Shown piece by piece: positions 1 to 46,159 of a stretch of DNA of 46,159 nucleotides. The notes under the pieces were generated by a model. It searched no databases. It was not told where the DNA came from and worked only from the letters and a program-made list of their open reading frames with translations. A program made the translations under genes and the position numbers. Location of the stretch: the NCBI RefSeq assembly GCF_000026185.1, contig NC_010693.1, positions 1 through 46,159 on the forward strand. The letters are read 5' to 3'. Each line of letters begins with the position of its first letter. The stretch's first letter is position 1. The stretch is from Erwinia tasmaniensis Et1/99 (GTDB taxonomy: Bacteria; Pseudomonadota; Gammaproteobacteria; Enterobacterales; Enterobacteriaceae).

Positions 1-891
1 GTGGCCTTTATCCGCCATCACGACTGGTGTCGAAACCCCGACCTTATTGCGCTTCGCCGTAAGGGGTATACCCCGTACTCCCGCACGTTCGACCGCGATT
101 TTCGTCCAAAACCGATGCGCATCACCGCCCGCTCGGAGAGCCGTGAAGCCCTGAGCGCCCTTTCCATGGTGCTGGCCGCAAACTGCGACTACAGCCCGGA
201 CAGCGAGTACATGTTTGAGACGATGCTGCCGGTCGAAGAGATGGCGCGACGCATGGGCGTACTGCACGTCTATGAAAGCGGCCGCAAGGCTTATGACGTG
301 CTTCTGAAAGCCCTTCGCGTGCTCGAACAGATGGAATACGTCGTCGTACACCGTGACCGCGACAGCGACTCCGGTCAGCACAAACCGATGCGTATTTTTC
401 TGACCGAATCTTTCTTCACGTCCCGCGGCATGACCGTTGAAAACGTCAGGTCCTGGCTGCACAAGTACCGCCAGTGGGCCGTTGCATCGGGCGTTGCCGA
501 GTCGATGCGTGAGAAGTATGAGCGTCATCAGATTAAAATGGCCCGTCTCGGCATCAGCATCGAGCGCCACCACTCCCTCAAAAACCGCCTGAAAAAAATC
601 AAACGCTGGGTCGTGAGTCCGGACCTGCGGGCCGAAAAGCAGCGCGTGACCTCCGACCTGGAGCGGGCGCTGGATGGCCATGCCGGCAGCGTTCGTCCGC
701 TGCGCCCGCGCGCCGGCTCCGGCCGCTACCGCCAGGCCTGGCTGCGCTGGTCGGCGAGCGCGGAAACGTACCCGGCCGAGTGCTGGAAGCTTGAGCAGGC
801 CGTGAAGGCGGAACATCCGCAGCTGCACGTGACCGACCCGGAAAAATATCACCGGCTGCTGCTTGATCGCGCCGGCGTCACCCCGGAATAG
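1..891 (+). CDS. repA: Plasmid replication initiator RepA (IncFII_repA family), 3' part; gene begins at 45989
   Basis: This protein binds the IncFII-type origin and starts leading-strand replication. The part here is 296 codons. The frame is open at base 1: reading back across the circular junction, codons 46157-46159 (GTT), 46154-46156 (AAA) and so on stay open to a GTG at 45989, so the full protein is about 353 residues, near the size of IncL/M and IncB-type Rep proteins. The middle (HVYESGRKAYDVLLKALRVL, then IFLTESFF) matches the IncFII_repA pattern of a DNA-binding half followed by a basic, helical C-terminal half rich in Arg and Lys. The GTG at base 1 is an internal valine, not the start. 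Expression is expected to depend on the Tap leader and CopA RNA at 45.8-46.0 kb. The sequence is clearly diverged from R1/R100 RepA1, so the exact incompatibility subgroup is not assigned. Confidence 0.9.
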   Translation: MAFIRHHDWCRNPDLIALRRKGYTPYSRTFDRDFRPKPMRITARSESREALSALSMVLAANCDYSPDSEYMFETMLPVEEMARRMGVLHVYESGRKAYDVLLKALRVLEQMEYVVVHRDRDSDSGQHKPMRIFLTESFFTSRGMTVENVRSWLHKYRQWAVASGVAESMREKYERHQIKMARLGISIERHHSLKNRLKKIKRWVVSPDLRAEKQRVTSDLERALDGHAGSVRPLRPRAGSGRYRQAWLRWSASAETYPAECWKLEQAVKAEHPQLHVTDPEKYHRLLLDRAGVTPE

Positions 892-1300
892 CGACCGACT
901 GCCTGACCCCACCGACTTTATCCGCGCTCCCCGCGCGCAGAGATGCTGACATCCTCACGGATGCCGGGCAGGATGACCCGTGCGCGAAATCCACCCGACG
1001 CACACCGTCAGCGCCCGTTTTCTTCCACGACCGCAGGGGCCACGTGAAAAAGCGGCAAATAACCCCCGAAAACCCCGGCATGCAGCCCATGCTCAACCCC
1101 ATACGCATGAATCCCCCCCCATTAACTCCGAACGGCCCACTTTCTTTATGATTAACTCCGAACGTTACTTCTGAACAAAACATGCTTTCTAAAGAAAGAG
1201 TACCCGGAACCTGCTGCGCAAGGTTTCAGGGTAGCTCTCTTCACTTTGCTCAGAGCCTTATCCCTGCTCCGGGCGTATACCCGAATGTCCGGTCAGAAAA
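892..1300. other. Candidate IncFII-type replication origin region downstream of repA
   Basis: In IncFII, IncB and related plasmids the CIS element and oriR lie directly 3' of repA. This 400-bp non-coding stretch occupies that place. It holds a C8 run (1113-1120), two copies of a 14-bp direct repeat (1121-1134 and 1151-1164) and an A/T-richer patch at 1140-1200. Short open frames on both strands here have no recognisable product and poor start contexts. The assignment as origin is by position and repeats only. Confidence 0.5.
1121..1164. repeat. Two 14-bp direct repeats in the presumed oriR
   Basis: The motif ATTAACTCCGAACG occurs at 1121-1134 and again at 1151-1164, exactly 30 bp (about three helical turns) apart. 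Such same-face spacing fits an initiator or DnaA/IHF-type binding array, but the binding protein is not known. Confidence 0.6.
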
Positions 1301-1321
1301 GCTATTGGGTAGGTCCTAGGT

Positions 1322-1346
1322 CCCCGGCCATCGCCGGGGCGGGTTT
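1322..1346 (+). terminator. Hairpin terminator downstream of the repA/origin region
   Basis: CCCCGGC (1322-1328) pairs with GCCGGGG (1333-1339) over a 4-nt loop and is followed by CGGGTTT. The T run is short, so termination may be weak. The following 1350-1825 has GC-rich hairpins and a repeat but no convincing gene. Confidence 0.45.
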
Positions 1347-1605
1347 CTGACCCGCAAACTTCCTGAAACCCCGGCAACGGAACATCAGCGAAAGAAAGCG
1401 CCGTATAAATGGCACGCACGGGGAAACCTGGCCCACTGCAAAGCCCCGCCGCCCCGGGCCGACGGCCCGGAACAGTGTGGCTTTATAATGGGTGTTGTAA
1501 CTAAGGCCACTGTGTTGCGGCCAGAGGCGTTGCGTTAAGTTAAAGGTACACGCCCGTAAGCGGCCCAGAGGCCCGCTAACGCGGAGATACGCCACGGCCA
1601 TGCCC

Positions 1606-1735
1606 GTGACCACTCCGGCGGCGCAGAGAGGCTTCTCCGTCGCGTTAAGCGGGGCTGGCCTGGCAGGGAGGGGGGGGGATTGATGAAACCTTTCAGACCG
1701 GAACCGGCTTCGCCGGGCGACCGGCGCCCCTTGCC
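1606..1735 (+). repeat. Long imperfect direct repeat, copy 1 (partner at 35123-35246)
   Basis: About 130 bp here, starting at a GTGACCAC and running through GCGTTAAGCGGGG and CTGGCCTGGCAGGG, recurs with scattered differences at 35123-35246 in the same orientation. It contains a G10 run (1669-1678). Neither copy has a convincing open frame. It looks like IncFII-type backbone non-coding DNA that has been duplicated, and could serve homologous recombination within the plasmid. Confidence 0.65.
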
Positions 1736-1826
1736 TGTGGGTGTCCTTTTTAGCTGTGGCTGGCGCCTTCATGCGCAGAGCGCATACCGCGCTGTTTTGT
1801 AACAGCGGTGGCACAGCAAATGCATC

Positions 1827-1873
1827 TTGAGGAAACAGTATCAAGATAGTTACTATGCTGTATGTATGAACAG
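1827..1873 (+). promoter_or_regulatory. SOS (LexA-controlled) promoter of the bacteriocin operon
   Basis: A perfect-consensus LexA box, CTGTATGTATGAACAG (1858-1873; CTGT-N8-ACAG), lies just after a sigma-70-like promoter, TTGAGG (1827-1832), 18 bp, TACTAT (1851-1856). LexA here would cover the transcription start. The box also sits in the loop between two perfect 12-bp inverted arms (1842-1853 and 1878-1889). Known colicin promoters are LexA-repressed, so DNA damage should induce the genes that follow. Confidence 0.88.
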
Positions 1874-1927
1874 TAAAGTAACTATCTTGCACCACTTCCC
1901 AACAACAGTACAAATGAGGACATCAAC

Positions 1928-3070
1928 ATGGCTGAACAAAAGAAAAACGCCCAGGCACAGGATGGCGTCAACGACGACATCACCGAATTGAAATCTCTTA
2001 CTACGCTACGCAAGCGGGCTATCAGCGACGATGAAATCGTCTCCAAATCTGCCAACGGCTTTCGACTGGCCAACGGTGAAACCGGCGTGATGCTGCGTAA
2101 CGATGGACAGAGTTTTTATATGCTGACCACGCCATCGGGGCAGGCTCAAAATGGCCAGTGGAACACATTGCGACCTTTCGGATTCAATCTCACCTCCGGC
2201 AGAGCAGCACTGCTCAACGGTGTCGATATTGCTGGCGGGGCAATGATTTCACACAATGCGGGGATTTCCACCGCGACCACCGGGCCTGCCCCGCTTATCG
2301 ACGGCCAGGTCTATGATGCGGCCGCCGTACATACCAACTTCACCAGCGGTAATGTCACTACAGCCATGTTGATGGGGTCACGCGTGGTCGCCGGCAGGGA
2401 GGATTATGGCCTGCTCTCTTACCGCGACTGGCAGGGTAACTGGAACGAACTGCAGGTCAGGCCGAATGCCGATTTGTCTGTGGGGCAGCTGACCAAGCGC
2501 AATCAGGATGGATGGTTCTGGGCAGCAGGAGTCCGGAATACTGACGATAAGAAAGGCCATATTACCAACGGGCTGCATATACAGGGTTATAGCGACCTGT
2601 TTGCTGACGTATTCCACTATGAGCGTATCGGGCAGCATCATTTCATGGGGCTGCACGTGGCCAACGGCAGGGCGGATGGCTGGTATGAATTCCGCAATGA
2701 TGGTAGTGCCTTCACAAATGGAGCCTGGCACAACAGCTCCGATATCCGCATGAAAACGGATATCACACAAATTGACGGTGCCCTGGACAAGCTGGCCCAT
2801 ATCGGTGGTTACACCTACCTCAAGCAGGGTTTGCCGGAAGCGGGCGTGATTGCCCAGGAAGTGGAAGAAATTCTCCCCCAGTCAGTGACCCGGACCGAGC
2901 TGAAGCTCAATGATGGCAGCGTGTTGAAAGATGCCCGCAGTATCAATATCAACGGCGTGGTGGCGTTGCTGGTTGAAGCGCTGAAGGAAGAGCGTTCACT
3001 GCGAGAAGCAGAACGAGAAAATTTTGAAAGACGACTGGCTGCTTTGGAAAAAGGAAATGAGCGCGCCTGA
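1928..3070 (+). CDS. Tail-fibre-like protein with C-terminal peptidase S74 (intramolecular chaperone) domain
   Basis: First gene of the SOS operon, 380 aa. Residues about 40-265 resemble phage tail-fibre or receptor-binding stretches (for example RNDGQSFYMLTTPSG). From about residue 270 (NSSDIRMKTDI) to 375 it carries the S74 intramolecular chaperone domain of phage fibres and endosialidases, which trimerises the protein and then cleaves itself off at a serine; the SSD at 270-272 is the likely cleavage point. The last 40 residues are a Glu/Arg-rich helix (EALKEERSLREAERENFERR). A good ribosome site (GAGGA) precedes the ATG. The colicin gene follows 79 bp downstream with no terminator between. 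Tail-fibre-like genes are known beside some klebicins. Its role (target recognition, stabilising or delivering the colicin) is inference. Confidence 0.85.
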   Translation: MAEQKKNAQAQDGVNDDITELKSLTTLRKRAISDDEIVSKSANGFRLANGETGVMLRNDGQSFYMLTTPSGQAQNGQWNTLRPFGFNLTSGRAALLNGVDIAGGAMISHNAGISTATTGPAPLIDGQVYDAAAVHTNFTSGNVTTAMLMGSRVVAGREDYGLLSYRDWQGNWNELQVRPNADLSVGQLTKRNQDGWFWAAGVRNTDDKKGHITNGLHIQGYSDLFADVFHYERIGQHHFMGLHVANGRADGWYEFRNDGSAFTNGAWHNSSDIRMKTDITQIDGALDKLAHIGGYTYLKQGLPEAGVIAQEVEEILPQSVTRTELKLNDGSVLKDARSININGVVALLVEALKEERSLREAERENFERRLAALEKGNERA

Positions 3071-3149
3071 TTAATATTGGGGGCTGAGCACTGTTGAGCG
3101 TCTTTGCAGGCGATAAGCGTGCAACACGATGAATTTAAGGAGTTCGATT

Positions 3150-5051
3150 ATGGGTGGATTTAATTACGGCGGTGGCAAAGGAGATGGCACCAGCTGGAGT
3201 AGTGAGCGAGGAAGTGAGCCGGCACCGGGCGGTGGTTCTCATGGCAATAGTGGCAGAGGATCAGGAAATGGCAATAACGGAAATGACAAGGCCAGGGTCA
3301 GCTGGGAAGTCATGAAGCCTGGCGATTCAATTAACACCCCCTGGGGAGAGGTCATTATTAACGATGAAGGCTTTCCTGCGATGAATGGTATCGTCATGAC
3401 CGAAGAGAATTCTTCTCTGGTCAATGACGGCACAAATAAAATTGTCCGCGTTTTAAGTTCGTTAATTAAGGATACCCCGCCGCCGACTGGTGGAGCTAAC
3501 GGCGGGTATACTATCGCGGGCAAAACGGTTTACGCGCAACCCGGCCACCCTGATGTGGTCGATGCAGGATACCAATATGGTGATGTAAAAGGAAAGTATC
3601 AATATTACTCCCGCGTAGGGAATAATATTTACTCTGTTCTGGTTCACAAGAATGGTGTTATCGACAACACATTCCTCGCATCAGGGGTGGAGTCTGGAAA
3701 TCGCTCCGCCAGGGAGGAGCAGAAAGATAAAGCCTGGCAACAGGTCTGGTTTTACCTGAACGACAAAAAAGAGGCACAGATAAAGGCGGAGGAGGCCCGC
3801 AAGGCAGAGGAGGCCCGCAAGGCGGAAGTCGCCCGGAAAGCGCTGTTCGATAAAGCCGGCATACTGGATGCGCCCGCGTACACGCCTGAAAAGGTGAAGG
3901 CGGCCAATGCCGCGCTGGCGTCTGCCGGTGCCATGGTGCTTAACCGGGCTCCCGCAATGTTACAGATGTCGACGGTCGGACAAGGGGTGATGACGACCTC
4001 CAGCGAACTGGCCGGATGGGTCTCAAGCGCATTGTGGCGCGGCGCGGTGGAAGTTGGCAGCATACGTGCGGGTACCGCAGTTGCGGCAGGGGCAGTACTG
4101 GGTGCATTTACTCTTGCTTTCTACCCGACGGAGGTTGGAGCAGGAAGTGACCAGGTACCCGGGCGGGATGTTAATCTGTTTGCTCTTCAGGCGAGCCTGG
4201 CCGCCGCGGGGCGGACATCAATCCAGCCGGGCATGACCTCGATTGATATGCCGGTCCGCGGGTTTATCTCCACTGACGAAACTGGCCGTCAGAGTGTAAA
4301 CTTTGTCAGAACAGGGGTGGGGGGGGTGTCGCCGAGCGTACCGGTATTCCGGCCTGTGCGTGATGAACAGACCGGACTGGATAAAATTACACTGCCGGCG
4401 ATGGAAGGCGTGCCGGCCAGAACGATTTTGATAAACCCGATGCCTACCGGGCCGGCAGCGCCCGCACACACCGGCAACGACTCGCCGGTACCGAACAGTC
4501 CGGTACATACCGGTACCAACGTCAGGCAGGCGGACAGCATCGTGGTGACCACCTTCCCGGCCGATGTGGTGCAGGATTTGCAGGATTTTATCCTGTGGCA
4601 GCCGGATGCAACGGAGGTGGGCGTAGAAGCCATCTACGTGATGGTCAGCAGCCCAAGATACACGCCGGGTAAAGTCAGCGGCAAAGGGAAAAATGTGGGG
4701 GATGGTTGGTTGAATAAGGCGGGCCAGGAACTTGGCTCCCCGGTTCCAACCCAGATCGCGGACAAGCTGCGTGGGCGCAAGTTTGCGAGCTTTGATGCGT
4801 TCCGCAAGGCATTCTGGCAGGAAGTCAGTAAAGATCCTGCATTAGGCAAGCAATTCAATAATCAGAATAGGACAAACATAAAAAATGGTAAATCTCCGTT
4901 TGTTCCAGAATCAGAGCGAGTTGGTAGTCGTCAACGTTATGAACTTCATCATGTTAAACAAATAAAGGACAATGGGGCTGTTTATGATGTTGATAATTTG
5001 GGGATAATGACTCCCAGGCGGCACATCGATATCCATAAAGAGGGTAAATGA
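3150..5051 (+). CDS. Colicin E9/E2-type HNH DNase bacteriocin
   Basis: Secreted killer protein that cuts the DNA of competing cells. I choose ATG 3150 (633 aa) rather than the in-frame ATG 3129 because AAGGAG (3137-3142) sits 7 nt ahead of it. Residues 1-50 are Gly/Ser/Asn-rich like nuclease colicins and hold DGTSWSSE (12-19), which resembles the TolB-binding box DGSGWSSE of colicin E9. A charged helix of EEARKAE repeats lies near 213-235, a small-residue translocation-like region (about 255-330) follows, then a pyocin S/cloacin-like middle. The last ~133 residues match the E9 DNase, including [15 protein letters not shown], the YELHH pair (600-601) and the final HIDIH (His 625 and 629) that bind metal and cut. 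There is no long E-type receptor coiled coil, so the receptor is probably different. The immunity gene starts 2 nt after the stop. Confidence 0.93.
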
Positions 5052-5052
5052 A

Positions 5053-5310
5053 ATGGAAAATAAAAAAATTTCTGATTTTTCTGAGACTGAGTTTTTGGAG
5101 TTTGTGCGAAAAATTTGCCGGGCGGAAGGGGAAACGGAAGCTGATGATGATAAATTAGTTGATGAGTTTCGTCGCCTAACTGAACATCCTGATGGTTCAG
5201 ATTTAATTTATTATCCCCGAAATGATCGCGAAGACAGTCCAGAAGGAATCGTGAAAGAGGTTAAGGAATGGCGCGCCAAAAACGGCAAGCCGGGCTTCAA
5301 AAAAAACTGA
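5053..5310 (+). CDS. Colicin DNase immunity protein (Im9/Im2 family)
   Basis: 85 aa, the usual Im length. It binds the HNH domain of the preceding colicin and blocks it, protecting the producer. The conserved helix III region SDLIYYPRNDREDSPEGIV carries the two tyrosines that anchor Im proteins to the DNase, and the N-terminal half (SETEFLEFVRKICRAEGE) is the variable helix II specificity region. Start ATG 5053 is two bases after the colicin stop, with GAGGG (5040-5044) inside the colicin end as ribosome site, so translation is probably coupled. No lysis (bacteriocin-release) gene follows; the next 200 bp belong to a resolvase module. Confidence 0.95.
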   Translation: MENKKISDFSETEFLEFVRKICRAEGETEADDDKLVDEFRRLTEHPDGSDLIYYPRNDREDSPEGIVKEVKEWRAKNGKPGFKKN

Positions 5311-5333
5311 TCGTCAAACCCTCTCACTTTTTC

Positions 5334-5358
5334 AGCCCGGCTCAACGCCGGGCTTTGG
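5334..5358 (+). terminator. Terminator-like hairpin after the bacteriocin operon
   Basis: AGCCCGGC (5334-5341) pairs perfectly with GCCGGGCT (5347-5354) over a 5-nt loop. The trailing sequence TTGGGG has only two T residues, so it is a strong hairpin with a weak tail. It lies 24 nt after the immunity gene stop. Confidence 0.6.
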
Positions 5359-5399
5359 GGAGTAGTGGGGGTCAGTTTGGATATAGAGAATTATTGTAC

Positions 5400-5510
5400 G
5401 GCAAGCCTGTTTTTTGAACAGACTTGCCTGTGGCAATAGGGTACACCCTAACACCATAACCAAAACGTGACGGCGCACGATGAATGACATAACCTATATG
5501 CGATGATGTG
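5400..5510 (+). promoter_or_regulatory. res/promoter region of the first Tn3-type resolvase, shortened
   Basis: A hairpin (5400-5411 with 5417-5428, one mismatch) is followed by AGGGTACACCCTAACACC, AAAACGTGACGGC and AATGACATAACCTATATGCG. The same blocks occur, in order, upstream of the second resolvase (reverse strand, 15437-15560). There an extra ~27-bp unit (a second ATAACCTAxATGCGAT) is present, so this copy appears to have lost one resolvase-binding subsite. Confidence 0.6.
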
Positions 5511-5518
5511 GTGAAAAA

Positions 5519-6166
5519 ATGTTCATCAGGGCTTATTTGAGAGCATCGACGGAAGATCAGTTCGCCGATAGGGCAAAAGAGATGCTGGAGCAGTTCGTTC
5601 AGGAACGGGGGCATAAAATCGCCAGTTACTACCGGGAAAATATCAGCGGGACAAAACTTGACCGCCCGGAGCTGGGACGTTTACTGATGGACAGTCACCA
5701 CAATGATATTTTGCTGATCGAGCAGATAGACCGCCTGACCCGTCTGAGCAACAGCGACTGGATGACGCTGAAAAGGCAGATCGAGAAACACGAGCTGAGG
5801 ATTGTCAGCCTGGATGTCCCAACATCATGGCAGGCGCTGTCAGATAAAGACCCTTCGCAGGCTGACCCAATCACCCGCGCCGTGATAACCGCCATCAATA
5901 ACATGCTTATCGATCTGATGGCCGCGATGTCGCATAAGGACTGGCTGAGCCGCCGCCAGCGGCAGAAACAGGGAATTGAACGGGCCCATGCGCTGGGGAA
6001 ATACCGGGGAAAACAGGCCGATCAGGAACGGCACCAGAAAGTCCTGTACTACCGACAGGTTAAGAAACTGAGTATCCATGAAACAGCCGATGCTACGGGC
6101 TACAGTCCCTCTCAAATATGTCGAATTCAGGCACTGCACCGAGAAAGTCAATCAAAAGTGGGGTGA
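5519..6166 (+). CDS. tnpR: Serine resolvase (TnpR-like), orphan copy
   Basis: 215 aa small serine recombinase that resolves transposon cointegrates at res. The catalytic Ser10 lies in YLRASTEDQ, the conserved Arg region in SGTKLDRPELGRLL and DRLTRLSNSDW, and a helix-turn-helix ends the protein (KKLSIHETADATGYSPSQICRI). It is almost identical to the resolvase at 14801-15436, but here there is no transposase next to it, so it is a leftover of an earlier insertion of the same transposon family. The last residues (LHRESQSKVG) differ from the other copy (IYKKNL), placing the break in homology at about 6140. Confidence 0.9.
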   Translation: MFIRAYLRASTEDQFADRAKEMLEQFVQERGHKIASYYRENISGTKLDRPELGRLLMDSHHNDILLIEQIDRLTRLSNSDWMTLKRQIEKHELRIVSLDVPTSWQALSDKDPSQADPITRAVITAINNMLIDLMAAMSHKDWLSRRQRQKQGIERAHALGKYRGKQADQERHQKVLYYRQVKKLSIHETADATGYSPSQICRIQALHRESQSKVG

Positions 6167-6171
6167 CAGAC

Positions 6172-6378
6172 CTATACGAGAGATATGATTTTTCTGGCTT
6201 TCTCAAAGTGGTCCAGTTTCATTTCCATGATCCACCATTGGGCTACTTCCATGAGTAATTCCGGGTCATCATTCTTGTTGGAAAAAAAAGCATAAAATGA
6301 CACGCCAACATCATTCCCTTTCACCGCAATCTTAGCTTCACATACTTTCACAATTTTCGCTCGGATACTGGGTCTCAT
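6172..6378 (-). CDS. Small protein of unknown function
   Basis: 68 aa, not recognised. On the reverse strand AGGGA lies a few bases before the ATG, supporting translation. It is mildly aromatic (YAFFSNKN, QWWIMEMKLDHFEKA) and has no signal or membrane segment. It fills the gap between two recombinase genes, its stop lying 6 nt from the stop of the first. It could be a passenger gene or a fragment. Confidence 0.45.
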   Translation of the reverse strand: MRPSIRAKIVKVCEAKIAVKGNDVGVSFYAFFSNKNDDPELLMEVAQWWIMEMKLDHFEKARKIISLV

Positions 6379-6425
6379 TATCTTTCCCTGATGGGGTCGG
6401 TTCCGGCTGAGGGCGAAATGACACC

Positions 6426-7031
6426 CTAAGCGTTAGCTCTGTGTCGTTGCACGATGTCAGCGACGGTATTCTTGCTGATACCGAGCTCGCGTGCGATCCA
6501 GCGATAGCTGCGTCCCTCGGCTCTCATCGCAACCACCTTAGGCAAAAGTCGGTCTGATTTTGGTCGCACTCCGGCCTGACGACCAAGCCTCTTACCACGT
6601 GCCTTCGCAACAGCAAGGCCTGACTTGACCCGCTCGCTGATGAGATCCCGCTCAAACTCCGCAATGCCGGAAAGAAACGTCGCCAGCATTCGTCCATACG
6701 GCGACGAAAGATCGAACGCCATTCCATTCATGGCTATCACGGAAACCTTCCAGTTCTCCAGTTCACGTAGTGTATTGAGCAGATCGAGCGTCGAGCGCCC
6801 CCACCGGGAAAGCTCAGTGACCAGGATTGCATCAATTTGCCTAGTCTGGGCAAGCGCCAGGACTTTCTTTCGCTCAGCCCGGTCGAGTTTAGTTCCTGAA
6901 CCTGTTTCCTTAAATATTCCCACCACGTCGTAGCCCGCACGGCCGGCGAAGGCTCGCAGATCAAATTCCTGGCGTTCACAAGACTGATCAGCTGTTGAAA
7001 CCCGGCAGTAAATGGCGGCACGATGTCCCAA
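6426..7031 (-). CDS. Serine recombinase of the resolvase/invertase family
   Basis: 201 aa. The N-terminal catalytic domain has the active serine in YCRVSTADQ (Ser12), then TGSGTKLDRAERKKVL, ELSRWGRSTLDLL and the E-helix region GRMLATFLSGIAEFERDLISERV. The C-terminus is a Hin-type helix-turn-helix (GRSYRWIARELGISKNTVADIV). The start is a TTG at 7031, supported by AGGAGGG five bases upstream. It is a different subfamily from the two TnpR copies on this plasmid and is widely seen on enterobacterial plasmids. Its 5' end overlaps the truncated restriction gene, suggesting that its arrival cut that gene. Confidence 0.88.
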   Translation of the reverse strand: MGHRAAIYCRVSTADQSCERQEFDLRAFAGRAGYDVVGIFKETGSGTKLDRAERKKVLALAQTRQIDAILVTELSRWGRSTLDLLNTLRELENWKVSVIAMNGMAFDLSSPYGRMLATFLSGIAEFERDLISERVKSGLAVAKARGKRLGRQAGVRPKSDRLLPKVVAMRAEGRSYRWIARELGISKNTVADIVQRHRANA

Positions 7032-7520
7032 TTGAACCCTCCTGGATTTTTGTATCGGAACGCCCTGATTTATATGGGCTGGCTGTTGTCCAAAACAGAC
7101 TATCGTCTGGTGAACACGCTGGAAGGCTTTATGCCGAAGCTCAGAGCACGTTACGACGATATTTACGTGCTGCGTAATGACGAGCAGTCAACGCGCTTTA
7201 AGCTCACAGAGTTCGGCGGCGTGCGCGGCTTTATGCCGGATTTCATCATGATACTGACGCGCAATGCAGATAACGCTTACTGGCAGGTATTCCTTGAGCC
7301 GAAAGGGGATGACCGCCTGCTGGATGACGCCTGGAAAGAAAGGATGCTCGAAACCCTGAACGACAGGGAACGCATTGTGATTGATGAAAATGAAGACGTC
7401 CGGCTGGTCGGGATTAAATTCTTTGCCAACAGCCAGATGGATGCCTTCGTCAGCGACATGCAGAACCGGCTGAACGATGGCGAATCGCTTGAAACCGCCT
7501 CGCTCTCCCTGCCTATGTAA
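7023..7520 (+). pseudogene. C-terminal fragment of a type III restriction enzyme Res subunit (helicase-nuclease)
   Basis: 165 codons with the PD-(D/E)xK nuclease core of type III Res subunits: FMPDFIMIL, then WQVFLEPKGDD (D...ExK). Flanking text such as ALIYMGWLLSKTDYRLVNTLEGFMPKL is typical of the end of Res. Everything ahead of it (the DEAD/DEAH helicase, some 700-800 residues) and the mod gene are missing. The upstream edge coincides with the start of the recombinase gene on the opposite strand. It cannot restrict DNA alone. A strong terminator follows. Confidence 0.8.
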
Positions 7521-7535
7521 GTCACGACATCAACA

Positions 7536-7571
7536 AATAACGGAGCGTAATGCTCCGTTATTTTATTTTTT
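7536..7571 (+). terminator. Strong bidirectional intrinsic terminator
   Basis: AATAACGGAGC (7536-7546) and GCTCCGTTATT (7552-7562) form an 11-bp stem with loop GTAAT, followed by TTATTTTTT. The A-rich left flank gives a T tract on the reverse strand too, so it can also end the truncated reverse-strand gene that stops at 7563. Confidence 0.9.
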
Positions 7572-7756
7572 GATAATCATCCAGGTATTCTCTTTATCAC
7601 CATACGTAGTGCGGGTATCCACTTTAACGCAGGGCTTCCCGTCACAACGCGATATATCAGCCAGCGGCGCTTTCTGCTGGCAGATCGCCTCCATCCGTTG
7701 CATTTCGGCCATCCGGCTGTACCCGTCATTAATAAACCACGTCAGTGCGGTCATAT
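7563..7756 (-). pseudogene. Truncated small protein (5' end lost to a miniature element)
   Basis: About 64 residues remain (MTALTWFINDGYSRMAEMQRMEAICQQK... ending NTWMIIKK). The hydrophobic N-terminal end looks like the tail of a membrane or signal segment, followed by a region with two cysteines (SRCDGKPC) that could be periplasmic. The natural start is missing: upstream of 7756 the frame runs into the Tn3-derived miniature element. I do not recognise the family. Confidence 0.5.
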
Positions 7757-7867
7757 TAGCGATTAAAAACACATCGTTTTAAGCGAGTTTTTCACTGTCC
7801 ACAATGTTATGATTTATTGGACAAAAAGCCTTAATGTGTGAAAACGTTCCGTTGAGCGTCGAACCCC
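7755..7867. mobile_element. Tn3-derived inverted-repeat miniature element, copy 1 (one end lost)
   Basis: This stretch is about 95% identical to the right half of the complete copy at 11901-12107. It keeps the ~38-bp terminal repeat (reading inward from 7867: GGGGTTCGACGCTCAACGG...), a Tn3-like IR, and a 28-bp TGTCC-N18-GGACA site at 7796-7823 that resembles subsite I of Tn3/gamma-delta res. The left terminal repeat is missing, cut where the truncated gene on its left begins. On the right it ends inside an IS1 remnant. Confidence 0.75.
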
Positions 7868-8110
7868 TACTACCAACAAAGCTCCATTGCTCATCAAGTT
7901 CACAGATGAATACAACATCAGCATGCGCAACTGGATAGGACGTTATTCGCCTTGGCGAGAGTTTTTTAAAGTGGGGAAACAGTATTAATACCGACTTTAA
8001 ACGTTCTTGCGGTATCACGGACACCAGCTCCATTGCATGCCATCTCGGTAATCTGTTCTTTGACGCTATGTTTACTAGCTTCATAGAAATCGGTCGCGGC
8101 CTTTAGGGTT
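7868..8110 (-). pseudogene. IS1-family transposase remnant (end of insA and start of insB)
   Basis: On the reverse strand one frame reads TEMACNGAGVRDTARTFKVG (InsA helix-turn-helix part) and stops at TAA. The next frame, reached at the A6C slip site typical of IS1, reads KKLSPRRITSYPVAHADVVF and then DEQWSFVGS of InsB. The insB sequence stops abruptly at the edge of the miniature element (7867), so the catalytic part is absent. Confidence 0.75.
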
Positions 8111-8425
8111 TTGACCATGACGGTATACTTGAATAGATTGGCATCGTGGACAATGAACAGTAACGCTGGCTATGATGAAGCCTCAAAAGCCTAATCATAC
8201 CTCAATTCAACCAATTAGAGGCATTACCTAAAATACTTAGACGAAAAGGCATAACGCTTCTCTTTATTAATCACCGTACCTTAGTTCTAAGAGAGAAAAG
8301 AAGTGAACGGAAATATCAAAAAAGTTTATATAAAATAAAATTTTGGCTAATTAATAGTCACATCATCTTAATACTCAGGGAATGTGCTAGCATAGCCGTC
8401 TAGATTAACGAGGGATGAGCGATTT
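8111..8425. other. AT-rich intergenic region upstream of the IclR regulator
   Basis: No gene seen. Its AT content rises sharply from about 8190, marking the start of the metabolic island. A plausible promoter for the regulator lies in 8340-8395 (TTGGCT near 8343 and TTAATACT near 8369), but it is weak by eye. GAGGGATGAG before ATG 8426 gives a ribosome site. Confidence 0.4.
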
Positions 8426-9118
8426 ATGGCGAATCAAAACAACGTACTTAAAACGGTTGAGAGGACGATACTAACACTCGAAGTGTTGAGTGAATCTCAA
8501 GAAAAGTTGAGCCTCTCTGATATCGCAGAAAAACTCTCTGTTAATAAAACAACCTTACATGGCCTTCTCAATACCTTAGTTATTCTTGGATACGCATTAA
8601 ATGAGAAGGGGATGTATAGCTTAAATAGTAGAATACAATTACTTTCTAAAGCGAATCAGAATAACAGATTAATAATTGACAGATACCATCATTATATTGA
8701 TAAAATAGCATATAAGACCTCGATCACCTGTTTTTTATCTATTCGAACGGGAAGTCATCATTATATGATTATTGACTATATCGAGCAGGATTATAAGTTA
8801 TCAATTAATGAAAAAAGACATGACTTCTTCTCAACCATTTCATCTGCCACCGGTAATATTTTTCTCGCCTATGATAAACCTTTACTTCACTCGCTACGTA
8901 AAGGTGGGTTTATTACACCAGTACTGGAACGTAAGATAAAAAAAATCCAGCAACAAGGCTATGCCGTGGATGTAGGTCAGGTTGAGCAGCAAACCTTCTG
9001 CCTTGCCTTTCCTATGATTTCTGAAGGGAAGCTTGACGCCTCTTTAAGCTTAGTCAGCCATTCAAAAGAACACCTTAAAAGCGTGTTAGACCGTGTTAAA
9101 CTTTTTTTAACACCTTGA
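8426..9118 (+). CDS. IclR-family transcriptional regulator
   Basis: 230 aa. The N-terminal winged helix-turn-helix (about 8-62: KTVERTILTLEVL, LSLSDIAEKLSVNKTTLHGLLNTL) is typical of IclR proteins. The C-terminal effector domain is present but short and diverged, ending VLDRVKLFLTP. It lies directly upstream of, and in the same direction as, a TPP-dependent dehydrogenase operon that it most likely controls in response to the substrate. Composition is much more AT-rich than the plasmid backbone, in keeping with acquisition together with the downstream genes. Confidence 0.85.
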   Translation: MANQNNVLKTVERTILTLEVLSESQEKLSLSDIAEKLSVNKTTLHGLLNTLVILGYALNEKGMYSLNSRIQLLSKANQNNRLIIDRYHHYIDKIAYKTSITCFLSIRTGSHHYMIIDYIEQDYKLSINEKRHDFFSTISSATGNIFLAYDKPLLHSLRKGGFITPVLERKIKKIQQQGYAVDVGQVEQQTFCLAFPMISEGKLDASLSLVSHSKEHLKSVLDRVKLFLTP

Positions 9119-9121
9119 TTA

Positions 9122-9142
9122 AAGTTTGGCATAGTCAAACTT
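9122..9142. promoter_or_regulatory. Palindrome between the regulator and the dehydrogenase genes
   Basis: AAGTTTG (9122-9128) and CAAACTT (9136-9142) are perfect inverted arms over 7 bp. It can act as the regulator's operator or as a weak terminator hairpin; it lacks a T tract. An AT-rich promoter-like stretch (CATAATATTATATTT, around 9170-9185) follows before the acoA start. Confidence 0.45.
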
Positions 9143-9290
9143 GGACCCGCTACATTTACTCTTACTCGCCATAATATTATATTTACCCACAACAAGAAGG
9201 CGAGGAAAATCCTTTACCTCACCTCTTTCTATCCACACCTGATAAATTAAATGATTTTATATAAAAAATTAAATTCCAATGAGGTTAATT

Positions 9291-10295
9291 ATGAGTAAAG
9301 AAATTATTGGCAAAAAATCACATGATTATAATCAAATAGCACCTAACTTATTATTACGTGCTTATAAGAGTATGAAAACAATTCGTGTATTTGAGGATCG
9401 CTTACATCAGGATTATGCGACAGGCACTATCCCGGGATTTGCCCACCTCTATGCCGGTCAGGAAGCGACCGCTGTTGGCATTATGTCACACCTATCCGAT
9501 AGCGATCAGATCGCCAGTACGCACCGTGGGCATGGTCACTGTATTGCAAAAGGCGTCGATGTCATCGCCATGATGAAAGAGATCTACGGCAAAGCCGGTG
9601 GTGTTTGTAATGGTAAAGGCGGTTCGATGCATATCGCTGACTTAAGTAAAGGGATGATGGGTGCAAACGGAATCTTAGGCGCTGGAGCCCCCTTAGTCTG
9701 CGGAGCTGCCTTAGCAGCGAAGATCCGTGCACAGGGAGACGTTGCAATCTGTTTTGGTGGTGATGGCGGAGTCAACCAAGGTGCCGTACTAGAAAGTATG
9801 AACCTAGCTACCGTGTGGAATCTCCCCCTCATGTTTGTTGTAGAAAATAATGATTATGCTCAATCAACGCCGCAAAAAAGATCTACGTCAGTCACAAGTT
9901 ATGAAGATCGTGCTAAAGGCTTCGGTATGCCGAGCGTCACCGTTGATGGACTGGACTTCTTCTCCGTTTATCTCGTAGCCGGTGAATTAATTGAACGTAT
10001 GCGTAACGGCGGTGGACCGGTACTACTGGAATGCAAAAATGTACGTTTCTATGGGCACTTCGAAGGTGATCAGCAAGCTTACCGCCCCGCAGGTGAAGTG
10101 GATCAGGCTCGTCGTGATAGAGATTGCTTGAAAATCTTTATCGATAAAGCTCAACAGCAAGGTATCTCGCTCGCTGCCTTAACCGAAATAGACCAGCAGG
10201 TTGCCGCGTTAATTGATGAAGCCGTTAACGCAGCTAAAGCCGCGCCTGAGCCGGAGGCTGATGCTTTATACCGCGACGTCTATGTGAATTACTGA
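9291..10295 (+). CDS. acoA: TPP-dependent dehydrogenase E1 alpha subunit (acetoin dehydrogenase AcoA-like)
   Basis: 334 aa from ATG 9291; the in-frame ATG 9279 is rejected because the GAGG ribosome site lies between the two. The thiamine pyrophosphate motif runs from GGDGGVNQGAVLESMNLA (Asp158) to FVVENNDYA (187-188). HLYAGQEA and THRGHGHCIAKG are hallmark stretches of acetoin and branched-chain 2-oxoacid E1 alpha chains. With the beta subunit it should cleave a 2-oxo or acyloin substrate and pass the acyl group to a lipoyl E2. The best family guess is acetoin dehydrogenase. No E2 (acoC) or E3 (acoL) gene lies on the plasmid, so either chromosomal partners are used or the pair works alone. 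Confidence 0.85.
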   Translation: MSKEIIGKKSHDYNQIAPNLLLRAYKSMKTIRVFEDRLHQDYATGTIPGFAHLYAGQEATAVGIMSHLSDSDQIASTHRGHGHCIAKGVDVIAMMKEIYGKAGGVCNGKGGSMHIADLSKGMMGANGILGAGAPLVCGAALAAKIRAQGDVAICFGGDGGVNQGAVLESMNLATVWNLPLMFVVENNDYAQSTPQKRSTSVTSYEDRAKGFGMPSVTVDGLDFFSVYLVAGELIERMRNGGGPVLLECKNVRFYGHFEGDQQAYRPAGEVDQARRDRDCLKIFIDKAQQQGISLAALTEIDQQVAALIDEAVNAAKAAPEPEADALYRDVYVNY

Positions 10296-10323
10296 TAGAA
10301 AATTTTAAGAATAGGATTTGACC

Positions 10324-11325
10324 ATGACCAGAATGATTTCAATGAAACTTGCCATCAACGAAGCGATGGACCAAGAAATGATGCAAGACCCGAATATCAT
10401 TATGTTCGGACAAGATACGGCAGGCGGGGTTGGCACAGGCGGTGAAGTCGATTGTTGGGGAGGTGTTTTAGGGGTAACGAAAGGCCTTTATACCAAACAT
10501 GGAGATCGTGTGATCGATGCTCCACCAACAGAGATGGCATATGTTGGGGCTGCAGTAGGCGCCGCAGCCTGTGGAGTCCGTACCATTGCAGAAGTCCCTT
10601 TTATTGATTTTATGGGTGTCTGCCTCGACCAGCTGATGAATCAGGCGGCCAAAATCCGCTATATGTTCGGCGGTAAAGCTGAAACACCACTGGTCGTCAG
10701 AACGATGGTCGGTGCGGGTATCAATGGTGCGGCTCAGCATTCCCAAATGCTGACCTCTCTTTTTACTCACATTCCAGGGTTAAAAGTGGTATGCCCTAGT
10801 AATGCGTACGATGCAAAAGGATTAATGATCCAAGCTATCCGTGATAACGATCCTGTTGTGTTCTGTGAACATAAAAATCTTTATGAGACTGAATGTGACG
10901 TCCCTGAGGAGAGTTATACCTTACCTTTCGGGAAGGCACGTATTGCACGCGAAGGTAGCGATGTGTCCATCATCACTTATGGTCAGATGGTTAACCGCAG
11001 TATAGACGCAGCCAAACAGCTAGCGACAAAGGGGATAAGTGTAGAAGTGGTTGATCTTCGTACTTTATCGCCACTCGATATCGAAACAGTTCTGGCCTCA
11101 GTAGCGAAGACACAACGCTTCGTTGCGGTAGATGAAGCCTATCCACGCTGTAATATCGCCACCGACATTGTCGCTCAAGTAGTCCCTAAACTCTTTGGAC
11201 TACTTAAGGGTGCACCGCAAGTCGTGAGTGCCCCTCATACTCCGGTACCTTTTTCGCCTAATTTGGAAGCGCTGTATATTCCAAGTGTCGAACAGATTTG
11301 CCAAGCCGTCGAGCGCACTTTCTAA
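10324..11325 (+). CDS. acoB: TPP-dependent dehydrogenase E1 beta subunit (acetoin dehydrogenase AcoB-like)
   Basis: 333 aa from ATG 10324 (a TTG two codons earlier is less likely; TAGGA sits about 8 nt ahead). It has the transketolase pyrimidine-domain signature (MISMKLAINEAMDQEMMQDPNIIMFGQD; VIDAPPTEMAYVGAAVGAA; AEVPFIDFMGVCLDQLMNQAAK) and the C-terminal domain (EVVDLRTLSPLDIETVLASV, FVAVDEAYP). It forms a heterotetramer with the alpha subunit 28 bp upstream. A terminator-like hairpin follows its stop. Confidence 0.87.
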   Translation: MTRMISMKLAINEAMDQEMMQDPNIIMFGQDTAGGVGTGGEVDCWGGVLGVTKGLYTKHGDRVIDAPPTEMAYVGAAVGAAACGVRTIAEVPFIDFMGVCLDQLMNQAAKIRYMFGGKAETPLVVRTMVGAGINGAAQHSQMLTSLFTHIPGLKVVCPSNAYDAKGLMIQAIRDNDPVVFCEHKNLYETECDVPEESYTLPFGKARIAREGSDVSIITYGQMVNRSIDAAKQLATKGISVEVVDLRTLSPLDIETVLASVAKTQRFVAVDEAYPRCNIATDIVAQVVPKLFGLLKGAPQVVSAPHTPVPFSPNLEALYIPSVEQICQAVERTF

Positions 11326-11333
11326 CTTAACTT

Positions 11334-11360
11334 ACCCTGATCGCGTTCCGGTCAGGGTTT
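11334..11360 (+). terminator. Hairpin between acoB and the HbpS-like gene
   Basis: ACCCTGA (11334-11340) pairs with TCAGGGT (11352-11358) and is followed by TTT. It probably reduces, but may not abolish, transcription of the small gene that begins 12 nt later. Confidence 0.65.
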
Positions 11361-11372
11361 TGGAGATTCGTT

Positions 11373-11807
11373 ATGTCACCGATAACCCCTTCGGTCTATT
11401 CACTACAACACATTACGGCTGAAGCAGCCGAATTGGCCAGCAAAACAGCGTTACGTTTAGCGGAAGAAATGGGTATCTTAATCTCGGTCGCCATAGTGGA
11501 TAATGGCGGGCACCTGCTTCATTTTGCTCGCCATGACGCGGCCCAATTCCTAACTATTGATGTCGCCATCAATAAAGCATGGACCGCAAGTAGCTTTGCG
11601 CTCCCCTCACATGCTTGGAATGAGATCGTTCAGCAGCCTTCTCTTGCCCCGCTATCACAAACGCCACGCTTTACCCCCGTTGCGGGAGGTTGTCCTCTCT
11701 ACTATCAAGATGGGATCATTGGTGCTATCGGCATTTCGGGCGGTAGCCCACAGCAAGATCACTACTTGGGCAACTGCACTGTTCAACATTTGGATTTCCA
11801 GAAGTAA
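11373..11807 (+). CDS. HbpS/GlcG-like (haem-degrading domain family) protein
   Basis: 144 aa. The pattern AEAAELASKTALRLAEEMGILISVAIVDNGGHLLHFARHDAA, then TIDVAINKAWTASSF and FTPVAGGCPLYYQDGIIGAIGISGG, is that of the GlcG/HbpS family (also the C-terminal part of PduO-like proteins). Members often sit in operons for small alcohol or hydroxyacid breakdown and bind haem or cobalamin-like ligands; the function is rarely known. ATG 11373 is preceded by GGAG. It lies at the end of the aco operon and is likely co-expressed by readthrough. Confidence 0.75.
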   Translation: MSPITPSVYSLQHITAEAAELASKTALRLAEEMGILISVAIVDNGGHLLHFARHDAAQFLTIDVAINKAWTASSFALPSHAWNEIVQQPSLAPLSQTPRFTPVAGGCPLYYQDGIIGAIGISGGSPQQDHYLGNCTVQHLDFQK

Positions 11808-11900
11808 GTCTGGATAACATTGATTAACTATCTTCTCTATCACCGCGCGTCGTTGGTTGAGAAATGACTAAAAACTCGACCGCCTGTTCTGACTGATTAT

Positions 11901-12107
11901 GGGGCTGATTCTCAGTGGAGCGAAAACTCACGTTAGGCGAGGAAGATCGTCTGAAAAATCGATTAATGGACAGCAGTGTCCGTTAAATGCAATTTAGCGA
12001 TTAAAAAAACACATCGTTTTGAGCGAGTTTTTCACTGTCCACAATGTTATGATTTATTGGACAAAAAAGCCTTAACGTGTGAAACCGTTCCGTTGAGCGT
12101 CGACCCC
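11901..12107. mobile_element. Tn3-derived inverted-repeat miniature element, complete copy 2 (207 bp)
   Basis: The left end (GGGGCTGATTCTCAGTGGAG, continuing to ACTCACGTTAGG at 11937) and the right end (reading inward from 12107: GGGGTCGACGCTCAACGG...) are opposed repeats that both resemble the 38-bp Tn3 IR. No coding sequence lies between. The interior has a 28-bp TGTCC-N18-GGACA site (12036-12063), like res subsite I, and another TGTCC half site near 11978. The right end abuts the broken transposase gene at 12107. A third, decayed copy lies at 36441-36645. Confidence 0.78.
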
Positions 12108-12843
12108 CTTGCATGGGAAACACTGGCGCTGGATGATGCACTGGACGTTCTGGACGCTATGCTGGCCGTTATCATCCGTGACGCCAGAAAGATTGGGCAG
12201 AAAAAACGGCTCCGCTCGCTGAAGGATCTGGATAAATCTGCATTGGCGCTCGCCAGCGCATGTTCGTACCTGCTGAAAGAAGAAACACCGGACGAATCAA
12301 TTCGTGCTGAGGTGTTCAGCTACATCCCTAGGCAAAAGCTGGCTGAAATCATCACGCTTGTCCGTGAAATTGACCGGCCCTCAGACGATAATTTACATGA
12401 CGAAATGGTGGAGCAGTACGGACGCGTTCGTCGTTTCATGCCCCATCTGCTGAATACCGTTAAATGTTCATCCGCACCTGCCGGGGTTACCACTCTGAAT
12501 GCCTGTGACTACCTCTTCCGGGAGTTCAGCTCAGGGCGGCAGTTTTTTGACGACGCACCAACGGAAATTATCAGTCGGTCATGGAAACGGCTGGTGATTA
12601 ACAAGGAAAAACATATTACCCGCAGGGGATACACGCTCTGCTTTCTCAGTAACCTGCAGGATAGTCTGAGACGGAGGGATGTCTACGTTACCGGCAGTAA
12701 CTAGTGGGGAGATCCCCGTGTAAGATTACTACAGGGTACTGACTGGCAGGCAAACCGGATTAAGGTTTATCGTTCTTTGGGGCACCCGACAGACCCGCTG
12801 GAAGCAATAAAATCTCTGGGTCATCAGTTTGATAGTCGTTACA
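12107..12843 (+). pseudogene. tnpA: Tn3-family transposase, middle fragment of a split, broken gene (continues at 18624)
   Basis: Reads PLAWETLALDDALDVLDAML through LVREIDRPSDDNLHDEMVEQ and SWKRLVINKEKHITRRGYTL, a Tn3-family TnpA. The N-terminal part is missing, cut by the miniature element at 12107. An in-frame TAG (12702-12704) interrupts it; beyond that the same frame continues WGDPRVRLLQGTDWQANRIK and ends GHQFDSRY at the insertion point of the 5,780-bp transposon. Reading resumes across that transposon at RQVAARLGENEAVELD. Non-functional. Confidence 0.85.
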
Positions 12844-12881
12844 GGGCTCCGTTTGGGAAACGGAAAATATTGTACGTTAAG
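12839..12881. repeat. 5-bp target duplication (TTACA) and left 38-bp inverted repeat of the nested transposon
   Basis: TTACA at 12839-12843 is followed by the 38-bp IR beginning GGGCTCCGTTTGGGAAACGG (12844-12881). The same IR in reverse, with one mismatch, is at 18586-18623, followed by TTACA (18624-18628). A 5-bp duplication is the hallmark of Tn3-family transposition. Confidence 0.95.
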
Positions 12882-12952
12882 CTCATTTTTTAAGCATGAC
12901 AACGTTGCACAGAAGCTTAAACGTACACACCGCTATGCAACGTAGGTCGTGA

Positions 12953-14779
12953 TCAATCGCTTAATGAAACAATGCCTTCAAGAATTTCTATAAGCTCAAT
13001 TTTGTCACTATCGCCATCTCTATAAGTAGAGCATTTTATGATCCTTTCGGCAGTCATTAAGGGCCAGAACTTGTCCAGTACGTCGTTAGGTTTCGTGTTG
13101 GTTGCCTTTCCTATGATTTTTTTAGCGTCACATGTATCAGTGAAAACAACCTGAACCCCTGTCTCATCTCTTATTAGGTCCGGGCAAAGATAATTTTCAA
13201 CTTCACGTTTACGTGTGGAAAAAAACATTTTTCCGGCCTCTTCCACTTCCTTCTTTCTTTTCTCTATCGAAAGAACTTGTGCTGGATCACCTCCAATATC
13301 TGAATCGAGAAAAACGCACCATGGAAGTCCAAGGTCATTTGCCAGATTTAATGTGACCCAATGTTTAACACTCCCGCACCCTCCAATAAGTATGGGCACA
13401 ATATTTACATCTTCCAGGTTAACAGGAATATCCCCTGATTTTTTTAAACATATTCCTGCATGCCTAAGGAAGGTTACATCTGATTTCCCCTCAACTAAAA
13501 CTATACCTTTAGCTCTTTCCATGCCGGTTTCTGGTAAAACTCCAAGACTTTCTGTCGCCTCCCTGAGAACTGCATTGTCTGGCATTTTTACAACAGGCTG
13601 TCCATCTTCGTCTTTTGTTACATAACGAATGCCTTCGACTGGAATTAATCCTGCTAAAGCTGGGACGTGTGTAGTTACAATAATTTGCCGATTAGGTTTA
13701 TTTGAAAGTAACAATAAAGCTTTCATCAACATAATTTGATAATTAGGGTGCTGTGATGTTTCTGGTTCTTCTATAGCGTAAATAACGTTGCGCGGGGTCC
13801 CTGATACTGCCTTCTCAGCCTCCGCTCTAAAAAAATTAAGTAAAATAAGTCGCCTTACACCACTTCCCCTTTTATTTATTGGAATTCCATTCTCACCATC
13901 TAGTGTAAAGTTAAATGTCCATTTAGGCTTTTCTTTAAACCGCGGAGTGAGTTCATTCGCAAGCTCTGGTGCCATTTCACGCAGTTTATCAAGAGTCCTC
14001 CCTGCAACATCTAATACACTGTCCTGGATTTCTTGTTCAAGAGCTGAAATCTTCCCTTGCAATGCAGCCTGAGCATCCTTAACAGCCTGTTGTAATGGGT
14101 TTTTTGCTTCAGAGTCACCATCGCTACTCTCCCTATCTGCCTTGAAAAGAGCAAAGGTTGGTAGTTGTTCAAGAATCCGCCCCCATATCGACTTAGTTTC
14201 TGTGCCTAATCCTTTATCCACATCAAGTAAAATTTCAGCACATTCATATGGCATAGCAGCATCTCTGATTGCTTGTCTCCATAACGATGCAGTTCGTTTA
14301 TCCTCCACTTTTTGTTCAACATCTTTTCCTATCGCTTTCAATTCTGATATTTTCATTCCCAGCAAATTGTTCAACGGTTCATTTACAGGGTGCTGGCAAC
14401 GGATGTATGTTTTATCTGGTTTTCCAGTTGTTGTTGCTTTGAATGTTTTTACAATTTCGAAACATTCATGACTATTTAATAAATGCTCAGAAGCCAAAGT
14501 CGTGCTCACTCGCTCATCAATAAGTATTACGGGTGGCAGATCATCAAACTCACAAGAAATTTCAAAGTGAGTATCCCCATTAGCCATGCTAAAGCAGTTC
14601 ATGTCATTTTTATCTGCTTTAATACCATCAATTTCAAAAAATATAGCTAATGCCTCAAGGATTGTTGACTTACCAAAATCATTGCGGCCTACAATTCCTG
14701 TCATGGCTTCATCGACAGGAATTTCTATTGTATTTCTGTAACCCCTGAAATTAGTAAGTTTGATCTTTTTGAGCCGCAT
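12953..14779 (-). CDS. OLD-family nuclease (ABC-type ATPase plus TOPRIM), transposon passenger
   Basis: 608 aa. An ATPase of SMC/RecF type: Walker A GRNDFGKST (31-39), signature GSGVRR (305-310), Walker B IYAIEEPETSQHP (333-345), H-loop TTHVPALAG (369-377). A coiled stretch lies near 225-270. A TOPRIM nuclease domain follows, with LVEGKSD (Glu430) and FLDSDIGGD (Asp492, Asp494). This is the domain order of OLD proteins, which include P2 Old and GajA of the Gabija defence system. No helicase partner (GajB/UvrD-like) is adjacent, so a solitary class of OLD is suggested. Transcribed divergently from tnpA; the resolvase stop lies 22 bp upstream of its start, so the two may share a message. An anti-phage role is inference. 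Confidence 0.9.
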   Translation of the reverse strand: MRLKKIKLTNFRGYRNTIEIPVDEAMTGIVGRNDFGKSTILEALAIFFEIDGIKADKNDMNCFSMANGDTHFEISCEFDDLPPVILIDERVSTTLASEHLLNSHECFEIVKTFKATTTGKPDKTYIRCQHPVNEPLNNLLGMKISELKAIGKDVEQKVEDKRTASLWRQAIRDAAMPYECAEILLDVDKGLGTETKSIWGRILEQLPTFALFKADRESSDGDSEAKNPLQQAVKDAQAALQGKISALEQEIQDSVLDVAGRTLDKLREMAPELANELTPRFKEKPKWTFNFTLDGENGIPINKRGSGVRRLILLNFFRAEAEKAVSGTPRNVIYAIEEPETSQHPNYQIMLMKALLLLSNKPNRQIIVTTHVPALAGLIPVEGIRYVTKDEDGQPVVKMPDNAVLREATESLGVLPETGMERAKGIVLVEGKSDVTFLRHAGICLKKSGDIPVNLEDVNIVPILIGGCGSVKHWVTLNLANDLGLPWCVFLDSDIGGDPAQVLSIEKRKKEVEEAGKMFFSTRKREVENYLCPDLIRDETGVQVVFTDTCDAKKIIGKATNTKPNDVLDKFWPLMTAERIIKCSTYRDGDSDKIELIEILEGIVSLSD

Positions 14780-14800
14780 GTGTAGTCCTTATTTTGTTTA

Positions 14801-15436
14801 TTAAAGATTTTTTTTATATATAGTCTGTATTCGACATACTTGCGAACAACTATATCCTGTCGCATCAGCTGTTTCTCGAATACTCAGTTTCTTAATCTGG
14901 CGGTAGTACAGTACTTTCTGATGACGCTCACTATCGGCTTGTTTACCCCGGTATTTACCCAGCGAATGAGCCCGCTCAATCCCCTGTTTTTGTCGCTGGC
15001 GGCGGCTCAGCCAGTCCTTATGCGACATTGCTGCCATCAGGTCGATAAGCATGTTATTGATGGCTGTTATAACAGCACAGGTGATCGGATCTGCCTGAGA
15101 AGGATCTTTATCTGATAGCGCCTGCCATGAGGTGGGAATATCCAGACTGACAATTCGCAGTTCGTGTTGTTCGATCTGTTTTTTCAGGGTCATCCAGTCA
15201 CTGTTACTCAGTCGAGTCAGTCGGTCTATCTGCTCGACCAGCAAAATATCATTACGGTGACTATCCATCAGTAAGCGCCCCAACTCTGGACGGTCAAGTT
15301 TTGTACCGCTGATATTCTCACGGTAGTAGCTGGCGATTTTATGTCCCCGTTCCTGGACAAACTGCTCCAGCATCTCTTTTGCCCGATCGGCAAACTGATC
15401 TTCCGTCGATGCCCTCAAATAAGCTCTGATGAACAT
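14801..15436 (-). CDS. tnpR: Transposon resolvase TnpR (serine recombinase)
   Basis: 211 aa, catalytic Ser10 in YLRASTEDQ, nearly identical to the orphan resolvase at 5519-6166 over the first ~200 residues. The C-terminal helix-turn-helix reads LSIRETADATGYSCSQVCRI. It resolves cointegrates at the res region just upstream (15437-15560) and probably represses both tnpR and tnpA. One substitution worth noting against the other copy is SQADPITCAV versus SQADPITRAV. Confidence 0.93.
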   Translation of the reverse strand: MFIRAYLRASTEDQFADRAKEMLEQFVQERGHKIASYYRENISGTKLDRPELGRLLMDSHRNDILLVEQIDRLTRLSNSDWMTLKKQIEQHELRIVSLDIPTSWQALSDKDPSQADPITCAVITAINNMLIDLMAAMSHKDWLSRRQRQKQGIERAHSLGKYRGKQADSERHQKVLYYRQIKKLSIRETADATGYSCSQVCRIQTIYKKNL

Positions 15437-15560
15437 TTTTTTACCACTTTATCGCATTTAGGTTATTGCATTTATTCTATCGCATATAGGTTATGTCATT
15501 AGGCGAGTGCCGTCACGTTTTGGCTATGGCATCAGAGTGTACCCTTATGCGATAAGCATT
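15437..15560. promoter_or_regulatory. res site and divergent promoter region
   Basis: Between the divergent tnpR and tnpA genes lie repeated and inverted units: TTATCGCATTTAGGTTAT, then TATCGCATATAGGTTATG (two near-direct copies about 30 bp apart), CGTCACGTTTTGGCTATGG and, further right, TTATGCGATAA. They match the pattern of resolvase-binding subsites and recur, minus one unit, before the orphan resolvase. Confidence 0.7.
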
Positions 15561-15603
15561 TTTGTTAAAAATACCGCATCGAATAATTTATGAGGGAAAC
15601 TAT

Positions 15604-18590
15604 ATGGCAAGGAGGCAGATTCTTTCACTGTCGGAAAGAGAATCATTACTGGCATTACCGGACGATGAGTTAACGCTGACCCGAATGGCGTATTTCAGCG
15701 AGCAGGATCTGGCATTTATTAATGCTCACCGTAAACCCGCCAGTCGGTTTGGTTTTGCCGTCCTTCTCTGTTATCTGAAAAATATCGGGTTTGCTCCGGA
15801 TAAAAAATCGTCTCCACCGGCAGAATTGCTCAGAGTCATCGGCAACCGCCTTAAACTTTCAGCAGAACTCTGGCAGGAATATATTTCCGGCCGTGAGACC
15901 ACCCGGCGTGAGCACCTGAGTGAACTCTATCGCTATCTGGAACTGAAGGCTTTCAATGGTGCGCTTCAGAAAGAATGTATCCAGTATCTGCTCCCTCTGT
16001 CTACCCGGACTGATCGGGGCATACTTATCGCAGAGGAATTACTGAAATATCTGCATCAACAGCGAATTATTGTTCCTGGTATTGATGTTGTGGAACGTAC
16101 CTGTGCTGAAGCAATGACGCTGGGTGATAAAGCGATTTATACCACGCTGAATACGCACCTTAGTGCCACGCATAAATCAGCGTTTGATGCGCTACTGGTG
16201 ACAACTGAAAAGCAAATTTCTCGTTTAACGTGGTTGCTTCAGCCTCCTGGGAAGATCAATGGAAAGAATGTCCTGCAACATATCGACCGCCTTAACACCA
16301 TTGAAGCACTGGCGCTACCGGAAGGGGTGGAGAGAACGGTTCACCAGAACCGATTGCTGAAACTCGCGCGTGAGGGCCGCAAAATGAGCAGCCGGGATTT
16401 AGCTGATTTTTCCCCTGCGCGTCGATACGCAACGATAGTCTGTGAACTGACTGAAGCCAGAGCTACAATTATTGATGAAATTATAGAACTGCACGAACGT
16501 ATTCTGGGCAGCATGTTCAGCCGGGCAAAACGTCAGCAGACCGAACGCCTTCAGAAAACAGGTAAGCTGATACAGCAAAAATTACGTCAGTATGTTTCCG
16601 TTGGGCAGGCAATCCTGGATGCACGCAACGCAGGCGAAGACCCTCTGTCTGCTGTTGAACAGATATTACCGTGGGAAGATTTTGCCGCCAGCCTGGAGGA
16701 AACCCGGCTCCTTGCACGTAAGGATAATTTCGAACCACTTCATCTTATTACCGAAAAATTCAGCACACTGCGTAAATATTCTTCCCGATTGTTATCGGCC
16801 CTGCAACTGATGGCCACTCCGGCCGCCTTACCTCTTAATGACGCCCTCGATACTATCCGTGAGATGTACCGTAAGCAGCTAAGAAAGATTCCTTCATCGG
16901 CACCGCTGGATTTCATTCCCGAGAGCTGGAAAAAGATGGTGATCACCCACTCTGGTATTGACCGGCAATACTATGAAATTTGCGCAATGAACGAGCTGAA
17001 GGGGGCACTGCGGGCCGGTGATATCTGGGTCCGGGGCTCCCGGCGCTACAAAAACTTTGATAGTTACCTTATACCGGGCGGTGATTTTGATAAATTATTA
17101 AATAATAACCAGTTGAATATACCTGTCGAAACAGAATGCGGGGCTTACCTTAAGGCCCGGCTGACGCTGCTGGCCTCCCGCCTGGAGGAAGTTAATGCAA
17201 TGGCTGTCACAGGAGATCTGCCCGATGTGGATATATCTGACAAAGGCTTAAAGGTCACTCCCCTGGATAACAGAGTTCCCTCAGCAATTTCACCGCTGGC
17301 CGACCTGATTTACAACATGTTACCGCATCCCAAAATTACAGAAATACTGGATGAGGTTGAACGATGGACTGCCTTCACGCGTCATTTTACCCACCTGAAG
17401 AACCCGCTTACCCGCCCGCAGGATGATCGTTTGCTTCTCACCACCATCCTGGCGGATGGCATCAATCTGGGGCTGACTAAAATGGCAGAGTCCTGTCCGG
17501 GAACCACACGGGCTTCGCTGGAAAATATGCAGGCATGGTATATTCGCGATGAAACGTACTCTGCTGCACTGGCCGAACTGGTTAATGCCCAGAAGTCACG
17601 TCCGCTGGCAGCATTATGGGGAGATGGTTCAACCTCATCTTCTGACGGCCAGAATTTTCGGGTTGGCAGCCACGGCCGCTATGCGGGTCAGGTCAATCTG
17701 AAGTACGGCCAGGAGCCGGGTGTACAGTTTTATACGCATATTTCTGACCAGTACAGTCCGTTTTACACCAAAGTGATCAGCCGTGTTCGTGACTCGACCC
17801 ACGTACTTGATGGCCTGCTGTATCACGAAAGTGATCTTGAAATAACCGAGCATTACACCGATACGGCAGGTTTTACGGAACATGTTTTTGCGCTGATGCA
17901 TTTGCTGGGGTTCGCTTTTGCACCAAGGATCCGGGATCTTCACGACAGGCGGTTGTTTATACACGGGAAAGCTAATAAATACCCTGCACTACAGTCAATT
18001 ATTTCCACAACACCACTGAATATCAAGGACATAGAAAGCCACTGGAGTGAAATCCTGAGGCTGGCCACCTCAATAAAGCAGGGAACAGTGACTGCGTCTT
18101 TGATGCTGAAAAAACTGGCCAGTTATCCCAAACAGAACGGACTTGCTAAGGCGTTGAGGGAAATTGGCCGTATCGAGCGAACTTTGTTTATGCTGGACTG
18201 GTTCCGCGATCCAGCATTGCGTCGCAGAGTTCAGGCCGGTCTGAATAAAGGAGAAGCCCTAATGCCCTTGCCAGAGGAGTCTTCATGCATCGTCTTGGCG
18301 AAATAAGGGATCGAGGTCTGGAAAACCAGAGTTACCGGGCCAGCGGACTGACGCTGATTACCGCCGCGATCACATTGTGGAATACCGTATATATAGAAAA
18401 CGCCATTAACCTTCTGAAAAGAAAGGGGCTACATCTCAATGAGCAATTGTTGTCACACCTGTCTCCGCTGGGTTGGGAGCATATTAATCTGACGGGAGAC
18501 TATATCTGGCGAAACAATAAAAAGCTGGCTGAAGGAAAGTATCGACCTTTGCGGTCAGTTGATGTCAGTCGGTACAAAAAATCACCCTAA
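15604..18590 (+). pseudogene. tnpA: Tn3-family transposase TnpA with a single-base frameshift near its C-terminus
   Basis: Start ATG 15604 has GAGGGA six bases ahead. About 890 residues read cleanly (MARRQILSLSERESLLALPD...) and include the RNase H-like catalytic stretches WGDGSTSSSDGQ (first Asp), HYTDTAGFTEH (second Asp) and LNKGEA (probable Glu, 130 residues after the second Asp). After GEA at about 18260 the frame shifts: the next frame continues [20 protein letters not shown] to [11 protein letters not shown] and a TAA (18588-18590) inside the terminal repeat. One base is missing between GCC and AAT. The first frame instead ends at 18306 with 20 foreign residues. The last ~110 residues are therefore lost unless ribosomes slip or the base is a sequencing error. 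Confidence 0.88.
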
Positions 18591-18628
18591 CGTACAATAT
18601 TTTCCGTTTCCCAAACGGAGCCCTTACA
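18586..18628. repeat. Right 38-bp inverted repeat and target duplication of the nested transposon
   Basis: CCTAACGTACAATATTTTCC continuing to CAAACGGAGCCC (18586-18623) is the reverse complement, with one mismatch, of 12844-12881; TTACA follows. The tnpA stop codon is inside it. Confidence 0.95.
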
Positions 18629-20042
18629 GACAGGTTGCTGCACGTCTTGGCGAAAATGAGGCTGTCGAACTAGATGTTTCTGGCCCGAAGCCCCGGTTGA
18701 CAATTTCTCCCCTAGCCAGTCTTGATGAGACGGACAGTCTGAAGCGACTGAGCAAAATGGTTAGTGATCTGCTCCCTCCAGTGGATTTAACGGAGTTGCT
18801 GCTCGAAATTAACGCCCATACCGGATTTGCAGATCAGTTTTTCCACGCCAGTGAAGCCAGTGCCAGAGTTGATGATCTGCCCGTCAGCATCAGCGCCGTG
18901 CTGATGGCTGAAGCCTGCAATATCGGTTTGGAACCACTGATCAGATCAAATGTTCCTGCATCGACCCGACACCGGCTGAACTGCACAAAAGCGAACTATC
19001 TGCGGGCTGAAACTATCACCAGCGCTAATGCTAGACTGGTTGATTTTCAGGCAACTCTGCCACTGGCACAGATATGGGGTGGAGGAGAAGTGATATCTGC
19101 AGATGGAATGCGCTTTGTTAGCCAGTCAGAACAATCAATACCGGAGCGAACCGCAAATACTTTGGTAATAACAGAGGGATCACCTGCTACAACTTTGTGT
19201 CCGATCAGTATTCCGGCTTTCATGGCATCGTTATATCGGGGACGCTGAGGGACTCTATCTTTGTGCTGTAAGGCTTTCTGGAGCAGTAGGCTGGGCGGAA
19301 CCCAACCGAAATTATGACCGATACAGCAGGTGCCAGCGATCTTGTCTTGGGCCTTTTCTGGCTGCTGGGATACCAGTTTTCTCCGCGCCTGGCTGATGTC
19401 GGTGCTTCGGTTTTCTGGCGAATGGACCATGATGCCGACTATGGTGTGCTAAATGATATTGCCAGAGGGCAATCAGATCCCCGAAAAATAGTCCTTCAGT
19501 GGGACTAAATGATCCGGACCGCTGGATCCCTGAAGCTGGGCAAAGTAAAGGCTTCAGTGCTGGTCCGTTCATTGCTGAAAAGTGAATGTCCCTCCGGACT
19601 TACTCAGCCAATCATTGAAGTGGGGCGCATCAACAAAATGCTGTATCTGCTTAATTATATTGATGATGAAGATTACCGCCGGCGTATTCTGACCCAGATT
19701 AATCGGGGAGAAAGCCGCCATGCTGTTGTCAGAGCCATCTGTCACGGTCAAAAAGGTGAGATAAGAAAACGAGATACCGACGGTCAGGAAAATCAGTTGG
19801 GAGCACTGGGGCCGGTCACTAACGCTGTCGTGTTATGGAACACTATTTATATGCAGGCAGCCCTGAATCATCTCCGGGCGCAGGGTGAAACAATGAATGA
19901 TGAAGATATCGCCTGCCTCTACCCACTTTGCCACAGACATATCAATATGCTTGGCCATTATTCCTTCACGTTGACAGAACTGGTGACCAAAGGACATCTG
20001 AGACCATCAAAAGAGGTGTCAGAGGCAGAAAACTTTGCTTAA
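18624..20042 (+). pseudogene. tnpA: Tn3-family transposase, C-terminal portion of the interrupted gene, multiply broken
   Basis: Continuation of the fragment ending at 12843. It reads RQVAARLGENEAVELDVSGP, LPPVDLTELLLEINAHTGFA and IWGGGEVISADGMRF (first catalytic Asp), then frameshifts at about 19110-19310; a new frame reads MTDTAGASDLVLGLFWLLG (second Asp), stops at TAA about 19506, and continues MIRTAGSLKLGKVKASVLVR with NRGESRHAV (catalytic Glu) to the stop at 20040-20042, which lies inside the terminal IR. At least two frameshifts and a stop make it dead. Confidence 0.87.
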
Positions 20043-20075
20043 CGTGAGTTTTCGTTCCACTGAGCGTCAGACCCC
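20038..20075. repeat. 38-bp Tn3 terminal inverted repeat (end of the older transposon)
   Basis: Read on the reverse strand it is GGGGTCTGACGCTCAGTGGA followed by ACGAAAACTCACGTTAAG, which agrees with the 38-bp IR I know for Tn3 itself. It marks the right end of the broken outer transposon. The opposite end is missing; the IR-like end of the miniature element at 11901 is degenerate by comparison. Confidence 0.9.
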
Positions 20076-20169
20076 AATATAGATATAGCCAGTGGCATGA
20101 CGCTTGATTTCGGCAACGTAGATGTTGAAAGGGCTAGAGCGTGATCTTACACATTTACGTATGAATCCT

Positions 20170-20293
20170 TATGCTTAGCCTTACGCACCACGCCTTCAGT
20201 AGCTGGACAGAAGGAGCAACTGATGGCAATGGAAGCCACTGAAGCCCCTCAAAGCACCATCATGAACTAAATCAGTGAGTTGGTAGCGTTATC
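20170..20293. mobile_element. IS1-family right-end remnant
   Basis: The sequence CCTTACGCACCACGCC, TCAGTAGCTGGACAG, and TAAATCAGTGAGTTGG to 20293 matches, with many differences, the insA-proximal end of IS1. The rest of that copy is gone to the left. A partner IS1 end in the same orientation starts at 23669, so the two bracket 20294-23668. The stretch 20076-20169 shows nothing recognisable. Confidence 0.65.
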
Positions 20294-20352
20294 GGAATAA
20301 CTATGTTGTTATAGGTCAGTATACCTCCTAGCCAACGAAATAAATAAGCAGA

Positions 20353-20384
20353 TTTGATTTTTTTTTAACTAAATCACCTATAAT
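20353..20384 (+). promoter_or_regulatory. Probable promoter of the acetolactate-decarboxylase-like gene
   Basis: A consensus -10 hexamer TATAAT (20379-20384) lies 19 bp after TTGATT (20354-20359). The spacing is long, so strength is uncertain. It is 38 bp ahead of the start codon. Confidence 0.5.
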
Positions 20385-20422
20385 AACCAGTGGGTCTATT
20401 TAAATGGCGAGGTTACCTTCTT

Positions 20423-21121
20423 ATGAGTAAGATAGTTCAGTTTTCAACCATCGGGGCTCTAATGTCAGGTTTTGTTGATGGTGAGTTTGATTTTGATGCC
20501 CACAAGAATGAAAAAATGTTTGGGATCGGATGTTCAGAGGGGATGAACGGTGAGTTGACCATATCAAATGGTGAGGCATGGGAGGCGACTGCAGGTGAGG
20601 ACGTACATAAAATATCGAAAAAGCTTGTCCCCTTTATACAAATAACAAATTTCGAATCCGAAAATTCATTCGAGTGTGATTTTCTTGATGAAGAAAATAC
20701 AGCGTCAATTTTGAAAAAAAAATTAAACATAGAAAATGTTTTTATTGCAATAAATATTCATGCCATTTTTAATGAATTAAAAATTAGAACTCCTCAAAAG
20801 TCTAACTCTAAAGGAAGGACTGCTCTAGATATGGTCAATGAGCAGGATGTTAGCTCTTTAACTAACATCCGTGGGCAACTTATAGGGTTTTGGACACCAG
20901 AAATATATGGAAGGATTTCAGTCCCAGGTTTTCACCTTCACTTTTTAAGTGATGATAAAAAAACAAGTGGTCATGTTCTTCAGTATCATGCAAATAAAGC
21001 TATTTTTCACTTTCAGGTAAAAAACACCATTGAGATAAAAAACCCAACGAACAAGAAATATATGGATATGAGTATAAACGTAGATTTACTAGATTCATTG
21101 ATAAGTAAAGTGGAAAAATAG
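20423..21121 (+). CDS. Alpha-acetolactate decarboxylase-like protein (AlsD/BudA family)
   Basis: 232 aa from ATG 20423; an upstream in-frame GTG (20390) lies beside the -10 box and is rejected. Family features: FSTIGALMSGFVDGEFDF near the N-terminus, MNGELTISNGEAW (Glu44, the usual metal-ligand glutamate position), GQLIGFWTPEIYG, and VPGFHLHFLSDDKKTSGHVL with the three metal-binding histidines (172, 174, 185). The enzyme turns 2-acetolactate into acetoin. It is diverged and has a Lys/Asn-rich middle, but the key residues are kept. It stands alone, without acetolactate synthase or butanediol dehydrogenase, and its AT-rich composition differs from the backbone. It sits between IS1 ends, convergent with the diguanylate cyclase gene. 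Confidence 0.85.
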   Translation: MSKIVQFSTIGALMSGFVDGEFDFDAHKNEKMFGIGCSEGMNGELTISNGEAWEATAGEDVHKISKKLVPFIQITNFESENSFECDFLDEENTASILKKKLNIENVFIAINIHAIFNELKIRTPQKSNSKGRTALDMVNEQDVSSLTNIRGQLIGFWTPEIYGRISVPGFHLHFLSDDKKTSGHVLQYHANKAIFHFQVKNTIEIKNPTNKKYMDMSINVDLLDSLISKVEK

Positions 21122-21825
21122 TTTTTATTATACCATGCCTGTGTAACATGGATGTCAATGCTACACAGGACATAGGCATCGGCCAACCCTACCTTAACCA
21201 GAGTGGGATCGTGTAGTTATTTCAAGGATTGCCCCTTTCGGGATCTGGTGTATTCTGTAATTTTAGTCGGGTTGCGGCTTTTTTTAATACATCGAAATTT
21301 TTTCCGTAGTTAGGAGCAGATCACCATGCTCCTAGCCCTGCAGCGATATCACGTGGCAAAAAAAAATTTACGTTGTCATCCCCAATATTATTCGGCTCGT
21401 CTATCTCTGTGATTCTCTCCTCACGCTGTGCGTAGAGCAGGAATATACTGATTTCATTTTTATCATCATGAAGAGCCAACTAGGATGTCCAGATTACTCC
21501 TGCCTACGCTGGCGGACCAGGTCGATTAACATACCGCAACCCACGCGCGGCGAAATTACAGGTCTTGTTGTCTTCTTCACCAGATTAAAATCCTCCAGAG
21601 AAGATTAATAGAACCTGACATTACCGACAGGTGGCTGCCCGAATATAACTGCTAATGTCCGCCTCAATCACTGAACAATCTGACACAGGAAGAATACAGA
21701 CTGATGAACAAGTAGTGCGAAAATTAAAAAGTGCACGAAACTAAAAGATGTGTATTTATACTTAAACCATAAATCAGATGAAATACGGTAAATTTTTACA
21801 TGAAAACCGATGATCTGCATGCTCT
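21122..21825. other. Non-coding stretch between alsD-like and the diguanylate cyclase gene
   Basis: About 700 bp. CCTGTGTA and TACACAGG (around 21139-21171) form an 8-bp hairpin after the alsD-like stop and could end its transcript. No complete gene is visible. A small IS-like coding relic occurs at 21655-21713 and the rest shows nothing I recognise. Confidence 0.5.
21655..21713 (+). pseudogene. Possible 3' end of an IS3-family transposase
   Basis: One frame reads PPQSLNNLTQEEYRLMNK then a stop, like the conserved C-terminal RPHxSLxxLTPEEYR of IS3-family OrfB proteins. Nothing else of the gene is seen upstream. Confidence 0.4.
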
Positions 21826-23370
21826 TCATTCTAAGAATGTCACAAGATTTCTGCCATTTTTTTTAGATAAATAAAGTGCCTTATCTGCTTTAATTAATGC
21901 TTTTTCCAACCCTTTTGTTTTTTCACTGACAATGGATACACCTGCGGATACTGTAACTTTTTCTCTATGAGGGAATTCAGTTGTTGATATCATTTTTAGT
22001 GTTTTTTTCGCCATATTTACTGCATTTTTAGCTGACGTTCTTGGTAGTAAAAAAGCAAACTCCTCTCCTCCGAAACGGCTTAGTATATCTTCTTTACGGA
22101 AATTTTTTTTCAGAACTATCGCAATCGTACACAGCACAGCATCTCCAGTATTATGTCCATAGGTATCATTTATTTTTTTAAAATAGTCTATATCTAGATA
22201 CAGCACAGAATGGAGGTTTATTTCCTGATAGTATTTTGAGTGAAAATAAAAACCGCGGCGATTATATAAATTTGTTAGAGGGTCCGTCATTACTTCCCCC
22301 TCCAAATATTCGACTTTGTCAGCCATCGAGCTTACATAGGATAGCAATGATTTTCTAATCACTTCGGCCTCCGCATACTGCGTTTTAACGAATTCAAGAC
22401 TATCTATTTTTGAACATTCATCATCGGCATATAATGCTATACACTCTAGTGGCTTGGCTATTTTTTGTGATAAAAAAATTGTCAATACTGCAAGAGTGGT
22501 GATGATAGTTAAATAAAAAATATAAAATTCTTTTGCAATTGATATTAGCTTACCTGAGAAAGATTCCGATTGAGATGAAACTAGAAAAATAAAACCCATT
22601 TCATTTTTACTTGAAAACCCAACTAAATAGTTCCTACCCTCTATTTTCGTTGAAAAACTTCCGAATTCATTTTCTCTTAAATTTTCTTTATTTTTTTTGT
22701 TAGATAGGAATTGGTCGCCTAAAGAAAAATCACGTGTGCCTAATATGTTTTCTTCAGGTGGGTATAATATTTCAATGCTAATTTCATTCTTTAGTTTTTC
22801 TGTGGGTATCAGGTATGAAAAAATATTCTCTTTATTCAAAAATATATTCCCAACTATTTTTTTTTCATAAGATTCCTTACCATTTAAAAAAGGTTTTGAT
22901 ATGGAGATAATATAATAATTTAAAACGGGTGAGTAGAGGATATTTGTATGGTAATTTGATCCACCTACGTTTCTTTCTATCAAATTCGTTTGGTATTTTT
23001 CATCATTAAAGTTAAGTTTACGATATGATTCATGTAAGTTGCGATCAATGTCCTGCTCTATCTCTACAGAATTAAAAAGAATTTTTCTATTATTGATTTT
23101 TTCTAGTTCAAAATTTAGTTGTTTTTTGTTGTTGACATTTCTTACAGCATCAGCATAAGCATCAATTTCCAGTTGAGCGAGCCTTAAGTATTGATTGAAA
23201 GTATCTGTAATTTTTAGCGCATATGCCAAATTACGTTCTAAAATTTCTCTCTCCATATTTTTGTTTTGGTAGATTATAATGCTAGACATTAGCAATGTTG
23301 ATATTAAAATCGCACTACCGACCGTTAGTGTAATAAGTAAAGTCCGAACTCTGTATTTTTTTTTGAGCAT
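21826..23370 (-). CDS. Membrane-bound diguanylate cyclase (periplasmic sensor domain plus GGDEF)
   Basis: 514 aa. Makes cyclic di-GMP, which usually promotes adhesion and biofilm and limits motility. Membrane segments at about 12-34 and 282-301 flank a ~245-residue periplasmic sensor domain (Cache-like by length; no ligand predicted). A short linker (303-355) leads to the GGDEF domain: DPLTNLYNRRGF, YLDIDYFKKINDTYGHNTGD and the active-site GGEEF (434-438). RKED (425-428) five residues ahead is a complete inhibitory RxxD I-site, so product feedback is expected. The gene is very AT-rich and has no partner phosphodiesterase here. It lies in the IS1-bracketed segment. Confidence 0.92.
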   Translation of the reverse strand: MLKKKYRVRTLLITLTVGSAILISTLLMSSIIIYQNKNMEREILERNLAYALKITDTFNQYLRLAQLEIDAYADAVRNVNNKKQLNFELEKINNRKILFNSVEIEQDIDRNLHESYRKLNFNDEKYQTNLIERNVGGSNYHTNILYSPVLNYYIISISKPFLNGKESYEKKIVGNIFLNKENIFSYLIPTEKLKNEISIEILYPPEENILGTRDFSLGDQFLSNKKNKENLRENEFGSFSTKIEGRNYLVGFSSKNEMGFIFLVSSQSESFSGKLISIAKEFYIFYLTIITTLAVLTIFLSQKIAKPLECIALYADDECSKIDSLEFVKTQYAEAEVIRKSLLSYVSSMADKVEYLEGEVMTDPLTNLYNRRGFYFHSKYYQEINLHSVLYLDIDYFKKINDTYGHNTGDAVLCTIAIVLKKNFRKEDILSRFGGEEFAFLLPRTSAKNAVNMAKKTLKMISTTEFPHREKVTVSAGVSIVSEKTKGLEKALIKADKALYLSKKNGRNLVTFLE

Positions 23371-23668
23371 AAATGATCTTCTTATCGATAAATTTAGGTG
23401 GCAATAAAAAAATTTCTAATAAATTAGAAGAAAAATCTAATTTTGCCTTACTTCCAACAAACAAGCAATAGTATGCTATTTTTATGAATACTATCATAAG
23501 CTAAATAAAAGTAACTATCTTCCAATCGGTAGGCGAGGGTATTGCTGATTACTTTATCGGTATATTAAAAAATTAATTCTATTTTTATAGAATTACGAAG
23601 TTTATATCATTAGAAAGCTAAATTATTCTCAGGTGTTTAATGGAGACTGTTACAACGTTATGGCAATG
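23371..23668. other. Upstream region of the diguanylate cyclase gene
   Basis: AT-rich, no gene. It contains GTAACTATCTT (23511-23521), an 11-mer that also forms both arms of the inverted repeat around the bacteriocin SOS box. The promoter of the cyclase gene must lie here, but no single hexamer pair stands out. Confidence 0.45.
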
Positions 23669-23940
23669 GGTAATGACTCCAATTTACTGATAGTGTTTGA
23701 TGTTCAGATAATGCCCGATGACTTTGTCATGCAGTTCTACTGATTTTGAGAATGATAGTGACTTTCGTCCCAGCCTTGCCAATTGCAGTCTCAGATTCAG
23801 GTTATGCCGTTCAATGCGCTGCGTGTAACGTTTGCTAATAGCGTGTGCAGCTTTCCATTTCGGCGTGATTCATACATCGGCCAGCCATCCGTAAGCCATA
23901 CCCGATTGGGTATTCCCCCGGGCGAGATGCGTCCGGTGAA
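23669..23940 (-). mobile_element. IS1-family left-end remnant (3' part of insB)
   Basis: Starts at GGTAATGACTCCAATTTACT (23669), the recognisable IS1 end, and continues ATAATGCCCGATGACTTTGT. On the reverse strand a frame reads [20 protein letters not shown] of InsB. It is cut at about 23940 by the IS911-like element. It is in the same orientation as the IS1 remnant ending at 20293. Confidence 0.75.
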
Positions 23941-23944
23941 GTAG

Positions 23945-24783
<839 letters not shown>

Positions 24784-24851
24784 AGGATAACGCGCCCTGA
24801 GTTTCCCGATTATCGAGAACCGTTCAGGGAGTCTGACATCAAGAGCGCTGT

Positions 24852-26068
24852 TGTAGATTCAATCTGTCAACGCAACACCCCTTTCAATTATCTCTTTCGG
24901 TGTTTTGAACTTCAGTGTCTTTCTCGGTCTGCTGTTTAGCTGAGCTGCAACCTGATCCAGCTCATGTTGAGTATATTGGGCAAGGCATGTCTTTTTGGGA
25001 AGGTACTGTCGAATTAGCCCATTAGTGTTCTCGTTTGTTCCCCGCTGCCAGGGACTCTATCGCAGAAGTAAACTTTAACTCCGGTTCTGCCAGTAAATTC
25101 CAGATGTCTGGCCAGCTCCATTCCTCTGTCCCATGTCAGTGATTGCCGGAGTTCAGACGGCAAGCTCAGGAATTTTTCGGTAAGAGCCTGATTCACTGAG
25201 AAAGAATCTTTGCCCCTAAGTCTAAGGATGATCGTATAACGTGATTTTCGGTCTACAAGTGTGGCTATATGCGAGTTTTTTGTGCCTGATACTAAATCGC
25301 CTTCCCAGTGCCCCAGAGAGCGTCTGTTATCTGTATGTCGGGAGCGTTCGTGAATTGGTGTTCCGTTCACTATGTTAATCGTACCTCTTTCACCTTTGCG
25401 GGTATGGCGTCTGCCATGGCGAAGGCTATGCGACCGGCGCAGATGCTGTACATTCAGGTGGTGTAGCGCTTCGCGGCTACGAAAATAGAGCGTTTTATAA
25501 ATTGTCTCAGGTGATATTCGCAGTGTATTTTGAAGCGGTTTCGTTCGCCTTAACCATCCTGATATTTGCTCTGGAGACCACTTCATCTACAGCTTTTCTA
25601 GAACAAGCTCTCGCAACGGTAAATTCTGATCCAGCAAGCAAGGTTTTGATCTTTTCGTCATCTTGCTGGCTCGGTTATTAGCATCAACAGCTTTGTAATA
25701 GCGCCTGCCTCGATTACGCTGAACTTCACGTGAGATCGTCGAAGGACTACGATTCAGCGCAGTAGCTATCGCACGAATGCTCATTTTGGCTGACAAACCG
25801 GCTCGTATTTTCTCGCGCTCTGACAGCGTCAGGTGAGCTACAGCCCGCTTGCGCTCATTAGGTTTTATGCCGACAGTATCTCTTAACATAGTGAAGATTG
25901 TTCCTGGTTTCGAACCCAGAATATTAGCTATTTCACTGAAGCCTGTTCCGTTCTTCCACAGTTCAAAAACAGATGCTTTTTCCTTTGCTGTAAATGTCCG
26001 TCTCATTCAAAAACCCTCCGCAACCCCATGTTTTCACATGACTGTTGCGTTGACCAATTGAATCTACA
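24852..26068 (-). mobile_element. IS30-like insertion sequence, 1,217 bp, inserted in IS911 orfA
   Basis: Ends are TGTAGATTCAATCTGTCAAC (24852) and, inward from 26068, TGTAGATTCAATTGGTCAAC: ~26-bp inverted repeats with few mismatches. A 2-bp duplication GT (24850-24851 and 26069-26070) flanks it, as expected for IS30. Removing it restores the IS911 OrfA end [15 protein letters not shown]. Confidence 0.9.
24870..26006 (-). pseudogene. IS30-like transposase, interrupted
   Basis: From ATG 26006 the N-terminal part reads [20 protein letters not shown] and the helix-turn-helix MSIRAIATALNRSPSTISRE. A stop splits it at 25587; the same frame resumes MKWSPEQISGWLRR and contains HWEGDLVSGTKNSHIATLVD (first Asp) and LTWDRGMELA (second Asp). 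Another shift near 25060 precedes the C-terminal [20 protein letters not shown]. At least one stop and one frameshift make it non-functional. Confidence 0.85.
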
Positions 26069-26334
26069 GTAGCCTTTTTTAATATTTCGTTTTCCATTTC
26101 AATACGTTGTAGTTTTTTCTTCAGCTCACGTATTTCGATTTTTTCCGGTGTTATCGGAGAGGGTTTTGGTGTTTTGCCCTGCAGCTCATCACGCAGTTTC
26201 TTGACCCATTTTGTCATCGTGGAAAGACCGACATCCATAGCCTTAGCGGCATCAAAGACGGTGTAGTTTTGATCAACAACCAACTGAGCGGATTCGCGTT
26301 TGAATTCAGGACTAAATTTTCTTCTTTTTATTGG
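26069..26334 (-). pseudogene. IS911-like OrfA, 3' end displaced by IS30-like element
   Basis: Reads [20 protein letters not shown], then the helix-turn-helix [20 protein letters not shown] and the leucine-zipper stretch [20 protein letters not shown], and is broken in KKAT by the IS30-like insert at 26068. The missing last 14 or so codons lie just left of 24850. Confidence 0.85.
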
Positions 26335-26428
26335 AGCACCTGTGTTGTTCTGAGGTGAGCATATCACCTCTGTTCAGGTGGCAAAATTCAGTAAACCACT
26401 ACACTAGTAGCTGGACAAGTCAGATTGA

Positions 26429-28060
26429 TCAGAAGGCTAGCCAGTCGTCACCTGACCCAGCAGCACCTTTCGCCGCCGCTGGCTTAACAACGGCTGGCGT
26501 TGACCGCAACGCAGATTCAGAACTTTCAGGCAGGCGGAATCTGGAAACTGACAGAGTCAGTTCAACGGTCTGGCGTTCTAACGCGCTGGCGGCCGAGGAG
26601 ACTTCTCCAACCAGTGAGGCATTTTGCTGGGTGACGCTATCCATTTCTGAAACCGCAGTAGCCACCTGGTTTATCCCCTTGCTTTGTTCCTCCGAGGCGC
26701 AGGAGATTTGCTTCATAATCTCTGTGACCTCATTCACCGACTGCACGATATCCTTCATGTTGCTTCCCGCCTTGGCCACCAGTTTTGAGCCGTTATTTAC
26801 GCGCGATACTGAATCGGCGATCAGGGTCTCAATCTCCTTCGCCGCGCCCGCACTGCGCTGGGCGAGACTGCGCACCTCACTGGCCACCACGGCGAAACCA
26901 CGCCCCTGTTCACCGGCACGCGCGGCTTCTACCGCGGCATTCAGTGCCAGGATATTGGTCTGAAACGCAATGCTGTTTATAACGGAGGTAATATCGGCAA
27001 TTTTCTTCGAACTGTCAGAGATCCCCTCCATCGTTGTGATCACGTCTGTCACCAGAACGCCGCCCTTTCCTGCCGTCAGGGAGGCGTTATCCGCCAGCGT
27101 ACTGGCCTGACGGGCGTGATCGGCGTTAAGTTTTACCGTTGCCGTCAATTGTTCCATGCTGGCGGCGGTCTGCTCCAGCGCGGATGCCTGCTGTTCGGTA
27201 CGCGATGAGAGATCGTTGTTGCCAGACGAGATCTCAGCCGCGCCAAGATGAATATTATCGGTTCCGCTGCGAATGGAGCTGACGGCTTCGCGCAGACTGT
27301 CCTGCATTTCCCGCACCATTGGCACCAAACGGCCGACGCAATTGCGACTTAAATCACGTAAAGTATGGGTGAGATCGCCTTCGGTAATCAGGCGGAAATG
27401 TTCACGCAGGTTATTCAGTGGACGAACCAGCATCGCGACTAAATAGCGGTCGGTTAACAGCAAAATAGCGATCCCGAGCACCATTGCCAGAATCAGTACG
27501 GTCTTGGTGGTGCTGATAAGGTGCTCGCCGTTTATCCGCGTTTGATCGAGTTTAGCCGCCGCAGCGGTGTTGAATTTCTCCACGCTTGCGCCAAATTCGC
27601 GGCTCAAGGCCGGGGTGACGGTACGGGCATGAAGGCGGTAGTCGTCAAGCGCGGGCTGCTGTGCCAGCCGCACCTGGGGAATGACGCCCTCTTCCAGCAG
27701 CTTCTGCCAGCGTTCCGTTGCCGCTGTGGCATACTGCCTATCCAACGGGCCTGGCGTATGCGCCTTAAACTCCGCCAGCAGTGCGGTCATATTTTCCAGA
27801 GATTGCTTTGCCGCATCCATATCCTGCGGCTTTCTAGAATCTGTAGCGCGAGCCAGGCGGGTAATCACGCGGAAATACTGGTCGTTGCCTTTACTCAGGA
27901 TGGTCATCTGGTCGATCAACTGATGCCCGACCGCATCCCCTTTGCTCAGCTGGCTTAGGGAGCTTAGGCTGTATATGCCCACCGCCCCCCACATGAAACA
28001 GAAGATCCCCAAAATCCACAGCAGAACAGCGCGGATCGTGTAGTTTTTTAGAAAATTCAT
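26429..28060 (-). CDS. Methyl-accepting chemotaxis protein (Tar/Tsr type)
   Basis: 543 aa. Inner-membrane chemoreceptor: TM1 about 10-32, periplasmic four-helix TarH-type ligand domain 33-184, TM2 about 185-203, HAMP 205-262, then the signalling coiled coil with the conserved tip [35 protein letters not shown] (359-393). The C-terminus ends DDWLAF; W and F keep the spacing of the NWETF tether that recruits CheR/CheB, so adaptation may still work. A FliA-type promoter precedes it, tying it to the host's flagellar regulon. Composition is unlike its AT-rich neighbours, and it borders the IS911 end on its 3' side. Ligand unknown. Confidence 0.93.
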
Positions 28061-28123
28061 AATTGCTCCTGGCCTGGTGAAGCCGTCAATAATGCTTTGT
28101 TATTTTGAGTATTTCAGGAGGTG

Positions 28124-28150
28124 TTATCGGCGAGCCACTGGGGAACTGTG
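28124..28150 (-). promoter_or_regulatory. Sigma-28 (FliA) promoter of the chemoreceptor gene
   Basis: On the reverse strand CACAGTTC (28150-28143), 11 bp, then GCCGATAA (28131-28124). The -10 is an exact match to the FliA consensus; the -35 matches 5 of 8 of TAAAGTTT. The start codon is about 64 bp downstream, with AGGAG before it. Confidence 0.8.
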
Positions 28151-28530
28151 ATATTATTTAGCAAAAAAAAGACTGAATCTTCATGGGGAATATAAATACT
28201 CCACTTTATGGACAATTAGCTCCCCCTGCACACCATCTTTCTGGCTGGGCATCTCCGGGATAGTCAGAATCAAAGCCGGAATCACCCCGGGCATATTTGG
28301 GATTACCCCTTTTATACCAAATTTAGCGATCGCTCCTGAAGCCACGCCCCTCAAGGGCTCAGGACGTTTTTGTTCGAAAATGGATCCTTTACCATCTTTG
28401 GATTACCCTCCATACTGCGAGTAAAACCAAATTCAGGATCCTCCTGGCGCGATTTATTGCGCTCGCTCCAGACATCCGGCTGCGGGAAAATGGCCGCATA
28501 AATCCACCGATCGCGCTACGTGAAAACTTT
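28151..28530. other. Intergenic region before the ResD-like recombinase
   Basis: No gene seen. A GGATCCT at 28382 is mirrored by AGGATCC near 28434, a ~58-bp span with inverted ends, in the place where F carries rfsF, the ResD site. That it is the recombination site is only a positional guess. Confidence 0.35.
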
Positions 28531-29274
28531 ATGATAATGAACCCCGTTGCCCTGCAGAATTCACCAGAACGCATCAGTGCGCTGAGCATCGCGCCGGGCG
28601 TAGATTTTTCGATGGCCATTGCCCTGAGACGGATAGCGACGTCGAACGGCGTGACGCCCTTCTACCTGCTGGCACCAGAAGTGAGCGCATTACTCCACTA
28701 TATGCCCGACCGTAAGCACCACTTTCTGTTCAGCACGCTGTGGAACACCGGTGCCCGTATCGGGGAAGCCTGCAGCCTTCAGCCGGAGTCTTTCGTGCTG
28801 GACGGCCCGCGACCTTTTGTGCGCATCCTCTCGGAAAAGGTCCGAAGCCGCCGGGGGCGCCCGCCTAAGGATGCCGTACGTCTGGTACCACTCAGTGACA
28901 GGAGCTACGTGCATCAGGTTATAAGCTGGATGGCCACCGCCCGTCCCAGGCGCCGTGAACCGATATGGTCAGCCACAGATGAAACCATGCGCAACTGGCT
29001 GAAGGCGGCGGTCAACCGGGCGGCGGCGGATGGCGTACATTTTTCAATACCGGTGACGCCGCACACGTTTCGCCATTCGTACATCATGCACATGCTTTAC
29101 CACCGTCAGCCGCTGAAAGTTATCCAGTCACTCGTTGGCCACAAGGATGCACGATCGATTGAGGTCTATACCCGGGTGTTTGCACTTGAGCTTGCGGGTA
29201 CGCTGGCCGTGCCCTTCACCGGCGATGGTTCCGATGCGGCGGCAGTACTACGCTCCCTGCCCCCCCAGTCGTAA
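28531..29274 (+). CDS. resD: ResD-like tyrosine site-specific recombinase
   Basis: 247 aa. Resolves plasmid multimers. Catalytic residues are visible: Arg in [12 protein letters not shown], His-x-x-Arg in [14 protein letters not shown], the second His in LVGHKD and the nucleophile Tyr in SIEVYTRVF. It is the F-plasmid ResD / RepFIB-linked integrase family, and lies next to the RepFIA-like replicon as in F. Start could be ATG 28531 or 28537; neither has a clear ribosome site. Confidence 0.88.
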
Positions 29275-29516
29275 ATCACCGGATACAAGAAAAAATGCCG
29301 CACGCTGTTTACAACAGAGCGGTAGCAGCGGCGATGCGTGTCTGTGCTGGCATTCGGTGTCAGCTTATATAATTCCTTCATCAGGCTCACGGACAGGGTA
29401 TCCCTCATGGCGATATCCTCCCGTATACCGGCGTAAAGGCGGGTTTCATGCCTTTCTTTTTCTGAATAAATGAGGTTATGCGGGTATTGCGCTGGCAACA
29501 ACCGAATCTCTCTACA
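29275..29516. other. Intergenic region after resD
   Basis: No gene supported. It separates the recombinase from the iteron cluster. Confidence 0.3.
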
Positions 29517-29994
29517 TGTGACAAATTGCCTTCAAAGTTTCTTCACCACAGGTGCTCCGCTTAATACAGCTGGATTAAGGACTGTGACAATCTACCCTCA
29601 TCATCCATACAGAGGTAACAGAGGTAACAGAGGTATCACGGCCAGTACAGATGATGTAAATGTGACAAAATGCCTTCAGTATTGAGTGGAACCTTCACTC
29701 ATCATTGTTCATTGAAACGGTAACAAATCACCGTCAGAGCTCAGACCCCATTTTAAAAACTGCCCTTTACTTTCGGAATGACAACCGCGGCATTCTACCT
29801 CCGGGTACAGGGTCAGCCAAAGTGTGACAATCCGCCCTGAAAAGGGGCACATTGCATGGTGTGACGATATGCCCTGGGAACGGGAAGCATAGATGAAGAA
29901 CCGTCAGTGGAAAGCGATATTAATTAGCGTGGCAAGAGTACGGGCTGTCAGGGATTTGCTGCAGCGCTGAAAAACCAGAGGGCAAGTTGTCACA
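29517..29994. repeat. incC: incC-like iteron cluster downstream of repE
   Basis: RepE-type iterons (TGTGACAA-N2-TGCCCTCAG) occur at 29517-29535, 29583-29600, 29661-29679, 29823-29840 and 29860-29877, a degenerate one at about 29720, and one inverted at 29976-29994 that overlaps the repE stop. They are irregularly spaced (60-160 bp). In F the incC repeats downstream of repE titrate RepE and hold copy number down; the same role is likely. Confidence 0.85.
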
Positions 29995-30733
29995 CTTCAG
30001 TAAATGAAAAAACGATATGGGTTGTCAGTCGTCCTGATTTTTTTTCAACATAAGTTACGCTTAGCGGGGTACGGCGATTAATCTCATCCACAACCGGAAC
30101 CAGAAAACGACGACGGAAATCAGGCATACGGGTATAGCTTTGTGGCAGCTGGTAGCGTTCAATCATCCATTCTATCCCGAGAATGACGGTTCCATACCTC
30201 AGGTTACCCCTGTACTGACACAACGATTCATACAGGCGCATGGCATAAGGGCTGGTTATTTCGCGTGTTTCACCCAGGCGGAACTGAGTGAACCGATTCT
30301 GTAATCCGACAAAGTAAGGGATGAGGTAAGGATTAAGGTGGACGCTGTATACGCCCCTTGCCGGGCTGTGCGCACGCTTTATGAACCAGGGAAAAGACTC
30401 ATATCCCTTCTCATCACCCAGATCTTCCTCTGGCTTATAGAAAACAACCTCTTTCCCGACGAAGTTTTTCAGAGCCTTTCGGATATCCTTACTCGCCTCC
30501 GCCGAGGTCAGTCCAAAGGTTTTCGCATAATGTGAAACGGCAATTTCGCACTTACCATCGTGGAAATTCTCACTGTCGTGTGTTTCTGTCCTGCGTATCT
30601 GATCGACAAACAGGTAGAGCATACGCTTCTGATCGCGGGAAAGACTGTAGGCAGCTTCAGTCAGTTCATTTGACTGTACGATGCGCTGCCCCACCTTTCG
30701 GGGTTTATCAGCAACGATTAATTCTGAGGTCAT
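29990..30733 (-). CDS. repE: Replication initiator RepE-like (RepFIA, Rep_3 family)
   Basis: 247 aa, about the size of F RepE (251). Near-identical stretches include [39 protein letters not shown] and [16 protein letters not shown], with the DNA-contact region [13 protein letters not shown]. It has two winged-helix domains; monomers open the origin at iterons and dimers repress repE. Iteron clusters flank the gene on both sides exactly as in F. It is the second replicon of the plasmid, and its gene points away from parAB. Confidence 0.95.
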
Positions 30734-30755
30734 CGGATGTCGGATGCTCCGCTAT

Positions 30756-30779
30756 TGTGACATGTGGTCAGGTTGTCAC
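30756..30779 (-). promoter_or_regulatory. repE operator (inverted half-iterons)
   Basis: TGTGAC (30756-30761) and GTCAC (30775-30779) are opposed iteron halves just upstream of the repE start. In F such an inverted repeat binds RepE dimers and represses transcription. Confidence 0.7.
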
Positions 30780-30823
30780 GCTAAAAAAGTGTTGTCAATA
30801 ACCCTGTGTTTTTACTAATTTTT

Positions 30824-30915
30824 CAGGGCAGTTTGTCACAGATTTGAGGGTGAGTTGTCACAATAAAACCCCATATTGAGGGCAGAGTGTCACAGCATCA
30901 GGGCATTTTGTCACA
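30824..30915. other. ori2-like origin with four iterons
   Basis: Four iterons in one orientation, each ending TTGTCACA or GTGTCACA: 30824-30840, 30846-30862, 30878-30894 and 30899-30915 (steps of 22, 32 and 21 bp). F ori2 also has four. An A/T-rich stretch (30958-31010), suited to melting, follows. Confidence 0.88.
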
Positions 30916-31063
30916 TAAACACGCTGCCAGGCTGCATCAGCCCTGGCCTCTGGGGGGGCTAAAAAGGGTTTAAAAATAATCTTAAAAAGATCTCTTTAAA
31001 AATGAGGCCTGTATATGTGTATAACTTTCGTGCTAACACAGCTAACGCGCCTGCGGCTTGTTC

Positions 31064-31108
31064 AACCTGCGAAAGGGGCATAAAAAATTTATGCCCCTTT
31101 CGCAGGTT
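31064..31108. repeat. Perfect 45-bp palindrome upstream of parA
   Basis: A 21-bp arm beginning AACCTGCGAAAGGGGCATAA (31064-31084) is exactly repeated in reverse at 31088-31108 around a 3-bp centre. It separates the origin from parA and could be a bidirectional terminator or a protein-binding site. Confidence 0.9.
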
Positions 31109-31193
31109 AGTCTTCAGAAATCGTTCTCACCAGAAATGGATAATACCGGGGACTCAACTCTTAACAGCCGTTATGAACATATTATCTACATAC

Positions 31194-31258
31194 ATGTTGA
31201 TTTTTTGATTAATATGCAGGATTATTGACTTAGTGTTGATTTTCTACATAAAAGGCTT
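31194..31258 (+). promoter_or_regulatory. parAB promoter/operator region
   Basis: TGTTGATTTT occurs twice (about 31195 and 31232). TTGACT near 31226 followed after 17 bp by ATAAAA gives a promoter. In P1 ParA binds palindromic sites here to repress the operon. Confidence 0.5.
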
Positions 31259-31263
31259 ACTTA

Positions 31264-32463
31264 ATGAGTGCTACGTCACATCAGGCTGAAAAGATAGCGG
31301 TTCGGGCAGGAAAGATGCTGACCGCGTTGACAGAGCAGATCCGTGCACAGAAACAGGAACTGCACGAAGACGTTTACTTCCAGGTTTACGCAAAAGCAGC
31401 CCTGTCAAAGCTCCCTAAGCTGACACGTGCCAACGTAGACTACGCAGTAAGCGAAATGGAGGAGAATGGCTATAAATTTGATAAACGTTCAGCCGGATCC
31501 TCAACAAAATATGCCATGAATCTCCAGAATATCATTGATATTTACCACCACAGGGGGGTTCCAAAATACCGTGACAGGCATTCTGAAGCGTTAGCGGTAT
31601 TTGTCGGAAATCTCAAAGGGGGTGTATCGAAGACTGTTTCAACCGTTTCCCTTGCTCACGGCATGCGCTCCCATCCACACCTTCTTTTTGAAGACCTGCG
31701 TATCCTGGTCGTAGATCTTGACCCACAGTCTTCGGCAACGATGTTCCTCAACCATTCCCGAGCCGTTGGCGTGGTGGAAACAACTTCGGCTCAGGCAATG
31801 CTTCAGAACGTGTCCCGTGAAGAGCTTCTGAATGAGTTTGTCGTGCAATCCGTTGTACCCGGTGTTGATGTCATTCCAGCCTCAATTGATGATGCGTTTA
31901 TCGCATCGGGATGGGAATCTCTGTGTCGAGAACATCTTCCGGGCCAAAATCCGCACGCTGTTCTTCGAGACAACATCATTAATAAACTGAAGACTGACTA
32001 TGACTTGATCTTCATCGACAGTGGCCCTCATCTTGATGCGTTTTTGAATAATGCGATTGCTGCAGCCGATGTGTTGATGACTCCGGTGCCCCCTGCCCAG
32101 GTGGACTTTCACTCAACACTCAAATACCTGACCAGATTACCTGAGCTTGTTAGCATCATCGAATCGTCAGGATGTGAATGTCGCCTGCGGGCCAACATTG
32201 GTTTTATGTCAAAGCTGTCCAATAAGCCGGATCACAAAATGTGCCACAGCCTGGCGAAAGAGATATTTGGCGGTGAAATGCTTGATGTGGCTCTTCCGCG
32301 TCTTGATGGTTTTGAACGGTGCGGAGAGTCCTTTGATACGGTTATTTCAGCTAACCCCTCTACTTATGTGGGCAGTAGTGAGGCGCTTAAAAACGCCCGC
32401 TCAGCAGCTGAAGACTTTGCTAAAGCAGCGTTTGACCGACTCGAATTTTTACGGATTAATTGA
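31264..32463 (+). CDS. parA: Partition ATPase ParA (P1 type Ia)
   Basis: 399 aa, matching P1 ParA closely in length and text (for example YAKAALSKLPKLTRANVDYA and AVSEMEENGYKFDKR). The N-terminal ~105 residues hold the operator-binding helix-turn-helix of type Ia ParA. The deviant Walker A is KGGVSKT (118-124), Walker A' region VVDLDPQSSATM follows, and IFIDSGPHLDAFL is the switch/Walker B part. It moves plasmids along the nucleoid with ParB-parS and represses its own operon. The stop overlaps the region just before parB. Confidence 0.96.
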   Translation: MSATSHQAEKIAVRAGKMLTALTEQIRAQKQELHEDVYFQVYAKAALSKLPKLTRANVDYAVSEMEENGYKFDKRSAGSSTKYAMNLQNIIDIYHHRGVPKYRDRHSEALAVFVGNLKGGVSKTVSTVSLAHGMRSHPHLLFEDLRILVVDLDPQSSATMFLNHSRAVGVVETTSAQAMLQNVSREELLNEFVVQSVVPGVDVIPASIDDAFIASGWESLCREHLPGQNPHAVLRDNIINKLKTDYDLIFIDSGPHLDAFLNNAIAAADVLMTPVPPAQVDFHSTLKYLTRLPELVSIIESSGCECRLRANIGFMSKLSNKPDHKMCHSLAKEIFGGEMLDVALPRLDGFERCGESFDTVISANPSTYVGSSEALKNARSAAEDFAKAAFDRLEFLRIN

Positions 32464-32471
32464 GGTTTAAG

Positions 32472-33443
32472 ATGAGTAAGCCGCGTCATACGATTGGACG
32501 AACGTTCAGCGCCCCTGTCCTGAAGAGCGAAGCATCAGCCGAAAAGTTTCAGCAGGTTTTTACCTTGTCCTCTGGCAGAAAGGTCCTCTTTTCCCGAACA
32601 ACAGTACCCGCATCCGACGTCGAAGCCACTACGTACGTTGTACAGGAAAACAACGGACGTGACCAGTCGGCCCTGACTCCCGAATCACTGAAGGACATCA
32701 CTCGAACACTACGCCTTCAGCAGTTCTTCCCGACTATTGGGGTACGTAACAAACAAGGTATTGAGATCCTGGACGGCTCACGCCGCCGTGCATCAGCGTT
32801 GATTATCCGGAGCGATCTGCATGTCCTTGTGACTGACGATCCCCTGACTTCGGCAGAGGCCCGCGCTCTGGCGAAGGATATTCAGACCGCTCGTGAGCAT
32901 AACATTCGTGAAGTAGGTCTGCGTTTACAAACCCTGAAATCATCCGGTTTGTCGCAGAAAGAAATTGCAGAATCAGAGGGGCTTTCGCAAGCGACGGTGA
33001 CCCGTGCGCTTCAGGCTGCCAGCGTTTCAACCAATCTCCTCTCCGTGTTTCCAGTACAGGCTGTACTGTCATTTTCTGACTATAAAACACTGCTGGCTAC
33101 TGAGGAGCTTCTTTCTGGCAAAGGAATTACTCAGGACGAGCTTCTTTCAAACCTTACTGACGTGTTGAAAGAGATCCATACTGATGAGTCACTGGCAGAT
33201 GATGAGGTTAAGAGCAAGTTGATTGCGGAAATTCGCAAAGAAGCACTGGTTATGGGCACTCCTTTATCCAGGGATAAGGCAGTTACCACGTCATTGTGGC
33301 AGTTCGGCGATAAAAACCGATTTGCGCGCAAGAAAACAAAAGGACGAACGTTCAGTTATGAATTTAACCGTCTGGCACCTGAAGTTCAGAGCGCGCTGGA
33401 TGAAGCTATTGGTAACGTACTTTCTGCTCACCTGAACAAATAA
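32472..33443 (+). CDS. parB: Centromere-binding protein ParB (P1 type)
   Basis: 323 aa from ATG 32472 (GAGG 6 nt ahead); an in-frame TTG at 32460 lies inside the end of parA. It has the ParB box (PTIGVRNKQGIEILDGSRRR), the helix-turn-helix (LSQKEIAESEGLSQATVTRA) and the C-terminal dimer/B-box-binding domain (RFARKKTKGRTFSYEFNRLA). It loads on parS just downstream. Clearly P1/P7 family but diverged in the N-terminal ParA-contact segment. Confidence 0.95.
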   Translation: MSKPRHTIGRTFSAPVLKSEASAEKFQQVFTLSSGRKVLFSRTTVPASDVEATTYVVQENNGRDQSALTPESLKDITRTLRLQQFFPTIGVRNKQGIEILDGSRRRASALIIRSDLHVLVTDDPLTSAEARALAKDIQTAREHNIREVGLRLQTLKSSGLSQKEIAESEGLSQATVTRALQAASVSTNLLSVFPVQAVLSFSDYKTLLATEELLSGKGITQDELLSNLTDVLKEIHTDESLADDEVKSKLIAEIRKEALVMGTPLSRDKAVTTSLWQFGDKNRFARKKTKGRTFSYEFNRLAPEVQSALDEAIGNVLSAHLNK

Positions 33444-33497
33444 ATGTCCTCCATCCACACTTCTTCTCTAACCCTATGATTTGCTGATTTTATCTAT

Positions 33498-33652
33498 GGA
33501 GATTTCAATGTGAAATCTCCGGAGTAAATCTCATTTGTGAGCAAAATTTAAGCTGCGATAGCATGGTGAAATTTTTTCTCCTCCGTGAGGATTTCATTAT
33601 CAAACTCATGTTTTCAAAGGGTTTTGTAATAAAATTTCACATTGAAATCTCC
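33498..33652. other. parS: parS-like centromere region
   Basis: GGAGATTTCAATGTGAAATC (33498 on, ending TCTCC at 33520) and AAATTTCACATTGAAATCTCC (33632-33652) are opposed ATTTCAA/C heptamer pairs like P1 A-boxes, with GGAGA/TCTCC where B-boxes would be. More single heptamers lie between (around 33566 and 33590). The ~155-bp span is longer than the P1 site (about 80 bp). Confidence 0.72.
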
Positions 33653-34069
33653 ATTGCTGTAAATGGATGATCACTCGAGATGCTTGATAACCAGAAAGTC
33701 ATATAAGTTTAGTATGAGCGACTGCTTAGTCGTAATGAACCTGAAGTTATATTTGATACATTTAGTCGCTTGATGAACCTCCTAAAATTTCTTCTTTATG
33801 ATTGGCGTTTTCGCTTATAACACCCTGACGTTCTTTATATCCAGACACATGAAATAAAGCTTTCAGTAGCGCTGTTGTTTGTGTGTATGGGAAACTACAT
33901 AGCATCGTTTTGACTTTACTTACCATGAATAATGACGATATAAATTCGTATATGGTGGTTACTGTCGCGTGATAAGACGTGAAATAGCTAATTTCACTGA
34001 TTTTTTATCTTAAATCCTTTCTTCAGACACGCTTATCCTGAACAGGCATCTTTATCCATTTTTTTTTCT
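33653..34069. other. AT-rich stretch without genes
   Basis: No open frame of interest, no clear repeat and no recognised element. It separates the partition locus from decayed transposon DNA. Confidence 0.5.
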
Positions 34070-34685
34070 CTATGTGACGAAGCCTTTCCGGCAATAATTT
34101 CGTTGCATGGCTACCTGCCCGGGCACCGGCAAAACGCAGACGGGTGTCGGATAGGATGTATTGTACGGGTCCGTACGCATAAAGCCCTTCATCAGCACCA
34201 CCAATCCGGGCTTCTCCGTTTCCCAGGCCTGCATCTCAAGGGCTCTATACACTCGGTGGAGTACGTCCCCCGCTTACGGTTAGCCAGAAAGCTGGCGTGA
34301 CGTACCATACCATCTTAAAATTCCGCACCGGAATTTGGCTGATATGACGTCCTATCATATCTTCCTGACTCAGGGTTTTTCATTTATGTTTCCCCGTGGG
34401 GTGATCAAGATAGTGATTATCACCCCGCCGCCGCTGTAGTGGTGCAGGCGCGATGCCCGCACAGGGCGCTTCAGATAAAGACTAAGATATTTCACGTTGT
34501 GCCCGGATCCCAGGGTCTTCTTCGCAAAATGCACCTTCCAGTAACGGGTCTGCAGACAGCGCCGACACCGGCATTCGTCACGGATTTCATCCAGTCCAGG
34601 CAGCTTGCCGGACATGAACCGAGCGTATGAGCCGCGAAACAGCCGGATAACGGCGCTTCGCTTAATCGAGCCTACCACGCGTTTC
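34070..34685 (-). pseudogene. IS91-family (Y2) transposase remnant
   Basis: One reverse frame reads YWKVHFAKKTLGSGHNVKYL, SLYLKRPVRASRLHHYSGGG, typical of IS91-family transposases. After a break another frame reads VYRALEMQAWETEKPGLVVL MKGF, also from this family's C-terminal region. Stops and shifts occur near 34370 and 34260; the N-terminal catalytic part is absent. Confidence 0.7.
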
Positions 34686-34689
34686 GGTT

Positions 34690-35120
34690 ACGCGAGTGTG
34701 CTCTGACGGCCGTAATTAGCGGATGCCGGTATACGGGGGCTTTTCCAGATATCATCGCCTGTCAGATTTATGTGCTCCCAACCTAACATGGACAAATGCG
34801 ACAGCAACTGTTAGTTGGTCTGAAGCCCTTTAATATTGATGGCATCGAACGCTGTTTTCATATACGTGGTATTCAACAGAGAGAACGCTGCATCAGCGGC
34901 TTCAGTCTACTGGCGTGACAGCCCTGGTTTTAGGGTTTCAGGTCCCTGGTTTCTCCCTGCCGGCGCATATATACCGCACGTGTCAGGGCGTTACTGGCTT
35001 CACCTTTATTCGGTCCCGCCTGTATTTGTCCACGCAGTGCAGGATCGCGGAACCCGTCAAGCATATACAGCGCTCACTCAATACGACCAATTTCTCGCAG
35101 TGCTTTGGCAAGTTTTAGGG
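34690..35120 (-). pseudogene. Tn3-family transposase C-terminal remnant
   Basis: Reverse-strand frames read KLAKALREIGRIE, FRDPALRGQIQAGPNKGEAS NALTRAVYMRR (the catalytic Glu region) and then [25 protein letters not shown] at about 34700-34800. Several stops interrupt it. This is a third, different Tn3-family transposase relic on the plasmid. Confidence 0.7.
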
Positions 35121-35122
35121 CT

Positions 35123-35246
35123 GTGACCACCCAGACGGCGCAAGGAGGCTTCTTCATGGCGTTAAGCGGGGTGGCCTGGCAGGGCGGGGGTAGATTGGTA
35201 AAACCCGTCAGACCGGAAGCGATTCGCCGGGGTTACGGTGCCCCGT
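35123..35246 (+). repeat. Long imperfect direct repeat, copy 2 (partner at 1606-1735)
   Basis: GTGACCAC, GGAGGCTTCT, GCGTTAAGCGGGG and CTGGCAGGGCGGGG follow in the same order as in copy 1, with small differences and a shorter G run. It lies between transposon relics and a small gene. Confidence 0.65.
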
Positions 35247-35343
35247 GACTATCGCGTTAATCCTGACTGGACTTGTCGCCTCCATGCACTTTCGCGCATA
35301 ATGTCACCCGGATATCAATCCGGCCATTTAAAGGAGAATGAAT

Positions 35344-35715
35344 GTGAGCTTTCTGGATGAACTGAAAAACAAAGGTAAATCTTTAGTTAGCGACGTGGCT
35401 GATGAGGTCAGCGCGGCCGCAGGTAAACTGAAAGATATGGCGAATGATGGCCTGTCTGAAACAAAAGAAAAGATGGCAGGCGCGAAAGAAGAGGCTGAAA
35501 CCGCCATCGAAAACGTAAGCCATGATGCTGCAGAAAAGGCTGAGGATGTCGTAAGCTCCCTGTCTGAAAAAAAAGACGGCATATCAGCCACGGTCAGTGA
35601 TGCAGCGGCCGGCGTCAAACGCACAGCAGAAGATGCCGTTCAGGCTACGGGTGAGAAGGCTGACAGTCTCGTTGCCAGAGCAAAGAAAGATGATGGCCCA
35701 GAGCAGAAACGGTGA
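35344..35715 (+). CDS. LEA-like hydrophilic alanine-rich helical protein
   Basis: About 123 aa. GTG 35344 is preferred over ATG 35338, because AAGGAG (35331-35336) is 7 nt from the GTG but only 1 nt from the ATG. It is almost all Ala, Lys, Glu, Asp and Ser in short repeating helical units (SAAAGKLKDMANDGLSETKE, EEAETAIENVSHDAAEKAED) with no cysteine and little hydrophobic core, like group 3 LEA or apolipophorin-like stress proteins. No signal peptide. Such proteins can protect against drying or bind membranes; the function here is not known. A 6-bp hairpin (CCGGAT/ATCCGG, 35308-35323) precedes it. Confidence 0.7.
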   Translation: MSFLDELKNKGKSLVSDVADEVSAAAGKLKDMANDGLSETKEKMAGAKEEAETAIENVSHDAAEKAEDVVSSLSEKKDGISATVSDAAAGVKRTAEDAVQATGEKADSLVARAKKDDGPEQKR

Positions 35716-35914
35716 TGGCCTGCTTTTCATAAAAGAACGGCTTAAATAAAGAGTGTTCGGCCTCAGGCAGGAACGCTATGAGTTACAGGCCACATACCTG
35801 TGGCCTGTATCAGGAAAATTACAATATATCGAGCGGCTAAATACTGCCAACAAAACGTTTCTACAATCTAAAGCGCTATTAAGAAAATAAATTTATTCCG
35901 GGGGAGGTTATTCA

Positions 35915-36304
35915 TTGAAGTTTAAAGGTATTTTAATCAAGATGATGGTATGTGCTATGACTATGTCAATCAACGGATGTGAGAATACAAGTGCTAAACA
36001 AGCCAATAAATCTTACGGGAACAATTATCCGCTTCAGATGGATTTACACTCAATGGATGAGTCTTTTCAGGTGAACACCTCAAACCTAAAAGTCATACAG
36101 CATGTAAATAGCGGGGAATCACCTGACAGAGCAGTTATTGAAATTGAAGAGTCAGAATTACTGGATGACTCTGTGTTTGCCGAAAAAACAGTTTTTACAA
36201 TGAATTATAAAAAAGATGAGTGGAAAATAATAAGTCGGGTAAAAATGCAACGATGCTGGCCAGGGCGAGGGCACCAGGACTTTTCTGTGCAACCATGTCA
36301 TTAG
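35915..36304 (+). CDS. Putative small lipoprotein
   Basis: 129 aa. Start is a TTG at 35915, backed by GGGGGAGG about 8 nt upstream. A short hydrophobic N-terminus (MKFKGILIKMMVCAMTMSINGC) ends at Cys22 in SINGC, an acceptable lipobox. The mature part is acidic, and the C-terminus has a Cys pair in RCWPGRGHQDFSVQPC that may form a disulfide. The family is not recognised with certainty. No neighbouring genes suggest an operon. Confidence 0.65.
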   Translation: MKFKGILIKMMVCAMTMSINGCENTSAKQANKSYGNNYPLQMDLHSMDESFQVNTSNLKVIQHVNSGESPDRAVIEIEESELLDDSVFAEKTVFTMNYKKDEWKIISRVKMQRCWPGRGHQDFSVQPCH

Positions 36305-36440
36305 ATTGGGGAGAGGCTGCCAGAAAGATGGCGAGAACACACTGATAAAACGACAACAACAGGCGCTATGTTAACCTTCATCCTTTTTTACACTGCTACC
36401 CGCCAGCCTGTTTTACCCTTTAACTTTACGCTCGCATGAA

Positions 36441-36645
36441 CGGTGACTGATGCTTAGTCGAAAGAAACTCAAGTTAGACACGAAATGTCCTCTTCAGAAT
36501 CGGTTAATGCACAATGTGGTCCGTTAAACGCCATTTACCTGTTAAAAAGAACACCGTTTCAGGTTCGTACTCACTATCCAAAATGTTTATATTTATTAAA
36601 TAAAAACATTAACACGTGAAACTGCCTCAGTGAGTGTCAAGTCCT
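36441..36645. mobile_element. Tn3-derived miniature element, decayed copy 3 (about 205 bp)
   Basis: It aligns along its whole length with 11901-12107: left end ACTGATGCTTAGTCGAAAG and ACTCAAGTTAG, middle GTGGTCCGTTAAACGCCATTTA and right end AACACGTGAAACTGCCTCAG, with frequent substitutions. The 28-bp res-like site is damaged (CTATCC in place of CTGTCC; GGACA lost), so it is the oldest copy. Confidence 0.7.
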
Positions 36646-36835
36646 GTGAACTGCTCCCTTACGATACTCATCAACTCGGCTGATTACATTTTGATTGCCA
36701 CAGGTCTTGAAAAAGGTGATAACCTGCTCCTAACAGATTGAGTTTATGGCTTAGATTTTTATTTTATTGATATAAAGAATTAATGACAGGCTTAGGCTAT
36801 CGTAACGTTATCCACCTTAACTCATTAGCATCCTG

Positions 36836-37300
36836 CTATTTGATAGACGCGACCGGGATGTCTTTCCATCTCGTGGTCCATGAGGGAGAAAGCATTTCAC
36901 GCTTCATCTGCCATTCGGGTGAGGTTCCCTGTCCGGCGAACCACAGTTTTCCAATGCCAGAATTGTTTACCCGATCCAGCACCGACATCAGCTGAGTACT
37001 CGACGGACGGGGAGGGGTATCATCGAACAGCGACAGTTGGGCGAGTGAACCTGAACTGAAATCACCCAGCATAACTCCTGCCTTCGCATAACGATGGCCG
37101 TCACGCCAGATTTGTTCCAAACCGCGCATTGCGGCGGCGATGATGTCCCGCGTATCCTGGGTGGCCACCGTCAGTTTTTCCCCCGCCACGTTAGCGTAAT
37201 AAGGCTCTCCCGGCGAGAAAGGTGAGGTTTTGATAAAGCAGCTGAGCGGCAGGAGCCGCGTCAGTGTGCACGCACTGAACCGTACCGGGGCATTTACCAG
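36836..37300 (-). pseudogene. UmuC-family DNA polymerase V subunit, C-terminal remnant
   Basis: Reverse frame reads FIKTSPFSPGEPYYANVAGE KLTVATQDTRDIIAAAMRGL, AGVMLGDFSSGSLAQLSLFD and GKLWFAGQGTSPEWQMKREM LSPSWTTRW, the end of UmuC/ImpB/MucB proteins. Upstream of SCFIKTSPF homology fades in a frame-disturbed stretch (to about 37450) that abuts the HigBA promoter. The polymerase active site and umuD partner are gone. Confidence 0.85.
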
Positions 37301-37471
37301 CGCCCGAGCGAAATACGCGCGCCGCTGCCGGAGTGGGAAAGCCCTTGATGAGTTTCTGTATTCGGCGGGTGAGGTGTGTCCGCTGCCATTGACGGGGGAG
37401 CTGGCAACCGTTCTGTTTCCGGAAGCCGTTTTCCGGCGGGCAGAGCGTGCGAAACATGCTGCCCAAAAATA

Positions 37472-37520
37472 ACTGTTTCTTGATGGGAAACACATGATAT
37501 ACTGTTTCTTGACAGGAAAC
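37472..37520 (+). promoter_or_regulatory. HigA operator pair in the higBA promoter
   Basis: ACTGTTTCTTGATGGGAAAC (37472-37491) and ACTGTTTCTTGACAGGAAAC (37501-37520) are near-identical repeats 29 bp apart, each with a GTTTC...GAAAC palindrome. They should bind the antitoxin or toxin-antitoxin complex for autoregulation. Confidence 0.8.
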
Positions 37521-37533
37521 GCGGAGCTGAAAA

Positions 37534-37815
37534 TTGATTAAAAGCTGGAAGCACAAAGGATTACAGAAGCTGTTTGAAAAAGGCGATATCAGCGGCGTAC
37601 AGGCGCAGGACGCCGAACGCATCCGGCTTCGCCTGCTGGTCATTGATGAAGCGCTTTCCACGGATGAATTCAGGAACTATCCGGGCTTTCGTTTCCACCC
37701 CCTGAAGGGCGACAGAAAAAACCTGTTCTCGATTACGGTCAGGGCTAACTGGCGCATTACCTTCGAATTTACAGACGGCGATGCCTATATTCTTAACCTT
37801 GAGGACTACCACTGA
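37534..37815 (+). CDS. higB: HigB-family mRNA interferase toxin (RelE superfamily)
   Basis: 93 aa. Ribosome-dependent RNase that halts translation when free of antitoxin. Family text: MIKSWKHKGLQKLFEKGDIS at the start, FRFHPLKGDRKNLFSITVRA NWRITFEF and the C-terminal DAYILNLEDYH. The start is TTG 37534 with GGAG 7 nt ahead. As usual for higBA the toxin comes first; its stop overlaps the antitoxin start by one base (TGATG). The catalytic basic residues appear intact. Confidence 0.93.
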   Translation: MIKSWKHKGLQKLFEKGDISGVQAQDAERIRLRLLVIDEALSTDEFRNYPGFRFHPLKGDRKNLFSITVRANWRITFEFTDGDAYILNLEDYH

Positions 37816-38132
37816 TGGCTATGTTCAATCCCCCGCATCCGGGCGGTCTGATCAGCGAATACATTGAAGATAACAATATCGGCCTGCGCGTTCTGGCGAA
37901 AGAGCTGGGCGTGTCCCCCTCAGCGCTGAGTAAGGTTGCCAGCGGAAAGGCGTCCGTTACTCCTGAAATGGCGGTGCGGCTGGAAGCGGGGCTGGGTATT
38001 GCGGCGCGCCTCTGGTTATCCATGCAGGCCGCCTGCGACCTGCACAAAGCACGTGAAACCACGGACGTTTCTGGCGTACACCTGCACGCGGGTGTGCTGG
38101 CGGCTTCCGTTCAGGACCGGCCTTGCAAGTAA
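37815..38132 (+). CDS. higA: HigA-family antitoxin (XRE helix-turn-helix)
   Basis: 105 aa. Signature MFNPPHPGGLISEYIEDNNI GLRVLAKELGVSPSALSKVA of HigA, with the helix-turn-helix at about 25-60 and the helical stretch AARLWLSMQAACDLHKARET. After TTDVS the usual short HigA tail (HLRKL-like) is replaced by GVHLHAGVLAASVQDRPCK, suggesting a C-terminal change by frameshift that may be tolerated. It neutralises HigB and represses the operon. A terminator follows. Confidence 0.92.
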   Translation: MAMFNPPHPGGLISEYIEDNNIGLRVLAKELGVSPSALSKVASGKASVTPEMAVRLEAGLGIAARLWLSMQAACDLHKARETTDVSGVHLHAGVLAASVQDRPCK

Positions 38133-38154
38133 ATGCCGCGACAGTGGCCCACAC

Positions 38155-38178
38155 ACCGCGCCTTCTGGCGCGGTTTTT
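38155..38178 (+). terminator. Intrinsic terminator of higBA
   Basis: ACCGCGCC (38155-38162) and GGCGCGGT (38167-38174) form an 8-bp stem with a TTCT loop, followed by TTTTA. Confidence 0.9.
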
Positions 38179-38279
38179 ATTTGTGCTGTGCGTACCGGGA
38201 AGTCAACACCGCCGTCCTGCGGGCCAGTAAAAGCCGGTGCTGGCGCACCGGGCATCCCCCGCCCGGCTGCATATGATCT

Positions 38280-38730
38280 GCAAGCTTAAAACTGAATCAG
38301 CGCATGTCGTTTTCAGATCCGTTTTTTTTTCCGACACCGATAGAATCATGCTCACAGCTGCAACAGCAACAGCGTGGGCCCCCTTCGGCTCCCCGGCTAG
38401 CCGGGTCGTCGAGCCCTATGTCGCTAAGCGGCATAGCCGCCAAGCGCCACCGAACCCCTTCGGGTTTCGTCCGCGAGCGGTTTCGGGCTGATGTCCATGT
38501 TCAAGGGCTGCTGCCGGCTTTGCCGTCGCTTTCACCGTCCCGGCAAACCCCCGCCGGGCCTTTAAGGCCAGCCCGCGTGGCGGCCTGAAACGCCCCTTTA
38601 TGCCTTCTCTTCGTCGTTGCTCTTTTACCCTTTGCCGCGAAAGGCCAAACCGGGAAGAAGAAACCCGCGTCAGAGAAGGGCTTTTCGGGCACCGCGCGGC
38701 GGTCAGCCGGATCATTAATCTCAGACAGGT
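38280..38730 (+). promoter_or_regulatory. Highly folded GC-rich leader; possible single-strand (Frpo-like) promoter
   Basis: No supported gene, but dense inverted repeats: CCCCGGCTAGCCGGG, CTATGTCGCTAAGCGGCATAG-like arms near 38420-38440, CGAACCCCTTCGGGTTTCG and GCCGGG/CCCGGC pairs up to 38580. It lies directly upstream of genes pointing toward oriT, where F-like plasmids have Frpo sequences that act as promoters on the incoming single strand. Confidence 0.5.
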
Positions 38731-38737
38731 GCACACC

Positions 38738-39277
38738 ATGACTTCAACCCAGAACGGCACAACCACCGAAATGCGCTGCGTAGCGGCGCTGGGTAACGGT
38801 ACTTTCACGCGTGAAAAGGCGCTGAACGTAACGGCAGCATTCAGCAACGTTTTCATTGATGACGATCAGGGCAGTCACTTTCGCTTGGTCGTACGCGAGC
38901 CGTCGGGAAGTTTCATCTGAAGCGCATTCAGTTTTGAATATGACGCTGGATACGGGATGCGCCAGTTCATCAACAGCCACGGTGTGATTAAGCCGCTAAT
39001 TGACCAGCTGAAGGTACTGACAGATCTGAATGATGTCGCGATGACGCTGGGCCAGCGCCGGGAATTTATGACCAAAATCCTGAACAACTTAGCCGCAGCG
39101 GTCACGCAGCGGGTGCCGGTAAATCAGATGGTGCTTCCGGCTGATGAATCGGAAGTCTGGGAAAAAGCCGGGCGCATAGCACTGGCGCATTTCGGACTTC
39201 AGGGTGAAACGGCGTTCTTAAAAGCCAGCCAGTGGCTGGCCGCTGAGCTTGAGGAGGGTAGCAACGTACAGGCGTAA
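38738..39277 (+). pseudogene. Plasmid leading-region gene broken by one in-frame stop
   Basis: From ATG 38738 the frame reads [20 protein letters not shown] through [19 protein letters not shown], meets TGA at 38918-38920, then continues in the same frame SAFSFEYDAGYGMRQFINSH to ELEEGSNVQA and TAA. A TGG (Trp) at the stop would give one 179-residue protein, so a single nonsense change is likely. A second start at ATG 38957 could make the 106-residue C-terminal part. I recognise it only as a conserved plasmid backbone protein without known function. Confidence 0.75.
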
Positions 39278-39361
39278 AAAAAGCAGGGTAGCCCCTGCTT
39301 CATTACGGCGGCCAGTTGGAGCTGGCTGCCTCATCAAAGACCAGACACTTAGGAGAGTAAT

Positions 39362-39511
39362 ATGATTTTTGACCCGCAAATCCTCGCACAGGCAGCGGCA
39401 TTTGTAAAAACTTTCAACAGCGGACGTGGCGTGCGCGTACCTAAAATGACCCTGAAACAGTTTACGCACTTCATGCGCGCTGTACGTCACCAGATGGAGG
39501 TGCAGGTATGA
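39362..39511 (+). CDS. Small conserved leading-region protein, 49 aa
   Basis: ATG 39362 has AGGAG about 6 nt upstream. It reads MIFDPQILAQAAAFVKTFNS, GRGVRVPKMTLKQFTHFMRA and ends VRHQMEVQV. The stop overlaps the next start (ATGA at 39508-39511), which supports a translated, coupled pair. Basic C-terminal half, no membrane segment, function unknown. Confidence 0.65.
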   Translation: MIFDPQILAQAAAFVKTFNSGRGVRVPKMTLKQFTHFMRAVRHQMEVQV

Positions 39512-40080
39512 TCATCGCAAATTCGCTGAATGTACCTTTTGCACCGTCCCCTGAATCGCAGAATGACATCCTCCGCGTGCTGGGTGAATACACATTTATC
39601 CGCTTGCACAACGGCGACGAAGCCTTTTTTCATCACGGCAACTGGATCACTGGCACCGGCGCCAGCTGCGGTGAGCCTTCTGTATTAGAGCTTGCGCAAA
39701 GCATGGCACGCGCAGGCTGTAAGTCACTTCGCTGCGTCGAGATTGCCGTCCCGGACGACAGAAACTGGTGCTGGAATGACGTTGTGACGCAGCTGGTGCG
39801 CGCATCCTTTACGCGTCAGGTGCGCGGCGAACTGACCGTGACGGCAAGTAATAACACCCGTCACGGACGCGGCATGCATGTCTGCTGCGATCCGCTGCTG
39901 AGCGGGATCAATAACAACCTCTGGTTCCCGCTGAACCCGGCGGAGGACTGGCACGCAGGCATCGAACGCGTGCTGACCATGAACGGCGTTGCGGAAAACG
40001 TGGTGCGGCTTGAGCCGCTGCAGGATGGAACGGAATACACCGATTTTAAGGTGATTTATAACCAAAAAATCTGCGCCTGA
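39508..40080 (+). CDS. Leading-region protein of unknown function, 190 aa
   Basis: Reads MIIANSLNVPFAPSPESQND, GEYTFIRLHNGDEAFFHHGN, AGCKSLRCVEIAVPDDRNWC and ends FKVIYNQKIC A. It looks like a conserved soluble plasmid protein rather than an enzyme with visible motifs. It is translationally coupled to the 49-aa gene before it and points toward oriT, like leading-region genes that are expressed early after transfer. I do not assign a function. Confidence 0.65.
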   Translation: MIIANSLNVPFAPSPESQNDILRVLGEYTFIRLHNGDEAFFHHGNWITGTGASCGEPSVLELAQSMARAGCKSLRCVEIAVPDDRNWCWNDVVTQLVRASFTRQVRGELTVTASNNTRHGRGMHVCCDPLLSGINNNLWFPLNPAEDWHAGIERVLTMNGVAENVVRLEPLQDGTEYTDFKVIYNQKICA

Positions 40081-40169
40081 TACGCAGAAAGGCCTGGAAA
40101 AAAACGGCCTCATGACGTCGTTTTGTCTATGCATAGCCTGTAGGCCATACCATCACAGAGGTCTTCAGC

Positions 40170-40470
40170 ATGAATTCTGAAAACATCGCCACCCTGACCG
40201 TTTACCTTCTGAAGAAACGTTTACCATCCTTGATTTACAGACGCTCTCCCCGCGAGATAAGGCTGTAGAAAAGGAGAACGATAACACCCGCCTCATCCAG
40301 CTGCTCTTGCGTAAAAAAATTACGTACCGCCATGCCATTATCCCTTCTCAATGATAAAGCCCGATTCTGCTGGATTTTTACCACTATTGCTACCCTCACC
40401 TCGCATGACACTGGTTTACTTCTTACCAGATAAGCGGCAAAATACAACCACTTATATAAAAGACCGGACA
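40170..40470 (+). other. Gap between leading region and oriT
   Basis: A 32-codon frame (40170-40268, starting MNSENIATLTVYLLKKRLPS) begins well but loses character and may be a frameshifted remnant. Nothing else recognised. Confidence 0.35.
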
Positions 40471-40520
40471 GGAAATGTTTTGTCGTTACCGTCTGCACGC
40501 AGACAGCAACGCCAAAACGA
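40470..40520. other. oriT: Candidate oriT
   Basis: GTCTGC (40491-40496) and GCAGAC (40499-40504) form a tight hairpin, extended outward by TTTTGTCGTT (about 40479-40488) and AACGCCAAAA (40508-40517) after 3-nt internal gaps. It lies 70 bp upstream of the mobilization accessory gene, the usual place of oriT in MOBP plasmids. The nick position cannot be called from sequence alone. Confidence 0.55.
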
Positions 40521-40570
40521 CCTGCTCAGGGCTCCGCCCCGAGACCCAGGTACAGTGTAAAGGTTGAGTT

Positions 40571-40912
40571 ATGGCTAAAAGTGAAAAACGTCAAAGGAAC
40601 GCTCTTATCCAGCTCCGTTGTACGGATGCTGAAGCGGATGCCATCAAAAAAAAGGCCATCGCCGCAGGGATGACGACGTCTGAGTACCTGCGCCGCACCG
40701 CTCTTAAGCGCCGAATCATGGTGCGAACCGATATTCGCATGATGAAAGAACTGCTGCGTCTGGGAGGGCTTCAGAAACACCTGTACACCCAGATGCAACA
40801 GAGCATGACGACCGAACTCAGCCACCAATTTTCAGAAGTTCTGACCAGCATCAAACATGCGATTAACGAACTGGACATGACGCCGGTCCCGGCAGAGGAT
40901 CTCAAAAGCTGA
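40571..40912 (+). CDS. Relaxosome accessory protein (NikA/MobC-type ribbon-helix-helix)
   Basis: 113 aa. The N-terminal half is a ribbon-helix-helix DNA-binding fold (NALIQLRCTDAEADAIKKKA, MTTSEYLRRTALKRRI) and the C-terminal half is helical. It would bind oriT and help the relaxase nick. Its stop overlaps the relaxase start (TGATG at 40910-40914), so the two are co-translated. Best matched to NikA-like proteins of IncI/IncL-type MOBP systems. Confidence 0.8.
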   Translation: MAKSEKRQRNALIQLRCTDAEADAIKKKAIAAGMTTSEYLRRTALKRRIMVRTDIRMMKELLRLGGLQKHLYTQMQQSMTTELSHQFSEVLTSIKHAINELDMTPVPAEDLKS

Positions 40913-42876
40913 TGAACGTCATCATCCCGCCAAAACGTCGTGACAGGAAGACCAGCTTTAAGAAGCTGGTCAACTACGTGAGCACGCGTGATGAAAATAA
41001 AAACAATGACGTACTGACCCGCGGCCATGCCAATCATACGCCGGATTCAGACTATGTATCCACGCCCGGATTTGGTCAGCTGGTTGACTACGTCGGACGT
41101 AAAAGTGCCGCTCCTGAAGCCAGGATTGTCAGCGTTTCACCCGAGGGCATTCAGCGCGTGCTCTCCGGTGACGTGCTGTGTGAAACCAACTGCTGGTCAC
41201 TGGAGACCGCTGCATCAGAAATGAACCTGACGGCGTCCGAGAACCGCCACTGCAAAGACGCTGTATATCATTTCATCCTTTCGTGGCAGGGTGACGAAGA
41301 CCCCTCTCCTGATGCGATTTTCCGCTCGGTCCGTTACAGCCTCAAACAGCTGGGTATGGAAGAACATCAGTACGTTGCTGCCATTCACCGTGACACCGAC
41401 AACCTGCACTGTCACGTATCGGCTAACCGCGTTCATCCTGAAACATTTGCCGCGCAGAATATGTGGAACGATGCAGATACGCTGCAAAAATGCTGCCGCG
41501 TGCTGGAGCGTGAATTTGATTTTAAGGTGGACAACGGCAGCTGGTATATGGATGAACATGGTGACCTTCACCGTACCCATCGCGACATGCCCTCTGCTCC
41601 ACGCGGCGCCGCGAAGCGCGAAATCTTCTCAGACAAAGAAAGCCTGCACGGCTATGCCGTACGCGAGACGCGTCAGATGCTGTCCGATGATATTGCACAG
41701 GGAGAAATGAGCTGGGACCTCCTGCACAACACGCTCTATACACGCGGACTTGGACTGCGTGAGCAGAACGGCGGGCTGGCCATTTACGACCTGCTTAATC
41801 CCGGGGGCGTTAGCGCCAAGGCCTCTGACGTACACCCCGGCATCAGCCACGCGTCAATGGTACAACGCTGCGGTGAGTATCAACCTGCGCCGCCGACTTC
41901 CGATCCGGATGACCACGAGGCCGGTATGCTCTTGGTCGATATATTTTATATGCCGCAGCTTCACGTGCGCGACCAGAAGGCACGCCTTGAACGTCGCGAG
42001 GCCCGTGCGATTGCGCGTGACATTCTGCGCGCACGCTATGATGCCTATCGTGGCGGCTGGGAGAAACCCGATCTGCGGGGTGGCGAGCGATTCCGTCAGA
42101 TAGCGTCACACTGCGCCGTGGTGAAATCCCGGGTGCGTGACACCGTCAGGGATCCGCTGATGCGCAAGCTGATGTACCGTGTTGCTGAGTTTGAGAAAAT
42201 GCAGGCGATGGCCAGACTGCGGCTTCAGCTTCGTGAGGAGCGTCAGGCTCTCAGGGAGAGCGGTGAAAACCGTCCGCTGAGCTGGAAGTCATGGGTTGAA
42301 CGTGAAGCGGTGAACGGTAATGCAGCCGCGCTCAGCCAGATGCGCGGCTGGGCGTACCGTGAAAAACGCGCAGAACGCCGCAAGCGTGAGCGGTGGCCGG
42401 AGCCTAATGCCGTCATTCATTACGGTCCGGGAGACAACGTTCCGACATTTAACTCGAGCGAGCATGAAACGCGTCTGCTTCGGGATGGTACGGTCAGCTA
42501 TCTGCGAAATGGTGAGCCTGCTGTCACCGATTTTGGTGACAGGGTAGAGGTTTATCCCGCCTCCGACAGTCAGTCTGACCGTTACAACAACGATCTTGCC
42601 GCGGAGCTGACGGCATGGCGCAGTGGGGACAGCACGACGGTGACCGGAGAACAGAAAGCCGTTAACCGTGTGCTGTACTCCGGTGTGGTCAGAAACATTA
42701 TCAAAGACAACGGCCATGTATTTACGGTGAGCGATCCCAGGCAGATGGCCAGCGTCTATGCGACAGAAGACAGCCTGAGAAACCGGAACGTGCAGCCTGT
42801 ACTCAGGCAGGCAGAACCCCGGTACATGGATGATGAAGACATGCGTCCTGTTTTCAGGGATTTACCACGACCATGA
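40912..42876 (+). CDS. MOBP relaxase (TraI/NikB/MobA-like)
   Basis: 654 aa. Nicks oriT and pilots the strand. N-terminal Tyr in KLVNYVSTRDE (Tyr22) is the likely nucleophile; the metal-binding 3-His motif is HRDTDNLHCHV (His159, 166, 168) after YHFILSWQGDEDPSPDAIF. The C-terminal half is Arg/Glu-rich and helical (RLERREARAIARDILRARYD) with no helicase or primase motif. The size is close to the ~650-aa relaxases of IncL/M plasmids. No coupling protein or type IV secretion genes occur anywhere on the plasmid, so transfer must rely on a helper. Confidence 0.92.
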   Translation: MNVIIPPKRRDRKTSFKKLVNYVSTRDENKNNDVLTRGHANHTPDSDYVSTPGFGQLVDYVGRKSAAPEARIVSVSPEGIQRVLSGDVLCETNCWSLETAASEMNLTASENRHCKDAVYHFILSWQGDEDPSPDAIFRSVRYSLKQLGMEEHQYVAAIHRDTDNLHCHVSANRVHPETFAAQNMWNDADTLQKCCRVLEREFDFKVDNGSWYMDEHGDLHRTHRDMPSAPRGAAKREIFSDKESLHGYAVRETRQMLSDDIAQGEMSWDLLHNTLYTRGLGLREQNGGLAIYDLLNPGGVSAKASDVHPGISHASMVQRCGEYQPAPPTSDPDDHEAGMLLVDIFYMPQLHVRDQKARLERREARAIARDILRARYDAYRGGWEKPDLRGGERFRQIASHCAVVKSRVRDTVRDPLMRKLMYRVAEFEKMQAMARLRLQLREERQALRESGENRPLSWKSWVEREAVNGNAAALSQMRGWAYREKRAERRKRERWPEPNAVIHYGPGDNVPTFNSSEHETRLLRDGTVSYLRNGEPAVTDFGDRVEVYPASDSQSDRYNNDLAAELTAWRSGDSTTVTGEQKAVNRVLYSGVVRNIIKDNGHVFTVSDPRQMASVYATEDSLRNRNVQPVLRQAEPRYMDDEDMRPVFRDLPRP

Positions 42877-42986
42877 GGAGAACGATAGACTCGACATAAG
42901 CGAGACGGAAGTATTCAGTCGCTGATTGCACAGGGTTCGAGGCCTGTACAACCAGCTAACCAATTTAACCTGTAAGAGAGGTCATC

Positions 42987-43283
42987 ATGGCTGCGGTCGA
43001 TCCTAGTCAATTTTTCCCCCTGCGCAAGTCTTTTCCCGAGCTAACAGATATACAACTGGCCAATGTCTGTCTTTTCTGCACAGGATGTAGCTACAACGAT
43101 ATTTCGGATCTTCGAGGTGTATCGTTAGATTCAGTTAAAGAATCGCTCAAAATTGCGCAATCTAATTTAGGGCTTCATTCCTCACAAACATTAAGAATAG
43201 TAGTACTTAGCAGACTATTCATGCACACGGCTTTGTCCGTAGCAATAACTCCAAATCCCACATCAAATTACGATTCAAAATAA
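42987..43283 (+). CDS. LuxR-type helix-turn-helix small regulator
   Basis: 98 aa. The central part, LTDIQLANVCLFCTGCSYND ISDLRGVSLDSVKESLKIAQ SNLGLHS, follows the GerE/LuxR helix-turn-helix pattern (LTxxExxVxxxxxxGxSxxxIAxxLxxSxxTVKxxLxxxxxKLGxxS). There is no sensory domain. It lies just after the relaxase gene and may control mobilization genes. GAGAGG precedes ATG 42987. Confidence 0.6.
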   Translation: MAAVDPSQFFPLRKSFPELTDIQLANVCLFCTGCSYNDISDLRGVSLDSVKESLKIAQSNLGLHSSQTLRIVVLSRLFMHTALSVAITPNPTSNYDSK

Positions 43284-43308
43284 ATTTACAATGTCAACCC
43301 CATTTTTC

Positions 43309-43320
43309 GGGGGGGGGGGG
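43309..43320 (+). repeat. G12 homopolymer
   Basis: Twelve consecutive G between the LuxR-type gene and the small DNA-binding gene, 75 bp ahead of the latter's start. It may be prone to length changes or miscalling. Confidence 0.8.
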
Positions 43321-43394
43321 TACAGGTTTAGGATAAATCGCATTTAATACATACATTGCTTACACAATCTATACACTCATTTACAGGATGCGTT

Positions 43395-43601
43395 ATGCCT
43401 GCTCATTTTAATAAAAAGGGGATGTCGGTACTTCTTAAACTGACTCCGGAGTTGACGAAAAAGCTGAGCCAGGCCGCAGACCGTTCCGGTCGAAGCAATA
43501 CTAAAGAAGCATATGTTCGCCTTGACGACCACCTGAAATCATTTACAGACCTCGCTACACCAGGACTCCGATTCATTGCCGAAGACAGCAATAAAAACTG
43601 A
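43395..43601 (+). CDS. Ribbon-helix-helix protein (TraY/Arc-like)
   Basis: 68 aa from ATG 43395 (weak GGATG ahead). SVLLKLTPELTKKLSQAADR SGRSNTKEAYVRLDDHLKSF has the beta-strand and two-helix layout of ribbon-helix-helix repressors and recalls TraY-like relaxosome proteins (SGRSNTKEA, RLDDHL). It is likely a small DNA-binding protein for oriT or a local promoter. Confidence 0.65.
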   Translation: MPAHFNKKGMSVLLKLTPELTKKLSQAADRSGRSNTKEAYVRLDDHLKSFTDLATPGLRFIAEDSNKN

Positions 43602-44100
43602 TTAATAACGCCACCGGTCGTTCCTCACCACCAGTTCACTGGATTGACTATTATGCGCCGCCCGATCGGGCGCGCAGGGTTCCTCTACGCCTTTTTTTGA
43701 GGCCCGCTCTTTAACAATGCGCCCGTTACTCCCTGACCTCAAGGTCCTCTCTTGCCCGCACCTCCACGATGTGTGGAAGATGTCCGGAGGCTCCGTCATG
43801 GCCTGTTCTACGTCAGGGAAACCCGCCCAGATCCGGTCAGGACGCCGTGGCGTGGCGGTTCAGTCGTCTGTGGCGACAGGACCGTTCGGGACAATGCAAA
43901 GTCGGAATTGTGGCGCGTCAACGCTATACCCCTACGTGAAAATTCGACGTATCAGCAGGCAGGCCCCGGGGCGAACCGCAGGCGTGAACGGGCATCCCTG
44001 GCCTGACGTGACACAAAACGTTAAGTGACAAAGAGCAGTCTGTCCTGGCCCACCCATCGGGTGGGCCAGTCCGGTCCTGCTTAAACCTGACAATCTATAC
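43602..44100. other. Intergenic region with two palindromes
   Basis: No convincing gene. It has the perfect palindrome CGCCCGATCGGGCG (43659-43672) and a 10-bp stem, TGGCCCACCC (44046-44055) with GGGTGGGCCA (44059-44068), loop ATC, which may act as a terminator although no T run follows. Confidence 0.5.
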
Positions 44101-44111
44101 CGAGGAATAAA

Positions 44112-44477
44112 ATGAAGCTGACAAAACGTCAACGAGAGGCGCTCCGCCAGGCGTTCGACTGCCGCTGCGGCTTGTGTGGCTCGATACTTCCCTCCCGGGG
44201 CTGGCATGCGGAGGATATTGGCGAAGCCCTCGTATCGGGCGGGGTTATACCCGTTTGCCGCGAATGCCATACGGCGAAGGGGCACGCCTGCGTGCAGGGC
44301 TTCCGCACCCTCCTCTCAGAGCAGGTGCAGCGCGCTCACCGCCAGAGCGCTAACTTCAGAACGGCCCTGCGCTTTGGACTCGTTGAAGAAGCGCGCCGGC
44401 CCGTGGTTTTCTGGTATGAACGCCACGCCGGGAGATCGGCACGACCGGGATATATGTCCCGCCCTGAAGCTGCCTGA
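44112..44477 (+). CDS. HNH-like endonuclease of the IncF backbone, possibly degenerate
   Basis: 121 aa. The zinc-binding and HNH frame is seen: CGLCGSILPSRGWHAEDIGE, SGGVIPVCRECHTAKGHACV. CxxC pairs are present, and WHAED stands where WHADH is usual, so the second catalytic histidine may be lost. The gene sits, as in IncFII plasmids, between the transfer side and nuc-copB. Role unknown. Confidence 0.65.
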   Translation: MKLTKRQREALRQAFDCRCGLCGSILPSRGWHAEDIGEALVSGGVIPVCRECHTAKGHACVQGFRTLLSEQVQRAHRQSANFRTALRFGLVEEARRPVVFWYERHAGRSARPGYMSRPEAA

Positions 44478-44493
44478 TCCTTTGGCGTACGGG

Positions 44494-44538
44494 CACAGCC
44501 TGAAACATACCTTCCCCGGAGGCGTGTTTCAGGCTGTG
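44494..44538. repeat. 14-bp perfect inverted repeat after the HNH gene
   Basis: CACAGCCTGAAACA (44494-44507) and TGTTTCAGGCTGTG (44525-44538) flank 17 bp. It lacks a T tract, so it is not a standard terminator. The following 44540-45038 holds no supported gene, only GC-rich sequence. Confidence 0.75.
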
Positions 44539-45038
44539 GCGAATGCGGCCAGCGCACGCGGCAAGGTCGGAAATTACCTCACTCTGTTTTGAGTCTACAA
44601 CGCCGCGCCGGTGTTTTTCGGCCTGTCCGGCGCACCGGGAGGCACCCGGCGCTACAGCCACATTTTTCCCCGGAGAAGCCCCTGTTCTTTGCATTTTGTA
44701 AGGAGAACCGAATGCCATAACATCGCGGCGCGCCGTCGCCGTCGTCCCACGCCGCAGAGCCTGACTCTGTCCCGAATATCCCCGTTACGGATAGCCAGGT
44801 GCGCGTCAAAGGTGCAGTCACACGCTGGTCAGGGTTAATCGAAAAAAGGTGTGCCGGTACGCCAGGCCGATTGCCAGTCAGCCACCGGTAAGCGGGAAGG
44901 GAGCCATGATGTCTCCCAGACACCTGACTCAAGGGCATGAGCGCGGCCACTGCGAGAGTGTGTGCCCCCTGTCATCGCCCGCTGACCGCGGCGTGCGGTA
45001 CTCCAGACTACCGGAGCTTCCATCATGTCATTCACTGA

Positions 45039-45314
45039 ACGGTCAGGACTGTCAGCCGGGCGGCGATGAACGTGGTCATCAGTGCGGGCATTCCGCTGCG
45101 TACAAACGGCCAGTACAAAATCATGCACGACAAGGTCATCATCACAGACGGGCAGAACGTCGAGCTCGGGTCGTTTAACTACACGCGGAGCGCCGCGAAC
45201 GCCAACTCTGAGAACGCGCTGGTTGTCCGGGGCGTACCGGCGCTTGCGCAGACCTATCTGGCGCACTGGCAGTCACGCTGGGAGGGCGGTACAGACAAAC
45301 AATCTGCCTATTAA
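45039..45314 (+). pseudogene. Nuc-like phospholipase D-family endonuclease, C-terminal remnant
   Basis: From ATG 45066, 82 residues: MNVVISAGIPLRTNGQYKIM HDKVIITDGQNVELGSFNYT RSAANANSENALVV. The HxKx4D motif (HDKVIITD) and GSFNYT follow pKM101-type Nuc. In-frame sequence just upstream (TVRTVSRAAM) still fits, but a TGA at 45036-45038 closes it and the N-terminal signal and half-domain (about 70-90 residues) are missing. Position next to copB is as in IncFII plasmids. Confidence 0.75.
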
Positions 45315-45452
45315 CTAGCTACAGATATTTCATCATTTCCCCGGACAGAGTGCGCGCCAACGCATTCTGGTCGCTACTTTAAACTTAAGTCGCTGATATA
45401 AAGGATCTGTAGTATTCTAAGTCAATTCGTTTTAGAAATGCTGGAGGCACGT

Positions 45453-45692
45453 ATGCCGCAGACTGATAACCCAACTCAATCTGAGGTAAATCCTTCCCGC
45501 AAAGCGCCCCTGACTGCCAGGGAGCGCAAGATGCGCTCAGTTGCCCGCAAGCGAGAAACACATTCTCCACTAAACGTTTTTATTCATAACAGTACTAAGC
45601 AGAAGTTGGATGAGATGTGTAAAAAGTCCGGATTGACGCAGGCTGAAGCAATCGAACACCTTATTAAAGGCATGAATAGCGTAAATATTTAG
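45453..45692 (+). CDS. copB: Copy-number repressor CopB (RepA2)
   Basis: 79 aa from ATG 45453, chosen because GGAGG (45443-45447) lies 5 nt ahead; ATG 45438 has none. The text PLTARERKMRSVARKRETHS PLNVFIHNSTKQKLDEMCKK SGLTQAEAIEHLI is that of IncFII RepA2/CopB, a small basic protein that represses the repA promoter. It lies about 300 bp upstream of repA, as expected. Confidence 0.88.
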   Translation: MPQTDNPTQSEVNPSRKAPLTARERKMRSVARKRETHSPLNVFIHNSTKQKLDEMCKKSGLTQAEAIEHLIKGMNSVNI

Positions 45693-45817
45693 AGTGACTA
45701 CTCACGGAAATTGATTGTGTGAAGTTCTGGTGATACATTGGCTCATAGTTAAGTTATTGGTTTGCCGCGCCGAAAGGTGGCAAGAGTCTGGTTCTGACTG
45801 ATTAATGAAGACCAGAA

Positions 45818-45900
45818 AAGCAAAAACCCCGATAATCTTCCTCAGTTTGGCGACTCAGGAGAAGACTAACGGGGCCCACTTAAACCGTATAGAGTTTGTT
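45818..45900 (-). ncRNA. copA: CopA antisense RNA (copy-number control)
   Basis: On the reverse strand the sequence GGTTTAAGTGGGCCCCG, a long bulged hairpin (45874-45827) with the loop CGCCAAA, and a U run (GGGGTTTTTGC at 45830-45820) match CopA/RNAI of IncFII plasmids. The sense loop TTGGCG (45847-45852) is the conserved U-turn recognition loop. CopA pairs with the repA leader and blocks translation of Tap and hence RepA. Confidence 0.88.
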
Positions 45901-45924
45901 GCTCTATATGGGGAGTATAGTGAC

Positions 45925-45996
45925 ATGCCCGGAAAACTGCAATCCCCCCGGCACACACTCCTTCTGCGCAACATAAGCGCGGGACGCGGTGCCTGA
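45925..45996 (+). CDS. tap: Tap leader peptide of repA
   Basis: 23 aa, MPGKLQSPRHTLLLRNISAG RGA, close to the R1 Tap ending NISAGSGD. GGGGAG (45910-45915) lies 9 nt ahead. Its stop TGA (45994-45996) overlaps the repA start region (GTG 45989), so RepA is translated by coupling from Tap, as in IncFII. Confidence 0.88.
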   Translation: MPGKLQSPRHTLLLRNISAGRGA

Positions 45997-46159
45997 TAAT
46001 GTTATCACCTTCAATGCCCCTGATGCGGCCACGGCCGGCGCATGGCGCCCCTCACGCCGCGGCGAGTCCAACGCGCAGCGAAAAGGGCAGCCCAAGACTC
46101 ACCGTAACCACATACCTGCCTTCAACGGCAAACCGCCGCGCGGCATGGCGTCAAAAGTT
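45989..46159 (+). CDS. repA: Replication initiator RepA, 5' part (continues at base 1)
   Basis: GTG 45989 opens a frame reading VPDNVITFNAPDAATAGAWR and on through HRNHIPAFNGKPPRGMASKV, with no stop to the last base, and continues in frame at base 1 (VAFIRHHDW). A GGGA lies five bases ahead and the tap stop overlaps the start. The 57 codons here plus 296 at the other end give 353 residues. The nearest upstream in-frame stop is TAA at 45974-45976. Confidence 0.88.
   Translation, partial: MPDNVITFNAPDAATAGAWRPSRRGESNAQRKGQPKTHRNHIPAFNGKPPRGMASKV

Follow-up and report, generated by a model that had tools for sequence, protein, structure and literature searches.

The first 46,159 nucleotides of contig NC_010693.1 of Erwinia tasmaniensis Et1/99 (referred to here as the window, in whose coordinates positions are given unless another locus is named) contain a block of metabolic genes lying between two copies of a short repeat with Tn3-type features, which raises the questions of how these genes reached their present place and whether they can still leave it. 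The first-pass annotation had read the block as a TIME-composite or a resolvase-mobile cassette, which a resolvase could excise or insert at two direct res sites and which a Tn3 transposase could move by the outer inverted repeats.

The two direct repeats are real, and lie within one or two bases of where they had first been placed. Copy 2 (11901–12107, plus strand) is a complete unit of 207 bp, recognized by homology and by Tn3-like inverted terminal repeats at both ends, and its size, these ends and the missing transposase gene mark it, on sequence grounds, as a miniature Tn3 element (TIME). Copy 1 (7756–7867, plus strand) aligns to copy 2 in direct orientation from TIME position 94 to the right inverted repeat at 207, with 108 identities, three mismatches and four gap positions in the shared part (about 94%); the left terminal repeat is absent, and copy 1 is thus a TIME remnant with a right end only. 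A 28 bp site of the form TGTCC-N18-GGACA, resembling res subsite I, had been reported in each copy, and the window does contain exactly two exact instances, at 7796–7823 in copy 1 and 12036–12063 in copy 2 (both on the plus strand), identical to each other and, in copy 2, aligning with subsite I of Tn1000. Using what we take to be the limits of the Tn1000 subsites, alignment of the TIME interior to the Tn1000 res assigns subsite III of copy 2 to 11948–11972 and subsite II to 11977–12013 (plus strand). Copy 1 retains subsite I, its sole complete subsite, together with the right part of subsite II, and lacks subsite III and the left part of II. The pair therefore holds one complete res (copy 2, by alignment) and one partial res, and the original description of two res-carrying miniature elements applies in full to copy 2, copy 1 being a right-hand fragment.

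The case that the interior is res-like is carried by the comparison with the Tn1000 res in the same orientation (z 8.9 for the local score against 300 base shuffles), for which the reversed control gave z 2.1; the forward match to the Tn3 res (z 4.6, 300 base shuffles) is weak by itself because the reversed Tn3 res reaches z 3.8. No res-like match above shuffles was seen with the Tn5403 gap (z −0.9 and 0.5) or with that of the second Tn3-family transposon in the window (z −0.4 and 0.9). The interior scores highest against IS101 itself (z 21.9, 300 base shuffles), and copy 2 is 75% identical to the IS101 of pSC101 over 146 columns, so that by similarity extending beyond the ends the element can be assigned to the IS101 group. 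A search for the 207 bp unit elsewhere, as suggested in the first-pass annotation, covered 72,556 plasmid records and found relatives in 1204, of which 390 have 80% or more of the unit in one place; the closest among the matches listed is a copy in Buttiauxella pBTX_57 with 88.9% identity to copy 2. Relatives this numerous show that the repeat is not a chance one. Within the genus Erwinia, 16 of 37 genomes match the TIME at E ≤ 0.001, several only by the terminal repeat. One genome of this genus (G022) carries two direct pairs of related complete TIMEs, at 5814–6007 and 7715–7908 of locus L171 and at 4851–5044 and 7548–7749 of locus L172; a serine-recombinase-like ORF lies within the first pair, and no matching 5 bp flanks were found by eye around the TIMEs of either.

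The genes between the copies are those that had been named, and Pfam agrees with each: an IclR-family regulator (8426–9118; PF09339 and PF01614 above cut-off), a TPP-dependent dehydrogenase E1 alpha subunit similar to AcoA (9279–10295; PF00676, 302 bits), an AcoB-like E1 beta subunit (10318–11325; PF02779 and PF02780) and an HbpS/GlcG-like protein (11373–11807; PF03928, 109.9 bits), all on the plus strand. The E1 alpha protein scores under the cut-off of the NCBIfam model for pyruvate dehydrogenase E1 alpha, and the acetoin label of the cargo is a putative one taken from the names of homologues. The block from 8220 to 11892 is AT-rich as described, with 44.2% G+C vs 49.4% for the rest. Just outside the Tn3 end discussed below, an acetolactate decarboxylase-like gene (20390–21121; PF03306, 176.6 bits) places an acetoin-forming type of enzyme on the same plasmid as the acetoin-dehydrogenase-like E1.

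A likely relative of the source of this block can be recognized. Positions 8220–11892 (plus strand) align contiguously, at 84.2% over 3682 columns, with 8278–11949 of locus L170 in genome G366, and since the alignment is unbroken we conclude that the regulator, the three genes and both flanks arrived as one piece; L170 itself has no TIME or IS1 match and nothing else of the window. G366 is probably a Rosenbergiella, because its HbpS-like protein is identical at 143 of 146 residues to P0004, a protein under the name Rosenbergiella epipactidis at NCBI. The operon is present in one of the five genomes of the genus group of G366. In a first draw on the family, 26 of 392 genomes gave some match and the whole operon was found only in G366 and in the window's own genome; a second draw, of largely the same genomes, gave a whole-cassette match only in G366. 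The direct donor need not be of the G366 lineage, since the HbpS nearest to that of the window (94%) comes from Rahnella variigena.

The boundaries of this segment carry most of the information on its history. On the left, an IS1 relic (7868–8228, minus strand by its transposase ORF; 73% to an IS1), also seen in the first-pass annotation, has homology that begins at the base directly after copy 1, some 400 bp inside IS1, and runs to the IS1 end; among the matches listed the IS1 similarity starts at 7868 in 14 of 15 plasmid rows and at 7865 in the other, and the ORF within the relic reaches 26.8 bits against a cut-off of 100. On the right, copy 2 begins 8 bp past the end of the alignable donor flank, and its last base, a C common to both, is also the first base of a Tn3-subgroup tnpA fragment (12107–12844, plus strand; 96.5% to 8251–8988 of locus L120), of which 12107–12400 is 98.0% identical to Tn3 transposase genes. 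In loci L120 and L006 a Tn3 tnpA runs uninterrupted across the site that corresponds to the right end of copy 2. The remainder of the same tnpA, with a Tn3 terminal repeat at 20037–20075, follows at 18624–20075 (plus strand; 95.1% to L120 8983–10435). An assignment of the fragment at 12107 to Tn5403 was considered and dropped, L120 showing a Tn3-type tnpA that adjoins a Tn5403. The two parts of tnpA are separated by a different Tn3-family transposon (12844–18623), flanked by a TTACA duplication (12839–12843 and 18624–18628), with tnpR at 14801–15436 (minus strand), tnpA at 15562–18306, its last part in another frame at 18285–18590, and an OLD/AAA-type ATPase with a TOPRIM domain as passenger.

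The left edge of copy 1 is of another kind, being fused to a fragment of a MOB plasmid (7104–7753, plus strand; 89.7% to 3001–3650 of locus L007, pCF1807-7) that covers the last part of a helicase gene and a piece of mobX. Further left, at 6391–7103, lies the tnpR-side end of a Tn5403-type transposon, which breaks off in the tnpR–tnpA gap, about halfway through a TGTCC...GGACG sequence, a possible res core, and there joins the helicase gene fragment; none of 60 plasmid rows among the matches listed ends at this point, which makes it a single case. A gene for a colicin/pyocin-like DNase bacteriocin (3129–5051) and an immunity gene (5053–5310) lie beyond. The plasmid's replication region is closest to those of plasmids from Erwinia rhapontici, Winslowiella toletana and Erwinia persicina, which by itself would make Erwinia or a near relative the probable host.

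The three remaining element ends thus face the interior of IS1, the 3' flank of the operon and the interior of the Tn3 tnpA, and their flanks (TACTA, ATTAT and CTTGC respectively) do not match one another. Copy 1 accordingly represents the joint to the donor's IS1, and copy 2 the joint at which donor DNA meets the Tn3 target. The flanks of copy 2, ATTAT and CTTGC, form no target duplication of 5 bp (or 6 bp). An element at the end of a composite would be expected to lack one, and the mismatch does not speak against the descent of copy 2 from a TIME. Among the matches listed, from at least 5000 plasmid records in each case, none covers 80% or more of the junction query 11901–12400, which would place a TIME at this tnpA site, or of 7000–12800, which would represent an intact composite.

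With TIMEs on both sides of the donor segment and the outer right end in tnpA, the layout is that of a TIME-COMP insertion, and we consider it probable that the locus is a decayed TIME-COMP, in which the block jumped into a Tn3 tnpA and was later cut on the left. Two IS101-group TIMEs would have inserted in the same orientation around a Rosenbergiella-like E1alpha–E1beta–HbpS operon, the upstream one into an IS1 close to the operon, and a transposase of the Tn3/Tn1000 type, acting in trans on the outermost ends, would then have moved the block into the Tn3 tnpA on the plasmid. A later deletion or rearrangement on the left would have cost copy 1 its left end and two res subsites, and tnpA its 5' part, joining the remainder to the MOB-plasmid fragment. 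A single event at 7753–7756 can explain the lost left flank, the lost left half of copy 1 and the lost part of tnpA together; this 5' part was not found anywhere in the genome, where, a different transposon aside, matches to the Tn1000 TnpA begin at residue 287. Of a target-site duplication outside the composite, the left flank is lost and only CTTGC on the right remains. The joint at 7753–7756 may also be a mis-assembly. Taken by structure, two TIMEs (one complete, one a fragment) bound other genes, and we file the locus as a remnant, a well-bounded relic of TIME-COMP capture by the sequence at hand, the outer pair of inverted ends being absent. The TIME-composite of the first-pass annotation is retained in this sense, as the route of arrival, to which the direct TIMEs and their ends on IS1, donor flank and tnpA point, and given up as a description of something mobile now. 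The copies differ at seven alignment columns and are therefore unlikely to have arisen by recent duplication of a single TIME.

The alternative that survives best, though we regard it as unlikely, is that a lone TIME stood in the Tn3 tnpA and a circle with the operon and a second TIME on it integrated there by homologous or resolvase-mediated recombination. Such a model has been published for the related element MITESen1 (Gomi and Yano, in the excerpt of PMC13367494), and the direct copies, with about 112 bp in common and an identical subsite I, would suit it. With an ordinary TIME insertion, however, the inner flanks should share a 5 bp duplication, and it is because they differ (TACTA vs ATTAT) that we disfavour circle integration, although a circle derived from an earlier TIME-COMP would evade this test. 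We think it less probable still, and indeed rather remote, that the operon came by some other route, for example by IS1, and that the TIMEs inserted beside it later and played no part in moving it. The IS1 relic found where the donor segment begins and the frequency of TIMEs of this group in the genus (16 of 37 genomes, as above) speak for this, but IS1 was not found on the right side, and the right boundary of the donor segment lies no more than 8 bp from the end of a TIME whose other end starts the plasmid's Tn3, a joint that a late, neutral TIME insertion would leave unexplained.

A transposase requires two inverted ends, and with the outer left end in copy 1 absent and only the right end of copy 2 in place there is no pair of ends on which a Tn3 transposase could act. 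An intact cognate transposase of the Tn3/Tn1000 type was likewise not found in the genome, in which the Tn1000 transposase matches broken Tn3 tnpA pieces (residues 287–991 in three), the window's different transposon (27% over residues 18–895) and short fragments. Nor was a close Tn1000-type resolvase, the expected cognate, found there, the best match being 35% over residues 5–180. Efficient Tn3 resolution needs all three subsites, the left half of II and both halves of III being among the needed contacts (excerpt of PMC9943657). That the cassette moves today, by resolvase at two res sites or by transposition through its outer inverted repeats, is therefore scarcely credible with copy 1 lacking its left inverted repeat, subsite III and the left part of II, despite the two identical direct subsite I sequences, the similarity of the interior to the Tn1000 res and the finding that IS101 is resolved, poorly, by the Tn3 and Tn1000 resolvases (excerpt of PMC4133298); a mobile cassette with two working res sites was rejected for the present structure, copy 1 being truncated. 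On the preferred reading the decayed TIME-COMP, in which one end and one res are damaged, would now be fixed, capable neither of unit transposition nor of efficient resolution.

The cargo is itself unusual. We compared the best 80 of at least 576 confirmed genome loci for E1 alpha, and in 73 of these acoC, the E2 gene, lies within the locus stretch examined. An HbpS gene adjoins E1 beta in five loci, all without acoC, from Acinetobacter nectaris (L010), an Acetobacteraceae MAG (L011) and Acetobacteraceae/Bombella (L012–L014), and the operons of L170 and of the window likewise lack acoC. The other two acoC-less loci are cut by contig ends, L015 at 127 bases past E1 beta and L062 inside E1 beta; in L083 acoC is present and an HbpS match lies at a distance of about 4 kb. 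In a midpoint-rooted tree of 80 joined E1 sequences (L062 and L073 being left out of 82 as short) the HbpS-linked set and L015 form one clade with a support of 1.0. When whole genomes were searched with AcoC, the two control genomes showed matches over its full length (100% and 72%), but in the six genomes with the HbpS operon the matches extended over no more than one of the two AcoC domains, or a portion of it; the window's own genome gave two partial matches, within residues 123–353. The E1alpha–E1beta–HbpS operons are thus distinguished from ordinary aco clusters by the missing E2 gene and by their single clade. Downstream of the operon in A. nectaris lie ORFs that, named by eye, resemble thiamine-biosynthesis genes. 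A word search of the text of PMC11774029 found no mention of acetoin or pyruvate dehydrogenase, and no description matching a nectar-bacterium operon for acetoin dehydrogenase and a heme-binding protein was found in the literature by title and abstract.

It is conceivable, as a conjecture on which we would place little weight, that the acoC-less E1alpha–E1beta and HbpS-like proteins form a separate system circulating in nectar- and bee-associated bacteria of two proteobacterial classes, with miniature Tn3 elements as one vehicle and loss of a TIME end making the gain permanent. Such a loss would have this effect because two direct res sites make a composite prone to resolve. More generally, the locus would add to the resistance genes that have used the TIME-COMP route a metabolic operon whose relative can be traced to a nectar bacterium, and would suggest that damage to one flanking copy may turn a resolvable direct-repeat composite into a stable gene gain; the acoC-less E1–HbpS operon is a biochemical question in itself.

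TIMEs and TIME-COMPs are established categories (excerpts of PMC4133298 and PMC13367494), and the present locus shares features with several of their members. The element resembles IS101, as described in these excerpts, in length (207 vs 209 bp), in overall alignment and in its res-like interior, whereas by eye its terminal repeats are nearer to those of Tn3 than of Tn1000. IS101-bounded TIME-COMPs carrying qnrD1 and blaKPC-2 have been published, the copies in this element group being either direct or inverted, and direct res-bearing copies have been argued to be unstable (excerpt of PMC13367494). Like these, our locus has two copies around foreign genes, direct as in the qnrD1 case; unlike them, as far as the excerpt describes them, it has one truncated copy, no demonstrable flanking duplication and a metabolic rather than a resistance cargo. 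The TIME-COMPs bounded by MITESen1 also have direct copies and include a remnant with one damaged copy, but MITESen1 is 256 bp long and is given in the same excerpt as without similarity to known res sites, and the damage there was by IS26. No TIME-COMP with this kind of metabolic cargo was found described in the literature by title and abstract. The first-pass annotation is partly right in calling this a route of gene gain that has seldom been described for catabolic genes, but a precedent exists in the ARMphe elements around pheAB (excerpt of PMC4133298). These too are short Tn3-type elements that flank catabolic genes and have been read as a composite transposon, and differ from those of the Erwinia plasmid in being 240 bp long, in occurring in Pseudomonas and in having copies that are identical and complete.
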